DNA of 44,420 bases from Lachnospiraceae bacterium (lineage in GTDB: Bacteria; Bacillota; Clostridia; Lachnospirales; Lachnospiraceae). This document shows, one piece after another, positions 1 through 44,420 of the stretch. A program made the position numbers and the translations under genes. The stretch lies in contig JAGAIZ010000087.1 in NCBI GenBank assembly GCA_017626325.1, forward strand, positions 1-44,420, written 5' to 3'. Under the pieces are notes generated by a model that saw only the letters and a program-made list of their open reading frames with translations, was not told where the DNA came from and did no database searches. Within the stretch, counting starts at the first letter, position 1; the number at the start of each line of letters is the position of its first letter.

Positions 1-194
1 AGGTTATCTCATCAAAGATGAACCTTTACCAATTTCCTGATTAGGTGTTGCGTTTATATTCAATTTTTCAGCCACCAAAAGATGGCTTGTTTGCTATGCC
101 CTTTATTTCTTTGCTATCTTCTGCTTATATGTTTCAAACTTATCCTCCATGTCAGAGCAATTTTTCAACCTAATCATCCGTATCTGACACCTGC

Positions 195-674
195 TTACTC
201 TTCCTCTTCCAGATCTTCCGTATTCATAAGCGGTCCTTCCACCTTCTCCACGTAGAGATGTCCGTCCAGATGATCTAACTCATGACAGATTGCTCTTGCA
301 AGCAATTCTGTTCCTTCTATTTCGAAAGGCTCCATATTCTCATCATAGGCAATGGCCTTTACGTAATTGGGTCTCTTCACATGTCCGGTCTTGCCCGGCA
401 CACTAAGACACCCCTCGTAGCCCTCCTGCTCGCCGCTGGTCTCAACAATTCGGGGATTAATTAGCAGGATCGGATCTTCTCCTGTCACGTCGATGACGAC
501 GATCCTTTTCAGGATCCCTACCTGGGGCGCCGCAAGTCCCACGCCGTTTGCCTCGTATAAGGTCTCAAACATATCGTCGATCAACTCCTGTGTCCGGGGC
601 GTGATCTCTGTCACTTCCTTACACTTCTTATTCAATACCGGATCTCCGATCTCTCTGATCTTCCTGATTGCCAT
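195..674 (-). CDS. def: Peptide deformylase
   Basis: Iron/zinc metallohydrolase that removes the N-formyl group from the initiator methionine of new proteins in the cytosol. At 159 aa it is a normal length, and all three family motifs are intact: GVGLAAPQ (about 44-51), EGCLS (87-91, metal-binding Cys) and HELDH (131-135, two metal-binding His and the catalytic Glu). The ATG follows a GAGG-type ribosome binding site. It is the last gene of a murE-priA-def run on the minus strand, 24 bp after priA. In many Clostridia fmt follows def; here nothing recognisable lies between the stop and the window edge. Confidence 0.97.
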   Translation of the reverse strand: MAIRKIREIGDPVLNKKCKEVTEITPRTQELIDDMFETLYEANGVGLAAPQVGILKRIVVIDVTGEDPILLINPRIVETSGEQEGYEGCLSVPGKTGHVKRPNYVKAIAYDENMEPFEIEGTELLARAICHELDHLDGHLYVEKVEGPLMNTEDLEEEE

Positions 675-698
675 TCTCTTATCCTCTCTTCCTGTTCC

Positions 699-2954
699 TT
701 AATATGTACTCATCGGGTCAAAATCATATTGCACCGACTGATTCTTAAGCTCCTGTTCCTTACAAAACCGTTCCAGCATATCCTTGACGCTGACTAATAT
801 CTGATAGTCCGCATGTCTTACATAGAACACATGCCGGTACAGATCGTTGATCTTCCCGATGGTTGCCTCCGTGGGCCCGATGATCCGAATACCGCGCCAG
901 GCATGACAGTTGTCCGCCGCGCGCATTCTGCTTTTGACCAATTCAGTCATTTTCTCGCACAATGCCGCGCCCTGCTCCTGTTCCCTCGAGGTCACCAACA
1001 CCGCCAGCAGATGCGACACCGGCGGATACTGCATAAAATCGCGGTATGCTATCTCTTCCTCATAGAAGCCTTCATAATCCTGATTCGCCGCGTGTACGAT
1101 GCTGTAATGCTCCGGCTGGTAGGTCTGGATCACGACTTCTCCCGGTTTCTTTCCTCTTCCGGCGCGGCCTGCCGCCTGCGTCAGAAGCTGGAAGGTTCTC
1201 TCTCCCGCCCGGTAATCATTCTGGTTCAGGGATAAATCCGCCGCCAGTACGCCCACCAGCGTCACATTCGGAAAATCATGTCCCTTTACAATCATCTGGG
1301 TTCCCACCAGAATATCCGCCTTTTCATCCGCGAAAGCAGACAGGATCTTCTCATAGCTTTCCTTCGTACGGGTCGTGTCGGCATCCATACGCAGCACCCT
1401 GGCTTCCGGAAACTCCTTATGAAGAGCCTCTTCAATCTGTTCCGTTCCCGCCTTAAATCCCATGATATATCTGGAACCGCAGACCGGACACGTAAGCGGT
1501 TTCCTTTCCTCATAACCGCAATAATGACATACTAACATACCATTGCGATGTTCGGAAAGAGAAACATCACAATGCGGACATTTCATCACGTGTCCGCATG
1601 CCCTGCAGGAGATAAATCCCGCATACCCCCTGCGGTTCAGAAAAAGGATGATCTGCTCCTTATCCCGCAGCCTCTGCCGCATCAATTCCTGCAGCCTGCG
1701 GCTGAATACGGAGCGGTTGCCCTGCCTTAATTCTTCCCGTAAATCTATCGTATATACGCCCGGCAGGCTGCTTCCGCCATGACGCGCCGTCATCCGGTAT
1801 AATTTATACTCGCCGCGTTTCGCCCGGTAGTAAGCTTCCAGAGAAGGCGTCGCCGACCCGAGCACAACGCTGGCCCCATGCATGGAAGCAATCTGAACCG
1901 CCGTCTCTCTGGCGTGGTACTTAGGCATAGACTCACTCTTGTAGCTGCTCTCATGCTCTTCATCCACAATGATAACCCCCAGATTGGGAAAAGGGGTAAA
2001 AAGTGCGGATCTGGGACCGATGATCACATCGAGCTGTCCTGTCCTTGCGCGCTCGATCTGATCGTATTTCTCCCCCATGGAGAGCGTCGAATTGATCACC
2101 GACACCCGGTCTGCGAACCTTTGATAAAACCGCAGAAGGGTCTGATAAGTGAGCGCGATCTCAGGAATCAGCACGATTGCCTGTTTTCCCATGGAGACCA
2201 TCTGCTCTATAATGCCAAGATACACCTCCGTCTTGCCGCTTCCGGTAACGCCGTGCACCAGATAGGTTCCGGGGCTGCCCGCCCGGTATTCCTGCATCAC
2301 GTCCTCAATGATATGCCGCTGCGCTTCGCTTAAAGCGACTCTTCTCTCCGCCGTCTCCACATGTCTGACAGGATTGCGGTAATAAGCCTCCGACTCTATC
2401 CGCAGATACCCCTGCTTCTCCATCGCCTGCAAAACGGCCGCCGTAACGTTAAGCTTCTGCCTGATCAGATCATATGGCAGCACATCATCCTCCATCAGCG
2501 CCTGCAGCACTCTGACTCTGGCTGTCTGATGCCTGCGTTCGCACTGTTTTATCACCTCGGGCAGCTCATCCCGGCTGATCATTCCGGTCACTTTCTTTTT
2601 CTCCGGCCTCTTAAGCTTCTGCTTCACGGGAAGCACCGTCTTCAGCGCCGTGATCATCGTCGAACCGTACTGTCTCTTCAGCCAGTACGCAATCTGTATC
2701 TGACTGCCTTCCGCAGAGATCCCTTTCTCATCCACCGACGTAATACTCTTTAGTTTACAGACAGGATAGTCCGTCTCATCCGGGAGGTCTACCACATATC
2801 CTGTCTTATCCTGATTGCTTTTGCCGAAAGGCACATGAACCCGCACCCCGGGGTATACGGCGTCCGCCAATTCCTGCGGAATCTTATACTGAAAAGGTCT
2901 GTCTACTTTTTCATGGGAAATGTCAATAATTACATCCGCATACCGTGCAGCCAT
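699..2954 (-). CDS. priA: Primosomal protein N' (replication restart helicase PriA)
   Basis: Superfamily 2 DNA helicase that recognises collapsed replication forks and starts reloading of the replicative helicase. It is full length at 751 aa. The Walker A motif GVTGSGKT lies near residue 236 and the Walker B DEEH near 326. A zinc-binding insert carries four Cys pairs (CRAC, CPHC, CHYC and CPVC) between about 445 and 490. The helicase C-terminal motif QAAGRAGRG follows. The start is supported by a GAGG site 8 bases upstream, and the gene begins 4 bp after the murE stop, so the two are almost certainly co-transcribed. Confidence 0.98.
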   Translation of the reverse strand: MAARYADVIIDISHEKVDRPFQYKIPQELADAVYPGVRVHVPFGKSNQDKTGYVVDLPDETDYPVCKLKSITSVDEKGISAEGSQIQIAYWLKRQYGSTMITALKTVLPVKQKLKRPEKKKVTGMISRDELPEVIKQCERRHQTARVRVLQALMEDDVLPYDLIRQKLNVTAAVLQAMEKQGYLRIESEAYYRNPVRHVETAERRVALSEAQRHIIEDVMQEYRAGSPGTYLVHGVTGSGKTEVYLGIIEQMVSMGKQAIVLIPEIALTYQTLLRFYQRFADRVSVINSTLSMGEKYDQIERARTGQLDVIIGPRSALFTPFPNLGVIIVDEEHESSYKSESMPKYHARETAVQIASMHGASVVLGSATPSLEAYYRAKRGEYKLYRMTARHGGSSLPGVYTIDLREELRQGNRSVFSRRLQELMRQRLRDKEQIILFLNRRGYAGFISCRACGHVMKCPHCDVSLSEHRNGMLVCHYCGYEERKPLTCPVCGSRYIMGFKAGTEQIEEALHKEFPEARVLRMDADTTRTKESYEKILSAFADEKADILVGTQMIVKGHDFPNVTLVGVLAADLSLNQNDYRAGERTFQLLTQAAGRAGRGKKPGEVVIQTYQPEHYSIVHAANQDYEGFYEEEIAYRDFMQYPPVSHLLAVLVTSREQEQGAALCEKMTELVKSRMRAADNCHAWRGIRIIGPTEATIGKINDLYRHVFYVRHADYQILVSVKDMLERFCKEQELKNQSVQYDFDPMSTY

Positions 2955-2958
2955 GCTG

Positions 2959-4431
2959 TCATCCTCTCCGTTCTGCCAGAATATCCCTGATCAGATCTCT
3001 CTCATCCATAGGATATTTTACGCCGTTTATCTCCTGATAATCCTCATGTCCCTTGCCGGCAAGCACAATAATGTCTCCCGGTTCACCGTGGTCGATCGCA
3101 TAGGCAATCGCTTCCTTACGGTCGCATATCTCCACGTATTGACCGTCAGTCTTACCCATGCCGATCTTAATATCGTCGATAATCGCCTGCGGTTCCTCCG
3201 AACGCGGATTATCCGACGTGATGATCGTCAGATCCGCCATGCGTCCGCTTACTTCCCCCATCTCATATCTTCTCGACTTCGCCCGGTTGCCGCCGCAGCC
3301 AAACAGACATACCAGACGGTGCGGCTCATATTCCCTGAGCGTGGACAGAAGACTCTTAAGCGCCATCGCATTGTGGGCATAATCAATCAAAAGCGTAAAC
3401 TCATCGGATACCTTAACCGGCTCGATCCTGCCCTTGACCTTCGCATGCAGAAGCGCCCGCTTCACATTTTCCTCCTGTACGCCGAAATGCCTGCAGATCG
3501 CGATCGCCGTCAGCGCGTTATATACGCTGAACTTACCCGGCGTTGCGATCTTCACGGAAAAGTTCATCAGCCCGCTTACGTCAAACGCCATACCAAGAGC
3601 CCCTGCTTCTTTGATAAAGGTAATATTCTCCGCCTTAAGATCTGCCGGCGTGTCGATTCCGTAAGTCTCAAGACTACAGGTATGCCCTTCTGTTACTGCC
3701 TCCCAGTGCGCATCGTCGTGGTTTACGATTCCCACCCTGCACTGTTTGAACAAAAGTCCCTTACAGCGCAGATAATCGTCGAAATCCTTATGCTCCGCAG
3801 GCCCGATATGATCCGGCTCCAGATTCGTAAAAATACCGAAATCAAACACAAAGCCTTGGGTTCTGTGCAGCATCAGTCCCTGTGAAGACACTTCCATCAC
3901 AACGGTATCACAGCCGGCATCCGCCATAGCCCTGAAATATTTCTGAATCAGGTAGGATTCCGGCGTCGTATGATCCGCGTGAATATGCGTATCTCCTATA
4001 ATAATCTCTATCGTGCCGATCAGACCTACTTTTCTGCCCGCCTGTTCCAGAATAGATTTCACCAGATACGTCGTAGTCGTCTTGCCCTTCGTTCCGGTAA
4101 TGCCGATAATCTTCATCTGCTCAGCCGGATATCCGAAATATGCAGCCGATACAAACGCCATGGCATAGTGCGTATCCGGCACCCTGATCACCGTAACGTC
4201 CGCATCCTCCGGCAAATCCACTTCCTTTTCCACCAGCAATACCCCGGCTCCCGCTTCTGCCGCCTTCCCGGCGTAGCTGTGTCCATCTGTTACTGCTCCC
4301 GGAATACAGACAAACATGCTGCCCTCTGTCACCTTTCGGGAATCATAGACAATATCTGTCACTTCCCGGTCCATACCGCCCCGGATGCATTCATATTCCA
4401 CTTTAGAAAGTAACTCCTGTAACGCTGCCAT
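2959..4431 (-). CDS. murE: UDP-MurNAc-tripeptide synthetase MurE, probably meso-diaminopimelate-adding
   Basis: Cytosolic Mur ligase that adds the third residue of the peptidoglycan stem peptide with ATP hydrolysis. The ATP-binding motif GTKGKTTTT lies near residue 112. The specificity motif reads DNPR (in SDNPRSEEP), which in this family marks meso-diaminopimelate rather than lysine ligases. I chose the ATG at 4431 (490 aa) because an AGGAGAG site lies just upstream. A 20-codon longer reading frame is open to 4491, but it would run through a good promoter (4463-4491), which argues against it. First gene of the murE-priA-def operon. Confidence 0.96.
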   Translation of the reverse strand: MAALQELLSKVEYECIRGGMDREVTDIVYDSRKVTEGSMFVCIPGAVTDGHSYAGKAAEAGAGVLLVEKEVDLPEDADVTVIRVPDTHYAMAFVSAAYFGYPAEQMKIIGITGTKGKTTTTYLVKSILEQAGRKVGLIGTIEIIIGDTHIHADHTTPESYLIQKYFRAMADAGCDTVVMEVSSQGLMLHRTQGFVFDFGIFTNLEPDHIGPAEHKDFDDYLRCKGLLFKQCRVGIVNHDDAHWEAVTEGHTCSLETYGIDTPADLKAENITFIKEAGALGMAFDVSGLMNFSVKIATPGKFSVYNALTAIAICRHFGVQEENVKRALLHAKVKGRIEPVKVSDEFTLLIDYAHNAMALKSLLSTLREYEPHRLVCLFGCGGNRAKSRRYEMGEVSGRMADLTIITSDNPRSEEPQAIIDDIKIGMGKTDGQYVEICDRKEAIAYAIDHGEPGDIIVLAGKGHEDYQEINGVKYPMDERDLIRDILAERRG

Positions 4432-4462
4432 ATCATCTCTCCTTCTATCAAATCCTCTTATT

Positions 4463-4491
4463 AAGATAGCATGAAAACCGCCACTTTTCAA
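4463..4491 (-). promoter_or_regulatory. Sigma-A-type promoter of murE-priA-def
   Basis: On the minus strand TTGAAA (4486-4491) is followed after exactly 17 bp by TATCTT (4463-4468). That matches 5/6 and 4/6 of the sigma-70/sigma-A consensus. It gives a short leader before the AGGAGAG site of murE. Confidence 0.6.
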
Positions 4492-4628
4492 CTTTTGCCG
4501 TATTTTATGCCCTGTTTTGCGGATTCTGTTTTATTTCATATTCTTTTTAAAGTTTCTTAATGCATTTTAATTTTTTTATAACATTCTAAACACATTTTGG
4601 ACACAATTACACTTTATGATAAGACTCA

Positions 4629-4703
4629 AGATAGTTGAAGAACTCACTATCTCCCCCCTCATAAGAAAATGCGAAAAGGCCTGAGATTATCTCAGGCTTT
4701 TTC
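4629..4703 (+). ncRNA. Candidate small RNA ending in an intrinsic terminator
   Basis: The murE-fruK gap (4432-4775) holds no gene. On the plus strand there is a hairpin AGATAGT/ACTATCT (4629-4652), then a C-rich single-stranded stretch (CTCCCCCCTC, 4650-4659), then a terminator-like hairpin with a T run (4679-4702). Hairpin, C-rich loop able to pair with Shine-Dalgarno sequences, and terminator is the layout of many Firmicutes regulatory RNAs. The promoter is weak: TTGGAC-17-TAAGAC at 4597-4625. No Rfam family was recognised. The terminator may simply serve the minus-strand kinase gene. Confidence 0.3.
4674..4703 (-). terminator. Bidirectional intrinsic terminator after the PfkB kinase gene
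   Basis: An 8-bp perfect stem, GCCTGAGA/TCTCAGGC with a 3-nt loop (4679-4697), is flanked by an A run on one side and a T run on the other. It can therefore terminate in both directions. On the minus strand it lies about 75 bp after the stop of the 1-phosphofructokinase-like gene. Confidence 0.75.
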
Positions 4704-4775
4704 GTCGTCTTCTGTAAACAGCATAGAAGAATGGGCTGCATCCTGTCACTGTCTGAACGGATCCGGTATTCTCTT

Positions 4776-5708
4776 CTATATCCGCTCCAGAATTATCTTA
4801 TTCATCAACGCATCCGCTGTTTCCATAGGTATCACCGCACTTTCCATGGTAGACGCGTTCGCTGCCGATACCGCGCAGGCACGCACGATCGACTGCTCCT
4901 CGTCCTCTCCCAGAAGAGCGGAGAAAGCATAGGAAGCCACCACGCTGTCACCGCAGCCTACCGTATTGACCGCCCGAATCCCATCCGTCCTCGCGCAGTA
5001 AACGCCGCTGTCGGTAACGCTGATCAATCCCTTGCTTCCCATGGAAACAATCACTCTTGAGATTCCTTCTCTGTGCAGATATCCGGCGCTGTCTATAATC
5101 TCCTGACGATCCCTCAGCTTATGTCCCATAATATACTCCAGCTCTTTCCAGTTGGGTTTCACAAACTCAGGCTTCGCCTGTATTCCAAGCTTTAAGCCTT
5201 CCCCGCTGGAATCCAGATAGACAGGCACCTGCTTTCCGGCCGCAAGACCTGTCAGCTTCGCATAGATATCACTCTGAAGCCCCCTTGCCGCAGAGCCGGA
5301 CAGGATCACCAGACCGCACTCACTTAACAGCGCGTCGTACTGCTCCATGAATCTCTCCTGCTCCTCTTTGGTAATCTCCGGTCCCGGTTCCAGGATTTCC
5401 GTTACATACCCGTCATCCGCTATGATATTCATATTGCTTCTGGTCTCTTCCGCAGTCTCTATGAACCGGCACTCCGCCCCTCTTCTCTCTAAGTCCTCCG
5501 CAATGAATTTGCCGCTGTAGCCGCCTAAGAATCCCGTTGCGGCGACCTCACATCCAAACTGCCTGAGTATCTTCGTCACGTTGACGCCCTTGCCGCCTGC
5601 GATTTTGACCGCTGTGCGCATCCTGTTGACATGTCCGGAAATAACGCTCTGTGCGGTATAGGTCTTATCCACCGCAGGATTTAATGTCACTGTCAGTATT
5701 TTCTTCAT
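4776..5708 (-). CDS. PfkB-family sugar kinase, 1-phosphofructokinase/tagatose-6-phosphate kinase type
   Basis: Cytosolic kinase expected to phosphorylate a hexose phosphate, most likely fructose-1-phosphate. It is 310 aa, typical for FruK/LacC. The N-terminus TLNPAVD and the GGKGVNV motif (about 38-44) are the family's substrate-side signatures. The C-terminal anion-hole/catalytic motif reads GCGDS (about 252-256), where most members have GAGDS; the catalytic Asp is kept. No phosphotransferase permease or FruR gene lies next to it, so the exact substrate is open. A GGGAGG site precedes the ATG, and the recJ stop lies 78 bp upstream. Confidence 0.88.
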   Translation of the reverse strand: MKKILTVTLNPAVDKTYTAQSVISGHVNRMRTAVKIAGGKGVNVTKILRQFGCEVAATGFLGGYSGKFIAEDLERRGAECRFIETAEETRSNMNIIADDGYVTEILEPGPEITKEEQERFMEQYDALLSECGLVILSGSAARGLQSDIYAKLTGLAAGKQVPVYLDSSGEGLKLGIQAKPEFVKPNWKELEYIMGHKLRDRQEIIDSAGYLHREGISRVIVSMGSKGLISVTDSGVYCARTDGIRAVNTVGCGDSVVASYAFSALLGEDEEQSIVRACAVSAANASTMESAVIPMETADALMNKIILERI

Positions 5709-5739
5709 GGTTCCTCCCTTGTTCCAGCTCGTTGCTGTC

Positions 5740-5748
5740 AGTATATCA
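5740..5748 (-). promoter_or_regulatory. Extended -10 promoter upstream of the PfkB kinase
   Basis: The minus strand reads TGATATACT, an extended -10 element (TG-n-TATACT), 31 bp before the start codon. No convincing -35 was found, which extended -10 promoters tolerate. Confidence 0.4.
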
Positions 5749-5786
5749 TGAATTTTGATAATTTATCTGTTCCAATCATTTTACGC

Positions 5787-7559
5787 TTACAGGCAATAGT
5801 CCTTCATTACCATCTGCAGGCTTTCTCTGCCCTGGTATACGTTAATATCAGGATAATAAATCACATTGATGCGGATGGCGTCGCTGCCCGTCTGATACAG
5901 TCTGTCTTTCTCAGCTCTCCCGAAATGCTCCGTCAGAAAATCATGCCATTTCTCTATATTGCCGAAATATACCATATCATACCTTCCGCCCTCTTCATCC
6001 CGTACCTGGTATTTTCCTACATTTCCGTTTTTTCCAAGAAGCCTGCCCCTGCACACTGACAGATTCTTCTGGGCGAAGACAGGTTTGGGATTACCGTTGC
6101 CGAAAGGCTCCAGCACTGACAACTGCCTCACAAAAGGCATCGTCACATAAGACATCGGCATCGGCACGTCGATCACGATTTTCTCCACCAAATCCTCTTC
6201 CGTCAGCCCGCAGTGCTCGTTTAAATACTGCCGGAACCGCTCCGTATTTTCTTCCGGCATGGATACGCCTGCCGCCAGCTTATGCCCGCCGTACCTGGTA
6301 TACAATTCCTTACACTCGCTCATCTTATCGTACATATGGTAAGCGTCAATAGAACGGCCAGAGCCTTTCACGCCATCTTCCGCCTTCGTCAGCACAAACG
6401 CCGGCTTCTGGTAGCGCTCCTTAAGCCTGCCCGCGATAATACCCGCAAGGCTCTCATGACAATCCGGCAGATAGACCACCAGCACCTTATCCTCTTTTAA
6501 CGCGGTCTGTTCGATCAGCGCAACGGCTTCCTCCACCCCCCGCAGCGTCATGGCCTTCCTGCTGTCGTTCAGCTCCTTAAGCTCCGCCGCTATGGTCACC
6601 GCCTCCGCCTTATCCTTTGTCAGAAGCATCTGTAAGGCCCGCGCCGCCGTATCCAGTCTGCCCGTAGCGTTCAGACAGGGGCCCAGCACAAAACCGATAT
6701 GATAGACCGACAGCGGCTTGTTCTGTAAGCCATTCACATGGATTAACGCCTGCAGGCCGTAATTGGCGGATTGTGTGATCAGCTTAAGCCCGTATTTTAC
6801 AATAATCCGGTTCTCATCCACTAACTCCATCACATCGCCCACCGTAGCGAAAGCGGCGAAGGCAAGGAGTTCCCGCAGCCGGCTCTGACTGTTTTTTAAC
6901 AGCACTCTGTCGAACAGAACCTGAACCAGCTTATAGGCGACCACCGCGCCGCAGATTCCGTCAAAGGGATAGCCGCACGCCTGCTGCTTCGGATCGATCA
7001 CCGCTGCCGCCTCCGGCAGACACTCTCTTCTGCTGCCGTCGGGCTGTATCTCATAAGGTACTTCATGATGGTCTGTGACAATCACTGTCATTCCAAGAGA
7101 ATTGGCATAGGCTATCTGCGGCGCCGCAGCGATACCGTTGTCACAGGTGAGAATCGTGTCAGTCCCCGCCTCGCCGGCGTCCAGAATCAGTCTGTCATTG
7201 AGTCCGTAGCCGTCCAGAATCCTGTGCGGGATTACCGCGTCTGTGACTGCCCCGCAGGCACGCAGACCCGCCGTCAGTATGTATGTGGAACAGACGCCGT
7301 CTATATCGTAATCTCCGATAATGCGTATCTTTCGTCCCGCCGCGATCTTATCCGCCAGAATGTCCGCCGCTTTCTCCACATCTTTCAGCAGATAAGGAGA
7401 ATGCAGATCATCAAGCGTCCCGTTTAGATAGCGGTCGATCTCTTCCTCCGTAATCAGATCTCTGTTCCGGATAATTCTTGCGATAACCGGATCAATGCCG
7501 AACCGCTCCGCTGTTTGATTAAAATCCGCCTTCTTGGCTGATATCATCCATTTGGACAT
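5787..7559 (-). CDS. recJ: Single-stranded-DNA-specific 5'-3' exonuclease RecJ
   Basis: DHH-family nuclease acting in recombinational and mismatch repair. The DHH-domain motifs are clear: GDYDIDG near residue 80 and TDHHE near 154. The DHHA1 domain carries GGHKLAAG near 400, and an OB-fold-like C-terminus follows. The open frame extends to 7568; I prefer the ATG at 7559 (590 aa, MSKWMISAKK). No strong ribosome binding site distinguishes these starts. It lies directly downstream of the accessory operon, separated by about 240 bp. Confidence 0.95.
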   Translation of the reverse strand: MSKWMISAKKADFNQTAERFGIDPVIARIIRNRDLITEEEIDRYLNGTLDDLHSPYLLKDVEKAADILADKIAAGRKIRIIGDYDIDGVCSTYILTAGLRACGAVTDAVIPHRILDGYGLNDRLILDAGEAGTDTILTCDNGIAAAPQIAYANSLGMTVIVTDHHEVPYEIQPDGSRRECLPEAAAVIDPKQQACGYPFDGICGAVVAYKLVQVLFDRVLLKNSQSRLRELLAFAAFATVGDVMELVDENRIIVKYGLKLITQSANYGLQALIHVNGLQNKPLSVYHIGFVLGPCLNATGRLDTAARALQMLLTKDKAEAVTIAAELKELNDSRKAMTLRGVEEAVALIEQTALKEDKVLVVYLPDCHESLAGIIAGRLKERYQKPAFVLTKAEDGVKGSGRSIDAYHMYDKMSECKELYTRYGGHKLAAGVSMPEENTERFRQYLNEHCGLTEEDLVEKIVIDVPMPMSYVTMPFVRQLSVLEPFGNGNPKPVFAQKNLSVCRGRLLGKNGNVGKYQVRDEEGGRYDMVYFGNIEKWHDFLTEHFGRAEKDRLYQTGSDAIRINVIYYPDINVYQGRESLQMVMKDYCL

Positions 7560-7701
7560 ACAAATCAACTGCCGGCCTGCTCTGAGGCAACCGGCTTCCT
7601 TTCCGCCGCAGAACCTGTACTCTGACAGACCGTCTGAATATAAATACCCCCTAAAAGCATTCCGCAGCCCTATAATATGGCAGGCAAAACTCAGCCGTAC
7701 C

Positions 7702-7716
7702 TGTTATAGTGTAACA
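7702..7716. promoter_or_regulatory. Palindrome overlapping a possible recJ promoter
   Basis: TGTTA-TAGTG-TAACA is a perfect 5-bp inverted repeat with a 5-bp spacer. It overlaps a minus-strand -10-like TATAAC (7704-7709) that sits 16 bp after a TTACCC -35-like element. It could be a repressor site for recJ, but the evidence is only the symmetry and position. Confidence 0.3.
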
Positions 7717-7798
7717 CTTTTAGAGGGTAATTTATAGTACAAGAATGAACTTGTCCTATCGAATTTATCCTATCGACTTGTCATATCTTCCAAATACG

Positions 7799-8125
7799 TT
7801 ATCGCTGATTGCTCTCCTTTTTCCTGGCAAGAATATATTTCGCTTCTTCCGGCTCCCTCAGCAAATAATCGATGGCCAGAAATGCCGTGACCATATTCAT
7901 ATTCAGGCGTTCCATCAAATCCTGCACCGTAAGCTTTTCAATCACGATGACAGGAATCGTTCCGGTTGCGATAGCTTTCATCAGTTCTGTTTTCAGAGAA
8001 TGGTCCATCCTGTTTACAGCTTTTACCGCCTGTGATATCCGGCGCTGCGTATACCCCAGCTCCTCCTTCAGATATTTCACCAGCCGGATTTCTTCTGCCT
8101 CACTTAATCGGATTTTATTATCCAT
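7799..8125 (-). CDS. Small soluble protein, last gene of the accessory operon
   Basis: 108 aa, family not recognised. It is highly charged and predicted helical, with no membrane segment or signal peptide. The C-terminal third (TVQDLMERLNMN onward) looks like a short helical bundle. The start lies 3 bp after the stop of the HExxH gene, and an AGGAG site sits within that gene's 3' end, so translation is probably coupled. Tight linkage to the AAA+ and HExxH genes suggests an adaptor or regulator of those proteins, which is inference from position only. Confidence 0.75.
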   Translation of the reverse strand: MDNKIRLSEAEEIRLVKYLKEELGYTQRRISQAVKAVNRMDHSLKTELMKAIATGTIPVIVIEKLTVQDLMERLNMNMVTAFLAIDYLLREPEEAKYILARKKESNQR

Positions 8126-8128
8126 ATG

Positions 8129-8755
8129 TTAATATACTCCTTTCAAACATCCTGACGCAAATGTCAACGCATCCTCTTCCACTACCTGTCTGGCATATCC
8201 CTGGGGATCAACCTCAAATTCTATATAATTGTCGTAATTATTTCTCCACTCCAATCTTCTTGTCTCCTCAATATCCCAGAATCCTTCTGTCCTGATTGCC
8301 TTCTGCTGGATTGCATGCCGCAATTCGTGAATCATCGTGTCCAAAAATTCCTTAACATACTCAGGGTTTTTGGAAAGCAGATCCGCTACATTCAGGCTCA
8401 GGATATTATTCTCACCGTCGAAATACCCGCAGGAATCTCTGCTGTCGCCGTAAAAATCCGCCGTCACATTCAAATCATAGCATTCCACAAGTCTGCAGAA
8501 AACTTCTTCCATCTTATGAATCCTGTCTGCCGCATTCATCTTCAATATTTCCTGTATAGGGTCTTCTCCCAGGACGCCGTGTATAATCTGCTTCGTCTGT
8601 TTCTGCTTTAACCTGTCTGTTTTGCTCAGATTCGCCACAAGAAGACTATCCGGCGCTTTGACCCTGTTATCCCAGAGTTCCCGCAGCCACAGAATTGCTT
8701 CACAGACTAATTCTTCTACTATTTCTGACACAATCGTACGAAAAACAACTCCCAT
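8129..8755 (-). CDS. Zincin-like putative metalloprotease (HELRH motif)
   Basis: 208 aa, family not recognised. Residues 143-147 read HELRH inside MIHELRHAIQ, a textbook HExxH zinc-binding helix. About 50 residues later EEDALTFAS (193 onward) resembles the glutamate-containing third-ligand helix of gluzincin and SprT/IrrE-like peptidases. The N-terminus (about 1-30) is an amphipathic helix without an obvious signal peptide, so it is probably cytosolic or membrane-peripheral. I chose the ATG at 8755 because GGAGG lies 8 bases upstream and it follows the AAA+ stop by 1 bp; a frame 14 codons longer is not supported. A peptidase role is likely but unproven. Confidence 0.8.
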   Translation of the reverse strand: MGVVFRTIVSEIVEELVCEAILWLRELWDNRVKAPDSLLVANLSKTDRLKQKQTKQIIHGVLGEDPIQEILKMNAADRIHKMEEVFCRLVECYDLNVTADFYGDSRDSCGYFDGENNILSLNVADLLSKNPEYVKEFLDTMIHELRHAIQQKAIRTEGFWDIEETRRLEWRNNYDNYIEFEVDPQGYARQVVEEDALTFASGCLKGVY

Positions 8756-8756
8756 A

Positions 8757-10631
8757 TTAAACCTCCAACAGCTTCCGGCGTTCGTAACTTTCCACATCGT
8801 ATGCCCATTTATTTATCCTGGCGTATAGCTTATGATATACCGCAATATCGTACGGCTGATCACTTTGCGGACGCCGCTTCCTCAGGATAGAAACATTTCT
8901 GTCCTCTCCGGTCAGTATGTTCTCTGCCTGATAATCCCGGGCCCAGAACAACGCCTTGTCCCCTACGGTCGGCCTTAAGCCTTTGCGCAGCATTCTGCAG
9001 TAACTGATCGCAATGCTGTCAATGTTCTCCGGGCTGTCTCCATATACGGAACACTTTATTGTTTCTTCCATTAACGCTTCTTTCCATTCTCTCCTGGTGA
9101 TGGACTCTGTGTCCCTGAAATCCTGATTCAGATTTGCCAAAGCAGAATTAACAATTTTCTGAATATCAGAACCAATGATAATCCGCACGTCTGCTTCTTC
9201 TACCAGACAGGTATTGACGATATCAAGATACATTTGAAGATCCAGCGTCTCTCCGGCAATCAACTGCTTCATAGCTGCCTTCTCGCGATATTCCCTTGTG
9301 GAATCGATCGCTTTCTTAGTACATGTCAGGAAGATATCCGCACATTCTATGGCGGTAGGCAGGTACACCGCGAACAGTTCATCGAATCTCCCGCTTCGGA
9401 AAAGCTCTTTCGGAAGCCCTCCCATGTCATTTGCGGTAGCGAAGATGAAACAGGGTTTCTGATTCTCCTGCATCCAGTTCAGCAGCGTACCAAACATCCG
9501 TTTAAAGGTTCCTCCATCCGCGGCTCCGTCCGACCGGGCGCCGCTAAACCCCTTCTCCATCTCATCAATCCACAGAACGCAGGGCGACATCGCCTCGGCA
9601 AGCGCCAGCGCTTTGCGCATATTTTCCTCCGATTGTCCCTGAATACCGCCCATCAGTCTTCCGATATCCATCTGCAGAAGCGGCAATCCCAATTCCTGTG
9701 CCGTAAGCTTGGCTGCCAGAGATTTTCCGCACCCCGGTATCCCGCATAACAGAATGCCCTTGGGCGCGCTGATGCCATTCATTCTCTTGTTCAGATTCTC
9801 GTTCTCCATTAATCTTCTTTCTCTGATCGTTCTGATATAAGAAGTTAATGCCTCCATGCCGCCGATTTTCTCATTTTCACAGGGGATCAGATTCAGCACC
9901 CTGTCAGCATTCCGGAATTTCTGTTTCTTCTGCTCCTGAATAATTTCGCAGACCTTTGAAACAAGCTCTCCATCCTGTACCAGAAGGTTTGATTCCTCCC
10001 TCTGCATATCGCGTGTCAGCGCCTTATGCAGCGCGCAGGCCATCTCCTGTCCGTCAAATCCCTGCAAAAGACCGCACAGCCGCTGCAGGGGTCTGCCTGT
10101 AATGCTCTCTCCGTATTGCGCGGCGGTCTTCTGAACCAGTTCGCGGATTTCCTCGAAGTCAGGATACCCCACTTCAATTACCTCACAATACTGCAGCAGG
10201 TTTTCAGACAGCTTTACCTGTTCGGAATACAATATGACTGCGCTGCTTCTCAGCAAGGAAGACTTGTTCGTCTCACCGAGGGCATCCTCCTGTCCTGTGT
10301 ACTGCCTTACATAACGCCGCAGTTCATATTCATTGATTCCGCCGTCTGCGTTTATGGTAACGATATGCGGGTATTTCCACGCATTTATGGATTCCAGTTT
10401 TTCCTCCCAGTTATCGGGCCTGGCTGCATCGTTTCTGAGGCGGCATTCCCTATAGGGACGGTACCGTGTGGTGAATTTCTCACTGGAAATATTCGTCACC
10501 AGAACAACCAGCTCTTCACTTTCAACGATCGTCTTTATGAGTTCATAGGAATCTGTTTTAATATAGATCAGAGGAGTGCCTGCCCTCATTGCCGCCTTAC
10601 ACTTCCTGATCACCTCTGACAATACTCCCAT
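8757..10631 (-). CDS. Ycf46-like AAA+ ATPase
   Basis: 624 aa. Residues 1-245 form an N-terminal domain beginning like Ycf46 proteins (AGTPLIYIKTDSYE). The AAA+ core follows: Walker A GIPGCGKS (297-304), Walker B LWIDE (353-357), sensor-1 ATAND (398-402) and the arginine-finger region RSGRFDE (412-418). The layout and wording of the core match the uncharacterised AAA+ family Ycf46 known from cyanobacteria and plastids. Such ATPases usually form hexamers that remodel proteins. The ATG at 10631 has a GGGAGG site; the open frame runs 21 codons further upstream. It sits between the Hsp70-like and HExxH genes and may be the motor of that group. Confidence 0.9.
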   Translation of the reverse strand: MGVLSEVIRKCKAAMRAGTPLIYIKTDSYELIKTIVESEELVVLVTNISSEKFTTRYRPYRECRLRNDAARPDNWEEKLESINAWKYPHIVTINADGGINEYELRRYVRQYTGQEDALGETNKSSLLRSSAVILYSEQVKLSENLLQYCEVIEVGYPDFEEIRELVQKTAAQYGESITGRPLQRLCGLLQGFDGQEMACALHKALTRDMQREESNLLVQDGELVSKVCEIIQEQKKQKFRNADRVLNLIPCENEKIGGMEALTSYIRTIRERRLMENENLNKRMNGISAPKGILLCGIPGCGKSLAAKLTAQELGLPLLQMDIGRLMGGIQGQSEENMRKALALAEAMSPCVLWIDEMEKGFSGARSDGAADGGTFKRMFGTLLNWMQENQKPCFIFATANDMGGLPKELFRSGRFDELFAVYLPTAIECADIFLTCTKKAIDSTREYREKAAMKQLIAGETLDLQMYLDIVNTCLVEEADVRIIIGSDIQKIVNSALANLNQDFRDTESITRREWKEALMEETIKCSVYGDSPENIDSIAISYCRMLRKGLRPTVGDKALFWARDYQAENILTGEDRNVSILRKRRPQSDQPYDIAVYHKLYARINKWAYDVESYERRKLLEV

Positions 10632-10681
10632 ATGCTCCCTCCCTGGCGCCGGTCCTGATCGCAATCTCCCAGCCGGAACTT

Positions 10682-12574
10682 CTAAATTACACATTTAAGC
10701 GTCATGATCTCATACGCATCCTTTACGATGGCTCTGATGTTATGTTCAACATTGCTGTCCGAAAGCACAGAATCAAGGATTTTATCCAGTTCTTCACCGC
10801 ACATTTCATAGATCACATCTTTCTTGTCCTTCATCTTGTCTCTTGTATTATTGCGGACCTTGGCCTCGCGCTTTTTCTCCTTGTCCGTATCATGGAAAAG
10901 GCGCGCCATGACCACTCCTACGAGAAACCCGATCACGCCTCCTACTCCAGGAAAAAGAATGTTGCCAAGAATCGCATAAGCCAGCGCTACCGCCACCATA
11001 ATCACATTATCAAGAATACTGTTGACATCTATTGCGGCTATAATGGATGCGGTATCGATACTCACGTTATTCAGACTGCTGTCTAACGCGTCCCATTTTC
11101 CTTCCGGCATTTTGATTTTCTGTGCCATAGACGCGCCCAGCTTCTTCTGTATCTCGCTTTCCAACTGTCTGCGGACAGCCTGCAGAATTTCTTTAGACCA
11201 TTTTGATACGCAGACTTTGTTGCCCGCCTTAATGTCCGCCATCTTTCGGGATACCTTCTCCTGCATCCGTTCTTCTAATCTCTTTAAGGATTCATCCTCC
11301 GTGGCATTGGCCCATTCTGTACATGCCTCCATTACAATTTGGTACATGCTCTCTCCCATGTTCTCCCGCAGCATGCCTTTTAACTTATCGGCGCTGCACG
11401 CACCGCTGTCTATCACGGCTTTTTCGACAGCGTCGATACATTCACGCTCCAGCTCGTCCACCAGTCCTACCCATACCAGCCCCTGCGAAACGCTGAAGCA
11501 CGGCGTCCTGGAACAGGTTATGGTATACGCCGGTTCCGGAAACACTTCTCTTGCGTACGCCGCGACGAAGGACATCTTGCTTGCGCCGCCTGTCAGTACG
11601 ATTTCCCTTGAGGAGTGGTTGGCATTTTCAATCTTTGCCTTGCTTTCCAGGAAAAATTGTTTACAGTATTCTTTCCAGCTTCCGGCAATCAGTCTTCTGT
11701 TAATATCTATCGCAACTTCCTCTTTCAGCGCTTCTCTCATAGTAGAATTGTCTATATCCAGCGTCACCGTTAATTTCCCGCCTTCCTGTACCGGGAATTT
11801 CCATGCGACTGTACAGGAATCCGCCGTCAAAGAGCCGTTAAAATACGCTTCCTTCATCTCACGCAGTTTCCTCTCCAGATCAGAGAAATTCTGCTGCATC
11901 ATAAGATGAACGCCCTTCTGGCCTGCCTCCTCTTCCGCCTTGCGGCACATAAGCTTGCGCATCGATTTCTCAATCTCTCTTGCGCCAAAGTTCCAGCTTA
12001 GTTCGACGTATTTCTCTCCTGTCTTCATATGCGTCATATCTGTTGTGGAAGAACCGAAATCATATACGCTTGCTCCGTCACTGGCGGAAATCATACGCCC
12101 CTTGCCGTCCGCCAGCGCACTGAACATGGCCGCTCTTGACTCCGGCACAATTCTGACCTCTGCAGCTCCGGTCGCCTTCTGAATTAACGCCTGATACGCC
12201 CTGCGATTCTTTGACGAAGTCCACTCTTCTGACGTTGGACAGCCCACCAGCAGAAGAATCTGGTCTCTTTCTGAAATATTGGTATTATAATCCTTGATAT
12301 TCTGCATAATCCGGCTAAACAGCATTGACAGCAGGTCTCTTCGTCTGATGGCATTTCCCTTTTTATTGCCCTGTATCACCTCATCGAAATGCCCGGGAGA
12401 CGCCTTAAAATAATTAAAAAGCTCCTCCTGGTATTCTACCTCCGACAAAATGACCGTGTTCTTATTCCCGTCCAGGAATAGATTGCACATGCCCGCAAAG
12501 CTTCCGCCTGTGTAGTTCGGCGTCGCCGCCGCGATTTCACAATGCCCCATATCCAGACCTATTATCCTTCTCAT
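10682..12574 (-). CDS. Hsp70/actin-fold ATPase with C-terminal hydrophobic membrane segment
   Basis: 630 aa. The nucleotide-binding motifs of the Hsp70 fold are present in order: phosphate-1 GLDMG (6-10), phosphate-2 DFGSSTTD (172-179) and adenosine motif LTGGASKM (327-334). The C-terminus is unlike DnaK. It has a helical, probably coiled-coil stretch at about 380-490, then a long hydrophobic glycine-rich segment (about 524-560, with FPGVGGVIGFLVGVV) and a basic tail. This predicts a membrane-inserting hairpin. The start is preceded by GGGAG. The next gene, the AAA+ ATPase, begins 50 bp after its stop. Substrates are unknown. Confidence 0.88.
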   Translation of the reverse strand: MRRIIGLDMGHCEIAAATPNYTGGSFAGMCNLFLDGNKNTVILSEVEYQEELFNYFKASPGHFDEVIQGNKKGNAIRRRDLLSMLFSRIMQNIKDYNTNISERDQILLLVGCPTSEEWTSSKNRRAYQALIQKATGAAEVRIVPESRAAMFSALADGKGRMISASDGASVYDFGSSTTDMTHMKTGEKYVELSWNFGAREIEKSMRKLMCRKAEEEAGQKGVHLMMQQNFSDLERKLREMKEAYFNGSLTADSCTVAWKFPVQEGGKLTVTLDIDNSTMREALKEEVAIDINRRLIAGSWKEYCKQFFLESKAKIENANHSSREIVLTGGASKMSFVAAYAREVFPEPAYTITCSRTPCFSVSQGLVWVGLVDELERECIDAVEKAVIDSGACSADKLKGMLRENMGESMYQIVMEACTEWANATEDESLKRLEERMQEKVSRKMADIKAGNKVCVSKWSKEILQAVRRQLESEIQKKLGASMAQKIKMPEGKWDALDSSLNNVSIDTASIIAAIDVNSILDNVIMVAVALAYAILGNILFPGVGGVIGFLVGVVMARLFHDTDKEKKREAKVRNNTRDKMKDKKDVIYEMCGEELDKILDSVLSDSNVEHNIRAIVKDAYEIMTLKCVI

Positions 12575-12623
12575 TTGCAGAATCTCCCTTTAGTTAATTT
12601 AAATCTATAGTTTAATATGGTAT

Positions 12624-12663
12624 GACAGTCTGCCTTTTGCTTCATGTAGTATGACAGTCTGTC
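12624..12663. repeat. Imperfect tandem repeat carrying two small palindromes
   Basis: TATGACAGTCTG occurs twice, 29 bp apart, each followed by a T-rich stretch and TTCATG. Each copy contains a near-palindrome: GACAGTCTGCC at 12624-12634 and GACAGTCTGTC at 12653-12663. The second copy ends in the stop region of the upstream gene. The two sites face the same side of the helix, about three turns apart, in the gap before the Hsp70-like gene. This fits either an operator pair or a recent short duplication. Confidence 0.5.
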
Positions 12664-12667
12664 TTTT

Positions 12668-13573
12668 CTATTCATGTTTATACTGGTTCAATATACTTCT
12701 GGCCTTCTCGCTCATTTTTCTGTAACGGCTCCGCAATACATCCAGCTCACTTTCTCTATCCTTCATCGCAAGCAGGTCGGACTCCTGCATCAGATCATCC
12801 AGCGCGGTCTTTAACCGCTTCGCCTCTTCTATCTCGCCCCGCTTCTTATCTTTTCTCCGCTCCAGGTCCTCCAGAATTGGCTGAAATCCAAAGGCATCCG
12901 AATGTCTGTTATAGCCTTGTATTTCCGCATCCGCTTTGTACAGCCTTGCGTACAGCTTTCTGTCTGAGTATGCCATCGTCGGCTTCCTGCTTACCTCTTT
13001 CACCAATAAGCAGGTCTGATACAGATTATCCAATTCCTCATTCATATAAGCCAGTTCATGCAGAAACGCCGTCATACTTACGTCCTTTCGCGCCCCCTTG
13101 TAAGAAGCCTCTGATTCCTGCAGACGTCTCTTCATCCCCTGATAATCCAGCCATGCCAAATTCATGCAAGTATTAAATCCACACAAAACCACATTCTCCG
13201 AAGTCTCTTCTCCCTCTAGTTCCTGCTCCACATACTGGCAGAAATCCTGCAGCTTGCTTCTGATTTTATCATTGGCATAATAGCCCGATAGTACAATATT
13301 GGCGAAGGCCTCTTCGGCTTCCATTCCCTGCTGTTTCTTCCATTCATAATAACATGCTCCAAGAGCTTCTTCGAAATCAGAACGCATCCCGCATCCCGTT
13401 CCGAATCTTCCGGCTCGTTCAAACCGCTTGTATATCCGTCCCGCACAGTCTTTGGTCTTGGCCGCAGAGTCCTTCCTGCCGCTCTGCTTCTCCTTAAGCT
13501 TCGCCTTACCCCTTTTTATCCTGTTATTCCTGCTCTCATCTCCACCATATACAATTCTGCCCAGTCCCGACAT
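12668..13573 (-). CDS. Unknown soluble protein with basic N-terminus and coiled coil
   Basis: 301 aa, family not recognised. The first 50 residues are strongly basic and probably disordered. The middle is helical with several Cys. About residues 225-295 form a charged heptad-like coiled coil (EDLERRKDKKRGEIEEAKR). No membrane segment. I chose the ATG at 13573 because an AGGAGAAGAGGG site lies directly upstream and it begins after the preceding gene's stop; the longer frame to 13642 would overlap that gene by 41 bp. The coiled coil suggests a structural or bridging partner of the Hsp70-like ATPase encoded next. Confidence 0.8.
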   Translation of the reverse strand: MSGLGRIVYGGDESRNNRIKRGKAKLKEKQSGRKDSAAKTKDCAGRIYKRFERAGRFGTGCGMRSDFEEALGACYYEWKKQQGMEAEEAFANIVLSGYYANDKIRSKLQDFCQYVEQELEGEETSENVVLCGFNTCMNLAWLDYQGMKRRLQESEASYKGARKDVSMTAFLHELAYMNEELDNLYQTCLLVKEVSRKPTMAYSDRKLYARLYKADAEIQGYNRHSDAFGFQPILEDLERRKDKKRGEIEEAKRLKTALDDLMQESDLLAMKDRESELDVLRSRYRKMSEKARSILNQYKHE

Positions 13574-13601
13574 TCCCTCTTCTCCTTTGGCCTTCCGCCA
13601 T

Positions 13602-14885
13602 TTACGCCCATCGAATCTTACACGCGTCATCATCCGACGCATGTATAATCATATTTCCCCCGTCTTCATCGAGGCAGTATTCTTTCGCCTGATACCTCGC
13701 GCCTGCGATCCTCTGCTTCAGCCAAGCTGCCTGACAGAACGAAACGGCATTGCGGCCGTTCCATTCCGGAAGATTCGACCATATTCTCCCCTTACTATCC
13801 AGCAGCAAAAATCCGCCCTTTATGATCTGAACCTCGACAAAAGTTTTGTAGCTGTACGTATCGAGCATGTCTGCTATCGCACACTGTCTTCTGGCAGGCA
13901 GATATCTTCCCGCCAGTGCCCGCCCCTTACGAAGATAAAGCTCGCCGTCTTCTCCCACACTGAAACCGGATATATCCGTTCCATATTCCAGACATACATC
14001 CTCTCTGTCATCCCGATACCGTACAAGGAGATCGCCGCTGTAATAGTGCGGTCTGCAGATACATGCCGTATCACAGATAGCCAGCGTCGGTAAGAAACAC
14101 ACGATCTTCCCGCCGACTGTATTACAGTGCCTGTACTCGCCCGGCCGCATGACAAACTCCCACACCGTCTCCTGATCCTTCTCCGAAAACACCTGTATAC
14201 AGGCATGGTCAAAGCCGTCGTCCCCGCGCACGGTCTCCAGCTTCATCGTCTCAATGACTTCATCTGCCCGCAGCGACTCTTCTTCATACAACATAAATCG
14301 ATAAGGCGGCCTCCTGCATTCCAATCTGCCCGCTTTCAAAAGCTCTGCGGCTGCCGGTCCGCCCTCTTCCTCCTGTCTGGTCCTGAATTCGTCCCCGGAT
14401 CCTGTCCTGGCAGTCGGTTCCATCTCCGCCAGCATACATATTGCCGTCAGAATAACAGCGCTATACGGCTTTTCCTTATTTGCCCTGACCTCATCCAGCA
14501 GGAAGCTGAGTTTCTCGCTAATCCGAAGCTGTATCCATTCTTCCCGCAGGCTCTCCCCGGCATCCTTAAGCGAAACCGTATCGTCTGCATGCATGGTAAG
14601 GAAGGCAATCCCTCTGTCGCATAGCATTTCCGTACACTTCTCCACTGTCGCTTCCCCGTCCAAGCAGGCGTTCTCTATTTCGTCATGCTTCCTCAGTATA
14701 TCCATCCAGAATTCTTTCCTCAGACAGACAGCAGCCGCATCTTGATCAAGCAGCAATTCAAGCGGTACGCAATGAATCGCTGCAAATTCAATAAACTGAT
14801 CCAATTGATTATAGATATGCCATATATCCGCGTATTGCTTCAGTTCCTTCAAATTAGTAATACAATGCCCCTGTGCTCTTATCAT
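13602..14885 (-). CDS. Unknown soluble protein with beta-rich C-terminal half
   Basis: 427 aa, family not recognised. The N-terminal half is helical (for example ELKQYADIWHIYNQLDQF). The C-terminal half reads as alternating short strands (FLLLDSKGRIWSNL, DISGFSVGEDGELYLRKG), reminiscent of a propeller or sandwich, but I could not assign a fold. No signal peptide or membrane segment. An AGGAGA site lies 9 bases before the ATG. It is encoded between the DUF6338-like membrane protein and the coiled-coil protein. Confidence 0.8.
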   Translation of the reverse strand: MIRAQGHCITNLKELKQYADIWHIYNQLDQFIEFAAIHCVPLELLLDQDAAAVCLRKEFWMDILRKHDEIENACLDGEATVEKCTEMLCDRGIAFLTMHADDTVSLKDAGESLREEWIQLRISEKLSFLLDEVRANKEKPYSAVILTAICMLAEMEPTARTGSGDEFRTRQEEEGGPAAAELLKAGRLECRRPPYRFMLYEEESLRADEVIETMKLETVRGDDGFDHACIQVFSEKDQETVWEFVMRPGEYRHCNTVGGKIVCFLPTLAICDTACICRPHYYSGDLLVRYRDDREDVCLEYGTDISGFSVGEDGELYLRKGRALAGRYLPARRQCAIADMLDTYSYKTFVEVQIIKGGFLLLDSKGRIWSNLPEWNGRNAVSFCQAAWLKQRIAGARYQAKEYCLDEDGGNMIIHASDDDACKIRWA

Positions 14886-14955
14886 CTACAGCTTCTCCTA
14901 TTGCCGCTCTGAGCCTGATCCTGCAAAACTGCCCCAGATATACTATAATTATTTC

Positions 14956-15546
14956 TCAGAATATCTCTATATGCTCTACGTCTGCCATCCTGACCGTAAC
15001 CATAACATTCTTTTCATTCAGATAACTTGGCTCATCCTTATAATTTGCGTTAGTTTCTTTATCATATTTAGCAAACGACTTTAAGGCCAGCCATGAATCA
15101 TTTCCCTTTTCCTCATAGTTCTTTAAATGCCCGATGAGATAATAGTCCTGTTCTTTGAGATATACTTTCAAATTGGAACCATTTTCCAGATCAAACACAT
15201 CTCTCCATATATCATCATGAAAAGTTTTGTGAAATAACTTCACCGTTATCTTCTGAAACCATTTTCTTTGTATCAGGCAGGAAAGTAAGCACGCGAGCGC
15301 TACCCCGATCAATATAGATATACCTGAATTAACCAATACTGTATCCGGAATCTGCTTCATGAATCTGATTCTGAGCAAAGACACCACCGCAAGCAGCGTA
15401 TAGCTGACAACACAACTCATAATCAGCATATTCTGAGCAGCAACCTTCTTTGACATCGCGAAGCATACTACCATAATTGTCAGATATCCCGGAACAAAAT
15501 ACTGCAAAACAGAAGATATATTTTCTATCACATATCCCACATCCAT
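14956..15546 (-). CDS. Three-span membrane protein, DUF6338-like
   Basis: 196 aa. Three predicted membrane segments (about 12-31, 40-60 and 71-92) are followed by a cytosolic beta-rich domain of about 100 aa that ends MADVEHIEIF. An N-terminal helix with a Pro-Gly (YFVPGY), and a tail with a charged strand-rich domain ending in an IEIF-type motif, resemble DUF6338 as I remember it. That family has no known function. The ATG at 15546 has a GGAGG site 9 bases upstream and begins 2 bp after the stop of the small upstream gene, so the pair is coupled. Confidence 0.78.
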   Translation of the reverse strand: MDVGYVIENISSVLQYFVPGYLTIMVVCFAMSKKVAAQNMLIMSCVVSYTLLAVVSLLRIRFMKQIPDTVLVNSGISILIGVALACLLSCLIQRKWFQKITVKLFHKTFHDDIWRDVFDLENGSNLKVYLKEQDYYLIGHLKNYEEKGNDSWLALKSFAKYDKETNANYKDEPSYLNEKNVMVTVRMADVEHIEIF

Positions 15547-15548
15547 GA

Positions 15549-15755
15549 TCAATTGCCTCCTTTCCCGTGTTTTCCCGTCATCAGAGCAATATCAAATTCT
15601 TTCTCATCAGAAGCTTCCATGGATGAATTAATATGCTTCTTTGTCATATTGAAATCCAATTTATTGTTGACAAGACGCTTTTCGTAACATCCCTTTTTTC
15701 GGCTGCTCTTTTCTTTTGCTTGCGGTGTTTCCGCCTGTTTGTTTCCTTCGTACAT
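15549..15755 (-). CDS. 68-aa charged peptide of the accessory operon
   Basis: Lys/Glu-rich, probably disordered peptide with no membrane segment and no recognised family. I chose the ATG at 15755 because it has a perfect AGGAGG 5 bases upstream; the frame 11 codons longer would need a TTG start with no such site. Its stop lies 2 bp before the ATG of the three-span membrane protein. The strong ribosome binding site argues that it is a real gene. Confidence 0.65.
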   Translation of the reverse strand: MYEGNKQAETPQAKEKSSRKKGCYEKRLVNNKLDFNMTKKHINSSMEASDEKEFDIALMTGKHGKGGN

Positions 15756-15798
15756 CGTTACCTCCTGCCCAAACATGAGCTCTTCCAATTTACTGATA

Positions 15799-15826
15799 TA
15801 TAATCAGCATGCTTCAAACTACAATC
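15799..15826 (-). promoter_or_regulatory. Possible internal promoter before the 68-aa gene
   Basis: In the AT-rich gap of 141 bp the minus strand has TTGTAG followed after 16 bp by TATATA, about 45 bp before the start of the 68-aa gene. This would allow separate expression of the downstream genes. The match is weak and the region is AT-rich, so chance is possible. Confidence 0.3.
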
Positions 15827-15898
15827 ATATTTTATTTGTAAACATTAACACAAATTAAATGAATTGTATATATTAATAACAAACAAAATTTGTAGTTT
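15816..15898. repeat. 83-bp AT-rich element bounded by an inverted repeat
   Basis: AAACTACAA (15816-15824) and TTGTAGTTT (15890-15898) are perfect inverted copies. The similarity continues inward with small gaps to about 20 bp per arm (ACAAA-AAAAT core). On the minus-strand transcript this gives a long stem-loop starting at the stop of the 323-aa gene. There is no T run, so it is not a classic terminator; RNA processing or a decayed small mobile element are options. Confidence 0.4.
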
Positions 15899-16868
15899 AT
15901 TTTAGGCAATACCCAAACTCATGAATCAGAATCTCTTCCGCCTGCCGGTTTACCTCTTCCAGGTCATTCCTGTGCTGCACCTCAGATTCTTTGTCGGCCG
16001 CCCGCAGTCCCTCATTGGAATAGGTATAGGCCATCCACGCGCAATGCTCTCTTTCCATATCAGACAAGAATTGTGCATGTGCAAGGTACTGAATAAATAT
16101 ATCCGCTATCCAGTAACAGATATCTGATATCACGATTTCGCAAAGATTAAGATCCCCAAAGCCGAACAAGCATATATATTGGCTATATGCTCTTTGTCCA
16201 TATTTCAGGGCATCGTCCCTGCCCTCTTCCTGACAGCATTCTTTGGTCAAAAGAACCGTCAGGGCGTCTGCGGCATTCCTTGCCGTCTGCTTTACCATCT
16301 CACTCTGGGGCAAAATGATGTATGCTTTAAACCTTAAAGAGCTGTTGTACCAATACTCACCGGATGTCAGCACTTTATTGTCTGCCACATTTTCATTATC
16401 TCCTTTTTTCGCTTCTTCCTGATCGATCTGTCGTATTAAGCTATTCCACCTTTCCCGGTCTTCAGTTCCCAGACCTTCTTCCTTTTCACTCATCCTTACA
16501 TCATCTCTGTATATCTGGTCTTCTGCCTTTTGGCTGTAATAATTCCTTTTTTGCTCCCATGTATAACCGTCCGTCTCTTCATACCATTCAAAGCACGGTA
16601 TTGTACTTTCTGCGCTGTCAAACAGTTCATCAATGCCGATTTCTCTGTCCTCCTGATAATATGCACCGTTTTCAATTGTACCAATCTTATGCTCCCGTCT
16701 GTTCCCTGTGATAACAAGAATTACCATGGCTGCCGCTATCATGAGCGCAATGATAACACCTGTACAAAATATCCGCTTTTTTGTACTGAATACTCTACGC
16801 TTTTTCTTACGGATACGTTTTGTTCCTTTATGCGTTTTTTTCTTTTGTCCACATTTCCTGCTGTCCAT
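15897..16868 (-). CDS. Membrane-anchored protein with basic N-terminus and helical outer domain
   Basis: 323 aa, family not recognised. Residues 1-32 are strongly basic (KKKTHKGTKRIRKKKRR) and cytosolic. One membrane helix lies at about 33-55 (FCTGVIIALMIAAAMVI), and about 265 aa lie outside. The outer part is helical and acidic, with paired Cys and many Tyr. By the positive-inside rule it is a type II membrane protein. The nearest GGGAG is about 15 bases before the ATG, unusually far, so the start is the weaker part of this call. It lies 24 bp after the previous gene. Confidence 0.78.
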   Translation of the reverse strand: MDSRKCGQKKKTHKGTKRIRKKKRRVFSTKKRIFCTGVIIALMIAAAMVILVITGNRREHKIGTIENGAYYQEDREIGIDELFDSAESTIPCFEWYEETDGYTWEQKRNYYSQKAEDQIYRDDVRMSEKEEGLGTEDRERWNSLIRQIDQEEAKKGDNENVADNKVLTSGEYWYNSSLRFKAYIILPQSEMVKQTARNAADALTVLLTKECCQEEGRDDALKYGQRAYSQYICLFGFGDLNLCEIVISDICYWIADIFIQYLAHAQFLSDMEREHCAWMAYTYSNEGLRAADKESEVQHRNDLEEVNRQAEEILIHEFGYCLK

Positions 16869-16892
16869 GACGCAAAACGCATTCTCCCTCTG

Positions 16893-17612
16893 CTATCCGC
16901 AGTCTGCAATTCTGTCTCCTGTATTTTCGATCAGTTTATCGTATTCCTCTCCAGCTTCCGCTTCGTCATATGTCATGTAGTATTTATCACACCGGTCATA
17001 TTCCCCATCATTCACATAGCATGTCAGATCATCCATATAAACGACATATTTTTCATTGATCGAAGCATTATTTTTATCACTGATCTTCCAATCCATAACG
17101 ACTGCGATCCTGACATCAAAATCATACTTATCTTTCTTTCCATTGCTTTCCAGATAATCCTCCAGATCATTCTGAAGCTTCATTTTTTTGCGGTTTAGAA
17201 TATCCGGTTCTTTCAGACAGAAATCCAATGTCTGTTCATCCACGTCAAAAGTAAAAATTTCATCTTCATATATGGCATCCTGAACCGCAACAACCTTTAC
17301 CACAATATTTTCACATTCGACCACCAGCACGGTGTGCATAACTGTATCACCGCCGCTCATATTGGCTTTCATATTATGGATTCTGTATTCCGCATACGTA
17401 CCATCCTCTAGGGGTACAATATCAACCTTCTTGATATCAAATCCCGGCTGGCGTTCCGCTTCCTCACGTTCTCTATCATGTTGTTTTACTTTCTTATCTT
17501 CGATTGTGTTTATACTTAAGTTAATCGCTCCAACCACTCCAACTACCATCCCAATTATTAAAGAGATTTTCCCTAATTTTCCTTTTGTATTGCTTTCGCT
17601 TTCTTCGCCCAT
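16893..17612 (-). CDS. Single-span membrane protein with outer beta-rich domain
   Basis: 239 aa, family not recognised. A short cytosolic N-terminus and a membrane helix at about 15-36 (ISLIIGMVVGVVGAINL) precede an outer domain of about 200 aa rich in charged strands and ending in acidic helices. I chose the ATG at 17612 because GGAGAAGAAG lies directly upstream; a TTG start 9 codons earlier would lie inside a terminator. With the 323-aa protein it makes a pair of single-span proteins with large outer domains, a plausible sensing layer for the operon. Confidence 0.78.
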   Translation of the reverse strand: MGEESESNTKGKLGKISLIIGMVVGVVGAINLSINTIEDKKVKQHDREREEAERQPGFDIKKVDIVPLEDGTYAEYRIHNMKANMSGGDTVMHTVLVVECENIVVKVVAVQDAIYEDEIFTFDVDEQTLDFCLKEPDILNRKKMKLQNDLEDYLESNGKKDKYDFDVRIAVVMDWKISDKNNASINEKYVVYMDDLTCYVNDGEYDRCDKYYMTYDEAEAGEEYDKLIENTGDRIADCG

Positions 17613-17625
17613 TCTTCTTCTCCAC

Positions 17626-17653
17626 AAAAAAAACGCCAAAACAGGCGCTTTTT
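17626..17653 (-). terminator. Intrinsic terminator between regulator and membrane genes (possible attenuator)
   Basis: On the minus strand a 10-bp stem with one G-U pair (AAAAAGCGCC/GGCGTTTTTT, 6-nt loop) runs into a T8 tract. The T tract ends 2 bases before the GGAG ribosome binding site of the next gene. It should cut transcripts that come through the winged-helix gene. A perfect -10 (TATAAT on the minus strand, 17657-17662) lies just before the stem, without a good -35. A transcript starting there would lack part of the stem. Confidence 0.75.
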
Positions 17654-17704
17654 CAAATTATAAGTTAATATTGCCCCGTCATGTTTAAATCTTCTGCGTT
17701 TCTG

Positions 17705-18631
17705 TCATTCTCTCTTTTTTCCCCTGTCCTGCTCATATTTCAGCAGCAGCATATCGTATTTTTCTGCCAGAAAATATGCTAAATGCATATCCATACCATT
17801 GCCAATCCACAGCTTCCTGATGGAAGACTTATCGTTCAGACCAATCATCGCCCGGAACATATCAGACTCAATCTTCTGTACAACAGGCTTTAACACTCCC
17901 CACCCTTGCGCCGGTTCCGCTGTCACAGCATTTTGACTGCCGTAAATATGAGCCTGTACCATTTCCGCAAAGCGGTATATCATTTCAGGATCTTCCTCAG
18001 CCATCTTTGATAATGGTTCAAACAGCTTCATTTCTTCACATCTGTCTATAATAATATTCTTGATTTTGTCCCTTGCTTTTGCATTCCTCACCAGCCGCTC
18101 CAATGTATCCCATGCATTCCGCGGCATTTCTTTATAAAATTCAAGCAGGCAGTCCATAAAGCTATAAATCAGGTTCTGGTTCTCTTCCACAATATCTTCT
18201 AATTTAACATATTGTTCCAGTACCTTATCGATCCTGCTTTCCGGATTTCCGCCTGCTCTTATTTGATAGAGTTCCCAATATTCATTCAATTTGCTTTCAT
18301 ATTCTCTGCCCTTTACTGATATCAGGTTCGACTCAACATACTGCCTCCCGCTGTCAGTCAGGCGATAATACTTGAATTTGTTTACTCTCGTATATTTTAA
18401 CGGGCTTTCCTCCGGCGCACACTCATCACAGATTTTTTTGACAATTGCATTTAATCCGCTGGCAGAAACTCCTATTGCCTCAGCCGCTTCCGAATGTGAA
18501 ATTCCTTCGTGATCATAAATTGTCAAAAGCAATTCGTCCTTATGCTTCTGTTTCAAATTCAGCAGCTTATAATCAGGAGATAAGCATAATACTGTTGATG
18601 ATATTGCTTCATTCATATCTGTGTACGCCAT
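17705..18631 (-). CDS. Winged helix-turn-helix regulator, first gene of the accessory operon
   Basis: 308 aa. Residues about 30-100 form a MarR-like winged helix: helix-turn-helix SHSEAAEAIGVSASGLNAIV (45-64), then a wing with KYYRLTDSGRQYVE. The remaining 200 aa are helical and not recognised, probably a dimerisation or sensing domain. A GGGAGGAAG site precedes the ATG. It is divergent from the DUF305 gene and heads the operon, so it is the natural candidate to control it. A 17-bp direct repeat and a good promoter lie upstream. Confidence 0.85.
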   Translation of the reverse strand: MAYTDMNEAISSTVLCLSPDYKLLNLKQKHKDELLLTIYDHEGISHSEAAEAIGVSASGLNAIVKKICDECAPEESPLKYTRVNKFKYYRLTDSGRQYVESNLISVKGREYESKLNEYWELYQIRAGGNPESRIDKVLEQYVKLEDIVEENQNLIYSFMDCLLEFYKEMPRNAWDTLERLVRNAKARDKIKNIIIDRCEEMKLFEPLSKMAEEDPEMIYRFAEMVQAHIYGSQNAVTAEPAQGWGVLKPVVQKIESDMFRAMIGLNDKSSIRKLWIGNGMDMHLAYFLAEKYDMLLLKYEQDRGKKRE

Positions 18632-18677
18632 GCTTCTTCCTCCCGTCCATTTTGATCTGTCTTTTCAGTCCGGTTCT

Positions 18678-18706
18678 ATCATATCACTACAAACTTCATT
18701 TTGCAA
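18678..18706 (-). promoter_or_regulatory. Promoter of the accessory operon
   Basis: The minus strand reads TTGCAA (18701-18706), 17 bp, then TATGAT (18678-18683), a 4/6 and 5/6 match to sigma-A consensus. The -35 is embedded in the first copy of the 17-bp direct repeat. The -10 lies 46 bp before the start codon of the winged-helix gene. Confidence 0.65.
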
Positions 18707-18860
18707 CATAATATATTTAATTTATAAAATATATTTCGTTGTTTTTGAACTATATTGAATTAAAACCGTACTTACATGATGTCTCATTATGTACTATTTT
18801 CCCGAATTTAATCATTATTATCATTTCATTTTTATTTCTTTTTACTTCATTTTGCAACAT
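18693..18860. repeat. Perfect 17-bp direct repeat in the 332-bp divergent gap (candidate operators)
   Basis: ACTTCATTTTGCAACAT occurs at 18693-18709 and again at 18844-18860, 151 bp apart start to start. The gap 18632-18963 between the winged-helix regulator and the DUF305 gene holds no other gene and is very AT-rich. The first copy covers the -35 of the operon promoter. Sites placed this way suit a repressor that could loop the intervening DNA, presumably the operon's own regulator. Confidence 0.6.
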
Positions 18861-18963
18861 TATAAATTAACCGCCTCAGGATTGATATGCTGTTCAGACT
18901 TACTATCAGAAACCGCCTGCCCTCTTGCGCATATAATACAAAAAAACCACAAGGACCTTCCAT

Positions 18964-19536
18964 ATGCAAGAACCCTGCAGTTTCAAAATCTCTACGAAAG
19001 ATTATCTGACCCGATACTATGAAATTCTGGATAAAATGATTCGCCAAATGGAGCGGGCCTGCCTGACAGACAGTATCTCCCGCAATTTCATCGTGCAGAT
19101 GATTCCTCACCATCAAGCGGCCATCAGCATGTCCGAAAATGTCCTTGAATATATCTCCTGCGTTCCTCTGCACAGGATTGCTTCCAATATCATTACGGCG
19201 CAGACCAAGAGCATCAACGATATGCGGCACGCTTTTGAGACCTGTCAGATGCAGGCCAGCACCTGCCAGGATTTACAGCTTTATCAGCGGGAAATGCGAA
19301 ATATCATGCAGGTTATGTTTGCCGGCATGGAGACCGCACCCGCCTCCAACAACATCAGCGACACCTTTATGCGGGAAATGATTCCTCATCATGAAGGCGC
19401 CGTCCGTATGTCCGAAAACGCGCTCCGTTACTGTATCTGTCCGGAGCTTGTTCCTATTTTAAACGCCATTATCATTTCTCAGGAGGAGGGAATACGGCAG
19501 ATGCGGCAGCTTCTGGACGACAAGACATGTCGGTAA
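18964..19536 (+). CDS. DUF305 protein with two DUF305-type motifs
   Basis: 190 aa. Two repeats of the family signature are present, MIPHHQAAISMSENVLEY near residue 43 and MIPHHEGAVRMSENALRY near 139, so the protein is a tandem duplication or pseudo-dimer. DUF305 proteins are four-helix ferritin-like folds; some, such as cyanobacterial CopM, bind copper through His and Met, which fits the HH and M residues here. No signal peptide is seen, unlike many members, so it would be cytosolic. An AAGGA site precedes the ATG. It is convergent with the MATE gene, with stops 3 bp apart. Confidence 0.88.
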   Translation: MQEPCSFKISTKDYLTRYYEILDKMIRQMERACLTDSISRNFIVQMIPHHQAAISMSENVLEYISCVPLHRIASNIITAQTKSINDMRHAFETCQMQASTCQDLQLYQREMRNIMQVMFAGMETAPASNNISDTFMREMIPHHEGAVRMSENALRYCICPELVPILNAIIISQEEGIRQMRQLLDDKTCR

Positions 19537-19539
19537 CGC

Positions 19540-20925
19540 TCATGAATGATCCCTGATGAAGCTTCTGTATTCCTCCCGGCGCAGTTCCCTGGAAATCATA
19601 ATAATCGTTACTACCGCCGCCAGCAGGTCTGCAATCGGTCCCGCATACATGATACCGTCGATTCCCATAAATAACGGAAAAATCAAAAGCAGCGGCAGCA
19701 GGAACAGAAACTGCCTTGTCAAAGACAGGAAAACGCCCCTCTTAGGCTTGCCGATGGCAGTAAAGAAGTTCGATGTAATGGGCTGGATACCGTTTGCAAA
19801 GGTAAAAAACAAATATATCCTGAAATAATTGATGGCAAACCGGAAATATTCCTCCGAACCGTCTCCGAAAATGGAAATAATCTGCCGGGGAAGAAACTGA
19901 AACATGCAAAATGCCGCCAGCGCCATACAGAAGGCAACGCCGATTGCCTGGAAATAGCCCTTTTTCACCCGGTCATACCGCTCCGCCCCGTAATTAAAGC
20001 TGACAATGGGCTGAAGTCCCTGAGAAATACCGATGACGAAGGACATAAACACCTGATTGACTTTCGTAATAATACCCGCACAGGCGATTGGTATCGCCTC
20101 CCCATAAGCCGACAGGGAACCATAATATTTCAGCGACTTATTCATCACGATCTGTACCACCATCATAGCAAGCTGGTTACTGCACGGCGCTGCGCCCAGC
20201 GCCGCTATCATAGAGACCTTATCCTTTCGCAGTACCAAATGCTGCCGCTTGAGAGTCACCGACTTACAATGGGCCAGATACCAGACGGCCAGACACGCTG
20301 AAATAACCTGTCCGATGACGGTAGCAGCCGCGGCGCCCGCCATGCCCCACTGGCACACGAACACAAAGACCGCATCCAGCACCGTATTGATTGCCGCACC
20401 GGTGAGATTGCAGAGCATACTGATTTTCGGTCTGCCGTCCGCACGAATCAGATGCCCGCCGCCTGTGGTCAGAATCAGAAACGGGAATCCCAGCGATACG
20501 ATTCTCGTATACGTCTTGGCGTAGCCCAGCACATTTTCCGGGGAACCGAAGAAGCGAAGCATCGGCTCTAAGAAAAGCTGCGTTATCACGCACAGCAAAA
20601 GCCCGCAGCCAACGAGCATCATCACCGCGTTTCCCATATAGAATACGGCTTCCTCCCGTTCTCCCTTACCCATATGCAGGTTAAAAGCCGAAGCGCCGCC
20701 GATCCCGAACAGCAGCGCGATTGCCACACAGGAAATCGACAGGGGAAAGGATATATTCGTGGCCGCATTGCCCAATTCTCCTACGCTTCTGCCAATAAAA
20801 AACTGGTCTACGATATTATACAGGGAACTGACCAGCATCGCTATGATGCTTGGAATCGCGAACTGCCTCAGCAGCGTTCCTGTTTTCTCTGTCCCCAGAG
20901 GGTTTATGTACTTCTTTTCTTCCAT
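19540..20925 (-). CDS. MATE-family efflux transporter
   Basis: 461 aa, twelve predicted membrane segments, cation/drug antiporter fold. Hallmarks are the N-terminal PSIIAMLVSSLYNIVDQFFIG and a symmetric second half beginning near residue 240. It resembles clostridial MATE proteins of the MepA/NorM type that export cationic drugs. I chose the ATG at 20925 (MEEKKYINPLG) by alignment with the usual family start. The upstream AGAAAGG is distant, and the frame stays open 19 codons further. Confidence 0.92.
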   Translation of the reverse strand: MEEKKYINPLGTEKTGTLLRQFAIPSIIAMLVSSLYNIVDQFFIGRSVGELGNAATNISFPLSISCVAIALLFGIGGASAFNLHMGKGEREEAVFYMGNAVMMLVGCGLLLCVITQLFLEPMLRFFGSPENVLGYAKTYTRIVSLGFPFLILTTGGGHLIRADGRPKISMLCNLTGAAINTVLDAVFVFVCQWGMAGAAAATVIGQVISACLAVWYLAHCKSVTLKRQHLVLRKDKVSMIAALGAAPCSNQLAMMVVQIVMNKSLKYYGSLSAYGEAIPIACAGIITKVNQVFMSFVIGISQGLQPIVSFNYGAERYDRVKKGYFQAIGVAFCMALAAFCMFQFLPRQIISIFGDGSEEYFRFAINYFRIYLFFTFANGIQPITSNFFTAIGKPKRGVFLSLTRQFLFLLPLLLIFPLFMGIDGIMYAGPIADLLAAVVTIIMISRELRREEYRSFIRDHS

Positions 20926-21080
20926 ATGAAATAACCATACCTTTCTCTCGATCTGCAGCTTTCCTGCAGGGATTACCCGCATGATGTTTATAATGATAGC
21001 ACAATCGAAACCATATTTCTATCGGATTTTCCTTCTAAAACCGATCCGGGGCCCGCCGCTCCGTCCTCTGCAGCAATCAG

Positions 21081-21127
21081 AAGAACCGCCTCCGCAGGAA
21101 TCAAAATCGCTGCGGAGGCGGCCCTTC
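21081..21127 (-). terminator. Strong terminator after the flavodoxin gene
   Basis: A 12-bp perfect stem, CCGCCTCCGCAG/CTGCGGAGGCGG (21086-21097 with 21110-21121), has a 12-nt loop and TTCTTCT on its minus-strand 3' side. It lies 40-80 bp after the flavodoxin stop and before the MATE gene's start region. Confidence 0.75.
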
Positions 21128-21166
21128 TTAAGTTATCACATTCTGTATGTCTTTATCCCCGGTTCC

Positions 21167-21589
21167 CTATGCCAATGCGGCGCCAAGCTCCTTGCAGGCG
21201 GTAATGCCGTCTGCGTCCGGCGCGCCGTTGCAGATGACGTAATCGCAGGCCAAAACTGCTCCTGCGCCTTTGCATGCGTCAGCCCAGTTCTCCATCCATT
21301 CGCCGCTGCCCCAGCCGTAAGAACCGAACAGGGCGATTTTCCTGCCGCCCAGTCTGCTCTCGCACTCTGCGAACATGGGGTCGAACTCGCTCTCCTCCAG
21401 CACCTCCGCGCCCATAGCCGGGCAGCCGAAAGCAATGGCGTCATAATCGTCCATCATGGCGGCGTTAAAGTTCGCGCTGGTGTATACCTCCACCTCCGCG
21501 CCCTTTTCCTTCGCTCCATCAATAACCGCTGCGGCCATAGCGGCAGTGTTGCCTGTGCCGCTCCAATATACTACTGCTACTTTGCTCAT
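21167..21589 (-). CDS. Flavodoxin
   Basis: 140 aa, short-chain flavodoxin: a small FMN electron carrier that replaces ferredoxin when iron is scarce. The phosphate-binding loop is YWSGTGNTAAMA (8-19). Aromatic/FMN loops follow at GCPAMG (about 56) and GSYGWGSGEW (about 88). I chose the second of two adjacent ATGs because GGAGG sits at the proper 5-base distance. It follows the DUF3793 gene by 160 bp on the same strand, behind two metalloregulator-type palindromes, consistent with iron-limitation control. Confidence 0.95.
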   Translation of the reverse strand: MSKVAVVYWSGTGNTAAMAAAVIDGAKEKGAEVEVYTSANFNAAMMDDYDAIAFGCPAMGAEVLEESEFDPMFAECESRLGGRKIALFGSYGWGSGEWMENWADACKGAGAVLACDYVICNGAPDADGITACKELGAALA

Positions 21590-21698
21590 CATTTCCTCCA
21601 TTCTGAAGCGTTTGACACAATAATCGCAGGCAGAAGCCTGTTCCCGCTCTGCGCAGGCGGAATCTGTGACGCTTCGGCACAAATTCCCGGTCGAAACA

Positions 21699-21715
21699 AT
21701 TGTCCGGCGGACAAT
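21699..21715. promoter_or_regulatory. Perfect 8-1-8 palindrome between DUF3793 and flavodoxin
   Basis: ATTGTCCG-G-CGGACAAT. As RNA it can form a 6-bp stem with a 5-nt loop; as DNA it looks like a dimeric repressor site. It is not followed by a long T run, so a terminator is unlikely. Confidence 0.4.
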
Positions 21716-21749
21716 CTACTCAATCCTGTGTCATCCTTTGTCAGGTGCT

Positions 21750-22301
21750 TCACGCAGCTACCGTCAGTTTCATAATGCTGCGCCCCTGCTGCCATAAGTT
21801 TACATAAATTTTTCTGCACTTATCAAACATGGCGAAGATACGCGACGCTTCCAGTTCATCCCCGTACACCTTCCAGCATCCCGTACATTTGCAGTTGCTG
21901 CCTTTATACGTCATAAAGCCTGTAACGTCCTGCAGGGGATACCCCAGAAACAATCCGATTTCGTGCGGAAATTCACCGTTTCCCTCCAGTCTTGCCCGAA
22001 GCGTCCTGAGTATTTCCTGCGTCTCCGTGCCCTCGTATCCTAAGTGCTGTAAAAGTTGCGCTACGCCCGGTTTATGCAAATCCCGCTGTAAATAAGCTTC
22101 CCGATACACATAAATCAGGGCCGCAGCGCCATCTACTCTCAGTACGGTAAGAGTCACGCCTTTATCTGCCATGCGCTTATTCCAGTCGGCAATCGTTTCT
22201 TGCAGTTTCGCAATGGAGGGATATGTATAGGAGAATAAGTTTGCTGTTTTTAACGATGCCAGCGTAGGTGCGCAGTTCTCAACAAGATATTTTTCAAACA
22301 T
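21750..22301 (-). CDS. DUF3793 family protein
   Basis: 183 aa, cytosolic, function unknown. The family signature HEIGLFLGYPLQDVTGFM lies near residue 113, followed by a Cys-rich KCTGCWKVYGD segment that could bind metal. DUF3793 genes in Clostridia are, from memory, often found near ferrous-iron transport or flavodoxin genes. Here the gene precedes flavodoxin and follows a promoter with two DtxR-type palindromes. I suggest an iron-starvation role, which is inference. Confidence 0.88.
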   Translation of the reverse strand: MFEKYLVENCAPTLASLKTANLFSYTYPSIAKLQETIADWNKRMADKGVTLTVLRVDGAAALIYVYREAYLQRDLHKPGVAQLLQHLGYEGTETQEILRTLRARLEGNGEFPHEIGLFLGYPLQDVTGFMTYKGSNCKCTGCWKVYGDELEASRIFAMFDKCRKIYVNLWQQGRSIMKLTVAA

Positions 22302-22330
22302 AGGCGTTCCTCTCTCATGTACCTTTCTTT

Positions 22331-22348
22331 AGTTAGTCAAAGCTAACT
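22331..22348. promoter_or_regulatory. DtxR/IdeR-type operator palindrome 1
   Basis: AGTTAG-TCAAAG-CTAACT is a perfect 6-6-6 inverted repeat in the 5' leader of the DUF3793-flavodoxin unit. The half-site resembles DtxR-family iron/manganese boxes (TTAGGTTAGSCTAACCTAA type). Confidence 0.6.
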
Positions 22349-22399
22349 CTCATTTCAAAGAATATCCGGTGCCCTTCAGGTCATCGGATTTCTTTTGTT

Positions 22400-22417
22400 G
22401 GTTAGTCTTAACTAACT
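22400..22417. promoter_or_regulatory. DtxR/IdeR-type operator palindrome 2, over the transcription start
   Basis: GGTTAG-TCTTAA-CTAACT shares the right half-site and 6-bp spacer with the first palindrome. It starts 6 bp downstream of the -10 box and therefore covers the predicted start of transcription, the classic position for a repressor. Confidence 0.62.
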
Positions 22418-22423
22418 TATATT

Positions 22424-22453
22424 ATATTACACAATCAGACATGCCCTTGTCAA
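22424..22453 (-). promoter_or_regulatory. Promoter of DUF3793-flavodoxin
   Basis: The minus strand has the perfect -35 TTGACA (22448-22453), then 18 bp, then TAATAT (22424-22429). The leader of about 120 nt carries both palindromes and a small hairpin, ATCCGATG/CACCGGAT. Confidence 0.6.
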
Positions 22454-22458
22454 CCTTC

Positions 22459-24573
22459 TTATTGATCAAAAAATTTCATTTCCGGCCCTGTCTCTTGTTC
22501 CGGCAACAGATTCCGCATACTGTTCAGACTGATCCATATGGTAGAGGTATTATGCAGAAGCGCCGAAGCCGTAGGCTGTAAGACCCCGGCTACGCCCAGC
22601 AGAATCAGCGCCGTATTAAAGCCCACGATTTTGCCGTAATTGGAACGGATACGCTTCATGAGCCTGCTGCTGATTTCCTTCAGCGTCACCAGACTGTACA
22701 GATCGTCCGAGCCTGCCACGATATCCGCCACCTCTCTGGCGATTTCCGCGCCGTCGCTGATGGCGATGCCTGCATCCGCCGCCGAGAGCGCGGGCGAATC
22801 GTTGATGCCGTCTCCTACCATGAGCACTTTTCTGCCTGCCGCTCTCTCCTGCTCTATGAACCGGGCTTTGTCCTCCGGCAGCACCTCGGAGAAGTATTCG
22901 TCCACGCCCACTCTCTCCGCGATGGCATGAGCCGTCCTTTCGCTGTCACCGGTCATCATCACTACCTTGGACAAGCCGAGCTCCTTAAGCGCCTGTACAG
23001 CACCCGCCGCTTCCTCCCGCAGTGGGTCTTCGATACAGATCACCGCCGACAGTTCTCCTTCCACCGCCATATAGAGATGAGAATATTCTGCAGGCAGGCT
23101 GTGGAACAGTGCCTGCGCCCCCGCCGGAATACGACAGCCCTCATCCTCGAACACGAAGTGATAGCTGCCGATAACCACTCTTTTCTCTTCTACCATGGAG
23201 GAAATCCCGTGGGCTACAATATATTCCACCTTAGAATGCATTTCCTCATGCTCGATTCCCTGCCTCTGAGCCGCTTCCACCACCGCCTTGGCCATGGAAT
23301 GAGGGAAATGCTCCTCCAGACACGCCGCTACGCGCAGCACCTCCTGTTCGGTCTCCCCACGGAAAGAAACCACCTGCTTTACCGTTGGCTCCGCTTTGGT
23401 CAGCGTACCCGTCTTGTCAAAGACGATGGTATCCGCTTCCGCCACCGCCTCCAGGAATCTGCCGCCCTTGACGGTCAGACCATAAGCGCCGGCCTCACGG
23501 ATGGCGGACAAGACCGACAGGGGCATCGCCAGCTTCAGGGCGCAGGAGAAATCTACCATCAGAACCGAGATGGTCTTTGTGACGTTGCGGGTCAGCAGAT
23601 AAGTCAGAATGGTTCCGCCGAAGGTGTAGGGCACCAGTCTGTCCGCCAGATGCTCCGCCTTGCTTTCCAGAGAGGATTTGAGCTTCTCAGACTCCTCAAT
23701 CATCGCGCCGATCTTCTCATACCTGCTCGAGCCGTTGACCTCTTTGACACAGACGGTCAGCTCTCCTTCCTCCAGCACCGTACCGGCATAAACGTAGCTG
23801 TCCACGGTCTTGCGCACAGGCATGGACTCGCCCGTCATGGAAGACTGGTTCACCATGGCCTCGCCCTCTGCCACCACGCCGTCAAAGGGAATCACATTAC
23901 CCATATGAATCCGCACCGAATCTCCCGGCTGTATGCTCCGGGCGGCGGTAAGCACCTCCCGGCCGTCCCGTACAAGCCATACCTTGCTGATATTTAAGGA
24001 CATGCTTCTGGCCAGATCGCCTACCGATTTCTTGTGGGTCCACTCTTCCAGAATCTCACCGATTTCCAGAAGGAACATCACAGAGCCTGCCGTGCCGCAG
24101 TCCCCCCGCAGCATAGAGCCTCCTATGGCGGCGGCGTCCAGCACCGGCACTTCCAATTTCCCATGCAGAAGCGTACGGACGCCCCTGACAATATATTTGG
24201 CGGCCTGGAACGCAATCACTGCATTCCGCACTCCGGCAGGCAGGAAGAATTTCTTACCGAAATGGCCCGCCACACTGGCCACCAGTTTATCCTGATATTC
24301 CCGGTTCAGCTCCCGGCCGGAATGCTGCAGATAACTCCGGGGCGGCCGGACATTCTCGTACCGGAACCGGCGCAGCGTCTCTATCATCCGCTCCCGCTCG
24401 CCCTCGTAATGCACCGCCACGTCGCAGGAGCGCTCATATACTTTCACGCCGGTGACCAAAGGACATTGCAGCAGCGCATATTCCACGGTATCCGCCTGCT
24501 GTGCGGTCATCACTTCCTGCATAAAATGAACGCGGATTCTGCCGCGTATTTCGTCTTTTATTATAAAACGCAT
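22459..24573 (-). CDS. P1B-type heavy-metal-transporting ATPase
   Basis: 704 aa membrane pump that exports a transition metal. An N-terminal ferredoxin-like region (about 1-75) lacks the CxxC metal site. The actuator loop has TGES near 256, the phosphorylation motif is DKTGTLTKAE near 405, and the hinge GDGINDSPAL lies near 605. The membrane metal motif reads SCAL (DFSCALKLAMP) where copper pumps have CPC, so the conserved Pro is replaced; this variant occurs in CtpC-like pumps. Copper is therefore not assured; manganese, zinc or iron are options. It begins 2 bp after the DUF6110 stop. Confidence 0.93.
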   Translation of the reverse strand: MRFIIKDEIRGRIRVHFMQEVMTAQQADTVEYALLQCPLVTGVKVYERSCDVAVHYEGERERMIETLRRFRYENVRPPRSYLQHSGRELNREYQDKLVASVAGHFGKKFFLPAGVRNAVIAFQAAKYIVRGVRTLLHGKLEVPVLDAAAIGGSMLRGDCGTAGSVMFLLEIGEILEEWTHKKSVGDLARSMSLNISKVWLVRDGREVLTAARSIQPGDSVRIHMGNVIPFDGVVAEGEAMVNQSSMTGESMPVRKTVDSYVYAGTVLEEGELTVCVKEVNGSSRYEKIGAMIEESEKLKSSLESKAEHLADRLVPYTFGGTILTYLLTRNVTKTISVLMVDFSCALKLAMPLSVLSAIREAGAYGLTVKGGRFLEAVAEADTIVFDKTGTLTKAEPTVKQVVSFRGETEQEVLRVAACLEEHFPHSMAKAVVEAAQRQGIEHEEMHSKVEYIVAHGISSMVEEKRVVIGSYHFVFEDEGCRIPAGAQALFHSLPAEYSHLYMAVEGELSAVICIEDPLREEAAGAVQALKELGLSKVVMMTGDSERTAHAIAERVGVDEYFSEVLPEDKARFIEQERAAGRKVLMVGDGINDSPALSAADAGIAISDGAEIAREVADIVAGSDDLYSLVTLKEISSRLMKRIRSNYGKIVGFNTALILLGVAGVLQPTASALLHNTSTIWISLNSMRNLLPEQETGPEMKFFDQ

Positions 24574-24575
24574 CT

Positions 24576-24881
24576 CTACAACTCTTCTTCCGCTTCTATC
24601 AGTTCTTCCTCGTCCAAATACGCCTCTTCCGCCGCCGCGCGCTCCTCGTTAATCTGCTTCGCGCCTGCATAGATGTCCTCCACGTTCTCCTGAAGAGTTC
24701 CTGCCACGTCCATCACGCATTCTTTGGCCCTCAGCGCCGCCGCGGTACAGCTTGTGTAGACCTTCTTGGCGTCCTTACCGGACAGGATCTTGATGCCCGC
24801 CGTGCCGAACAATACGCCTGCCGCAAAAATTCCTGTCTTCTTCCCGTCGATTTTCTTAAAGCATTCCAAACATTTTAACAT
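24576..24881 (-). CDS. DUF6110-like small protein preceding the metal ATPase
   Basis: 101 aa. A hydrophobic segment TGIFAAGVLFGTAGIKIL (about 17-34) is followed by a helical region with ALRAKECVMDVAGTL and an acidic tail. This pattern fits DUF6110, a small family encoded beside P1B ATPases in Clostridia (recalled, not checked). I chose the ATG at 24881 with AGGAGG at good distance; an ATG at 24920 with GGAAG upstream is also possible and adds 13 basic residues. Coupling to the ATPase suggests a metal-delivery or assembly partner. Confidence 0.8.
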   Translation of the reverse strand: MLKCLECFKKIDGKKTGIFAAGVLFGTAGIKILSGKDAKKVYTSCTAAALRAKECVMDVAGTLQENVEDIYAGAKQINEERAAAEEAYLDEEELIEAEEEL

Positions 24882-24954
24882 AGCTGCCTCCTGTTTCTGA
24901 TTCTTCTGTTGTTTCTTCATTGCACTACTTCCTGCAATCCCTGAATCTCTACAG

Positions 24955-24966
24955 ACAGTCTACTGT
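24955..24966. promoter_or_regulatory. Palindrome over the -10 of the DUF6110-ATPase operon
   Basis: ACAGT-CT-ACTGT is a 5-2-5 inverted repeat. On the minus strand it overlaps a -10-like TAGACT that lies 18 bp after GTGACA. It is therefore placed to act as an operator for the metal pump genes. Both promoter and operator are only moderate matches. Confidence 0.4.
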
Positions 24967-25094
24967 ATCCGACTTTGATTTGTCACGCCTAACAGCCACT
25001 ATTGAGAAATTGTATCAACTATGTTCCTTCCATTCGCCTCCATGCCGGTATTGACCGATGTCTGAGAATATCTGGCGCAGACGTCAGCGCCGCA

Positions 25095-25871
25095 TTATCC
25101 CAGTGCCACATCCAGTATCATCATCACCACGAATCCGAACGCTACGCCGATGGTGCCGATATTGCTGTGCTCTCCCATCTGAGACTCAGGAATCAGTTCT
25201 TCCACTACCACATAGATCATAGCCCCCGCCGCAAACGCCAGCAGATAGGGAAGCGCCGGGACGATCTGTCTTGCCAGCAGAATCGTAATGACTGCGCCTA
25301 CCGGCTCCACAATGCCCGACAATGCCCCATAGGCGAAGGAACGCAGACGGGAAGTCCCCTCGCTGCGCAGAGGCATGGAGATAATCGCTCCCTCAGGGAA
25401 ATTCTGAATCGCAATGCCCGCCGCCAGGGCAAAAGCGCCCGCCATGGTAATTCCTGTATCGCCGATCAAAGCGCCCGCAAAGGTTACTCCCACAGACATG
25501 CCTTCCGGTATATTATGCAGGGTCACCGCAAGGACAAGCATTGTTGTTTTTTTTAAGTTCGCTTCTATGCCTTCCGGCTTGCCACTCTCCAGATGCAGAT
25601 GCGGAATCAGACTGTCCAGCAGAAGCAGAAACGCCATACCGCCTAAAAAACCTACTGTAGCCGGAAACCATGCCACCTTCCCCTGCTCTTCTGCCATATC
25701 GATTGCCGGAATCAAGAGCGACCACACGGACGCGGCAATCATGACCCCCGCCGCAAATCCAAGAAGCATTTTCTCCAGCTTCAGATTCATTTCTTTCCGC
25801 ATGAAAAAGACCATGGCTGAACCAAGCGTCGTTCCCAGAAACGGAATCATTAATCCAAGTGCAATCTGCAT
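25095..25871 (-). CDS. ZIP-family divalent metal transporter (ZupT/GufA type)
   Basis: 258 aa, eight predicted membrane segments. The two metal-binding transmembrane motifs are clear: HNIPEGMSVG near residue 118 and NFPEGAIISMPLR near 157. The second motif has N where many members have H. It moves zinc, iron or manganese into the cytosol. The central loop has a His/Glu-rich stretch (IPHLHLESGKPEG). It lies upstream of the metal-ATPase operon on the same strand but 170 bp away, and it is divergent from the SOD-like gene. Confidence 0.93.
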   Translation of the reverse strand: MQIALGLMIPFLGTTLGSAMVFFMRKEMNLKLEKMLLGFAAGVMIAASVWSLLIPAIDMAEEQGKVAWFPATVGFLGGMAFLLLLDSLIPHLHLESGKPEGIEANLKKTTMLVLAVTLHNIPEGMSVGVTFAGALIGDTGITMAGAFALAAGIAIQNFPEGAIISMPLRSEGTSRLRSFAYGALSGIVEPVGAVITILLARQIVPALPYLLAFAAGAMIYVVVEELIPESQMGEHSNIGTIGVAFGFVVMMILDVALG

Positions 25872-26075
25872 ATGTTTACCCTGCCTTTCCTCATCTGATT
25901 CTTCTTAACATACAGCCGGCATTTTCGCCGTTATTGTATCCTATGTAAATTCTCATGCCGCGTGCGGCGTCTTACCGTCCTATTTTAAGTGATTCCGGCG
26001 GATTCTATACGCCGCACCCCAAATGGTTTCCCACATATGATAATAGAAAATATTGCTCTGGAATGGAGTAAAAGC

Positions 26076-26546
26076 ATGAAAGAATATTCCCAACCAGCCG
26101 CCTATGCCAGATTATCCGGCAGTGCGGACAATCCGGGGCTTCAGGGCATCGCCTACTTCTATCCCGCGCCCTTTGGCGGAGTACTGATAGAGGCGGAGGT
26201 CTACGGGCTGCCCTATCAGTCCGTCCCCATCAACAGCCAGTTCTACGCGCTGCACATCCATGAGAATGGCGACTGCACGCTGCCCTTCGACAAGACCGGC
26301 AGTCACTATAACCCGAACAATCTGCCCCACCCCCAGCACGCCGGAGACCTGCCTCCTCTGCTGGGCAACCAGGGCTATGCCTACAGTGCCTTCTATACCG
26401 ACCGTTTCGAGCTGCCAGACATTCTGGGCAGATCCCTTATCATCCACAGCAGCGCGGACGACTTCACAACCCAGCCCTCAGGCAACGCGGGAACCAAAAT
26501 CGGCTGCGGCGTCATCGTGCAGAATGTGATGTATCCGCCGGGATGA
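26076..26546 (+). CDS. Cu/Zn superoxide dismutase-like protein
   Basis: 156 aa. All expected ligands are visible: HIHENGDC (Cu His pair and disulfide Cys), GSHYNP (bridging His), HPQHAGDLP (Zn His and Asp) and IIHSSADDF (Cu His), plus the second disulfide Cys in IGCGVI. There is no signal peptide, unusual for bacterial SodC, which is normally exported. The ATG at 26076 has GGAG 7 bases upstream; the longer frame from 25989 has no such site. The last 35 bp overlap the acetyltransferase gene tail to tail. Enzyme activity versus a metal-binding role is open. Confidence 0.9.
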   Translation: MKEYSQPAAYARLSGSADNPGLQGIAYFYPAPFGGVLIEAEVYGLPYQSVPINSQFYALHIHENGDCTLPFDKTGSHYNPNNLPHPQHAGDLPPLLGNQGYAYSAFYTDRFELPDILGRSLIIHSSADDFTTQPSGNAGTKIGCGVIVQNVMYPPG

Positions 26547-27168
26547 AGGAGTCTGCACCGGATTGTCCCTGACGCTCCTTATTGATACTTCTGATAACGC
26601 GGCAGGGATTTCCCACCGCCACGCAGTTATCAGGAATATCCTTCGTCACCACGCTTCCCGCACCGATGACCGTCCCGCTGCCAATGGTCACGCCGGGCAG
26701 AAGTATAGCCCCGCCGCCAATCCAGCAGCCATCCCCGATGGTAATGGGAAGCGCGTAGGTGCGGCAGAAATATTCGCCGCTCTCTCCGTTCCAATCCGGC
26801 GTCAGCCTGTCCGCCAGTTCTACCGGATGAGTCGCCGTATACATCTGCACATTGGACGCAATCAGCACGTTATTTCCAATCGTGATACGGTTACAGTCCA
26901 CGAAGGTACAATTCATATTGATGGAGACATTGTTCCCCAGCGTGATATGACAGCCGTAATCGCAGATAAAAGGACTGCCTACCGAAACATTTTCCCCGAT
27001 CCGGGCAAAAAGCTCTTTCAGAAGTTCCCGCTTTCTTTCCTTTTGCTCATATTCCAGTGCGTTGTACTCCCGAAGCAGCGTCCGGGCCTTCTGCTTATAT
27101 TCCAGAAAAAGTGGGTTGTGGCAGTCGTACCATTCTCCCGCCAGGCATTTCTCCAATTCATTCTTCAT
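26512..27168 (-). CDS. Maltose/galactoside-type O-acetyltransferase
   Basis: 218 aa cytosolic left-handed beta-helix enzyme that transfers acetyl from acetyl-CoA to a sugar hydroxyl. The N-terminal Mac domain begins EKCLAGEWYDCHNPLF. Hexapeptide repeats run from about 75 to 185, with the catalytic His in YTATHPVE and IGDGCWIGGGAILLPG. The start at 27168 fits the family; an ATG at 27201 with a closer AGGAA is possible. An unusual tail of about 20 aa after the helix overlaps the SOD-like gene and may be a recent extension by stop-codon loss. Confidence 0.9.
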   Translation of the reverse strand: MKNELEKCLAGEWYDCHNPLFLEYKQKARTLLREYNALEYEQKERKRELLKELFARIGENVSVGSPFICDYGCHITLGNNVSINMNCTFVDCNRITIGNNVLIASNVQMYTATHPVELADRLTPDWNGESGEYFCRTYALPITIGDGCWIGGGAILLPGVTIGSGTVIGAGSVVTKDIPDNCVAVGNPCRVIRSINKERQGQSGADSFIPADTSHSAR

Positions 27169-27260
27169 ATATATGACATCTCCTATATACCATTTCCTCA
27201 TATATTCATTCCTGCGCAGCGAAATCGTTCTATGCTTCACAGGACATGATAACCCTTCAT

Positions 27261-29573
27261 CTATATCATCGTATCATCCCGCAGCGTCTCTGTCAAAGGA
27301 TGCCGAAGTATTCTGCTCACACTGACCCCGTACGCGAGCGCCACGCACAGAACGATTATCATATAGAAGCCAAGAACCGGCAGCCAGGGCGCTTCCGCCA
27401 CAAATTCCATAGGATTCAGATAGCTGGCCTTTATCATATACGCCACGATGAGCGTCGTAAGGGGCAGCGTAATCAAAAGCGGACGCCCCGCGATTACAAA
27501 CGCTTCAACAGCAAACATCCTGCAAAGCCCGTCCGGCGTCATGCCAATGGATAAATAACGCGCAAATTCCCGCCTGCGCTGACGCAGAAATCCCATAGTA
27601 TACGCCCAGACATTGGCAATTCCGGCGAGTGCAAGAATGCCGCATAAGCCGCCCAGAATAATCTGATATCCAGCTATCAGATCATCATTGTTCTCTTTCT
27701 CCGAAATACGGTTCTCCACTTCTGCTTCCTGCCATCCCGCAAGCAGTTTGGTCACCTGCTCCTCCAGCTTATCCAACGCCGCCGGGTTCTCCCTGTCTTC
27801 TGCAAGAATCCGTATATACATATCATCCTCTGCGCCGCCGATTGCCTCTTCGATGGTTTCCCATAAGGATAGGGGCACAAACTGCACCAGCGCGTTGTCT
27901 TCGTATTCTTCCCTGAGCAAAAGCGCCTCCCTGGTATAGCCAAGGATGGGAATTGCGACGCCCTTGCCTCCTTCCGCCTCCCGTTTTCCTTCGGAAACGG
28001 AATCAGGGAACCGCTCGTCAGCGCTTTGCAAATATATTGCTTCCTGCGTTTCTTTCAGAAAAGGAATATAACTCTTATAGCGGAAGCTACTGTTGACGCT
28101 GTCCCATACCTGATTGAGAATCACCGCGCCGTCAAGACCGGGCGTAATGCCTGCGGATTCACAGTAAGCCAGGAAGGTCTCATCGTCCAGGACGATCAGT
28201 GAAGTATGCACTTTGCGCATCCCGGCAGCAGTCTCCGGAGAACCCGGTGCTTCCACTTCTTCACTGATTTCCTCCGGTTCTTCACTGAATGCTTCCACTT
28301 CTCCACTGACTGCTTCCAGCTCTTCACTGACTGCTTCCGCAGGAATCAGTCCTGCCGCCGTCGCTTTCTGGTACGCCGCCACATTATCCGCGCCCGCAAG
28401 ACTTCTGCAGGCCTCCAATTCCGGCGCCGCCGCAAAATCCGCAAGCTTTGTACCGCCGATCGTCGCCATCACGTCCCAGGCCTCCTGATACCGTTCAAAA
28501 TAAGTATGTCTGGTGCTGATTTGGGAGAGGGTGAAAAGACACAGCATCAGCGTAAATCCCAGAAACGAAAGCGTCAGGGACAATGACGACATGCGCAGCG
28601 ACTTCTTCTGCGCTTTTAAGGCGCTGCCCGCAAGCTCTCCTTCGATACCAAACAGTTTTGCCAGAACAGGAGAACGAAAATTCCCCTGCCCCGGATGAAG
28701 CTCACCGGCATTGCGAACAGCCTCCAGAGGCGTCAGCCTGCTTAACTTTCTCGCCGGTATCCACGCGGAACAAGCCACTGTCAGCACAATCAATGCCGCG
28801 TCCGCCGCAGCCACAGCCGGATGCAGCGTAAAATCCATGGCGTAAGCCCCGGTCACCCGCTCCGCCATCCGCTTCATGGCAGAAACCACCGCCGCGCCAA
28901 GTCCCACGCCCGCCGCATAACCCACCGCCGCCGGTGCGATGCACAAAGCCGCCGCTTCTTTCATCAGATATACCCTGATCTGGCGTGGTGTAGCCCCGAT
29001 GCCGGACAATATCCCAAGCTGCCGTACTTTTGCCTGCATGGACACCCCAAAGGCATTGTGAATAATCAGCACAAGCGAAAGCGCTGCAAGCGTCAAAATC
29101 ACCAGATAAACAGTAAGCAGCCTCGGCGGCTCCTTATCCGCCGGGTCATGAATCAGATACCTGCTAAGAAGCAGCGTGTGATAGGATATGGCCTGTGTCG
29201 TAAGCCCAAGCTTATCCGCAAGAAGCGGCATATCCCCATAGATTCTTCTGGGATGGTACAACAGAATATCCACCGTGATCTCTCCCGTCCGGCCAGACGG
29301 CTCACTCCCCGCACTGACAACCGCGCTTTTGACATTGCCAAAGCTCCGTAACACCGCCAGGTCTTCCTCCGTCAGCGTTCCGGTGATCCGTCCCTGCCAG
29401 TCTCCTTCTTCTTCCACGATGTTTGCTACCTCGCCGGCCCAGAAGCAATAGAAGATGCTGCACAGGAAGGAAAGCATAAGAGCGGCGGTCAGGGCGGCTG
29501 CCGCGACAGGTATGCTGTAAGAACGGTTGTTTCTCATCTGTTCTAAAACTGACACTTTATCTTCTCTTCTCAT
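27261..29573 (-). CDS. ABC transporter permease with duplicated FtsX domains (module 1)
   Basis: 770 aa. Each half has one membrane helix, a large outer domain and three more helices ending in an FtsX core (about 160-275 and 650-760). This architecture works with MacB/LolD-like ATPases in export or removal of antimicrobial peptides or lipids. The ATG at 29573 has GGAGG upstream and overlaps the ATPase gene by 17 bp. The second outer domain contains a Glu-rich heptad repeat (about 411-440) encoded by tandem 21-bp DNA repeats. It is partnered by the ATPase, kinase and regulator genes upstream. Confidence 0.92.
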   Translation of the reverse strand: MRREDKVSVLEQMRNNRSYSIPVAAAALTAALMLSFLCSIFYCFWAGEVANIVEEEGDWQGRITGTLTEEDLAVLRSFGNVKSAVVSAGSEPSGRTGEITVDILLYHPRRIYGDMPLLADKLGLTTQAISYHTLLLSRYLIHDPADKEPPRLLTVYLVILTLAALSLVLIIHNAFGVSMQAKVRQLGILSGIGATPRQIRVYLMKEAAALCIAPAAVGYAAGVGLGAAVVSAMKRMAERVTGAYAMDFTLHPAVAAADAALIVLTVACSAWIPARKLSRLTPLEAVRNAGELHPGQGNFRSPVLAKLFGIEGELAGSALKAQKKSLRMSSLSLTLSFLGFTLMLCLFTLSQISTRHTYFERYQEAWDVMATIGGTKLADFAAAPELEACRSLAGADNVAAYQKATAAGLIPAEAVSEELEAVSGEVEAFSEEPEEISEEVEAPGSPETAAGMRKVHTSLIVLDDETFLAYCESAGITPGLDGAVILNQVWDSVNSSFRYKSYIPFLKETQEAIYLQSADERFPDSVSEGKREAEGGKGVAIPILGYTREALLLREEYEDNALVQFVPLSLWETIEEAIGGAEDDMYIRILAEDRENPAALDKLEEQVTKLLAGWQEAEVENRISEKENNDDLIAGYQIILGGLCGILALAGIANVWAYTMGFLRQRRREFARYLSIGMTPDGLCRMFAVEAFVIAGRPLLITLPLTTLIVAYMIKASYLNPMEFVAEAPWLPVLGFYMIIVLCVALAYGVSVSRILRHPLTETLRDDTMI
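28257..28340. repeat. Four tandem 21-bp repeats inside the permease gene
   Basis: Four units with the core TCACTGAnTGCTTCC lie head to tail at 28257-28277, 28278-28298, 28299-28319 and 28320-28340. Unit length is a multiple of three, so copy changes keep frame. They encode the heptad EAVSEEL and variants in an extracytoplasmic loop. Confidence 0.85.
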
Positions 29574-30237
29574 CGGCTGCAATCCTCCCGTCCGCTATCG
29601 TAATAATACGGTCTGCTTCCAGCGCAATCTTCTCATCATGGGTGACGAGCAGTATGGTCTGTCCATAATTGCGGTTGGACAGCTTCAGCATATCCACAAT
29701 CTCTCTGCTGTTCTTCCGGTCCAGATTCCCCGTAGGCTCATCTGCCAGAAGCAGCGCCGGACAATACAGCAGGGAACGGGCAATGGCCGCCCTCTGCTGC
29801 TGCCCGCCGGACAACTGCCCCGGGAGCGCTCCCAGCTTATCCTGTATGCCCAGAGAAGTGACGATCCTCTCAAGCCGCTCTCTGTCCGGTTTCTTCCTGT
29901 CCAGAAGAAGCGGCATACAGATATTTCTCTCCACCGTCATGGTGGGAATCAAATTATAGGACTGATAAATAAGTCCCACCTTCCTGCGCCTGAAAACAGC
30001 CGCCTGAGCAGCGTTCAAAGCAGATAAGTCCGTCCCCTCTATCGTTACGCGGCCCTCCGTTGGCTGCTCCACTGTTCCCAGAATATGCAGAAGCGTAGAT
30101 TTGCCGGAGCCGGAAGCCCCCACGATTGCCACAAATTCCCCTCTGTTCACCGTAAGATCTATTCCGTCAAGCGCCGTCACCTGACTGCTGCCCGAACCAT
30201 ACACCTTACTTACCTTTTCACATTGTAACAGTTCCAT
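29557..30237 (-). CDS. ABC transporter ATP-binding protein (MacB/LolD-like, module 1)
   Basis: 226 aa cytosolic ATPase. Walker A GASGSGKST (about 36-44), Q-loop YQSYNL, signature LSGGQQQR (about 140-147) and Walker B LLADEPTGNLD are all intact. The GNLD ending and size place it in the MacB/BceA/LolD group that drives FtsX-type permeases. Its gene starts 72 bp after the kinase stop, and that gap contains a regulator-type direct repeat and a -10 box. Confidence 0.96.
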   Translation of the reverse strand: MELLQCEKVSKVYGSGSSQVTALDGIDLTVNRGEFVAIVGASGSGKSTLLHILGTVEQPTEGRVTIEGTDLSALNAAQAAVFRRRKVGLIYQSYNLIPTMTVERNICMPLLLDRKKPDRERLERIVTSLGIQDKLGALPGQLSGGQQQRAAIARSLLYCPALLLADEPTGNLDRKNSREIVDMLKLSNRNYGQTILLVTHDEKIALEADRIITIADGRIAADEKRR

Positions 30238-30285
30238 GTCCTGCTCCTTCCTGACAGTTGTATTTCTGCCTGACCTGATACAGTC

Positions 30286-30318
30286 ATCATACTGCCCTTA
30301 AGTGACATTTCAGTGACA
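30286..30318 (-). promoter_or_regulatory. Promoter of ABC module 1 with 11-bp-period direct repeat
   Basis: The minus strand reads TGTCACT, 4 bp, TGTCACT (30312-30318 and 30301-30307), a perfect repeat with 11-bp period typical of OmpR-family regulator boxes. A -10 TATGAT (30286-30291) follows with no consensus -35, as expected for an activated promoter. The upstream half-site overlaps the last codons of the kinase gene. Confidence 0.6.
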
Positions 30319-31557
30319 ATAGAAATGCATCGTAAAGCAGGCGCCGCCCTCCGGCAGATTTTCTGCCCGAAGCGTACCGTTCTGACGCTCTGTCAGTTCC
30401 CTGGCCAGCGCCAGCCCGATACCGGTTCCGCCTGCGGCGGCGTCCCGTCCACGGTAAAACCGCTCGAAAAGGTGAGGTAAGTCTTCTCCCGCAAAGCCAT
30501 CTCCCTCATCCCAGATACGGATTTCTGTATAAAGGGGATTCTTCGCATAAGCACAATGTACCGTACCGCCGGGCGGGGTATGCTCCATGCAGTTCTTGAA
30601 CAGATTCATCACCGCTTCCATGGTCCACTCACAATCCACGCAAAGGCTGACTTCTCCAAGCTCCGGAAGATCCAGCCCCACACCCGCTTCGCGAAAGAGC
30701 ATCTGCAGCTGGTCGGCTGCCGTCACAAGCAGGGTATAAGCATCCGTCTCTTCCGTTTTCAGTTCCAAAACTCCCGCGTCGATACGTGACAGCACAAGCA
30801 GCGATTCCTCCAGCCGTGTCAGCCGGGCAAGCTGCTTTCGTATCTGCCGTGGCTGCTCTTTGCAGGCAGCCTCCGGCAGCATCTGTACCGAAAGCGAGAT
30901 GGCCGTAAGCGGCGTTTTCAACTGGTGGGCTATGTCTGAGAGATTATCCGCAAACCGCTGTCTCTCCAGAAGGGCGTTCTCCTTCTCCCGATACAGCGCC
31001 GTCACCGTCTTATCGATCGCATCCTGCAGCAAACCAAACGCTGATCCGCCCGCCGAAGAAAGAATTTCCCGCTCCCCCTTTCCGGCTTTTTCCAAATACT
31101 CAGTCAGCAATAAAATGTATTGCCGCTCTCTGCAAGCCCCGAACCAGATCCCTGCCGCAAGCAGGCCGCCTCCCAGAATAAACCCAAGCCCTGCCGCCTT
31201 CATACCCGCCGCAAAGCCAGGCACAGGAATATCCTGCTCGCGCCATCCCCACCGGGACAGCAGATTGTCCGTCTCTGCCGCTGCTGACGGCGCAGTATCC
31301 TCCCTCCGGTCCGTCGAAACCAACGCGGTATCTTCCGTCCCCGTCTCCAGCGACATTGCGTATTCCTTCCATGCCGCCGCCAGAACCGGCTCTGATTCCG
31401 GCTGGATTCTCGCCACTTGCCCCGCAAACTCTCCTATAAGGTTATACTTCTCTCTTCTTTCCTGCATAACAAAAATTCCGGCCGTCAGCGCTGCGCTGAG
31501 CAGTCCTGATACCAGAATCATTCCGAGAAAGAAAATAATTTTATCCCGCTGTTTCAT
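30310..31557 (-). CDS. Sensor histidine kinase (module 1)
   Basis: 415 aa. Membrane helices at about 8-31 and 125-147 enclose an outer domain of about 90 aa. A HAMP-like linker, the dimerisation/phosphorylation box SDIAHQLKTPLTA (His near 218) and a HATPase domain with N box NLFKNCMEH and G boxes WDEGDGF and GGTGIGLALAR follow. The ATG at 31557 has GGGGGAG upstream; an ATG 4 codons earlier has none. It is encoded 53 bp after its response regulator and presumably senses a peptide or drug linked to the downstream transporter. Confidence 0.94.
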   Translation of the reverse strand: MKQRDKIIFFLGMILVSGLLSAALTAGIFVMQERREKYNLIGEFAGQVARIQPESEPVLAAAWKEYAMSLETGTEDTALVSTDRREDTAPSAAAETDNLLSRWGWREQDIPVPGFAAGMKAAGLGFILGGGLLAAGIWFGACRERQYILLLTEYLEKAGKGEREILSSAGGSAFGLLQDAIDKTVTALYREKENALLERQRFADNLSDIAHQLKTPLTAISLSVQMLPEAACKEQPRQIRKQLARLTRLEESLLVLSRIDAGVLELKTEETDAYTLLVTAADQLQMLFREAGVGLDLPELGEVSLCVDCEWTMEAVMNLFKNCMEHTPPGGTVHCAYAKNPLYTEIRIWDEGDGFAGEDLPHLFERFYRGRDAAAGGTGIGLALARELTERQNGTLRAENLPEGGACFTMHFYCH

Positions 31558-31610
31558 AGTCTCCCCCATTCCTGAGCGTCCTGTTTCTTTACTTTCTGAA
31601 TGCTTCTGCC

Positions 31611-32318
31611 TTATTTCTCTTCAATTGAAATGTCTTCCATCCGGTAACCGATGCTTCTGATTGTCTGAATACAAGCCGGAGTATGCAGCTTTTCCCGCAG
31701 ACGTTTCATAGTCACAGTCAGCGTATTATCGTTTACATAACTCCCCTTCACGTCCCAGATCTGCTCCAGAATGCGCTCTCTGGTCAGAGTCCTTCCCTGA
31801 TTCTCCATCAGCAGTACGAGAAGCTCATATTCCACCGCTGTCAGCTCCGTCTCCTGCCCGCCTGCATACACCCGCCTGCTGACACGGTCAACGCTGATTT
31901 CCCCGCAGAAAAGCCTGTCTGACATGCCGCCTGTAAGAGCGTTTCCTGCTCTCCGAAGCACCGCCTCCATACGCGCGTACAGCACTTCCAATTCAAATGG
32001 CTTGACGATATAATCGTCCGCGCCGCTTTCCAGCCCGGCCACCATATGCCGGGCTTCCCCGCACACGGTCAGGAAAATAACCGGCAGCTTCTGATATTTC
32101 GTGCGGATATAGCTGCACAGTCTGTCGCCCCGCCCATCAGGCATGTTCCAGTCGATTAACACAAGATCCGGCAGACGCCTGTCAAGCGCCGCCTTCGCCT
32201 CTTCTATCGTCGGCAGGATAATCACCCGGTACGCCCGCTGTTCCAGATAAGCCCGGACAAGCCGGGCGATATCCGGGTCGTCTTCTATATAATATACTTC
32301 TCTGTATGCTTCTTTCAT
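31611..32318 (-). CDS. OmpR-family response regulator (module 1)
   Basis: 235 aa. The receiver domain has the acidic pair EDD (12-14), phospho-acceptor Asp in LVLIDWNMPDG (about 55), Thr in IFLTV and Lys in VKPFE. The C-terminal winged helix (about 140-230) has the ELTAVEYELLVLL recognition region. GAGGTG precedes the ATG. It heads the regulator-kinase-ATPase-permease module, and its likely target is the direct repeat at 30301-30318. Confidence 0.96.
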   Translation of the reverse strand: MKEAYREVYYIEDDPDIARLVRAYLEQRAYRVIILPTIEEAKAALDRRLPDLVLIDWNMPDGRGDRLCSYIRTKYQKLPVIFLTVCGEARHMVAGLESGADDYIVKPFELEVLYARMEAVLRRAGNALTGGMSDRLFCGEISVDRVSRRVYAGGQETELTAVEYELLVLLMENQGRTLTRERILEQIWDVKGSYVNDNTLTVTMKRLREKLHTPACIQTIRSIGYRMEDISIEEK

Positions 32319-32339
32319 GAGGTCACCTCAGCCCGATAT

Positions 32340-32369
32340 ATGATAGTTTATTTTACAATAATATGTGCA
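32340..32369 (-). promoter_or_regulatory. Possible promoter of the module 1 regulator-kinase genes
   Basis: The minus strand has TGCACA (32364-32369), 18 bp, then TATCAT (32340-32345), 21 bp before the regulator start codon. Moderate match in an AT-rich gap. Confidence 0.35.
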
Positions 32370-32403
32370 GGACTTCTACATCCGTTTCCTGTTCACAGCC
32401 GCC

Positions 32404-33915
32404 TTACAATTCCACTACTCTCGTTGCGATCTTGTCCCGAAACCGCACGTCATGGTCCACCAACAGCATAGTCGGCTTACAGGCCAGAAGAAGCTCCTCG
32501 ATCTGCATTCTGGAAAAGACGTCGATATAATTTAAGGGTTCATCCCAAATATACACATGAGCGCTCGTCATCAGACTTGCCGCAATCAGCACCTTCTTTT
32601 TCTGCCCTTCCGACAGTTCCTCCAGACGCTTGCCAAACTGCGCCCGTTCCAGATCCAGCTTCCTGAGCAGCGTAAAGAACAGACTTTCATCCAGCTTACG
32701 GTTCCGGCAGAATTCTTTAATGCCGCCCTGTAAAAAGCCGGTGTCCTGACAGACATAGGAAAAGATAAGTCCGGAAGCGGTGTGAAGTTCCCCATTCCTG
32801 ATGATGCTGCTATCTGTCTGCTCCAGAATCGCCCGTATCAGCGTGGATTTGCCGCAGCCGTTCCCGCCCTGCAAAAAGACCCTCTCTCCCTGCATCAATT
32901 CAAAAGAAAAATCCCGCAATACTGTCTTTTCTTCCTGTCCGTAGCTCAAGGAGAGATCTCTGCACCAGACCAGCCGTTCTTTATGATAACGCAGCGAATT
33001 CAGCTTTAAGGACTCCGGATTCTCTATGTCCTGCAGCAGCCCTTCCTTTTCCTCTATCTCTCTTTCTATCCTTCTCTCAAACTGTGTGACGCGGCTCTGC
33101 ATCTTCTTGGTTTTGACTCCGATATAAGCCCGGGTTGCTATGCAGCGGTCATGCTCCTTTACGGGATCATAGCCTATTTTCGTATTTTCATTCTTCTTAG
33201 CCCATCTGTCGCTTCTGTCAGCGGCTTTCTTTAGCGCCGCGATTTCCTTCCTGTGCTTCTCGTTCTCTGCCACGGCGAACTGATCCGCCCTTCTCTTATT
33301 CTCCCACCAGCTCGTAAAATTGCCGCTCTGTACCTCGATCGTTTGCCGGTTCAGCACCAACACATGGTCGATACAGGCATCCAGCAGATCTCTGTCGTGG
33401 GACACCAGAATAAATCCCTTCTTCTCCCGCAGATACTGCTTCACAATTTCTCTGGAATTATGATCCAGGTGATTGGTCGGCTCATCGATCAGCAGAAACT
33501 CATTTTCCCCGGAAAAAAGCACCGCCAGCAGGACCTTCGTGCGTTCCCCCCAGCTTAGCGTCTCGAACGGACGGTACAAAAGCTCCGCATCCGCTGAAAG
33601 CTTTCCCAGTTCACAGATAACGCGCCACTGTTCACAGCCCGGCTTGCATTCCTCTATAAACTCCGCCGCGCATTCTTTGCCATGCCGCTCCGCCGCCTGA
33701 TATGGAAAATAATCGAACCGCTCCGCCGAGGTAATGCTTCCCGTATACTCGTATTTGCCCTGCAGCAGCTTTAAGAAGGTCGTCTTCCCCTTTCCGTTTC
33801 GCCCGATAAATCCCAGCTTCCAGTTAGTGTCAATCGAAAAAGATACGTTTTCAAAAATCAAGTCAACGCTGTTTTCATAGCCGTATGTGAGATTCGTTAC
33901 ATTAATTTGCGCCAT
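32404..33915 (-). CDS. ABC-F ATPase, Lsa/Vga-like (antibiotic-resistance type)
   Basis: 503 aa soluble protein with two ATPase domains and no membrane part. Domain 1: Walker A GRNGKGKTT, signature LSWGERTK, Walker B DEPTNHLD. Domain 2: GGNGCGKST, LSEGQKKKV and WDEPLNYID. A Lys/Glu-rich linker of about 80 aa joins them. The N-terminus (TNWKLGFIGRNG) and the divergent second Walker B resemble Lsa/Vga-type ribosome-protection proteins, which give lincosamide, pleuromutilin and streptogramin A resistance. The ATG at 33915 has GGAGG; the long frame to 34011 is leader. The leader carries a terminator and a three-codon ORF, so expression is probably drug-inducible. Confidence 0.93.
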   Translation of the reverse strand: MAQINVTNLTYGYENSVDLIFENVSFSIDTNWKLGFIGRNGKGKTTFLKLLQGKYEYTGSITSAERFDYFPYQAAERHGKECAAEFIEECKPGCEQWRVICELGKLSADAELLYRPFETLSWGERTKVLLAVLFSGENEFLLIDEPTNHLDHNSREIVKQYLREKKGFILVSHDRDLLDACIDHVLVLNRQTIEVQSGNFTSWWENKRRADQFAVAENEKHRKEIAALKKAADRSDRWAKKNENTKIGYDPVKEHDRCIATRAYIGVKTKKMQSRVTQFERRIEREIEEKEGLLQDIENPESLKLNSLRYHKERLVWCRDLSLSYGQEEKTVLRDFSFELMQGERVFLQGGNGCGKSTLIRAILEQTDSSIIRNGELHTASGLIFSYVCQDTGFLQGGIKEFCRNRKLDESLFFTLLRKLDLERAQFGKRLEELSEGQKKKVLIAASLMTSAHVYIWDEPLNYIDVFSRMQIEELLLACKPTMLLVDHDVRFRDKIATRVVEL

Positions 33916-33989
33916 AGTAATCCTCCATGTTGATTTTGCAACCTGATTCTCCACCTGCGTGTATCGTAAAGTCATCGGCAGATACACGC

Positions 33990-34016
33990 AAAAAAAATCC
34001 CATGCTGCCATGAGAT
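33990..34016 (-). terminator. Leader terminator (attenuator) of the ABC-F gene
   Basis: On the minus strand the stem ATCTCATG/CATGGGAT (one G-U pair, 4-nt loop GCAG) is followed by T8, about 75 bases before the ABC-F start codon. Its position in front of the gene makes it an attenuator rather than an end-of-operon terminator. Confidence 0.75.
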
Positions 34017-34148
34017 TCTGATTACTTCCTATCCTCGGTTGTGAGCATACCGCCGCACCTGTGCGGCTTTGGCGTATGCACTTCTTTCGTCTGTATAAAG
34101 CACAAAAAAGAGGATATGAGAATCATAATCCACTTTTGGCAACATGAA
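34014..34148 (-). promoter_or_regulatory. Antiterminator region of the ABC-F leader
   Basis: The leader segment at 34110-34124 (minus strand, ending ATATCCTC) can pair with 34014-34036 (GAGGATAG...AGAATC), enclosing a stable hairpin at 34045-34079. This pairing takes bases from the foot of the terminator stem. The same segment lies partly inside the 3' arm (34118-34148) of a long hairpin whose 5' arm (34182-34210) overlaps the three-codon ORF. A ribosome held on that ORF would free it for antitermination. Confidence 0.5.
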
Positions 34149-34200
34149 TAACAGTACTATAGGATGTACTGCGTTAATGGTTTCATGTTTTCAAAAGTGA

Positions 34201-34212
34201 TTATAATCTCAT
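34201..34212 (-). CDS. Three-codon upstream ORF, Met-Arg-Leu-stop
   Basis: ATG AGA TTA TAA on the minus strand, preceded at 4 bases by AGGAGGGG, a near-perfect ribosome binding site. Met-Arg-Leu is the minimal macrolide-dependent stalling sequence known from ErmD-type leader peptides. It is the only translation start with a strong site in the ABC-F leader and overlaps the 5' arm of the leader hairpin. Function as a drug-sensing leader peptide is inferred. Confidence 0.55.
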   Translation of the reverse strand: MRL

Positions 34213-34318
34213 TTCCCCTCCTGTCCGAATCAACTATCCATTTGACAATTGACTCAACCTTTTGTCTCTTCTTTCTGAATCTGGATGTATCTTAGCACAG
34301 ATGCTGACGCCGCGCAAG

Positions 34319-34365
34319 TGTTTTGTTAAAACCAATGTTTTGTGCCAATGTTTTGTTAAAACCAA
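34319..34365. repeat. Short direct repeats between the ABC-F leader and the epimerase gene
   Basis: TGTTTTGTTAAAACCAA occurs perfectly at 34319-34335 and 34349-34365, with the related TGTTTTGTGCCAA between them. More diverged ATTCTGTC units follow to about 34400. No gene was found in this gap. Confidence 0.7.
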
Positions 34366-34426
34366 GCATTCTGTCAAACTAAACATTCTGTCCAGGACTG
34401 AGCATTCCGGTATTGCTTCATTGGTA

Positions 34427-35302
34427 CTATGACCGGGCCACCAATTCGATATAATAATCCAACAACTCATACATCCAGTCCCGCACACCAGAAAACTGAA
34501 ATCCCAGCGCTTCCGCCTTATCTGTGTTGATACTGTACGCCACTTCTCCATTGTAAGGCGCCGGCTCCCCATCCGCTGAAAGGATCGCACGCACGCCCGT
34601 TTTCTGTTCCACATATGCGATAATCTCACTTAAGGAAATAGTACCCCTGGCACAGCCATTGACCGCTCCGGTCACATCCAAATCCGCCAGATAAGCCATA
34701 AACCGCCCTGCCTCATCGGAGCGGATATACCCCATCTGACAGTCCGCGTTATCAATATACATAGGCACAGACTTCATCACGTGTTCCACATAGAAGAACA
34801 GACGCTTCGTATAATCATCGGCTCCTACTACGTAGGGATATCTGACCGCAAGCCATTTTCTGTCAGAATATTTCTGCCAGAGCGCGCACTCTGCCTGTCT
34901 TTTGACTTCATCATAGGGAAAATCCGGTCTGTCGCACCAGATAAGCTTCCTGTGAAGCGCATCAAAATCCTCTTCCACCGTGTTTATATGCTTCGGCTCA
35001 TATACTGCCGTGCTGGACATCTGAATGTATCTGTCACAGGAAATAGCGGACATTGCCGTCCTGATATCATTGGAGCAGTAAGCCAGTTTATCGATCGCCA
35101 CATCGAAATGCATGCCGGCCAACGCCTTTTGCATACTATCCCCGTCGCTCCTGTCAAGCACGACTCTCTCTACACTGTTCCCAAAGCTGTCTGCCCTCCT
35201 GCCCCGAGTAGCGATCACCACTTCATGTCCCTTGGAGAGAAGCTCCTGTACCATAGGCACGCCGAAGAATCGTGTGCCGCCTAAAACCAAAATTCTTTTC
35301 AT
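34427..35302 (-). CDS. NAD(P)-dependent epimerase/reductase (atypical extended SDR)
   Basis: 291 aa Rossmann-fold protein. The nucleotide-binding loop is GGTRFFG (about 7-13), seen in atypical SDRs related to nucleotide-sugar epimerases and CSP41. A YDEVK (YxxxK) catalytic pair and a TAVY strand are present. Substrate unknown. The ATG at 35302 has GGAGG 5 bases upstream. It lies 46 bp after the DUF1848 stop on the same strand, so the two may be co-transcribed. Confidence 0.88.
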   Translation of the reverse strand: MKRILVLGGTRFFGVPMVQELLSKGHEVVIATRGRRADSFGNSVERVVLDRSDGDSMQKALAGMHFDVAIDKLAYCSNDIRTAMSAISCDRYIQMSSTAVYEPKHINTVEEDFDALHRKLIWCDRPDFPYDEVKRQAECALWQKYSDRKWLAVRYPYVVGADDYTKRLFFYVEHVMKSVPMYIDNADCQMGYIRSDEAGRFMAYLADLDVTGAVNGCARGTISLSEIIAYVEQKTGVRAILSADGEPAPYNGEVAYSINTDKAEALGFQFSGVRDWMYELLDYYIELVARS

Positions 35303-35348
35303 AGTTTCCTCCATTTCAATGCGCTGTACACCTTATTTCCCGGCGGCG

Positions 35349-36278
35349 CTATATTTCGTCACCGCATTTCAACGACTTCATCTTCCGTTCTGTAACAATA
35401 TCTTCCTCCGTGATCTGCCCGCACAGAAGGGGTGCGTTTGCATCATACAGCCTGCTGGTCTTTAATACCCTTTCAGGGCTGCTGTTTGCGTAGCAATACA
35501 GACATCCGTTCCGACAGGTATCGTATGCGCCTATCTCCACACTTTCGATGCATCCGCACTCTTTTCGCTGATTCCGATCCTTTCCCGCCCGGATTTTGCA
35601 GCCGATGATCTGCTCGATCAGGTCTTTGTCAATACAGCAGCTATGTCCGATTCCACAGGCGGACAAATCCATCGTCTCCGCACAGGATACCACTGTCATA
35701 TGATGCGCACCGGCTATATGTGCAATTTCCTTTGCAAAGACAAACAGTTCCTTTTCTGGCAGGGAAAAAGCCCGCAGGGCTTTCATATTTTGCCGATTCC
35801 TTACATAACTGTCAACAAAGCTGACGACACATTTCGATGTACAGCCCTGCAGCGCCTCCGCGATCTGCGCAAAGGCTTTCAGGTGATAGGCGGGCGTGTA
35901 GGTATCTGTAAACAGAATCGGATCGTAACGCCATATGACCCTTTCTTTGCCGATTCTGCGGGACAACTCCTGAAATACAGGAATCATACGCCTTTTCTTA
36001 TGGGGCACATTCCGTTCTATATCGCCGCCATAACCAGTCAGCGTAAACTGAAAATAATAAGAATAGGCCTCCAGTTCCTCCAATCCTGCAAGCATCGGCT
36101 CCGGATTCTTCGTCCAGAAGACAATACAGTCCACCACTTCGGGAGATAAGCTGATTCTGCTGACCTGACGGGGATTCATGGGATTCCTGACATACAGGTA
36201 TCCTTCTTTGATTCTGTTTAAGAACCATTCGGCGTAATAATTGGGAATATCTGTTCTGCGGCTGGCGCTTATAATCAT
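35349..36278 (-). CDS. DUF1848 protein with C-terminal CxxxCxxC cluster motif
   Basis: 309 aa. The N-terminus MIISASRRTDIPNYYAEWF is the family signature. The middle reads as a TIM-barrel-like fold (FWTKNPEPML, WRYDPILFTDTYTP). The C-terminal third is Cys-rich and contains TCRNGCLYCYAN, a CxxxCxxC arrangement as in radical SAM enzymes but at the C-terminus instead of the N-terminus. A Fe-S cluster is likely; chemistry unknown. I chose the ATG at 36278, which has AGGA upstream; the frame opens slightly earlier. Divergent from regulator 2. Confidence 0.88.
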   Translation of the reverse strand: MIISASRRTDIPNYYAEWFLNRIKEGYLYVRNPMNPRQVSRISLSPEVVDCIVFWTKNPEPMLAGLEELEAYSYYFQFTLTGYGGDIERNVPHKKRRMIPVFQELSRRIGKERVIWRYDPILFTDTYTPAYHLKAFAQIAEALQGCTSKCVVSFVDSYVRNRQNMKALRAFSLPEKELFVFAKEIAHIAGAHHMTVVSCAETMDLSACGIGHSCCIDKDLIEQIIGCKIRAGKDRNQRKECGCIESVEIGAYDTCRNGCLYCYANSSPERVLKTSRLYDANAPLLCGQITEEDIVTERKMKSLKCGDEI

Positions 36279-36343
36279 AAGAATCCTAATCTCCATTCAG
36301 GAGCGTTTATACGCGACGGGCGATATCGCTCTTCTTCTATTGA

Positions 36344-36372
36344 ATTATAGCGCATAGAAGAAGCTTTGTCAC
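36344..36372 (-). promoter_or_regulatory. Promoter of the DUF1848-epimerase unit
   Basis: The minus strand reads GTGACA (36367-36372), 17 bp, TATAAT (36344-36349): 5/6 and 6/6 matches. It faces away from the regulator 2 promoter 20 bp further on. Confidence 0.7.
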
Positions 36373-36391
36373 TTTCAATCCACCCTCCTTA

Positions 36392-36420
36392 TTGCATTCC
36401 CGGCGTAAAGAACTTATAAT
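36392..36420 (+). promoter_or_regulatory. Promoter of the module 2 regulator-kinase genes
   Basis: TTGCAT (36392-36397), 17 bp, TATAAT (36415-36420), followed by a leader of about 60 nt and an AGAGG site before the regulator ATG. Confidence 0.7.
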
Positions 36421-36487
36421 CTCCCTTGCAGAGACAAACTGCGCAGTCCGGCAGGGCAGACGCAGATAACCGGAAAGGAAAGAGGAT

Positions 36488-37174
36488 ATGAGCAGCATTT
36501 TACTTCTCGAAGACGATTTAAGTTTGATTAACGGGCTTTCTTTTGCTTTTAAGAAGCAGGGCTTTGAAGCGGACGTCGCCAGGACGCTTAAGGAGGCGAA
36601 CGCGCTGTGGGCGGAAGGCAAATATGATCTGTTGATCCTGGATGTATCGCTGCCGGACGGTTCCGGCTTTGCGTTCTGTGAAAGGGTCAGGCAGGTTTCC
36701 AGGGTGCCGATCATCTTTCTGACCGCTTCTGACGAAGAAATGAATATCATCATGGGGCTGGACATCGGCGGCGACGACTATATTACCAAGCCCTTCAAGC
36801 TGGGTGTGCTGATATCAAGAATCAACGCCCTGCTCAGACGGGCGAAGGACTTCAATTCCTCAGACACAGAACTGACATCAAACGGCATCAAAGTGCTCTT
36901 ACTCCAGGGGCAGGCCTTCAAGAACGGGGAGCCGCTCAATCTGACCGCCGCCGAATATAAGCTGCTGTGCCTGTTTATGTCAAATCCCGGCGTCGTACTT
37001 TCCCAGGAACAAATCTTAAATAAGCTATGGGACTGCGAAGGAAATTATATCGACAGCAGCGCACTGACCGTATATATCCGCAGACTGAGGATGAAGGTCG
37101 AGGACAATCCGGGCGAGCCGCAGATGCTTCTGACCGTCCGGCGTATGGGCTATAAATGGAATGTCATAGAATAA
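36488..37174 (+). CDS. OmpR-family response regulator (module 2)
   Basis: 228 aa. Receiver domain: acidic pair EDD (8-10), phospho-acceptor Asp in LLILDVSLPDG (about 54), Thr in IFLTAS and Lys in TKPFK. The DNA-binding winged helix is at about 130-225 (NLTAAEYKLLCLF). AGAGG precedes the ATG. The kinase follows after 15 bp. The TTGTAA direct repeat before the downstream ABC genes is its probable target. Confidence 0.96.
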   Translation: MSSILLLEDDLSLINGLSFAFKKQGFEADVARTLKEANALWAEGKYDLLILDVSLPDGSGFAFCERVRQVSRVPIIFLTASDEEMNIIMGLDIGGDDYITKPFKLGVLISRINALLRRAKDFNSSDTELTSNGIKVLLLQGQAFKNGEPLNLTAAEYKLLCLFMSNPGVVLSQEQILNKLWDCEGNYIDSSALTVYIRRLRMKVEDNPGEPQMLLTVRRMGYKWNVIE

Positions 37175-37189
37175 GAATGAAGGATTGCG

Positions 37190-38227
37190 ATGAAACTATT
37201 AGTAAACAAAGATATTAGAAACTTTTTCCTGGCCATATCGGTTATCTTAGCAGCTTTTCTCCTGTTGGCGCAGGCAATCTTCCTGCTGCTTTATCAATGC
37301 TTCTCCGTATGGCTGTTGCTGCTTGCCCTGTTTACTGCAGGCGCCATATGGCTGGTCTGCTTCCGGTATTTCAACAGACAGAACCGTCTTCTGGAACAGG
37401 CGGTATCGCAGATCAACGCTTCTCTTGCCGGTGATACAGATGCCCGCATCGAATGCGACAGCGAGGGAGAGCTGTACAGACTGTTCCATTCCATCAACTC
37501 CCTGGCGGCGGTCTTAAACGCTCATGCCCAGAAACAATTGCAGGAAAAAGAATTTCTGAAAAACACCATATCCGATATTTCCCATCAGTTGAAAACGCCG
37601 TTAGCGGCATTAAATATTTACAACGGCCTGCTGCTGGACGAATCAGAGGAGCTTTCCGCTGTCAGAGAATTTGCCGCCCTGTCGGAGCGTGAGCTTGACC
37701 GCATGGAAACCCTGGTGCAGAACCTCCTCAAAATCACCCGGCTGGATGCCGGTTCTGTCATCCTCGAAAAGAATCCTGAGAACGTAAGCGATATGATGCG
37801 GGATATAGAGCTTCACTTCGCCTACAGAGCCGGACAGGAGCAGAAGGAAATCCTTCTCTCCGGCCCGGACAATGTTTCTCTTCTCTGTGACCGCGGCTGG
37901 CTCCTGGAAGCCATAGACAATCTCGTGAAGAACGCGCTGGATCATACTAAGTGCGGCGATACTGTCCGCATAGAATGGAAATCGCTGTCCTGTGCCATTC
38001 AAATCACCGTCAGGGACAACGGCCTGGGCATTCATCCCGAAGACCTGCATCATATTTTCAAGCGCTTTTACCGCAGCCGCTTCGCCCCGGAAGGAAGCCA
38101 GGACAGACAGGGCATCGGGCTTGGACTGCCTCTGTCAAAAGCGATTGTGGAAGCCCACGGCGGCATAATCGAGGTTGACAGCGCTCTTGGCAAAGGGGCC
38201 GTTTTTACGATGACTTTCCTTATGTGA
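37190..38227 (+). CDS. Intramembrane-type sensor histidine kinase (module 2, BceS-like layout)
   Basis: 345 aa. Two membrane helices at about 10-33 and 38-60 are joined by only a few residues, so there is no outer sensor domain. This is the intramembrane-sensing design in which the kinase reads the state of its partner ABC transporter. HAMP-like linker, SDISHQLKTPLAA (phosphorylated His near 129) and a HATPase domain with NLVKNALDH, RDNGLGI and GIGLGLPLSKAI. It shares little architecture with the kinase of module 1, which has an outer domain. Confidence 0.95.
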   Translation: MKLLVNKDIRNFFLAISVILAAFLLLAQAIFLLLYQCFSVWLLLLALFTAGAIWLVCFRYFNRQNRLLEQAVSQINASLAGDTDARIECDSEGELYRLFHSINSLAAVLNAHAQKQLQEKEFLKNTISDISHQLKTPLAALNIYNGLLLDESEELSAVREFAALSERELDRMETLVQNLLKITRLDAGSVILEKNPENVSDMMRDIELHFAYRAGQEQKEILLSGPDNVSLLCDRGWLLEAIDNLVKNALDHTKCGDTVRIEWKSLSCAIQITVRDNGLGIHPEDLHHIFKRFYRSRFAPEGSQDRQGIGLGLPLSKAIVEAHGGIIEVDSALGKGAVFTMTFLM

Positions 38228-38267
38228 CGCCGTATTTTACTGCGGACGGCTCTCTTTTCCTACAAAA

Positions 38268-38315
38268 TTGTAAGCTGCTTGTAACCTGACAGTAATATTG
38301 CCGTGCTATTCTTTC
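38268..38315 (+). promoter_or_regulatory. Promoter of ABC module 2 with 11-bp-period direct repeat
   Basis: TTGTAA (38268-38273), 5 bp, TTGTAA (38279-38284): a perfect direct repeat of 11-bp period, as for OmpR-family regulators. Downstream TGCTATTCT resembles an extended -10. There is no good -35 at normal spacing, consistent with activator dependence. The 160-bp gap holds nothing else clear. Confidence 0.55.
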
Positions 38316-38387
38316 CATGTCGATTGAAAAAGTCACTCTGATGAGCTGATTTTTCAACCTATCCTAACAGAAAGAGGTGTCCGCATT

Positions 38388-39071
38388 ATGAATTTATTGG
38401 AAGTAAAGAACCTTTGCAAAACCTACGGCAGCGGCGAAACCGCCGTGCGCGCGCTTAGGGATGTCAGCTTCTCCGTCCCCAAGGGCGAGTACGTGGCGAT
38501 TGTCGGGGAATCCGGTTCCGGCAAAAGTACGCTCTTAAACATGATCGGCGCACTGGATACGCCCACCTCCGGCGAGGTAATCATCGACGGCAGGAATATC
38601 TTCTCCATGAACGACAGAAAGCTTACCGTGTTCCGCCGCCGGAACATCGGCTTCATTTTCCAGGCATTTAATCTGGTGCCGGAGCTTACCGTGGAACAGA
38701 ATATCGTTTTCCCCATACTCCTTGATTACCAGAAACCCGACGTAAAATATCTGGAGGAACTGCTGACGGTGCTGAACCTAAAGGAGCGCCGCAGCCACCT
38801 GCCCGGCCAGCTCTCCGGCGGCCAGCAGCAGCGGGTAGCGATCGGCCGCGCGCTGATTACCCGCCCGGCACTGATTCTCGCCGATGAACCCACAGGCAAT
38901 CTGGATACGCTAAACAGCAATGAGGTGATCGCCCTGCTTAAAGAGGCGTCAAAGAAATACGAGCAGACCATCATTATGATTACCCACAACCGCAGTATCG
39001 CCCAGACAGCCGACCGGGTTCTGCAGGTATCAGACGGCGTGCTGACTGATTTCGGGAGGTGCTGCGAATGA
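38388..39071 (+). CDS. ABC transporter ATP-binding protein (MacB/LolD-like, module 2)
   Basis: 227 aa cytosolic ATPase. Walker A GESGSGKST (about 38-46), Q-loop FQAFNL, signature LSGGQQQR and Walker B LILADEPTGNLD are intact. It is clearly a paralogue of the module 1 ATPase. AGAGG lies upstream of the ATG. Its stop overlaps the permease start by four bases (ATGA), so translation is coupled. Confidence 0.96.
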   Translation: MNLLEVKNLCKTYGSGETAVRALRDVSFSVPKGEYVAIVGESGSGKSTLLNMIGALDTPTSGEVIIDGRNIFSMNDRKLTVFRRRNIGFIFQAFNLVPELTVEQNIVFPILLDYQKPDVKYLEELLTVLNLKERRSHLPGQLSGGQQQRVAIGRALITRPALILADEPTGNLDTLNSNEVIALLKEASKKYEQTIIMITHNRSIAQTADRVLQVSDGVLTDFGRCCE

Positions 39072-41410
39072 GACGAATGAAAAGCTATCTCAGTCTGGTT
39101 CCGATTTCCGCCCGGGTGCGGAGACGGCAGAACCGTATGACGATTCTGTGTATCATCTTTGCGGTCTTCCTCGTGACCGCGATCTTCAGCGTGGCGGACA
39201 TGATGATTCGGACGCAAAGCAGTCTCATGACAGCCAAGCACGGAAACTGGCATATCAGTCTGAAGCAGGTTCCCCGGGATGTGGCAGACGAAATCGGCGC
39301 CCGCTCTGACGTCACCGCTGCAGGCCTTTGTCTCGTCTACAATTATGAAGGTACAGAGCCGTACCGGATGCACGGAAAAAGAGTCGTCCTATACGGTACG
39401 GATGAAGTCTATATGCGCCAGATTACAAACGGTGTGACAGCCGGAGTTTTCCCCGAAAACGATGACGAAATCCTGCTCAGTCCCAATGCGGCGGCCGCTT
39501 TCGGCGCACAGGCCGGCAGCCGGGTAACCCTGCATACGCCTGCCGGGGATAAGACTTTTACCGTATCCGGATTCGGCACGGATGACAAAGCCTATTATGC
39601 CAACCAGACGTATCTGGTGGGCGTGTATATGACACAATCTGCTTTTACCTCTCTGATGGAACAAAACGGCGTGACCGACACGGCTCCTGTTTACTACGTA
39701 CAGTTTCAGGACGCTGCAAAAGCTGCCCGGGCAATCACGGAACTTCAATCCAGCTATCAGCTTTCAGAAGAAAACATCGCCGAAAATACCGCAGTTCTGG
39801 GAATGGCGGGTCAGAGCCGGAATGAATCCATGAAGAATTTCTATGGCATAGCGGCCATTCTGTTCATTCTGGTGCTTTTGGCAGGCGTACTGATGATTTC
39901 CGGCAGCATGAACAGCAATGTGGCACAGCGGACACAATTCTTCGGCATGATGCGCTGCATCGGCGCAAGCCGTCAGCAGATTATCCGCTTCGTACGCCTG
40001 GAAGCGCTGAACTGGTGCAAAACGGCGGTCCCCGCCGGAATCCTGCTTGGTACTGCCGTAAGCTGGGGAATCTGCGCGGCGCTCCGTTTCGGCATCGGTG
40101 GGGAATTCGCCACCACACCCGTAGGGAAACTCAGTCCCGCCGGTCTGATATGCGGCGCTTTGGTGGGCGTCGTGACGGTACTTCTGGCGGCGCAGTCTCC
40201 TGCCCGCCGTGCGGCAAAGGTTTCTCCCATGTGCGCCGTATCAGGCAATACAGAAAACACCAAGCCCGTGCACCGTGCCATCAGGACAGGCTTTGGGCGA
40301 ATCGACTGCCTGCTGGGCGTCCATCACGCGGCGGCCTCAAAGAAAAATCTGTTTCTTATGACTGCCTCCTTTGCGCTCTGCATTATCCTGTTTCTCTCCT
40401 TCTCCACCGTGATGGACCTTGCCGGGCTGCTTATGCCCGGGCAGAATCCCATATCTGCCGACCTGGTACTGAACAGTTATGACAACGCGCTGACGCTTAA
40501 ACGCAGGCTGGTAGCTTCGATCAAAGAAATCGAGGGCGTGGAGAACGCCTACGGCAGCAACTACCGCGCGCAGGTTCCGGCGGCATGTTCCCGGACAGAC
40601 GTCGATGCTGTTAATATCGTCTCCTACGACGAAACGCTGCTGAATTACGCAAAAGAAAGCGTCGTCGGAGGAGAACTGACAGAGATCTACGGTAACAGTA
40701 ACTGCGTGGCCACCGTTTATAACAAGGACAATCCCCTGCAAATCGGCGATACCATTACAATCGCAGGAATAGAGCTTACGGTTTCCTGCGCTTTATCCCA
40801 GGGGCTGTTTGGCGACGACTTAATCGTCATCTGTTCGCAGGAAAACTATGACCGCCTGTTTGGCGCGGAGAACTATTGCCTGATTGGCGTACAGCTTGGA
40901 AAAGACGCGACAGAAGAAACGCTGGCAGAAATCAGACACTTCGAAAACGATGCGGTCATCGTACTGGATGAGCGCGCAAATAAACAGGAGAACAATGCTA
41001 CTTACCTGGCATCGCGCATCGTGGTTTACAGTTTTCTGGCAATCATCGGGATGATTACGCTATTTAATATTATCAACAGCCTTTCCATGAGCGTATCCGC
41101 AAGGACGAAGCAGTACGGCGCAATGCGTGCCGTAGGCATGGATGGCCGACAGCTTATCCGGATGATTTCCGCGGAAGCCTTCACCTATGCGTTCCTGGGG
41201 CTTTTGTTTGGTCTGGGAACAGGAATTCCCTTAAGCCGCTCTCTCCATGAGACGCTCATTACCCGCCACTTCGGCATTCTCTGGCGTCCGCCTGTGGTTT
41301 TGCTGGGGATTGTCATAATCTTCGTCCTTGCCTGCGCCGGGACAGCCGTCTATACGTCATGCAGGCGTCTCGGCGGGATGGTGGTTACGGAGAGTATTAA
41401 TGAATTGTAG
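39068..41410 (+). CDS. ABC transporter permease with duplicated FtsX domains (module 2)
   Basis: 780 aa. Eight predicted membrane helices in two 1+3 sets with outer domains at about 40-255 and 465-645. The FtsX cores contain FFGMMRCIGASRQQI and QYGAMRAVGMDGRQLI, the coupling-helix motifs that contact the ATPase. The ATG at 39068 has GGGAGG 8 bases upstream and overlaps the ATPase stop; a GTG three codons earlier is less likely. It has no glutamate heptad repeat like that of the module 1 permease. Confidence 0.94.
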   Translation: MRRMKSYLSLVPISARVRRRQNRMTILCIIFAVFLVTAIFSVADMMIRTQSSLMTAKHGNWHISLKQVPRDVADEIGARSDVTAAGLCLVYNYEGTEPYRMHGKRVVLYGTDEVYMRQITNGVTAGVFPENDDEILLSPNAAAAFGAQAGSRVTLHTPAGDKTFTVSGFGTDDKAYYANQTYLVGVYMTQSAFTSLMEQNGVTDTAPVYYVQFQDAAKAARAITELQSSYQLSEENIAENTAVLGMAGQSRNESMKNFYGIAAILFILVLLAGVLMISGSMNSNVAQRTQFFGMMRCIGASRQQIIRFVRLEALNWCKTAVPAGILLGTAVSWGICAALRFGIGGEFATTPVGKLSPAGLICGALVGVVTVLLAAQSPARRAAKVSPMCAVSGNTENTKPVHRAIRTGFGRIDCLLGVHHAAASKKNLFLMTASFALCIILFLSFSTVMDLAGLLMPGQNPISADLVLNSYDNALTLKRRLVASIKEIEGVENAYGSNYRAQVPAACSRTDVDAVNIVSYDETLLNYAKESVVGGELTEIYGNSNCVATVYNKDNPLQIGDTITIAGIELTVSCALSQGLFGDDLIVICSQENYDRLFGAENYCLIGVQLGKDATEETLAEIRHFENDAVIVLDERANKQENNATYLASRIVVYSFLAIIGMITLFNIINSLSMSVSARTKQYGAMRAVGMDGRQLIRMISAEAFTYAFLGLLFGLGTGIPLSRSLHETLITRHFGILWRPPVVLLGIVIIFVLACAGTAVYTSCRRLGGMVVTESINEL

Positions 41411-41424
41411 AGATCGATAATATA

Positions 41425-41460
41425 ACAGGCGGCTTGTGTTAAATGCCGCCTGTGGTTTTA
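41425..41460. terminator. Terminator between the module 2 permease and the second MATE gene
   Basis: A 9-bp perfect stem ACAGGCGGC/GCCGCCTGT (41425-41433 with 41445-41453), 11-nt loop, then GGTTTTA. It lies 14 bp after the permease stop. The T run is short; the stem could also serve the convergent MATE gene. Confidence 0.65.
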
Positions 41461-41512
41461 TCCGTCGAATATTATTTACCCCAAATCAATGAACTGTCTT
41501 CTCAGATTAATC

Positions 41513-42904
41513 TTACGCGCGAAGCTGCTTATACGTTCCCGCGATCACCACTACAGAAATCACAAATGTCAGCACATCCGATACCGGCATGGAATACAGC
41601 ACGCCGTCCAGCCCGAAGAAACGCGGCAGGAGCAAAGCAAATCCCACGCCGAAGACGATCTCTCTCACCATGGACAGCATCGTGGAAGCCACCGCCTTGC
41701 CCATTGCCTGCATGAAGATGAACGCCGCTTTGTTGATGCACGCCAGAATTACCATGCACAGGTAGATACGGAATGCTTTCACCGCAAACTCCGTATAGTA
41801 TACGCTCTCATTGGCCGCGCCGAAGATAGCGATTAACTGCATCGGCAGAAATTCCACGATTACAAACGATACTATCCCCACACAGGTCTCCGCGATCAGC
41901 AGTTTCGTGAATAATTCCCGCACGCGCAGCTTTAATCCTGCGCCGATATTGTAACCCACAATAGGAATACAGCCTGCAGCCATGCCGACCACGATGGAAA
42001 TGACAATCTGGAAGAATTTCATGACAATTCCTACTACTGCCATGGGAATCTGCGCATACTGCTCCTGCCCGAAGATTTCGTCCAGCGCGCCGTATTTACG
42101 AATCATGTTATTAATCGCCGCCATAGCCGCCACAAGGGAAATCTGGGACAGGAAGCTGCACACGCCAAGAGACAGCATCCGCCGCAGAATCCCGCCGTCT
42201 AGCTTAAAATCTTCTCCCGACAGCTTCACAACTTTGCTGTGCATCAGGTAACCAATTGCCAGAACAGCCGTCACGATCTGCCCGATTACCGTGGCTACTG
42301 CCGCACCCATCATACCCCATTTAAAAATAAAAATGAAAATCGGGTCAAGGATGATATTGATTACCGCTCCGGCAAGCGTGGATATCATAGCAAACTTCGG
42401 GCTGCCGTCGGCACGAATAACGGGATTCATTGCCTGCCCGAACATATAGAAAGGAATACCCAGCGAAATATAGAAGAAATATTCCTTAGAATGCTTAAAA
42501 GTCTCTGCATTGACTGTACCGCCGAACATGGCGATAATCTGGCTGCTGAACACCAGATAAACGACGCATAAGATCAGACTCAGAATAACTGTCAGCGTTA
42601 CCGCATTTCCCATGCTCTTACTGGCGTCCCTGGGCTTATCCTTGCCCAGACTCAGGCTCACAAACGCGCAGCATCCATCGCCAATCATAACCGCAATCGC
42701 CAAAGCGATAACCGTCAAAGGAAATACCACAGTATTCGCCGCATTGCCATAAGACCCCAGATAAGACGCATTTGCTATAAAAATCTGGTCTACGATATTA
42801 TACAGCGCGCCCACAAGAAGCGATATGATACAGGGCACCGCGTATTTACCCATAAGCTTTCCTACCGGTTCCTCCACCAGAAAAGAATTAGATTTTGTTT
42901 CCAT
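41513..42904 (-). CDS. MATE-family efflux transporter (second copy)
   Basis: 463 aa, twelve predicted membrane segments. The N-terminal half has PCIISLLVGALYNIVDQIF and the second half starts near residue 240. It is a paralogue of the MATE protein at 19540-20925 but not a recent duplicate. GGAGG lies 9 bases before the ATG. A 16-bp-stem hairpin lies in its 5' leader at 42945-42995. Substrate unknown; cationic drugs are typical for the family. Confidence 0.94.
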   Translation of the reverse strand: METKSNSFLVEEPVGKLMGKYAVPCIISLLVGALYNIVDQIFIANASYLGSYGNAANTVVFPLTVIALAIAVMIGDGCCAFVSLSLGKDKPRDASKSMGNAVTLTVILSLILCVVYLVFSSQIIAMFGGTVNAETFKHSKEYFFYISLGIPFYMFGQAMNPVIRADGSPKFAMISTLAGAVINIILDPIFIFIFKWGMMGAAVATVIGQIVTAVLAIGYLMHSKVVKLSGEDFKLDGGILRRMLSLGVCSFLSQISLVAAMAAINNMIRKYGALDEIFGQEQYAQIPMAVVGIVMKFFQIVISIVVGMAAGCIPIVGYNIGAGLKLRVRELFTKLLIAETCVGIVSFVIVEFLPMQLIAIFGAANESVYYTEFAVKAFRIYLCMVILACINKAAFIFMQAMGKAVASTMLSMVREIVFGVGFALLLPRFFGLDGVLYSMPVSDVLTFVISVVVIAGTYKQLRA

Positions 42905-42944
42905 TGTCCGTTACCTCCGATTGATACCTTACTACTACATACAA

Positions 42945-42995
42945 AAACAGTGCATAACAACAACCGGACTTACGCAGTTTTGCTACACACTGTTT
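42945..42995 (-). other. Stem-loop in the leader of the second MATE gene
   Basis: On the minus strand AAACAGTGTGTAGCAA pairs with TTGTTATGCACTGTTT (16 bp with G-U pairs), 19-nt loop, followed by TTGT. It could be an attenuator, but the T run is mostly inside the stem, so termination would be weak. Confidence 0.35.
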
Positions 42996-43097
42996 CTATT
43001 ATCATATCAAATCAAAGGAAAGACGGCAAAGGCAGTTTTGCACAATTTTTCTTTTTCCGGCCGAATTTTCATGCCAAACTGACAAACATATCATGCC

Positions 43098-44240
43098 TTA
43101 TGCGAATAGTTCCTTCGCTTTCTTCATCCGCTCCACAATACCGACACCGAAGGGACATCTGGTCTCACAGCCGCCGCAGGCGATACAGTCGGAAGCATTC
43201 TTCTCAAGCGCCATATAATGCGCCCTGACAGATGCAGGAACCGTCTCCTGCATCGTCGCCAGATCGTACAGCTTATTGACCATAGCGATATCAATCCCTG
43301 CCGGGCAGGGCTTACAGTGATTGCAGTACATGCATTTCCTGCTGTAAGCATGATGCGGCGCTGAGGCTAAGACGCTGGCGTAGTCCTTCTCTTCCTCAGA
43401 TGCTGTCTCGTAGCTTACCGCCTCCAGCACATGCTCCGGCTCAGAAAAGCCCGCCATAATGCTGGCGACGCCGGGTCTGGTCAGCGCGTAGTGAATACAC
43501 TGAACAGGCGTAAGCGCCACACCGAAGGGCGACGTCTTTTCCTGAAAAAGACGTCCTCCCGCAAAGCCTTTCATAACAGTCATTCCTACCTCATACTGCT
43601 CGCACAGCTTATAAAGCTCCGCCCGCTCCGGATCCATACCCGCAAGAGCCGCGTTATACTCCTCCACGAAGTAGTCGTCGATATTCTCCGTGGGCGGCAT
43701 CAGGTCAAACGCCGGATTCACAGAGAACAGCAGCATTTCAATTTCTCCCGAAAGCACCGCTTTCTTCGCCACCTTCGGATTGTGAGAGCTGAGTCCCACA
43801 TGCCTGATAACGCCTTTTTCCTTCAAATCATGCACGTATTCCAAGAAGGGGCTATTAAGAATCTCCTCCCACTCTTTCTCCGAATCCACATAATGAATCA
43901 TGCCAAGGTCGATATAGTCTGTCTGTAATCTGGCAAGCAGATCCTCGAAGGCTTCCTTCACCTGCGCGATATCACGGCTGCGCACATACTGCCCATCCTG
44001 CCAGGTGGAACCGATATGCCCCTGAATGTGCCATCTGTCCCTGGAATCCCGAATACATTCGCCAATCATGGAACGCACCTTCGGTTCGGACATCCAGCAG
44101 TCCAATATATTAATGCCCTGCTCTTCACATGTCCTGATAATCGCCCGGCACCCTTCCAAGTCCATCCGCTCCAGCCATTCCGCGCCAAGACCGATTTCAC
44201 TCACCATCAAACCTGTTTTGCCCAGTTTTCTGTATTGCAT
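43098..44240 (-). CDS. Aldo/keto reductase-fold protein with C-terminal ferredoxin domain
   Basis: 380 aa. TIM-barrel AKR domain (1 to about 290), then Cys motifs CMYCNHCKPCP and CIACGGCETRCPFG, enough for two 4Fe-4S clusters. In the AKR domain the catalytic His (GMIHYVD) and Asp (NILDCW) are present, but the usual Tyr position reads Trp/Met and the usual Lys reads His (IQGHIG). It is therefore probably not a classical NADPH aldehyde reductase. This Fe-S type is common in Clostridia. The ATG is preceded by GGGAGGG at a wide distance. Confidence 0.92.
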   Translation of the reverse strand: MQYRKLGKTGLMVSEIGLGAEWLERMDLEGCRAIIRTCEEQGINILDCWMSEPKVRSMIGECIRDSRDRWHIQGHIGSTWQDGQYVRSRDIAQVKEAFEDLLARLQTDYIDLGMIHYVDSEKEWEEILNSPFLEYVHDLKEKGVIRHVGLSSHNPKVAKKAVLSGEIEMLLFSVNPAFDLMPPTENIDDYFVEEYNAALAGMDPERAELYKLCEQYEVGMTVMKGFAGGRLFQEKTSPFGVALTPVQCIHYALTRPGVASIMAGFSEPEHVLEAVSYETASEEEKDYASVLASAPHHAYSRKCMYCNHCKPCPAGIDIAMVNKLYDLATMQETVPASVRAHYMALEKNASDCIACGGCETRCPFGVGIVERMKKAKELFA

Positions 44241-44420
44241 CGTACTCTATCCCTCCCTGAGTATCTTTATGATAGGTAATTGCGAAACTCCTTCATCGTT
44301 ATTGAAATTGCACAAATTGTATAACCAACACAGCCGCGCTTTCGCTCCGTTCCAGACGCAGCGGATACTAGGCTCGAAAAAACCTCGCCAAGTACCGGCG
44401 TCTTCCAAGGGGCTTGCTTA

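Follow-up and report, generated by a model that had tools for sequence, protein, structure and literature searches.

A conserved gene core with an Hsp70-like ATPase, an AAA+ ATPase and a predicted IrrE-like zincin in a Lachnospiraceae bacterium

Described systems closest to the locus

Bacterial Hsp70 and AAA+ proteins are mostly regarded as housekeeping factors. Among the described systems closest to the locus studied here, IetAS contains IetS, a subtilisin-like protease (subtilase), LeoBC consists of dynamin-like proteins, and the proteases IrrE/PprI and ImmA have DdrO and ImmR as their respective partners. According to PMC11090510, CoCoNuT systems carry alternative SpoVK-like and HerA-like ATPases, and PMC7159879 proposes chaperone NTPases as effector gates in MoxR-vWA ternary and GTPase-HSP70 conflict systems. 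A literature search, mostly outside subscription papers, found no paper on a set of Hsp70-like protein, HerA or AAA ATPase and metallopeptidase; related papers are these two and PMC8195603.

The window, that is, the whole stretch of DNA analysed here, is the 44,420-nt contig JAGAIZ010000087.1 (assembly GCA_017626325.1) of a Lachnospiraceae bacterium, and its minus strand bears, at 7799..18631, the eleven open reading frames (A to K) that an initial annotation had listed there as one operon (Table 1). The ten proteins other than D were searched against Pfam, PADLOC, NCBIfam and PHROGs, and the only Pfam match over its cut-off was AAA, in I. The annotation knew of no described system with this gene set, and this still holds, as no Pfam, NCBIfam or PADLOC system and no paper found in the literature search matches it.

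Several partial likenesses were found. The locus shares with IetAS an AAA+ ATPase near a protease, and the best defence-library match of I is indeed IetA, over the AAA core (PADLOC, 2.2e-24). However, the NCBIfam model reached 72.1 of the 510 bits required, none of the ten proteins had a subtilase match in Pfam, and the partners here are a zincin and an Hsp70-like protein; by model cut-off and subtilase, the set would thus probably not be classed as IetAS. Type III-A CoCoNuT systems resemble it in having an alternative SpoVK/CDC48-like or HerA-like ATPase at one operon position as well as Hsp70-like and coiled-coil parts (PMC11090510), but no McrB, McrC, vWA or HEPN match was found in the ten window proteins. 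The likeness to MoxR-vWA and GTPase-HSP70 systems lies in effector-gating chaperone NTPases, with HSP70 accompanied by GrpE in some (PMC7159879), whereas the same ten proteins gave no vWA, MoxR, GTPase or tubulin match. Judged by McrB, McrC and vWA in these ten proteins, the locus would belong neither to CoCoNuT/McrBC nor to MoxR-vWA. Finally, the C-terminal region of H resembles LeoB (PADLOC, 2.5e-8), but the match is limited to residues 407-621, and the N-terminal ATPase of H is Hsp70-like, not a GTPase.

Table 1. Features of the locus in the window (positions in nucleotides)
Feature	Position	Strand	Description
A	17705..18631	-	Winged-helix protein (weak match); accessory, outside conserved core
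B	16893..17639	-	Single-span protein; accessory
C	15897..16868	-	Single-span protein, basic N-terminus; accessory
D	15549..15788	-	Small ORF, 68 aa from AGGAGG start; accessory
E	14956..15552	-	Three-span protein; accessory
F	13602..14885	-	427 aa; first gene of conserved core; no Pfam match
G	12668..13642	-	324 aa, 301 from start with ribosome-binding match; directly upstream of H
H	10682..12574	-	630 aa; Hsp70-like ATPase, unusual helical C-terminal region, hydrophobic 511-557
I	8757..10694	-	AAA+ ATPase; N-terminal domain without Walker A; start likely Met22 (ribosome-binding match)
J	8129..8797	-	HExxH zincin; start likely Met15
K	7799..8125	-	108 aa; small partner of J
17-bp repeat, copy 1	18693..18709	-	Upstream of A; carries -35-like TTGCAA
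17-bp repeat, copy 2	18844..18860	-	Upstream of A; exact copy

A linked core of six genes

Using the longest open reading frames, the gaps from A to K measure 65, 24, 108, -4, 70, -41, 93, -13, -41 and 3 bp, so that six of ten lie below 60 bp, in line with the close spacing first described; B, D, G, I and J each also offer a shorter start that has a Shine-Dalgarno match. K is the last gene and ends 230 bp before recJ, which lies on the same strand. Kyte-Doolittle profiles agreed with the initial annotation on single spans in B and C, three spans in E and a membrane segment in H (two segments, 511-529 and 539-557), and added one marginal hydrophobic segment in F. D encodes 68-79 aa depending on the start, the annotated 68-aa peptide being the product of its Shine-Dalgarno start. 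An outer domain in C is plausible from the sequence, where a basic N-terminus precedes the span (by eye). The winged helix assigned to A rests on a Pfam match to HTH_24 (E 9e-4), which agrees in kind but is weak and below the cut-off.

Outside the window, we collected 25 loci with H, one of which (L076) was found through J: 20 from the order and family, one on a Calothrix plasmid, two in genomes G930 and G1145, and two on the IMG/VR contigs L045 and L076. Four of the 25 (L107, L042, L043 and L014) carry the core, whole or in part. L107, from another genus (G1145), reads F-G-H-G-(two H fragments)-H-I-J-K, the same order as in the window, with identities of 35% (F), 39% (G), 56% (H), 56% (I), 51% (J) and 51% (K). 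In L042 (G658), an F-like gene and two G-slot proteins precede H-I-J-K (H 26, I 30, J 28 and K 35% identical), and L043 (G534) carries an F-slot protein, two G-slot proteins, H (24%) and I (28%); J and K were not found at this locus. L014 (G380), a 6.5 kb contig, holds a G-slot protein, H and F (E 5e-5), and 29 residues at the contig end resemble the start of I (E 0.021). H and I are thus neighbors in three genomes besides that of the window, two of which have the full H-I-J-K set.

Since these neighbors are retained at about 24-56% identity, their linkage goes beyond chance expectation and is well supported for F to K. The initial annotation had put forward conserved co-occurrence as a check on itself, and for the genes of the Hsp70-like, AAA+ and HExxH proteins it was found (L107, L042), but the unit comprises the six genes F-K (7799-14885) rather than all eleven.

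Window F aligns with its L107 counterpart over 489 aa and the L014 match is weak, L042 F matches L107 F only (3e-4), and L043 F, like G outside L107, is assigned by position only; no PDB sequence was found for L107 F. The alignment of window G with L107 G covers 240 aa, and a second L107 G precedes further H sequence. The 289-301 aa G-slot proteins of L042, L043 and L014 showed no blastp similarity to window G. The tandem arrangement in L107 (G1145:C3, 7228-14955; two G, two intact H and two H fragments) suggests duplication and decay. Just downstream of K, the same locus encodes an EcsC-family protein (3229-4032; Pfam, 5.7e-35).

In a phmmer comparison of all eleven proteins, A-E had no relative at L107, L042, L043 or the short L014 contig. 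They are also more AT-rich (GC content 0.40; F-K 0.48, flanks 0.51-0.52), and A-E therefore look like a separate addition to the core. The single match to A in six genomes with H was a winged-helix protein on another contig. Next to the core, the four related loci carry different proteins. Some measure 348-413 aa and have one or two hydrophobic segments (the boundary of the stretch fetched truncates another copy at 303 aa); others measure 164-360 aa, and among these the L043 and L107 proteins have a region in common (8e-5). The accessory part thus varies.

Upstream of A, two exact copies of a 17-bp repeat form a possible operator, a candidate suggested by sequence; at least two matches with up to three mismatches arose in 1 of 100 shuffles, a test limited by the pattern having been defined on the window itself once the repeat had been noticed. 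Scans for promoters and terminators returned no more candidates than expected by chance (21 versus 21.3, and 6 versus 7.2), and no Rfam family or tRNA was found in the window. A long gene reading as SecDF lies upstream of recJ in four of six informative relatives and other genes in two, the contig of a seventh relative ending at recJ; the window differs from these, and the comparison revealed no clean insertion point.

ATPases, zincin and their partners

Tentatively, we read F-K as encoding one membrane-associated, ATP-gated protease switch for a stress or invader response. This keeps part of the membrane-seated complex proposed in the initial annotation: it is consistent with the conserved linkage and with the hydrophobic segments that certain copies of G, H and J contain, while its eleven-gene extent was not retained.

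The label "Hsp70-like" for H was confirmed, as an H-family profile finds the DnaK/Hsc70 ATPase domains in the PDB (1e-9), matching them in two stretches. With the phosphate motifs IGLDMG, DFGSSTTD and LTGGAS (the pattern of the first missed the L014 copy), H probably belongs to the Hsp70/actin-type ATPase superfamily. By the Pfam HSP70 cut-off it would not count as a canonical DnaK/Hsp70, window H having no match and the L076 copy one of 0.0037, below the cut-off. The structure model of H is of low confidence.

The protein directly upstream of H differs between loci. At the four core loci, a G-slot protein occupies this position, and at 21 of the 25 non-window loci, it is a protein of another family, with at least one hydrophobic segment in 20 of the 21 copies and, in L045, one gene between it and H; the profile of this partner was built from nine of its 21 loci, which match by construction. 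In Calothrix, its match is limited to 74 aa (1e-5) and lacks a hydrophobic segment. The C-terminus of the partner had looked GrpE-like by eye, a claim we dropped because hmmsearch and hhalign gave no significant score for this protein or G against eight GrpE sequences (from 12 GrpE loci fetched). In 17 genomes of the order (L011-L013, L015-L018, L032-L041), the partner and the Hsp70-like ATPase appear as a two-gene unit, the stretches fetched showing neither J-K nor a neighboring AAA gene of the I kind; the L011 copy of H is cut by a contig end. L034, once considered an H plus AAA locus, was rejected, as its AAA gene is not adjacent to H and reads as FtsH (by eye). In a tree of H (N-termini trimmed, the two broken L107 fragments omitted), the 17 standalone copies and Calothrix form one clade (98/97) and window and L107 group together (99/99), with L042, L043 and L014 unplaced on long branches. 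Standalone H was rejected as a marker of the system, 21 of 25 loci lacking I and having the different partner.

H is also sparsely distributed. As bait, it was found in none of 97 relatives besides the genome of the window, in 8 of 391 genomes in the order and in 12 of 396 in the family, two of these 12 having an AAA gene beside H. A class-wide profile search returned 149 of 392 genomes at E <=1e-3, yet only the window's genome and G930 fell below 1e-10, and the weaker matches may be ordinary actin-like or Hsp70 ATPases. A further search gave weak matches (5.7e-7 to 7.5e-4) in 15 of 115 genomes besides the query's own.

These data bear on an unlikely alternative, an envelope or protein-quality stress module in which a membrane-seated chaperone and unfoldase feed damaged proteins to J. 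The Hsp70-like plus AAA+ composition, the hydrophobic segments and the pairing of H with the other, usually membrane-spanning, partner at 21 loci (at 19, the sequence fetched contains neither I nor J-K) would fit such a role, but, in contrast to housekeeping quality control, the module is missing from almost every relative, and HerA, which takes the place of I at two loci described below, is no obvious substitute for an unfoldase.

For I, the AAA+ assignment was borne out (Pfam AAA, 4.7e-26, over the cut-off), and Walker A, Walker B and an arginine motif are present in all four copies; "Ycf46-like" is a tentative label based on a sequence signature. The AAA core of I matches 1,307 plasmid records, and standalone I was accordingly rejected as a marker; the plasmid relatives listed are annotated as 'AAA family ATPase', 'ATPase' or hypothetical. 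On the IMG/VR contigs L045 and L076, a membrane protein and H are followed by a 923-927 aa ATPase, J and K, with one extra gene between membrane protein and H in L045. The L076 ATPase matches Pfam DUF87/HerA over the cut-off as well as PADLOC HerA models, and shares 61% identity with the L045 ATPase. The motor thus seems interchangeable, a HerA-type ATPase occupying the position of I on two contigs. Both contigs carry recombinase-like genes (by eye). Just upstream of the membrane protein, L076 encodes a 577 aa, EF-Tu-like GTPase (2050-3783; by eye), the C-terminal part of which matches the PADLOC candidate PDC-S48 (1.4e-8); the C-terminal segment of an L045 protein (6050-8089) looks similar.

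The HExxH motif reported for J is present as HELRH, and all seven copies, from six loci, combine HExxH with a downstream YxxQxxExxAxxxA. Among the structures compared, the predicted model of J best fits IrrE/PprI, which places its fold, as modelled, nearest to these. J resembles IrrE/PprI and ImmA as an HExxH zincin with a small paired neighbor gene, and its fold may be similar. It differs in that the Pfam M78 model matched none of four J copies (window, L076, L107 and one of L152), no HTH model matched K over its cut-off, and some J copies have a hydrophobic N-terminus. Sub-threshold Pfam matches of J copies include DUF6782, DUF3920 and SprT-like, among others, and PDB sequence searches gave nothing significant for J or K.

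K adjoins J at all six J loci found, and at five of them J-K comes after H and an ATPase, in a constant order. This last arrangement, which spans two unrelated kinds of ATPase, argues against J-K being an independent mobile pair, a doubtful reading in which a protease of the IrrE/ImmA kind, together with its substrate, inhibitor or immunity protein, has settled beside unrelated ATPase operons. In its favor, L043 has H-I without J-K, and in G1299 the genes occur as K-J-J with no H seen, on a contig that ends just upstream. The two tandem J-like zincins of the latter locus (L152; G1299:C221, 354-2854) follow the K gene and have long C-terminal extensions. In a phylum sample, J was found in one of 298 genomes besides the window's (E <=1e-6). 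A named-genome scan with two short J patterns yielded one confirmed stretch in 100 and, being based on such patterns, says little on the frequency of J.

A putative ATP-gated protease switch

Returning to the protease switch proposed for F-K, its mechanism and purpose are inferred and could be as follows. G would hold H at the membrane or tune its ATP cycle, and H, aided by F as recognition subunit, would bind a client or danger signal. A hexamer of I might then pull on the client or on J-K, and J, an IrrE-like protease checked or delivered by K, would cut a cellular target, the outcome being a switch for the response to stress or invaders. A-E may add local control and membrane components in the window, and on the two IMG/VR contigs a HerA-type motor would carry out the step assigned here to I.

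More broadly, these loci might represent an undescribed class of ATP-gated proteases in several lineages, a possibility we raise with caution, in which an Hsp70-like ATPase with its partner, an exchangeable Ycf46-like AAA+ or HerA-like motor and an IrrE-like protease with a small partner serve stress or mobile-element conflict. If so, Hsp70 and AAA+ proteins would both be committed to a single protease with an exchangeable motor, extending chaperone-gated signalling and offering a testable case of ATPase-zincin coupling; the pairs J-K and G-H, along with both forms of the motor, would provide compact experimental handles.

The sparse distribution, the exchangeable parts and the contigs with recombinase-like genes (by eye) favor a possible role in conflict, judging from sequence. 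An anti-phage or other invader defence, in which the ATPases sense infection and release J while membrane proteins (A-E here, others elsewhere) kill or stall the cell, is a possible though rather uncertain explanation. It would account for the sparse presence and swappable modules, and for the replacement of I by HerA on L045 and L076; moreover, the AAA core of I is nearest to IetA in PADLOC, a membrane neighbor in L043 weakly resembles a PADLOC 2TM effector (0.005), and PMC11090510 describes alternative SpoVK-like and HerA-like ATPases in CoCoNuT as well. On the other hand, no whole PADLOC system matched, and a scan of ten flanking window proteins found no defence type.

In viral-contig scans (IMG/VR), I had no match, and those of H and J came from L045 (found with H) and L076 (found with J) only; phage records contained no match to window H or L076 J. 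Among plasmid records, no match was found for L045 J, L045 K, L076 J or window A, and H had a single one, on plasmid 2 of Calothrix brevissima NIES-22 (L010, 10821-12743), which is typed conjugative. This H relative sits between genes annotated as phage integrase family.
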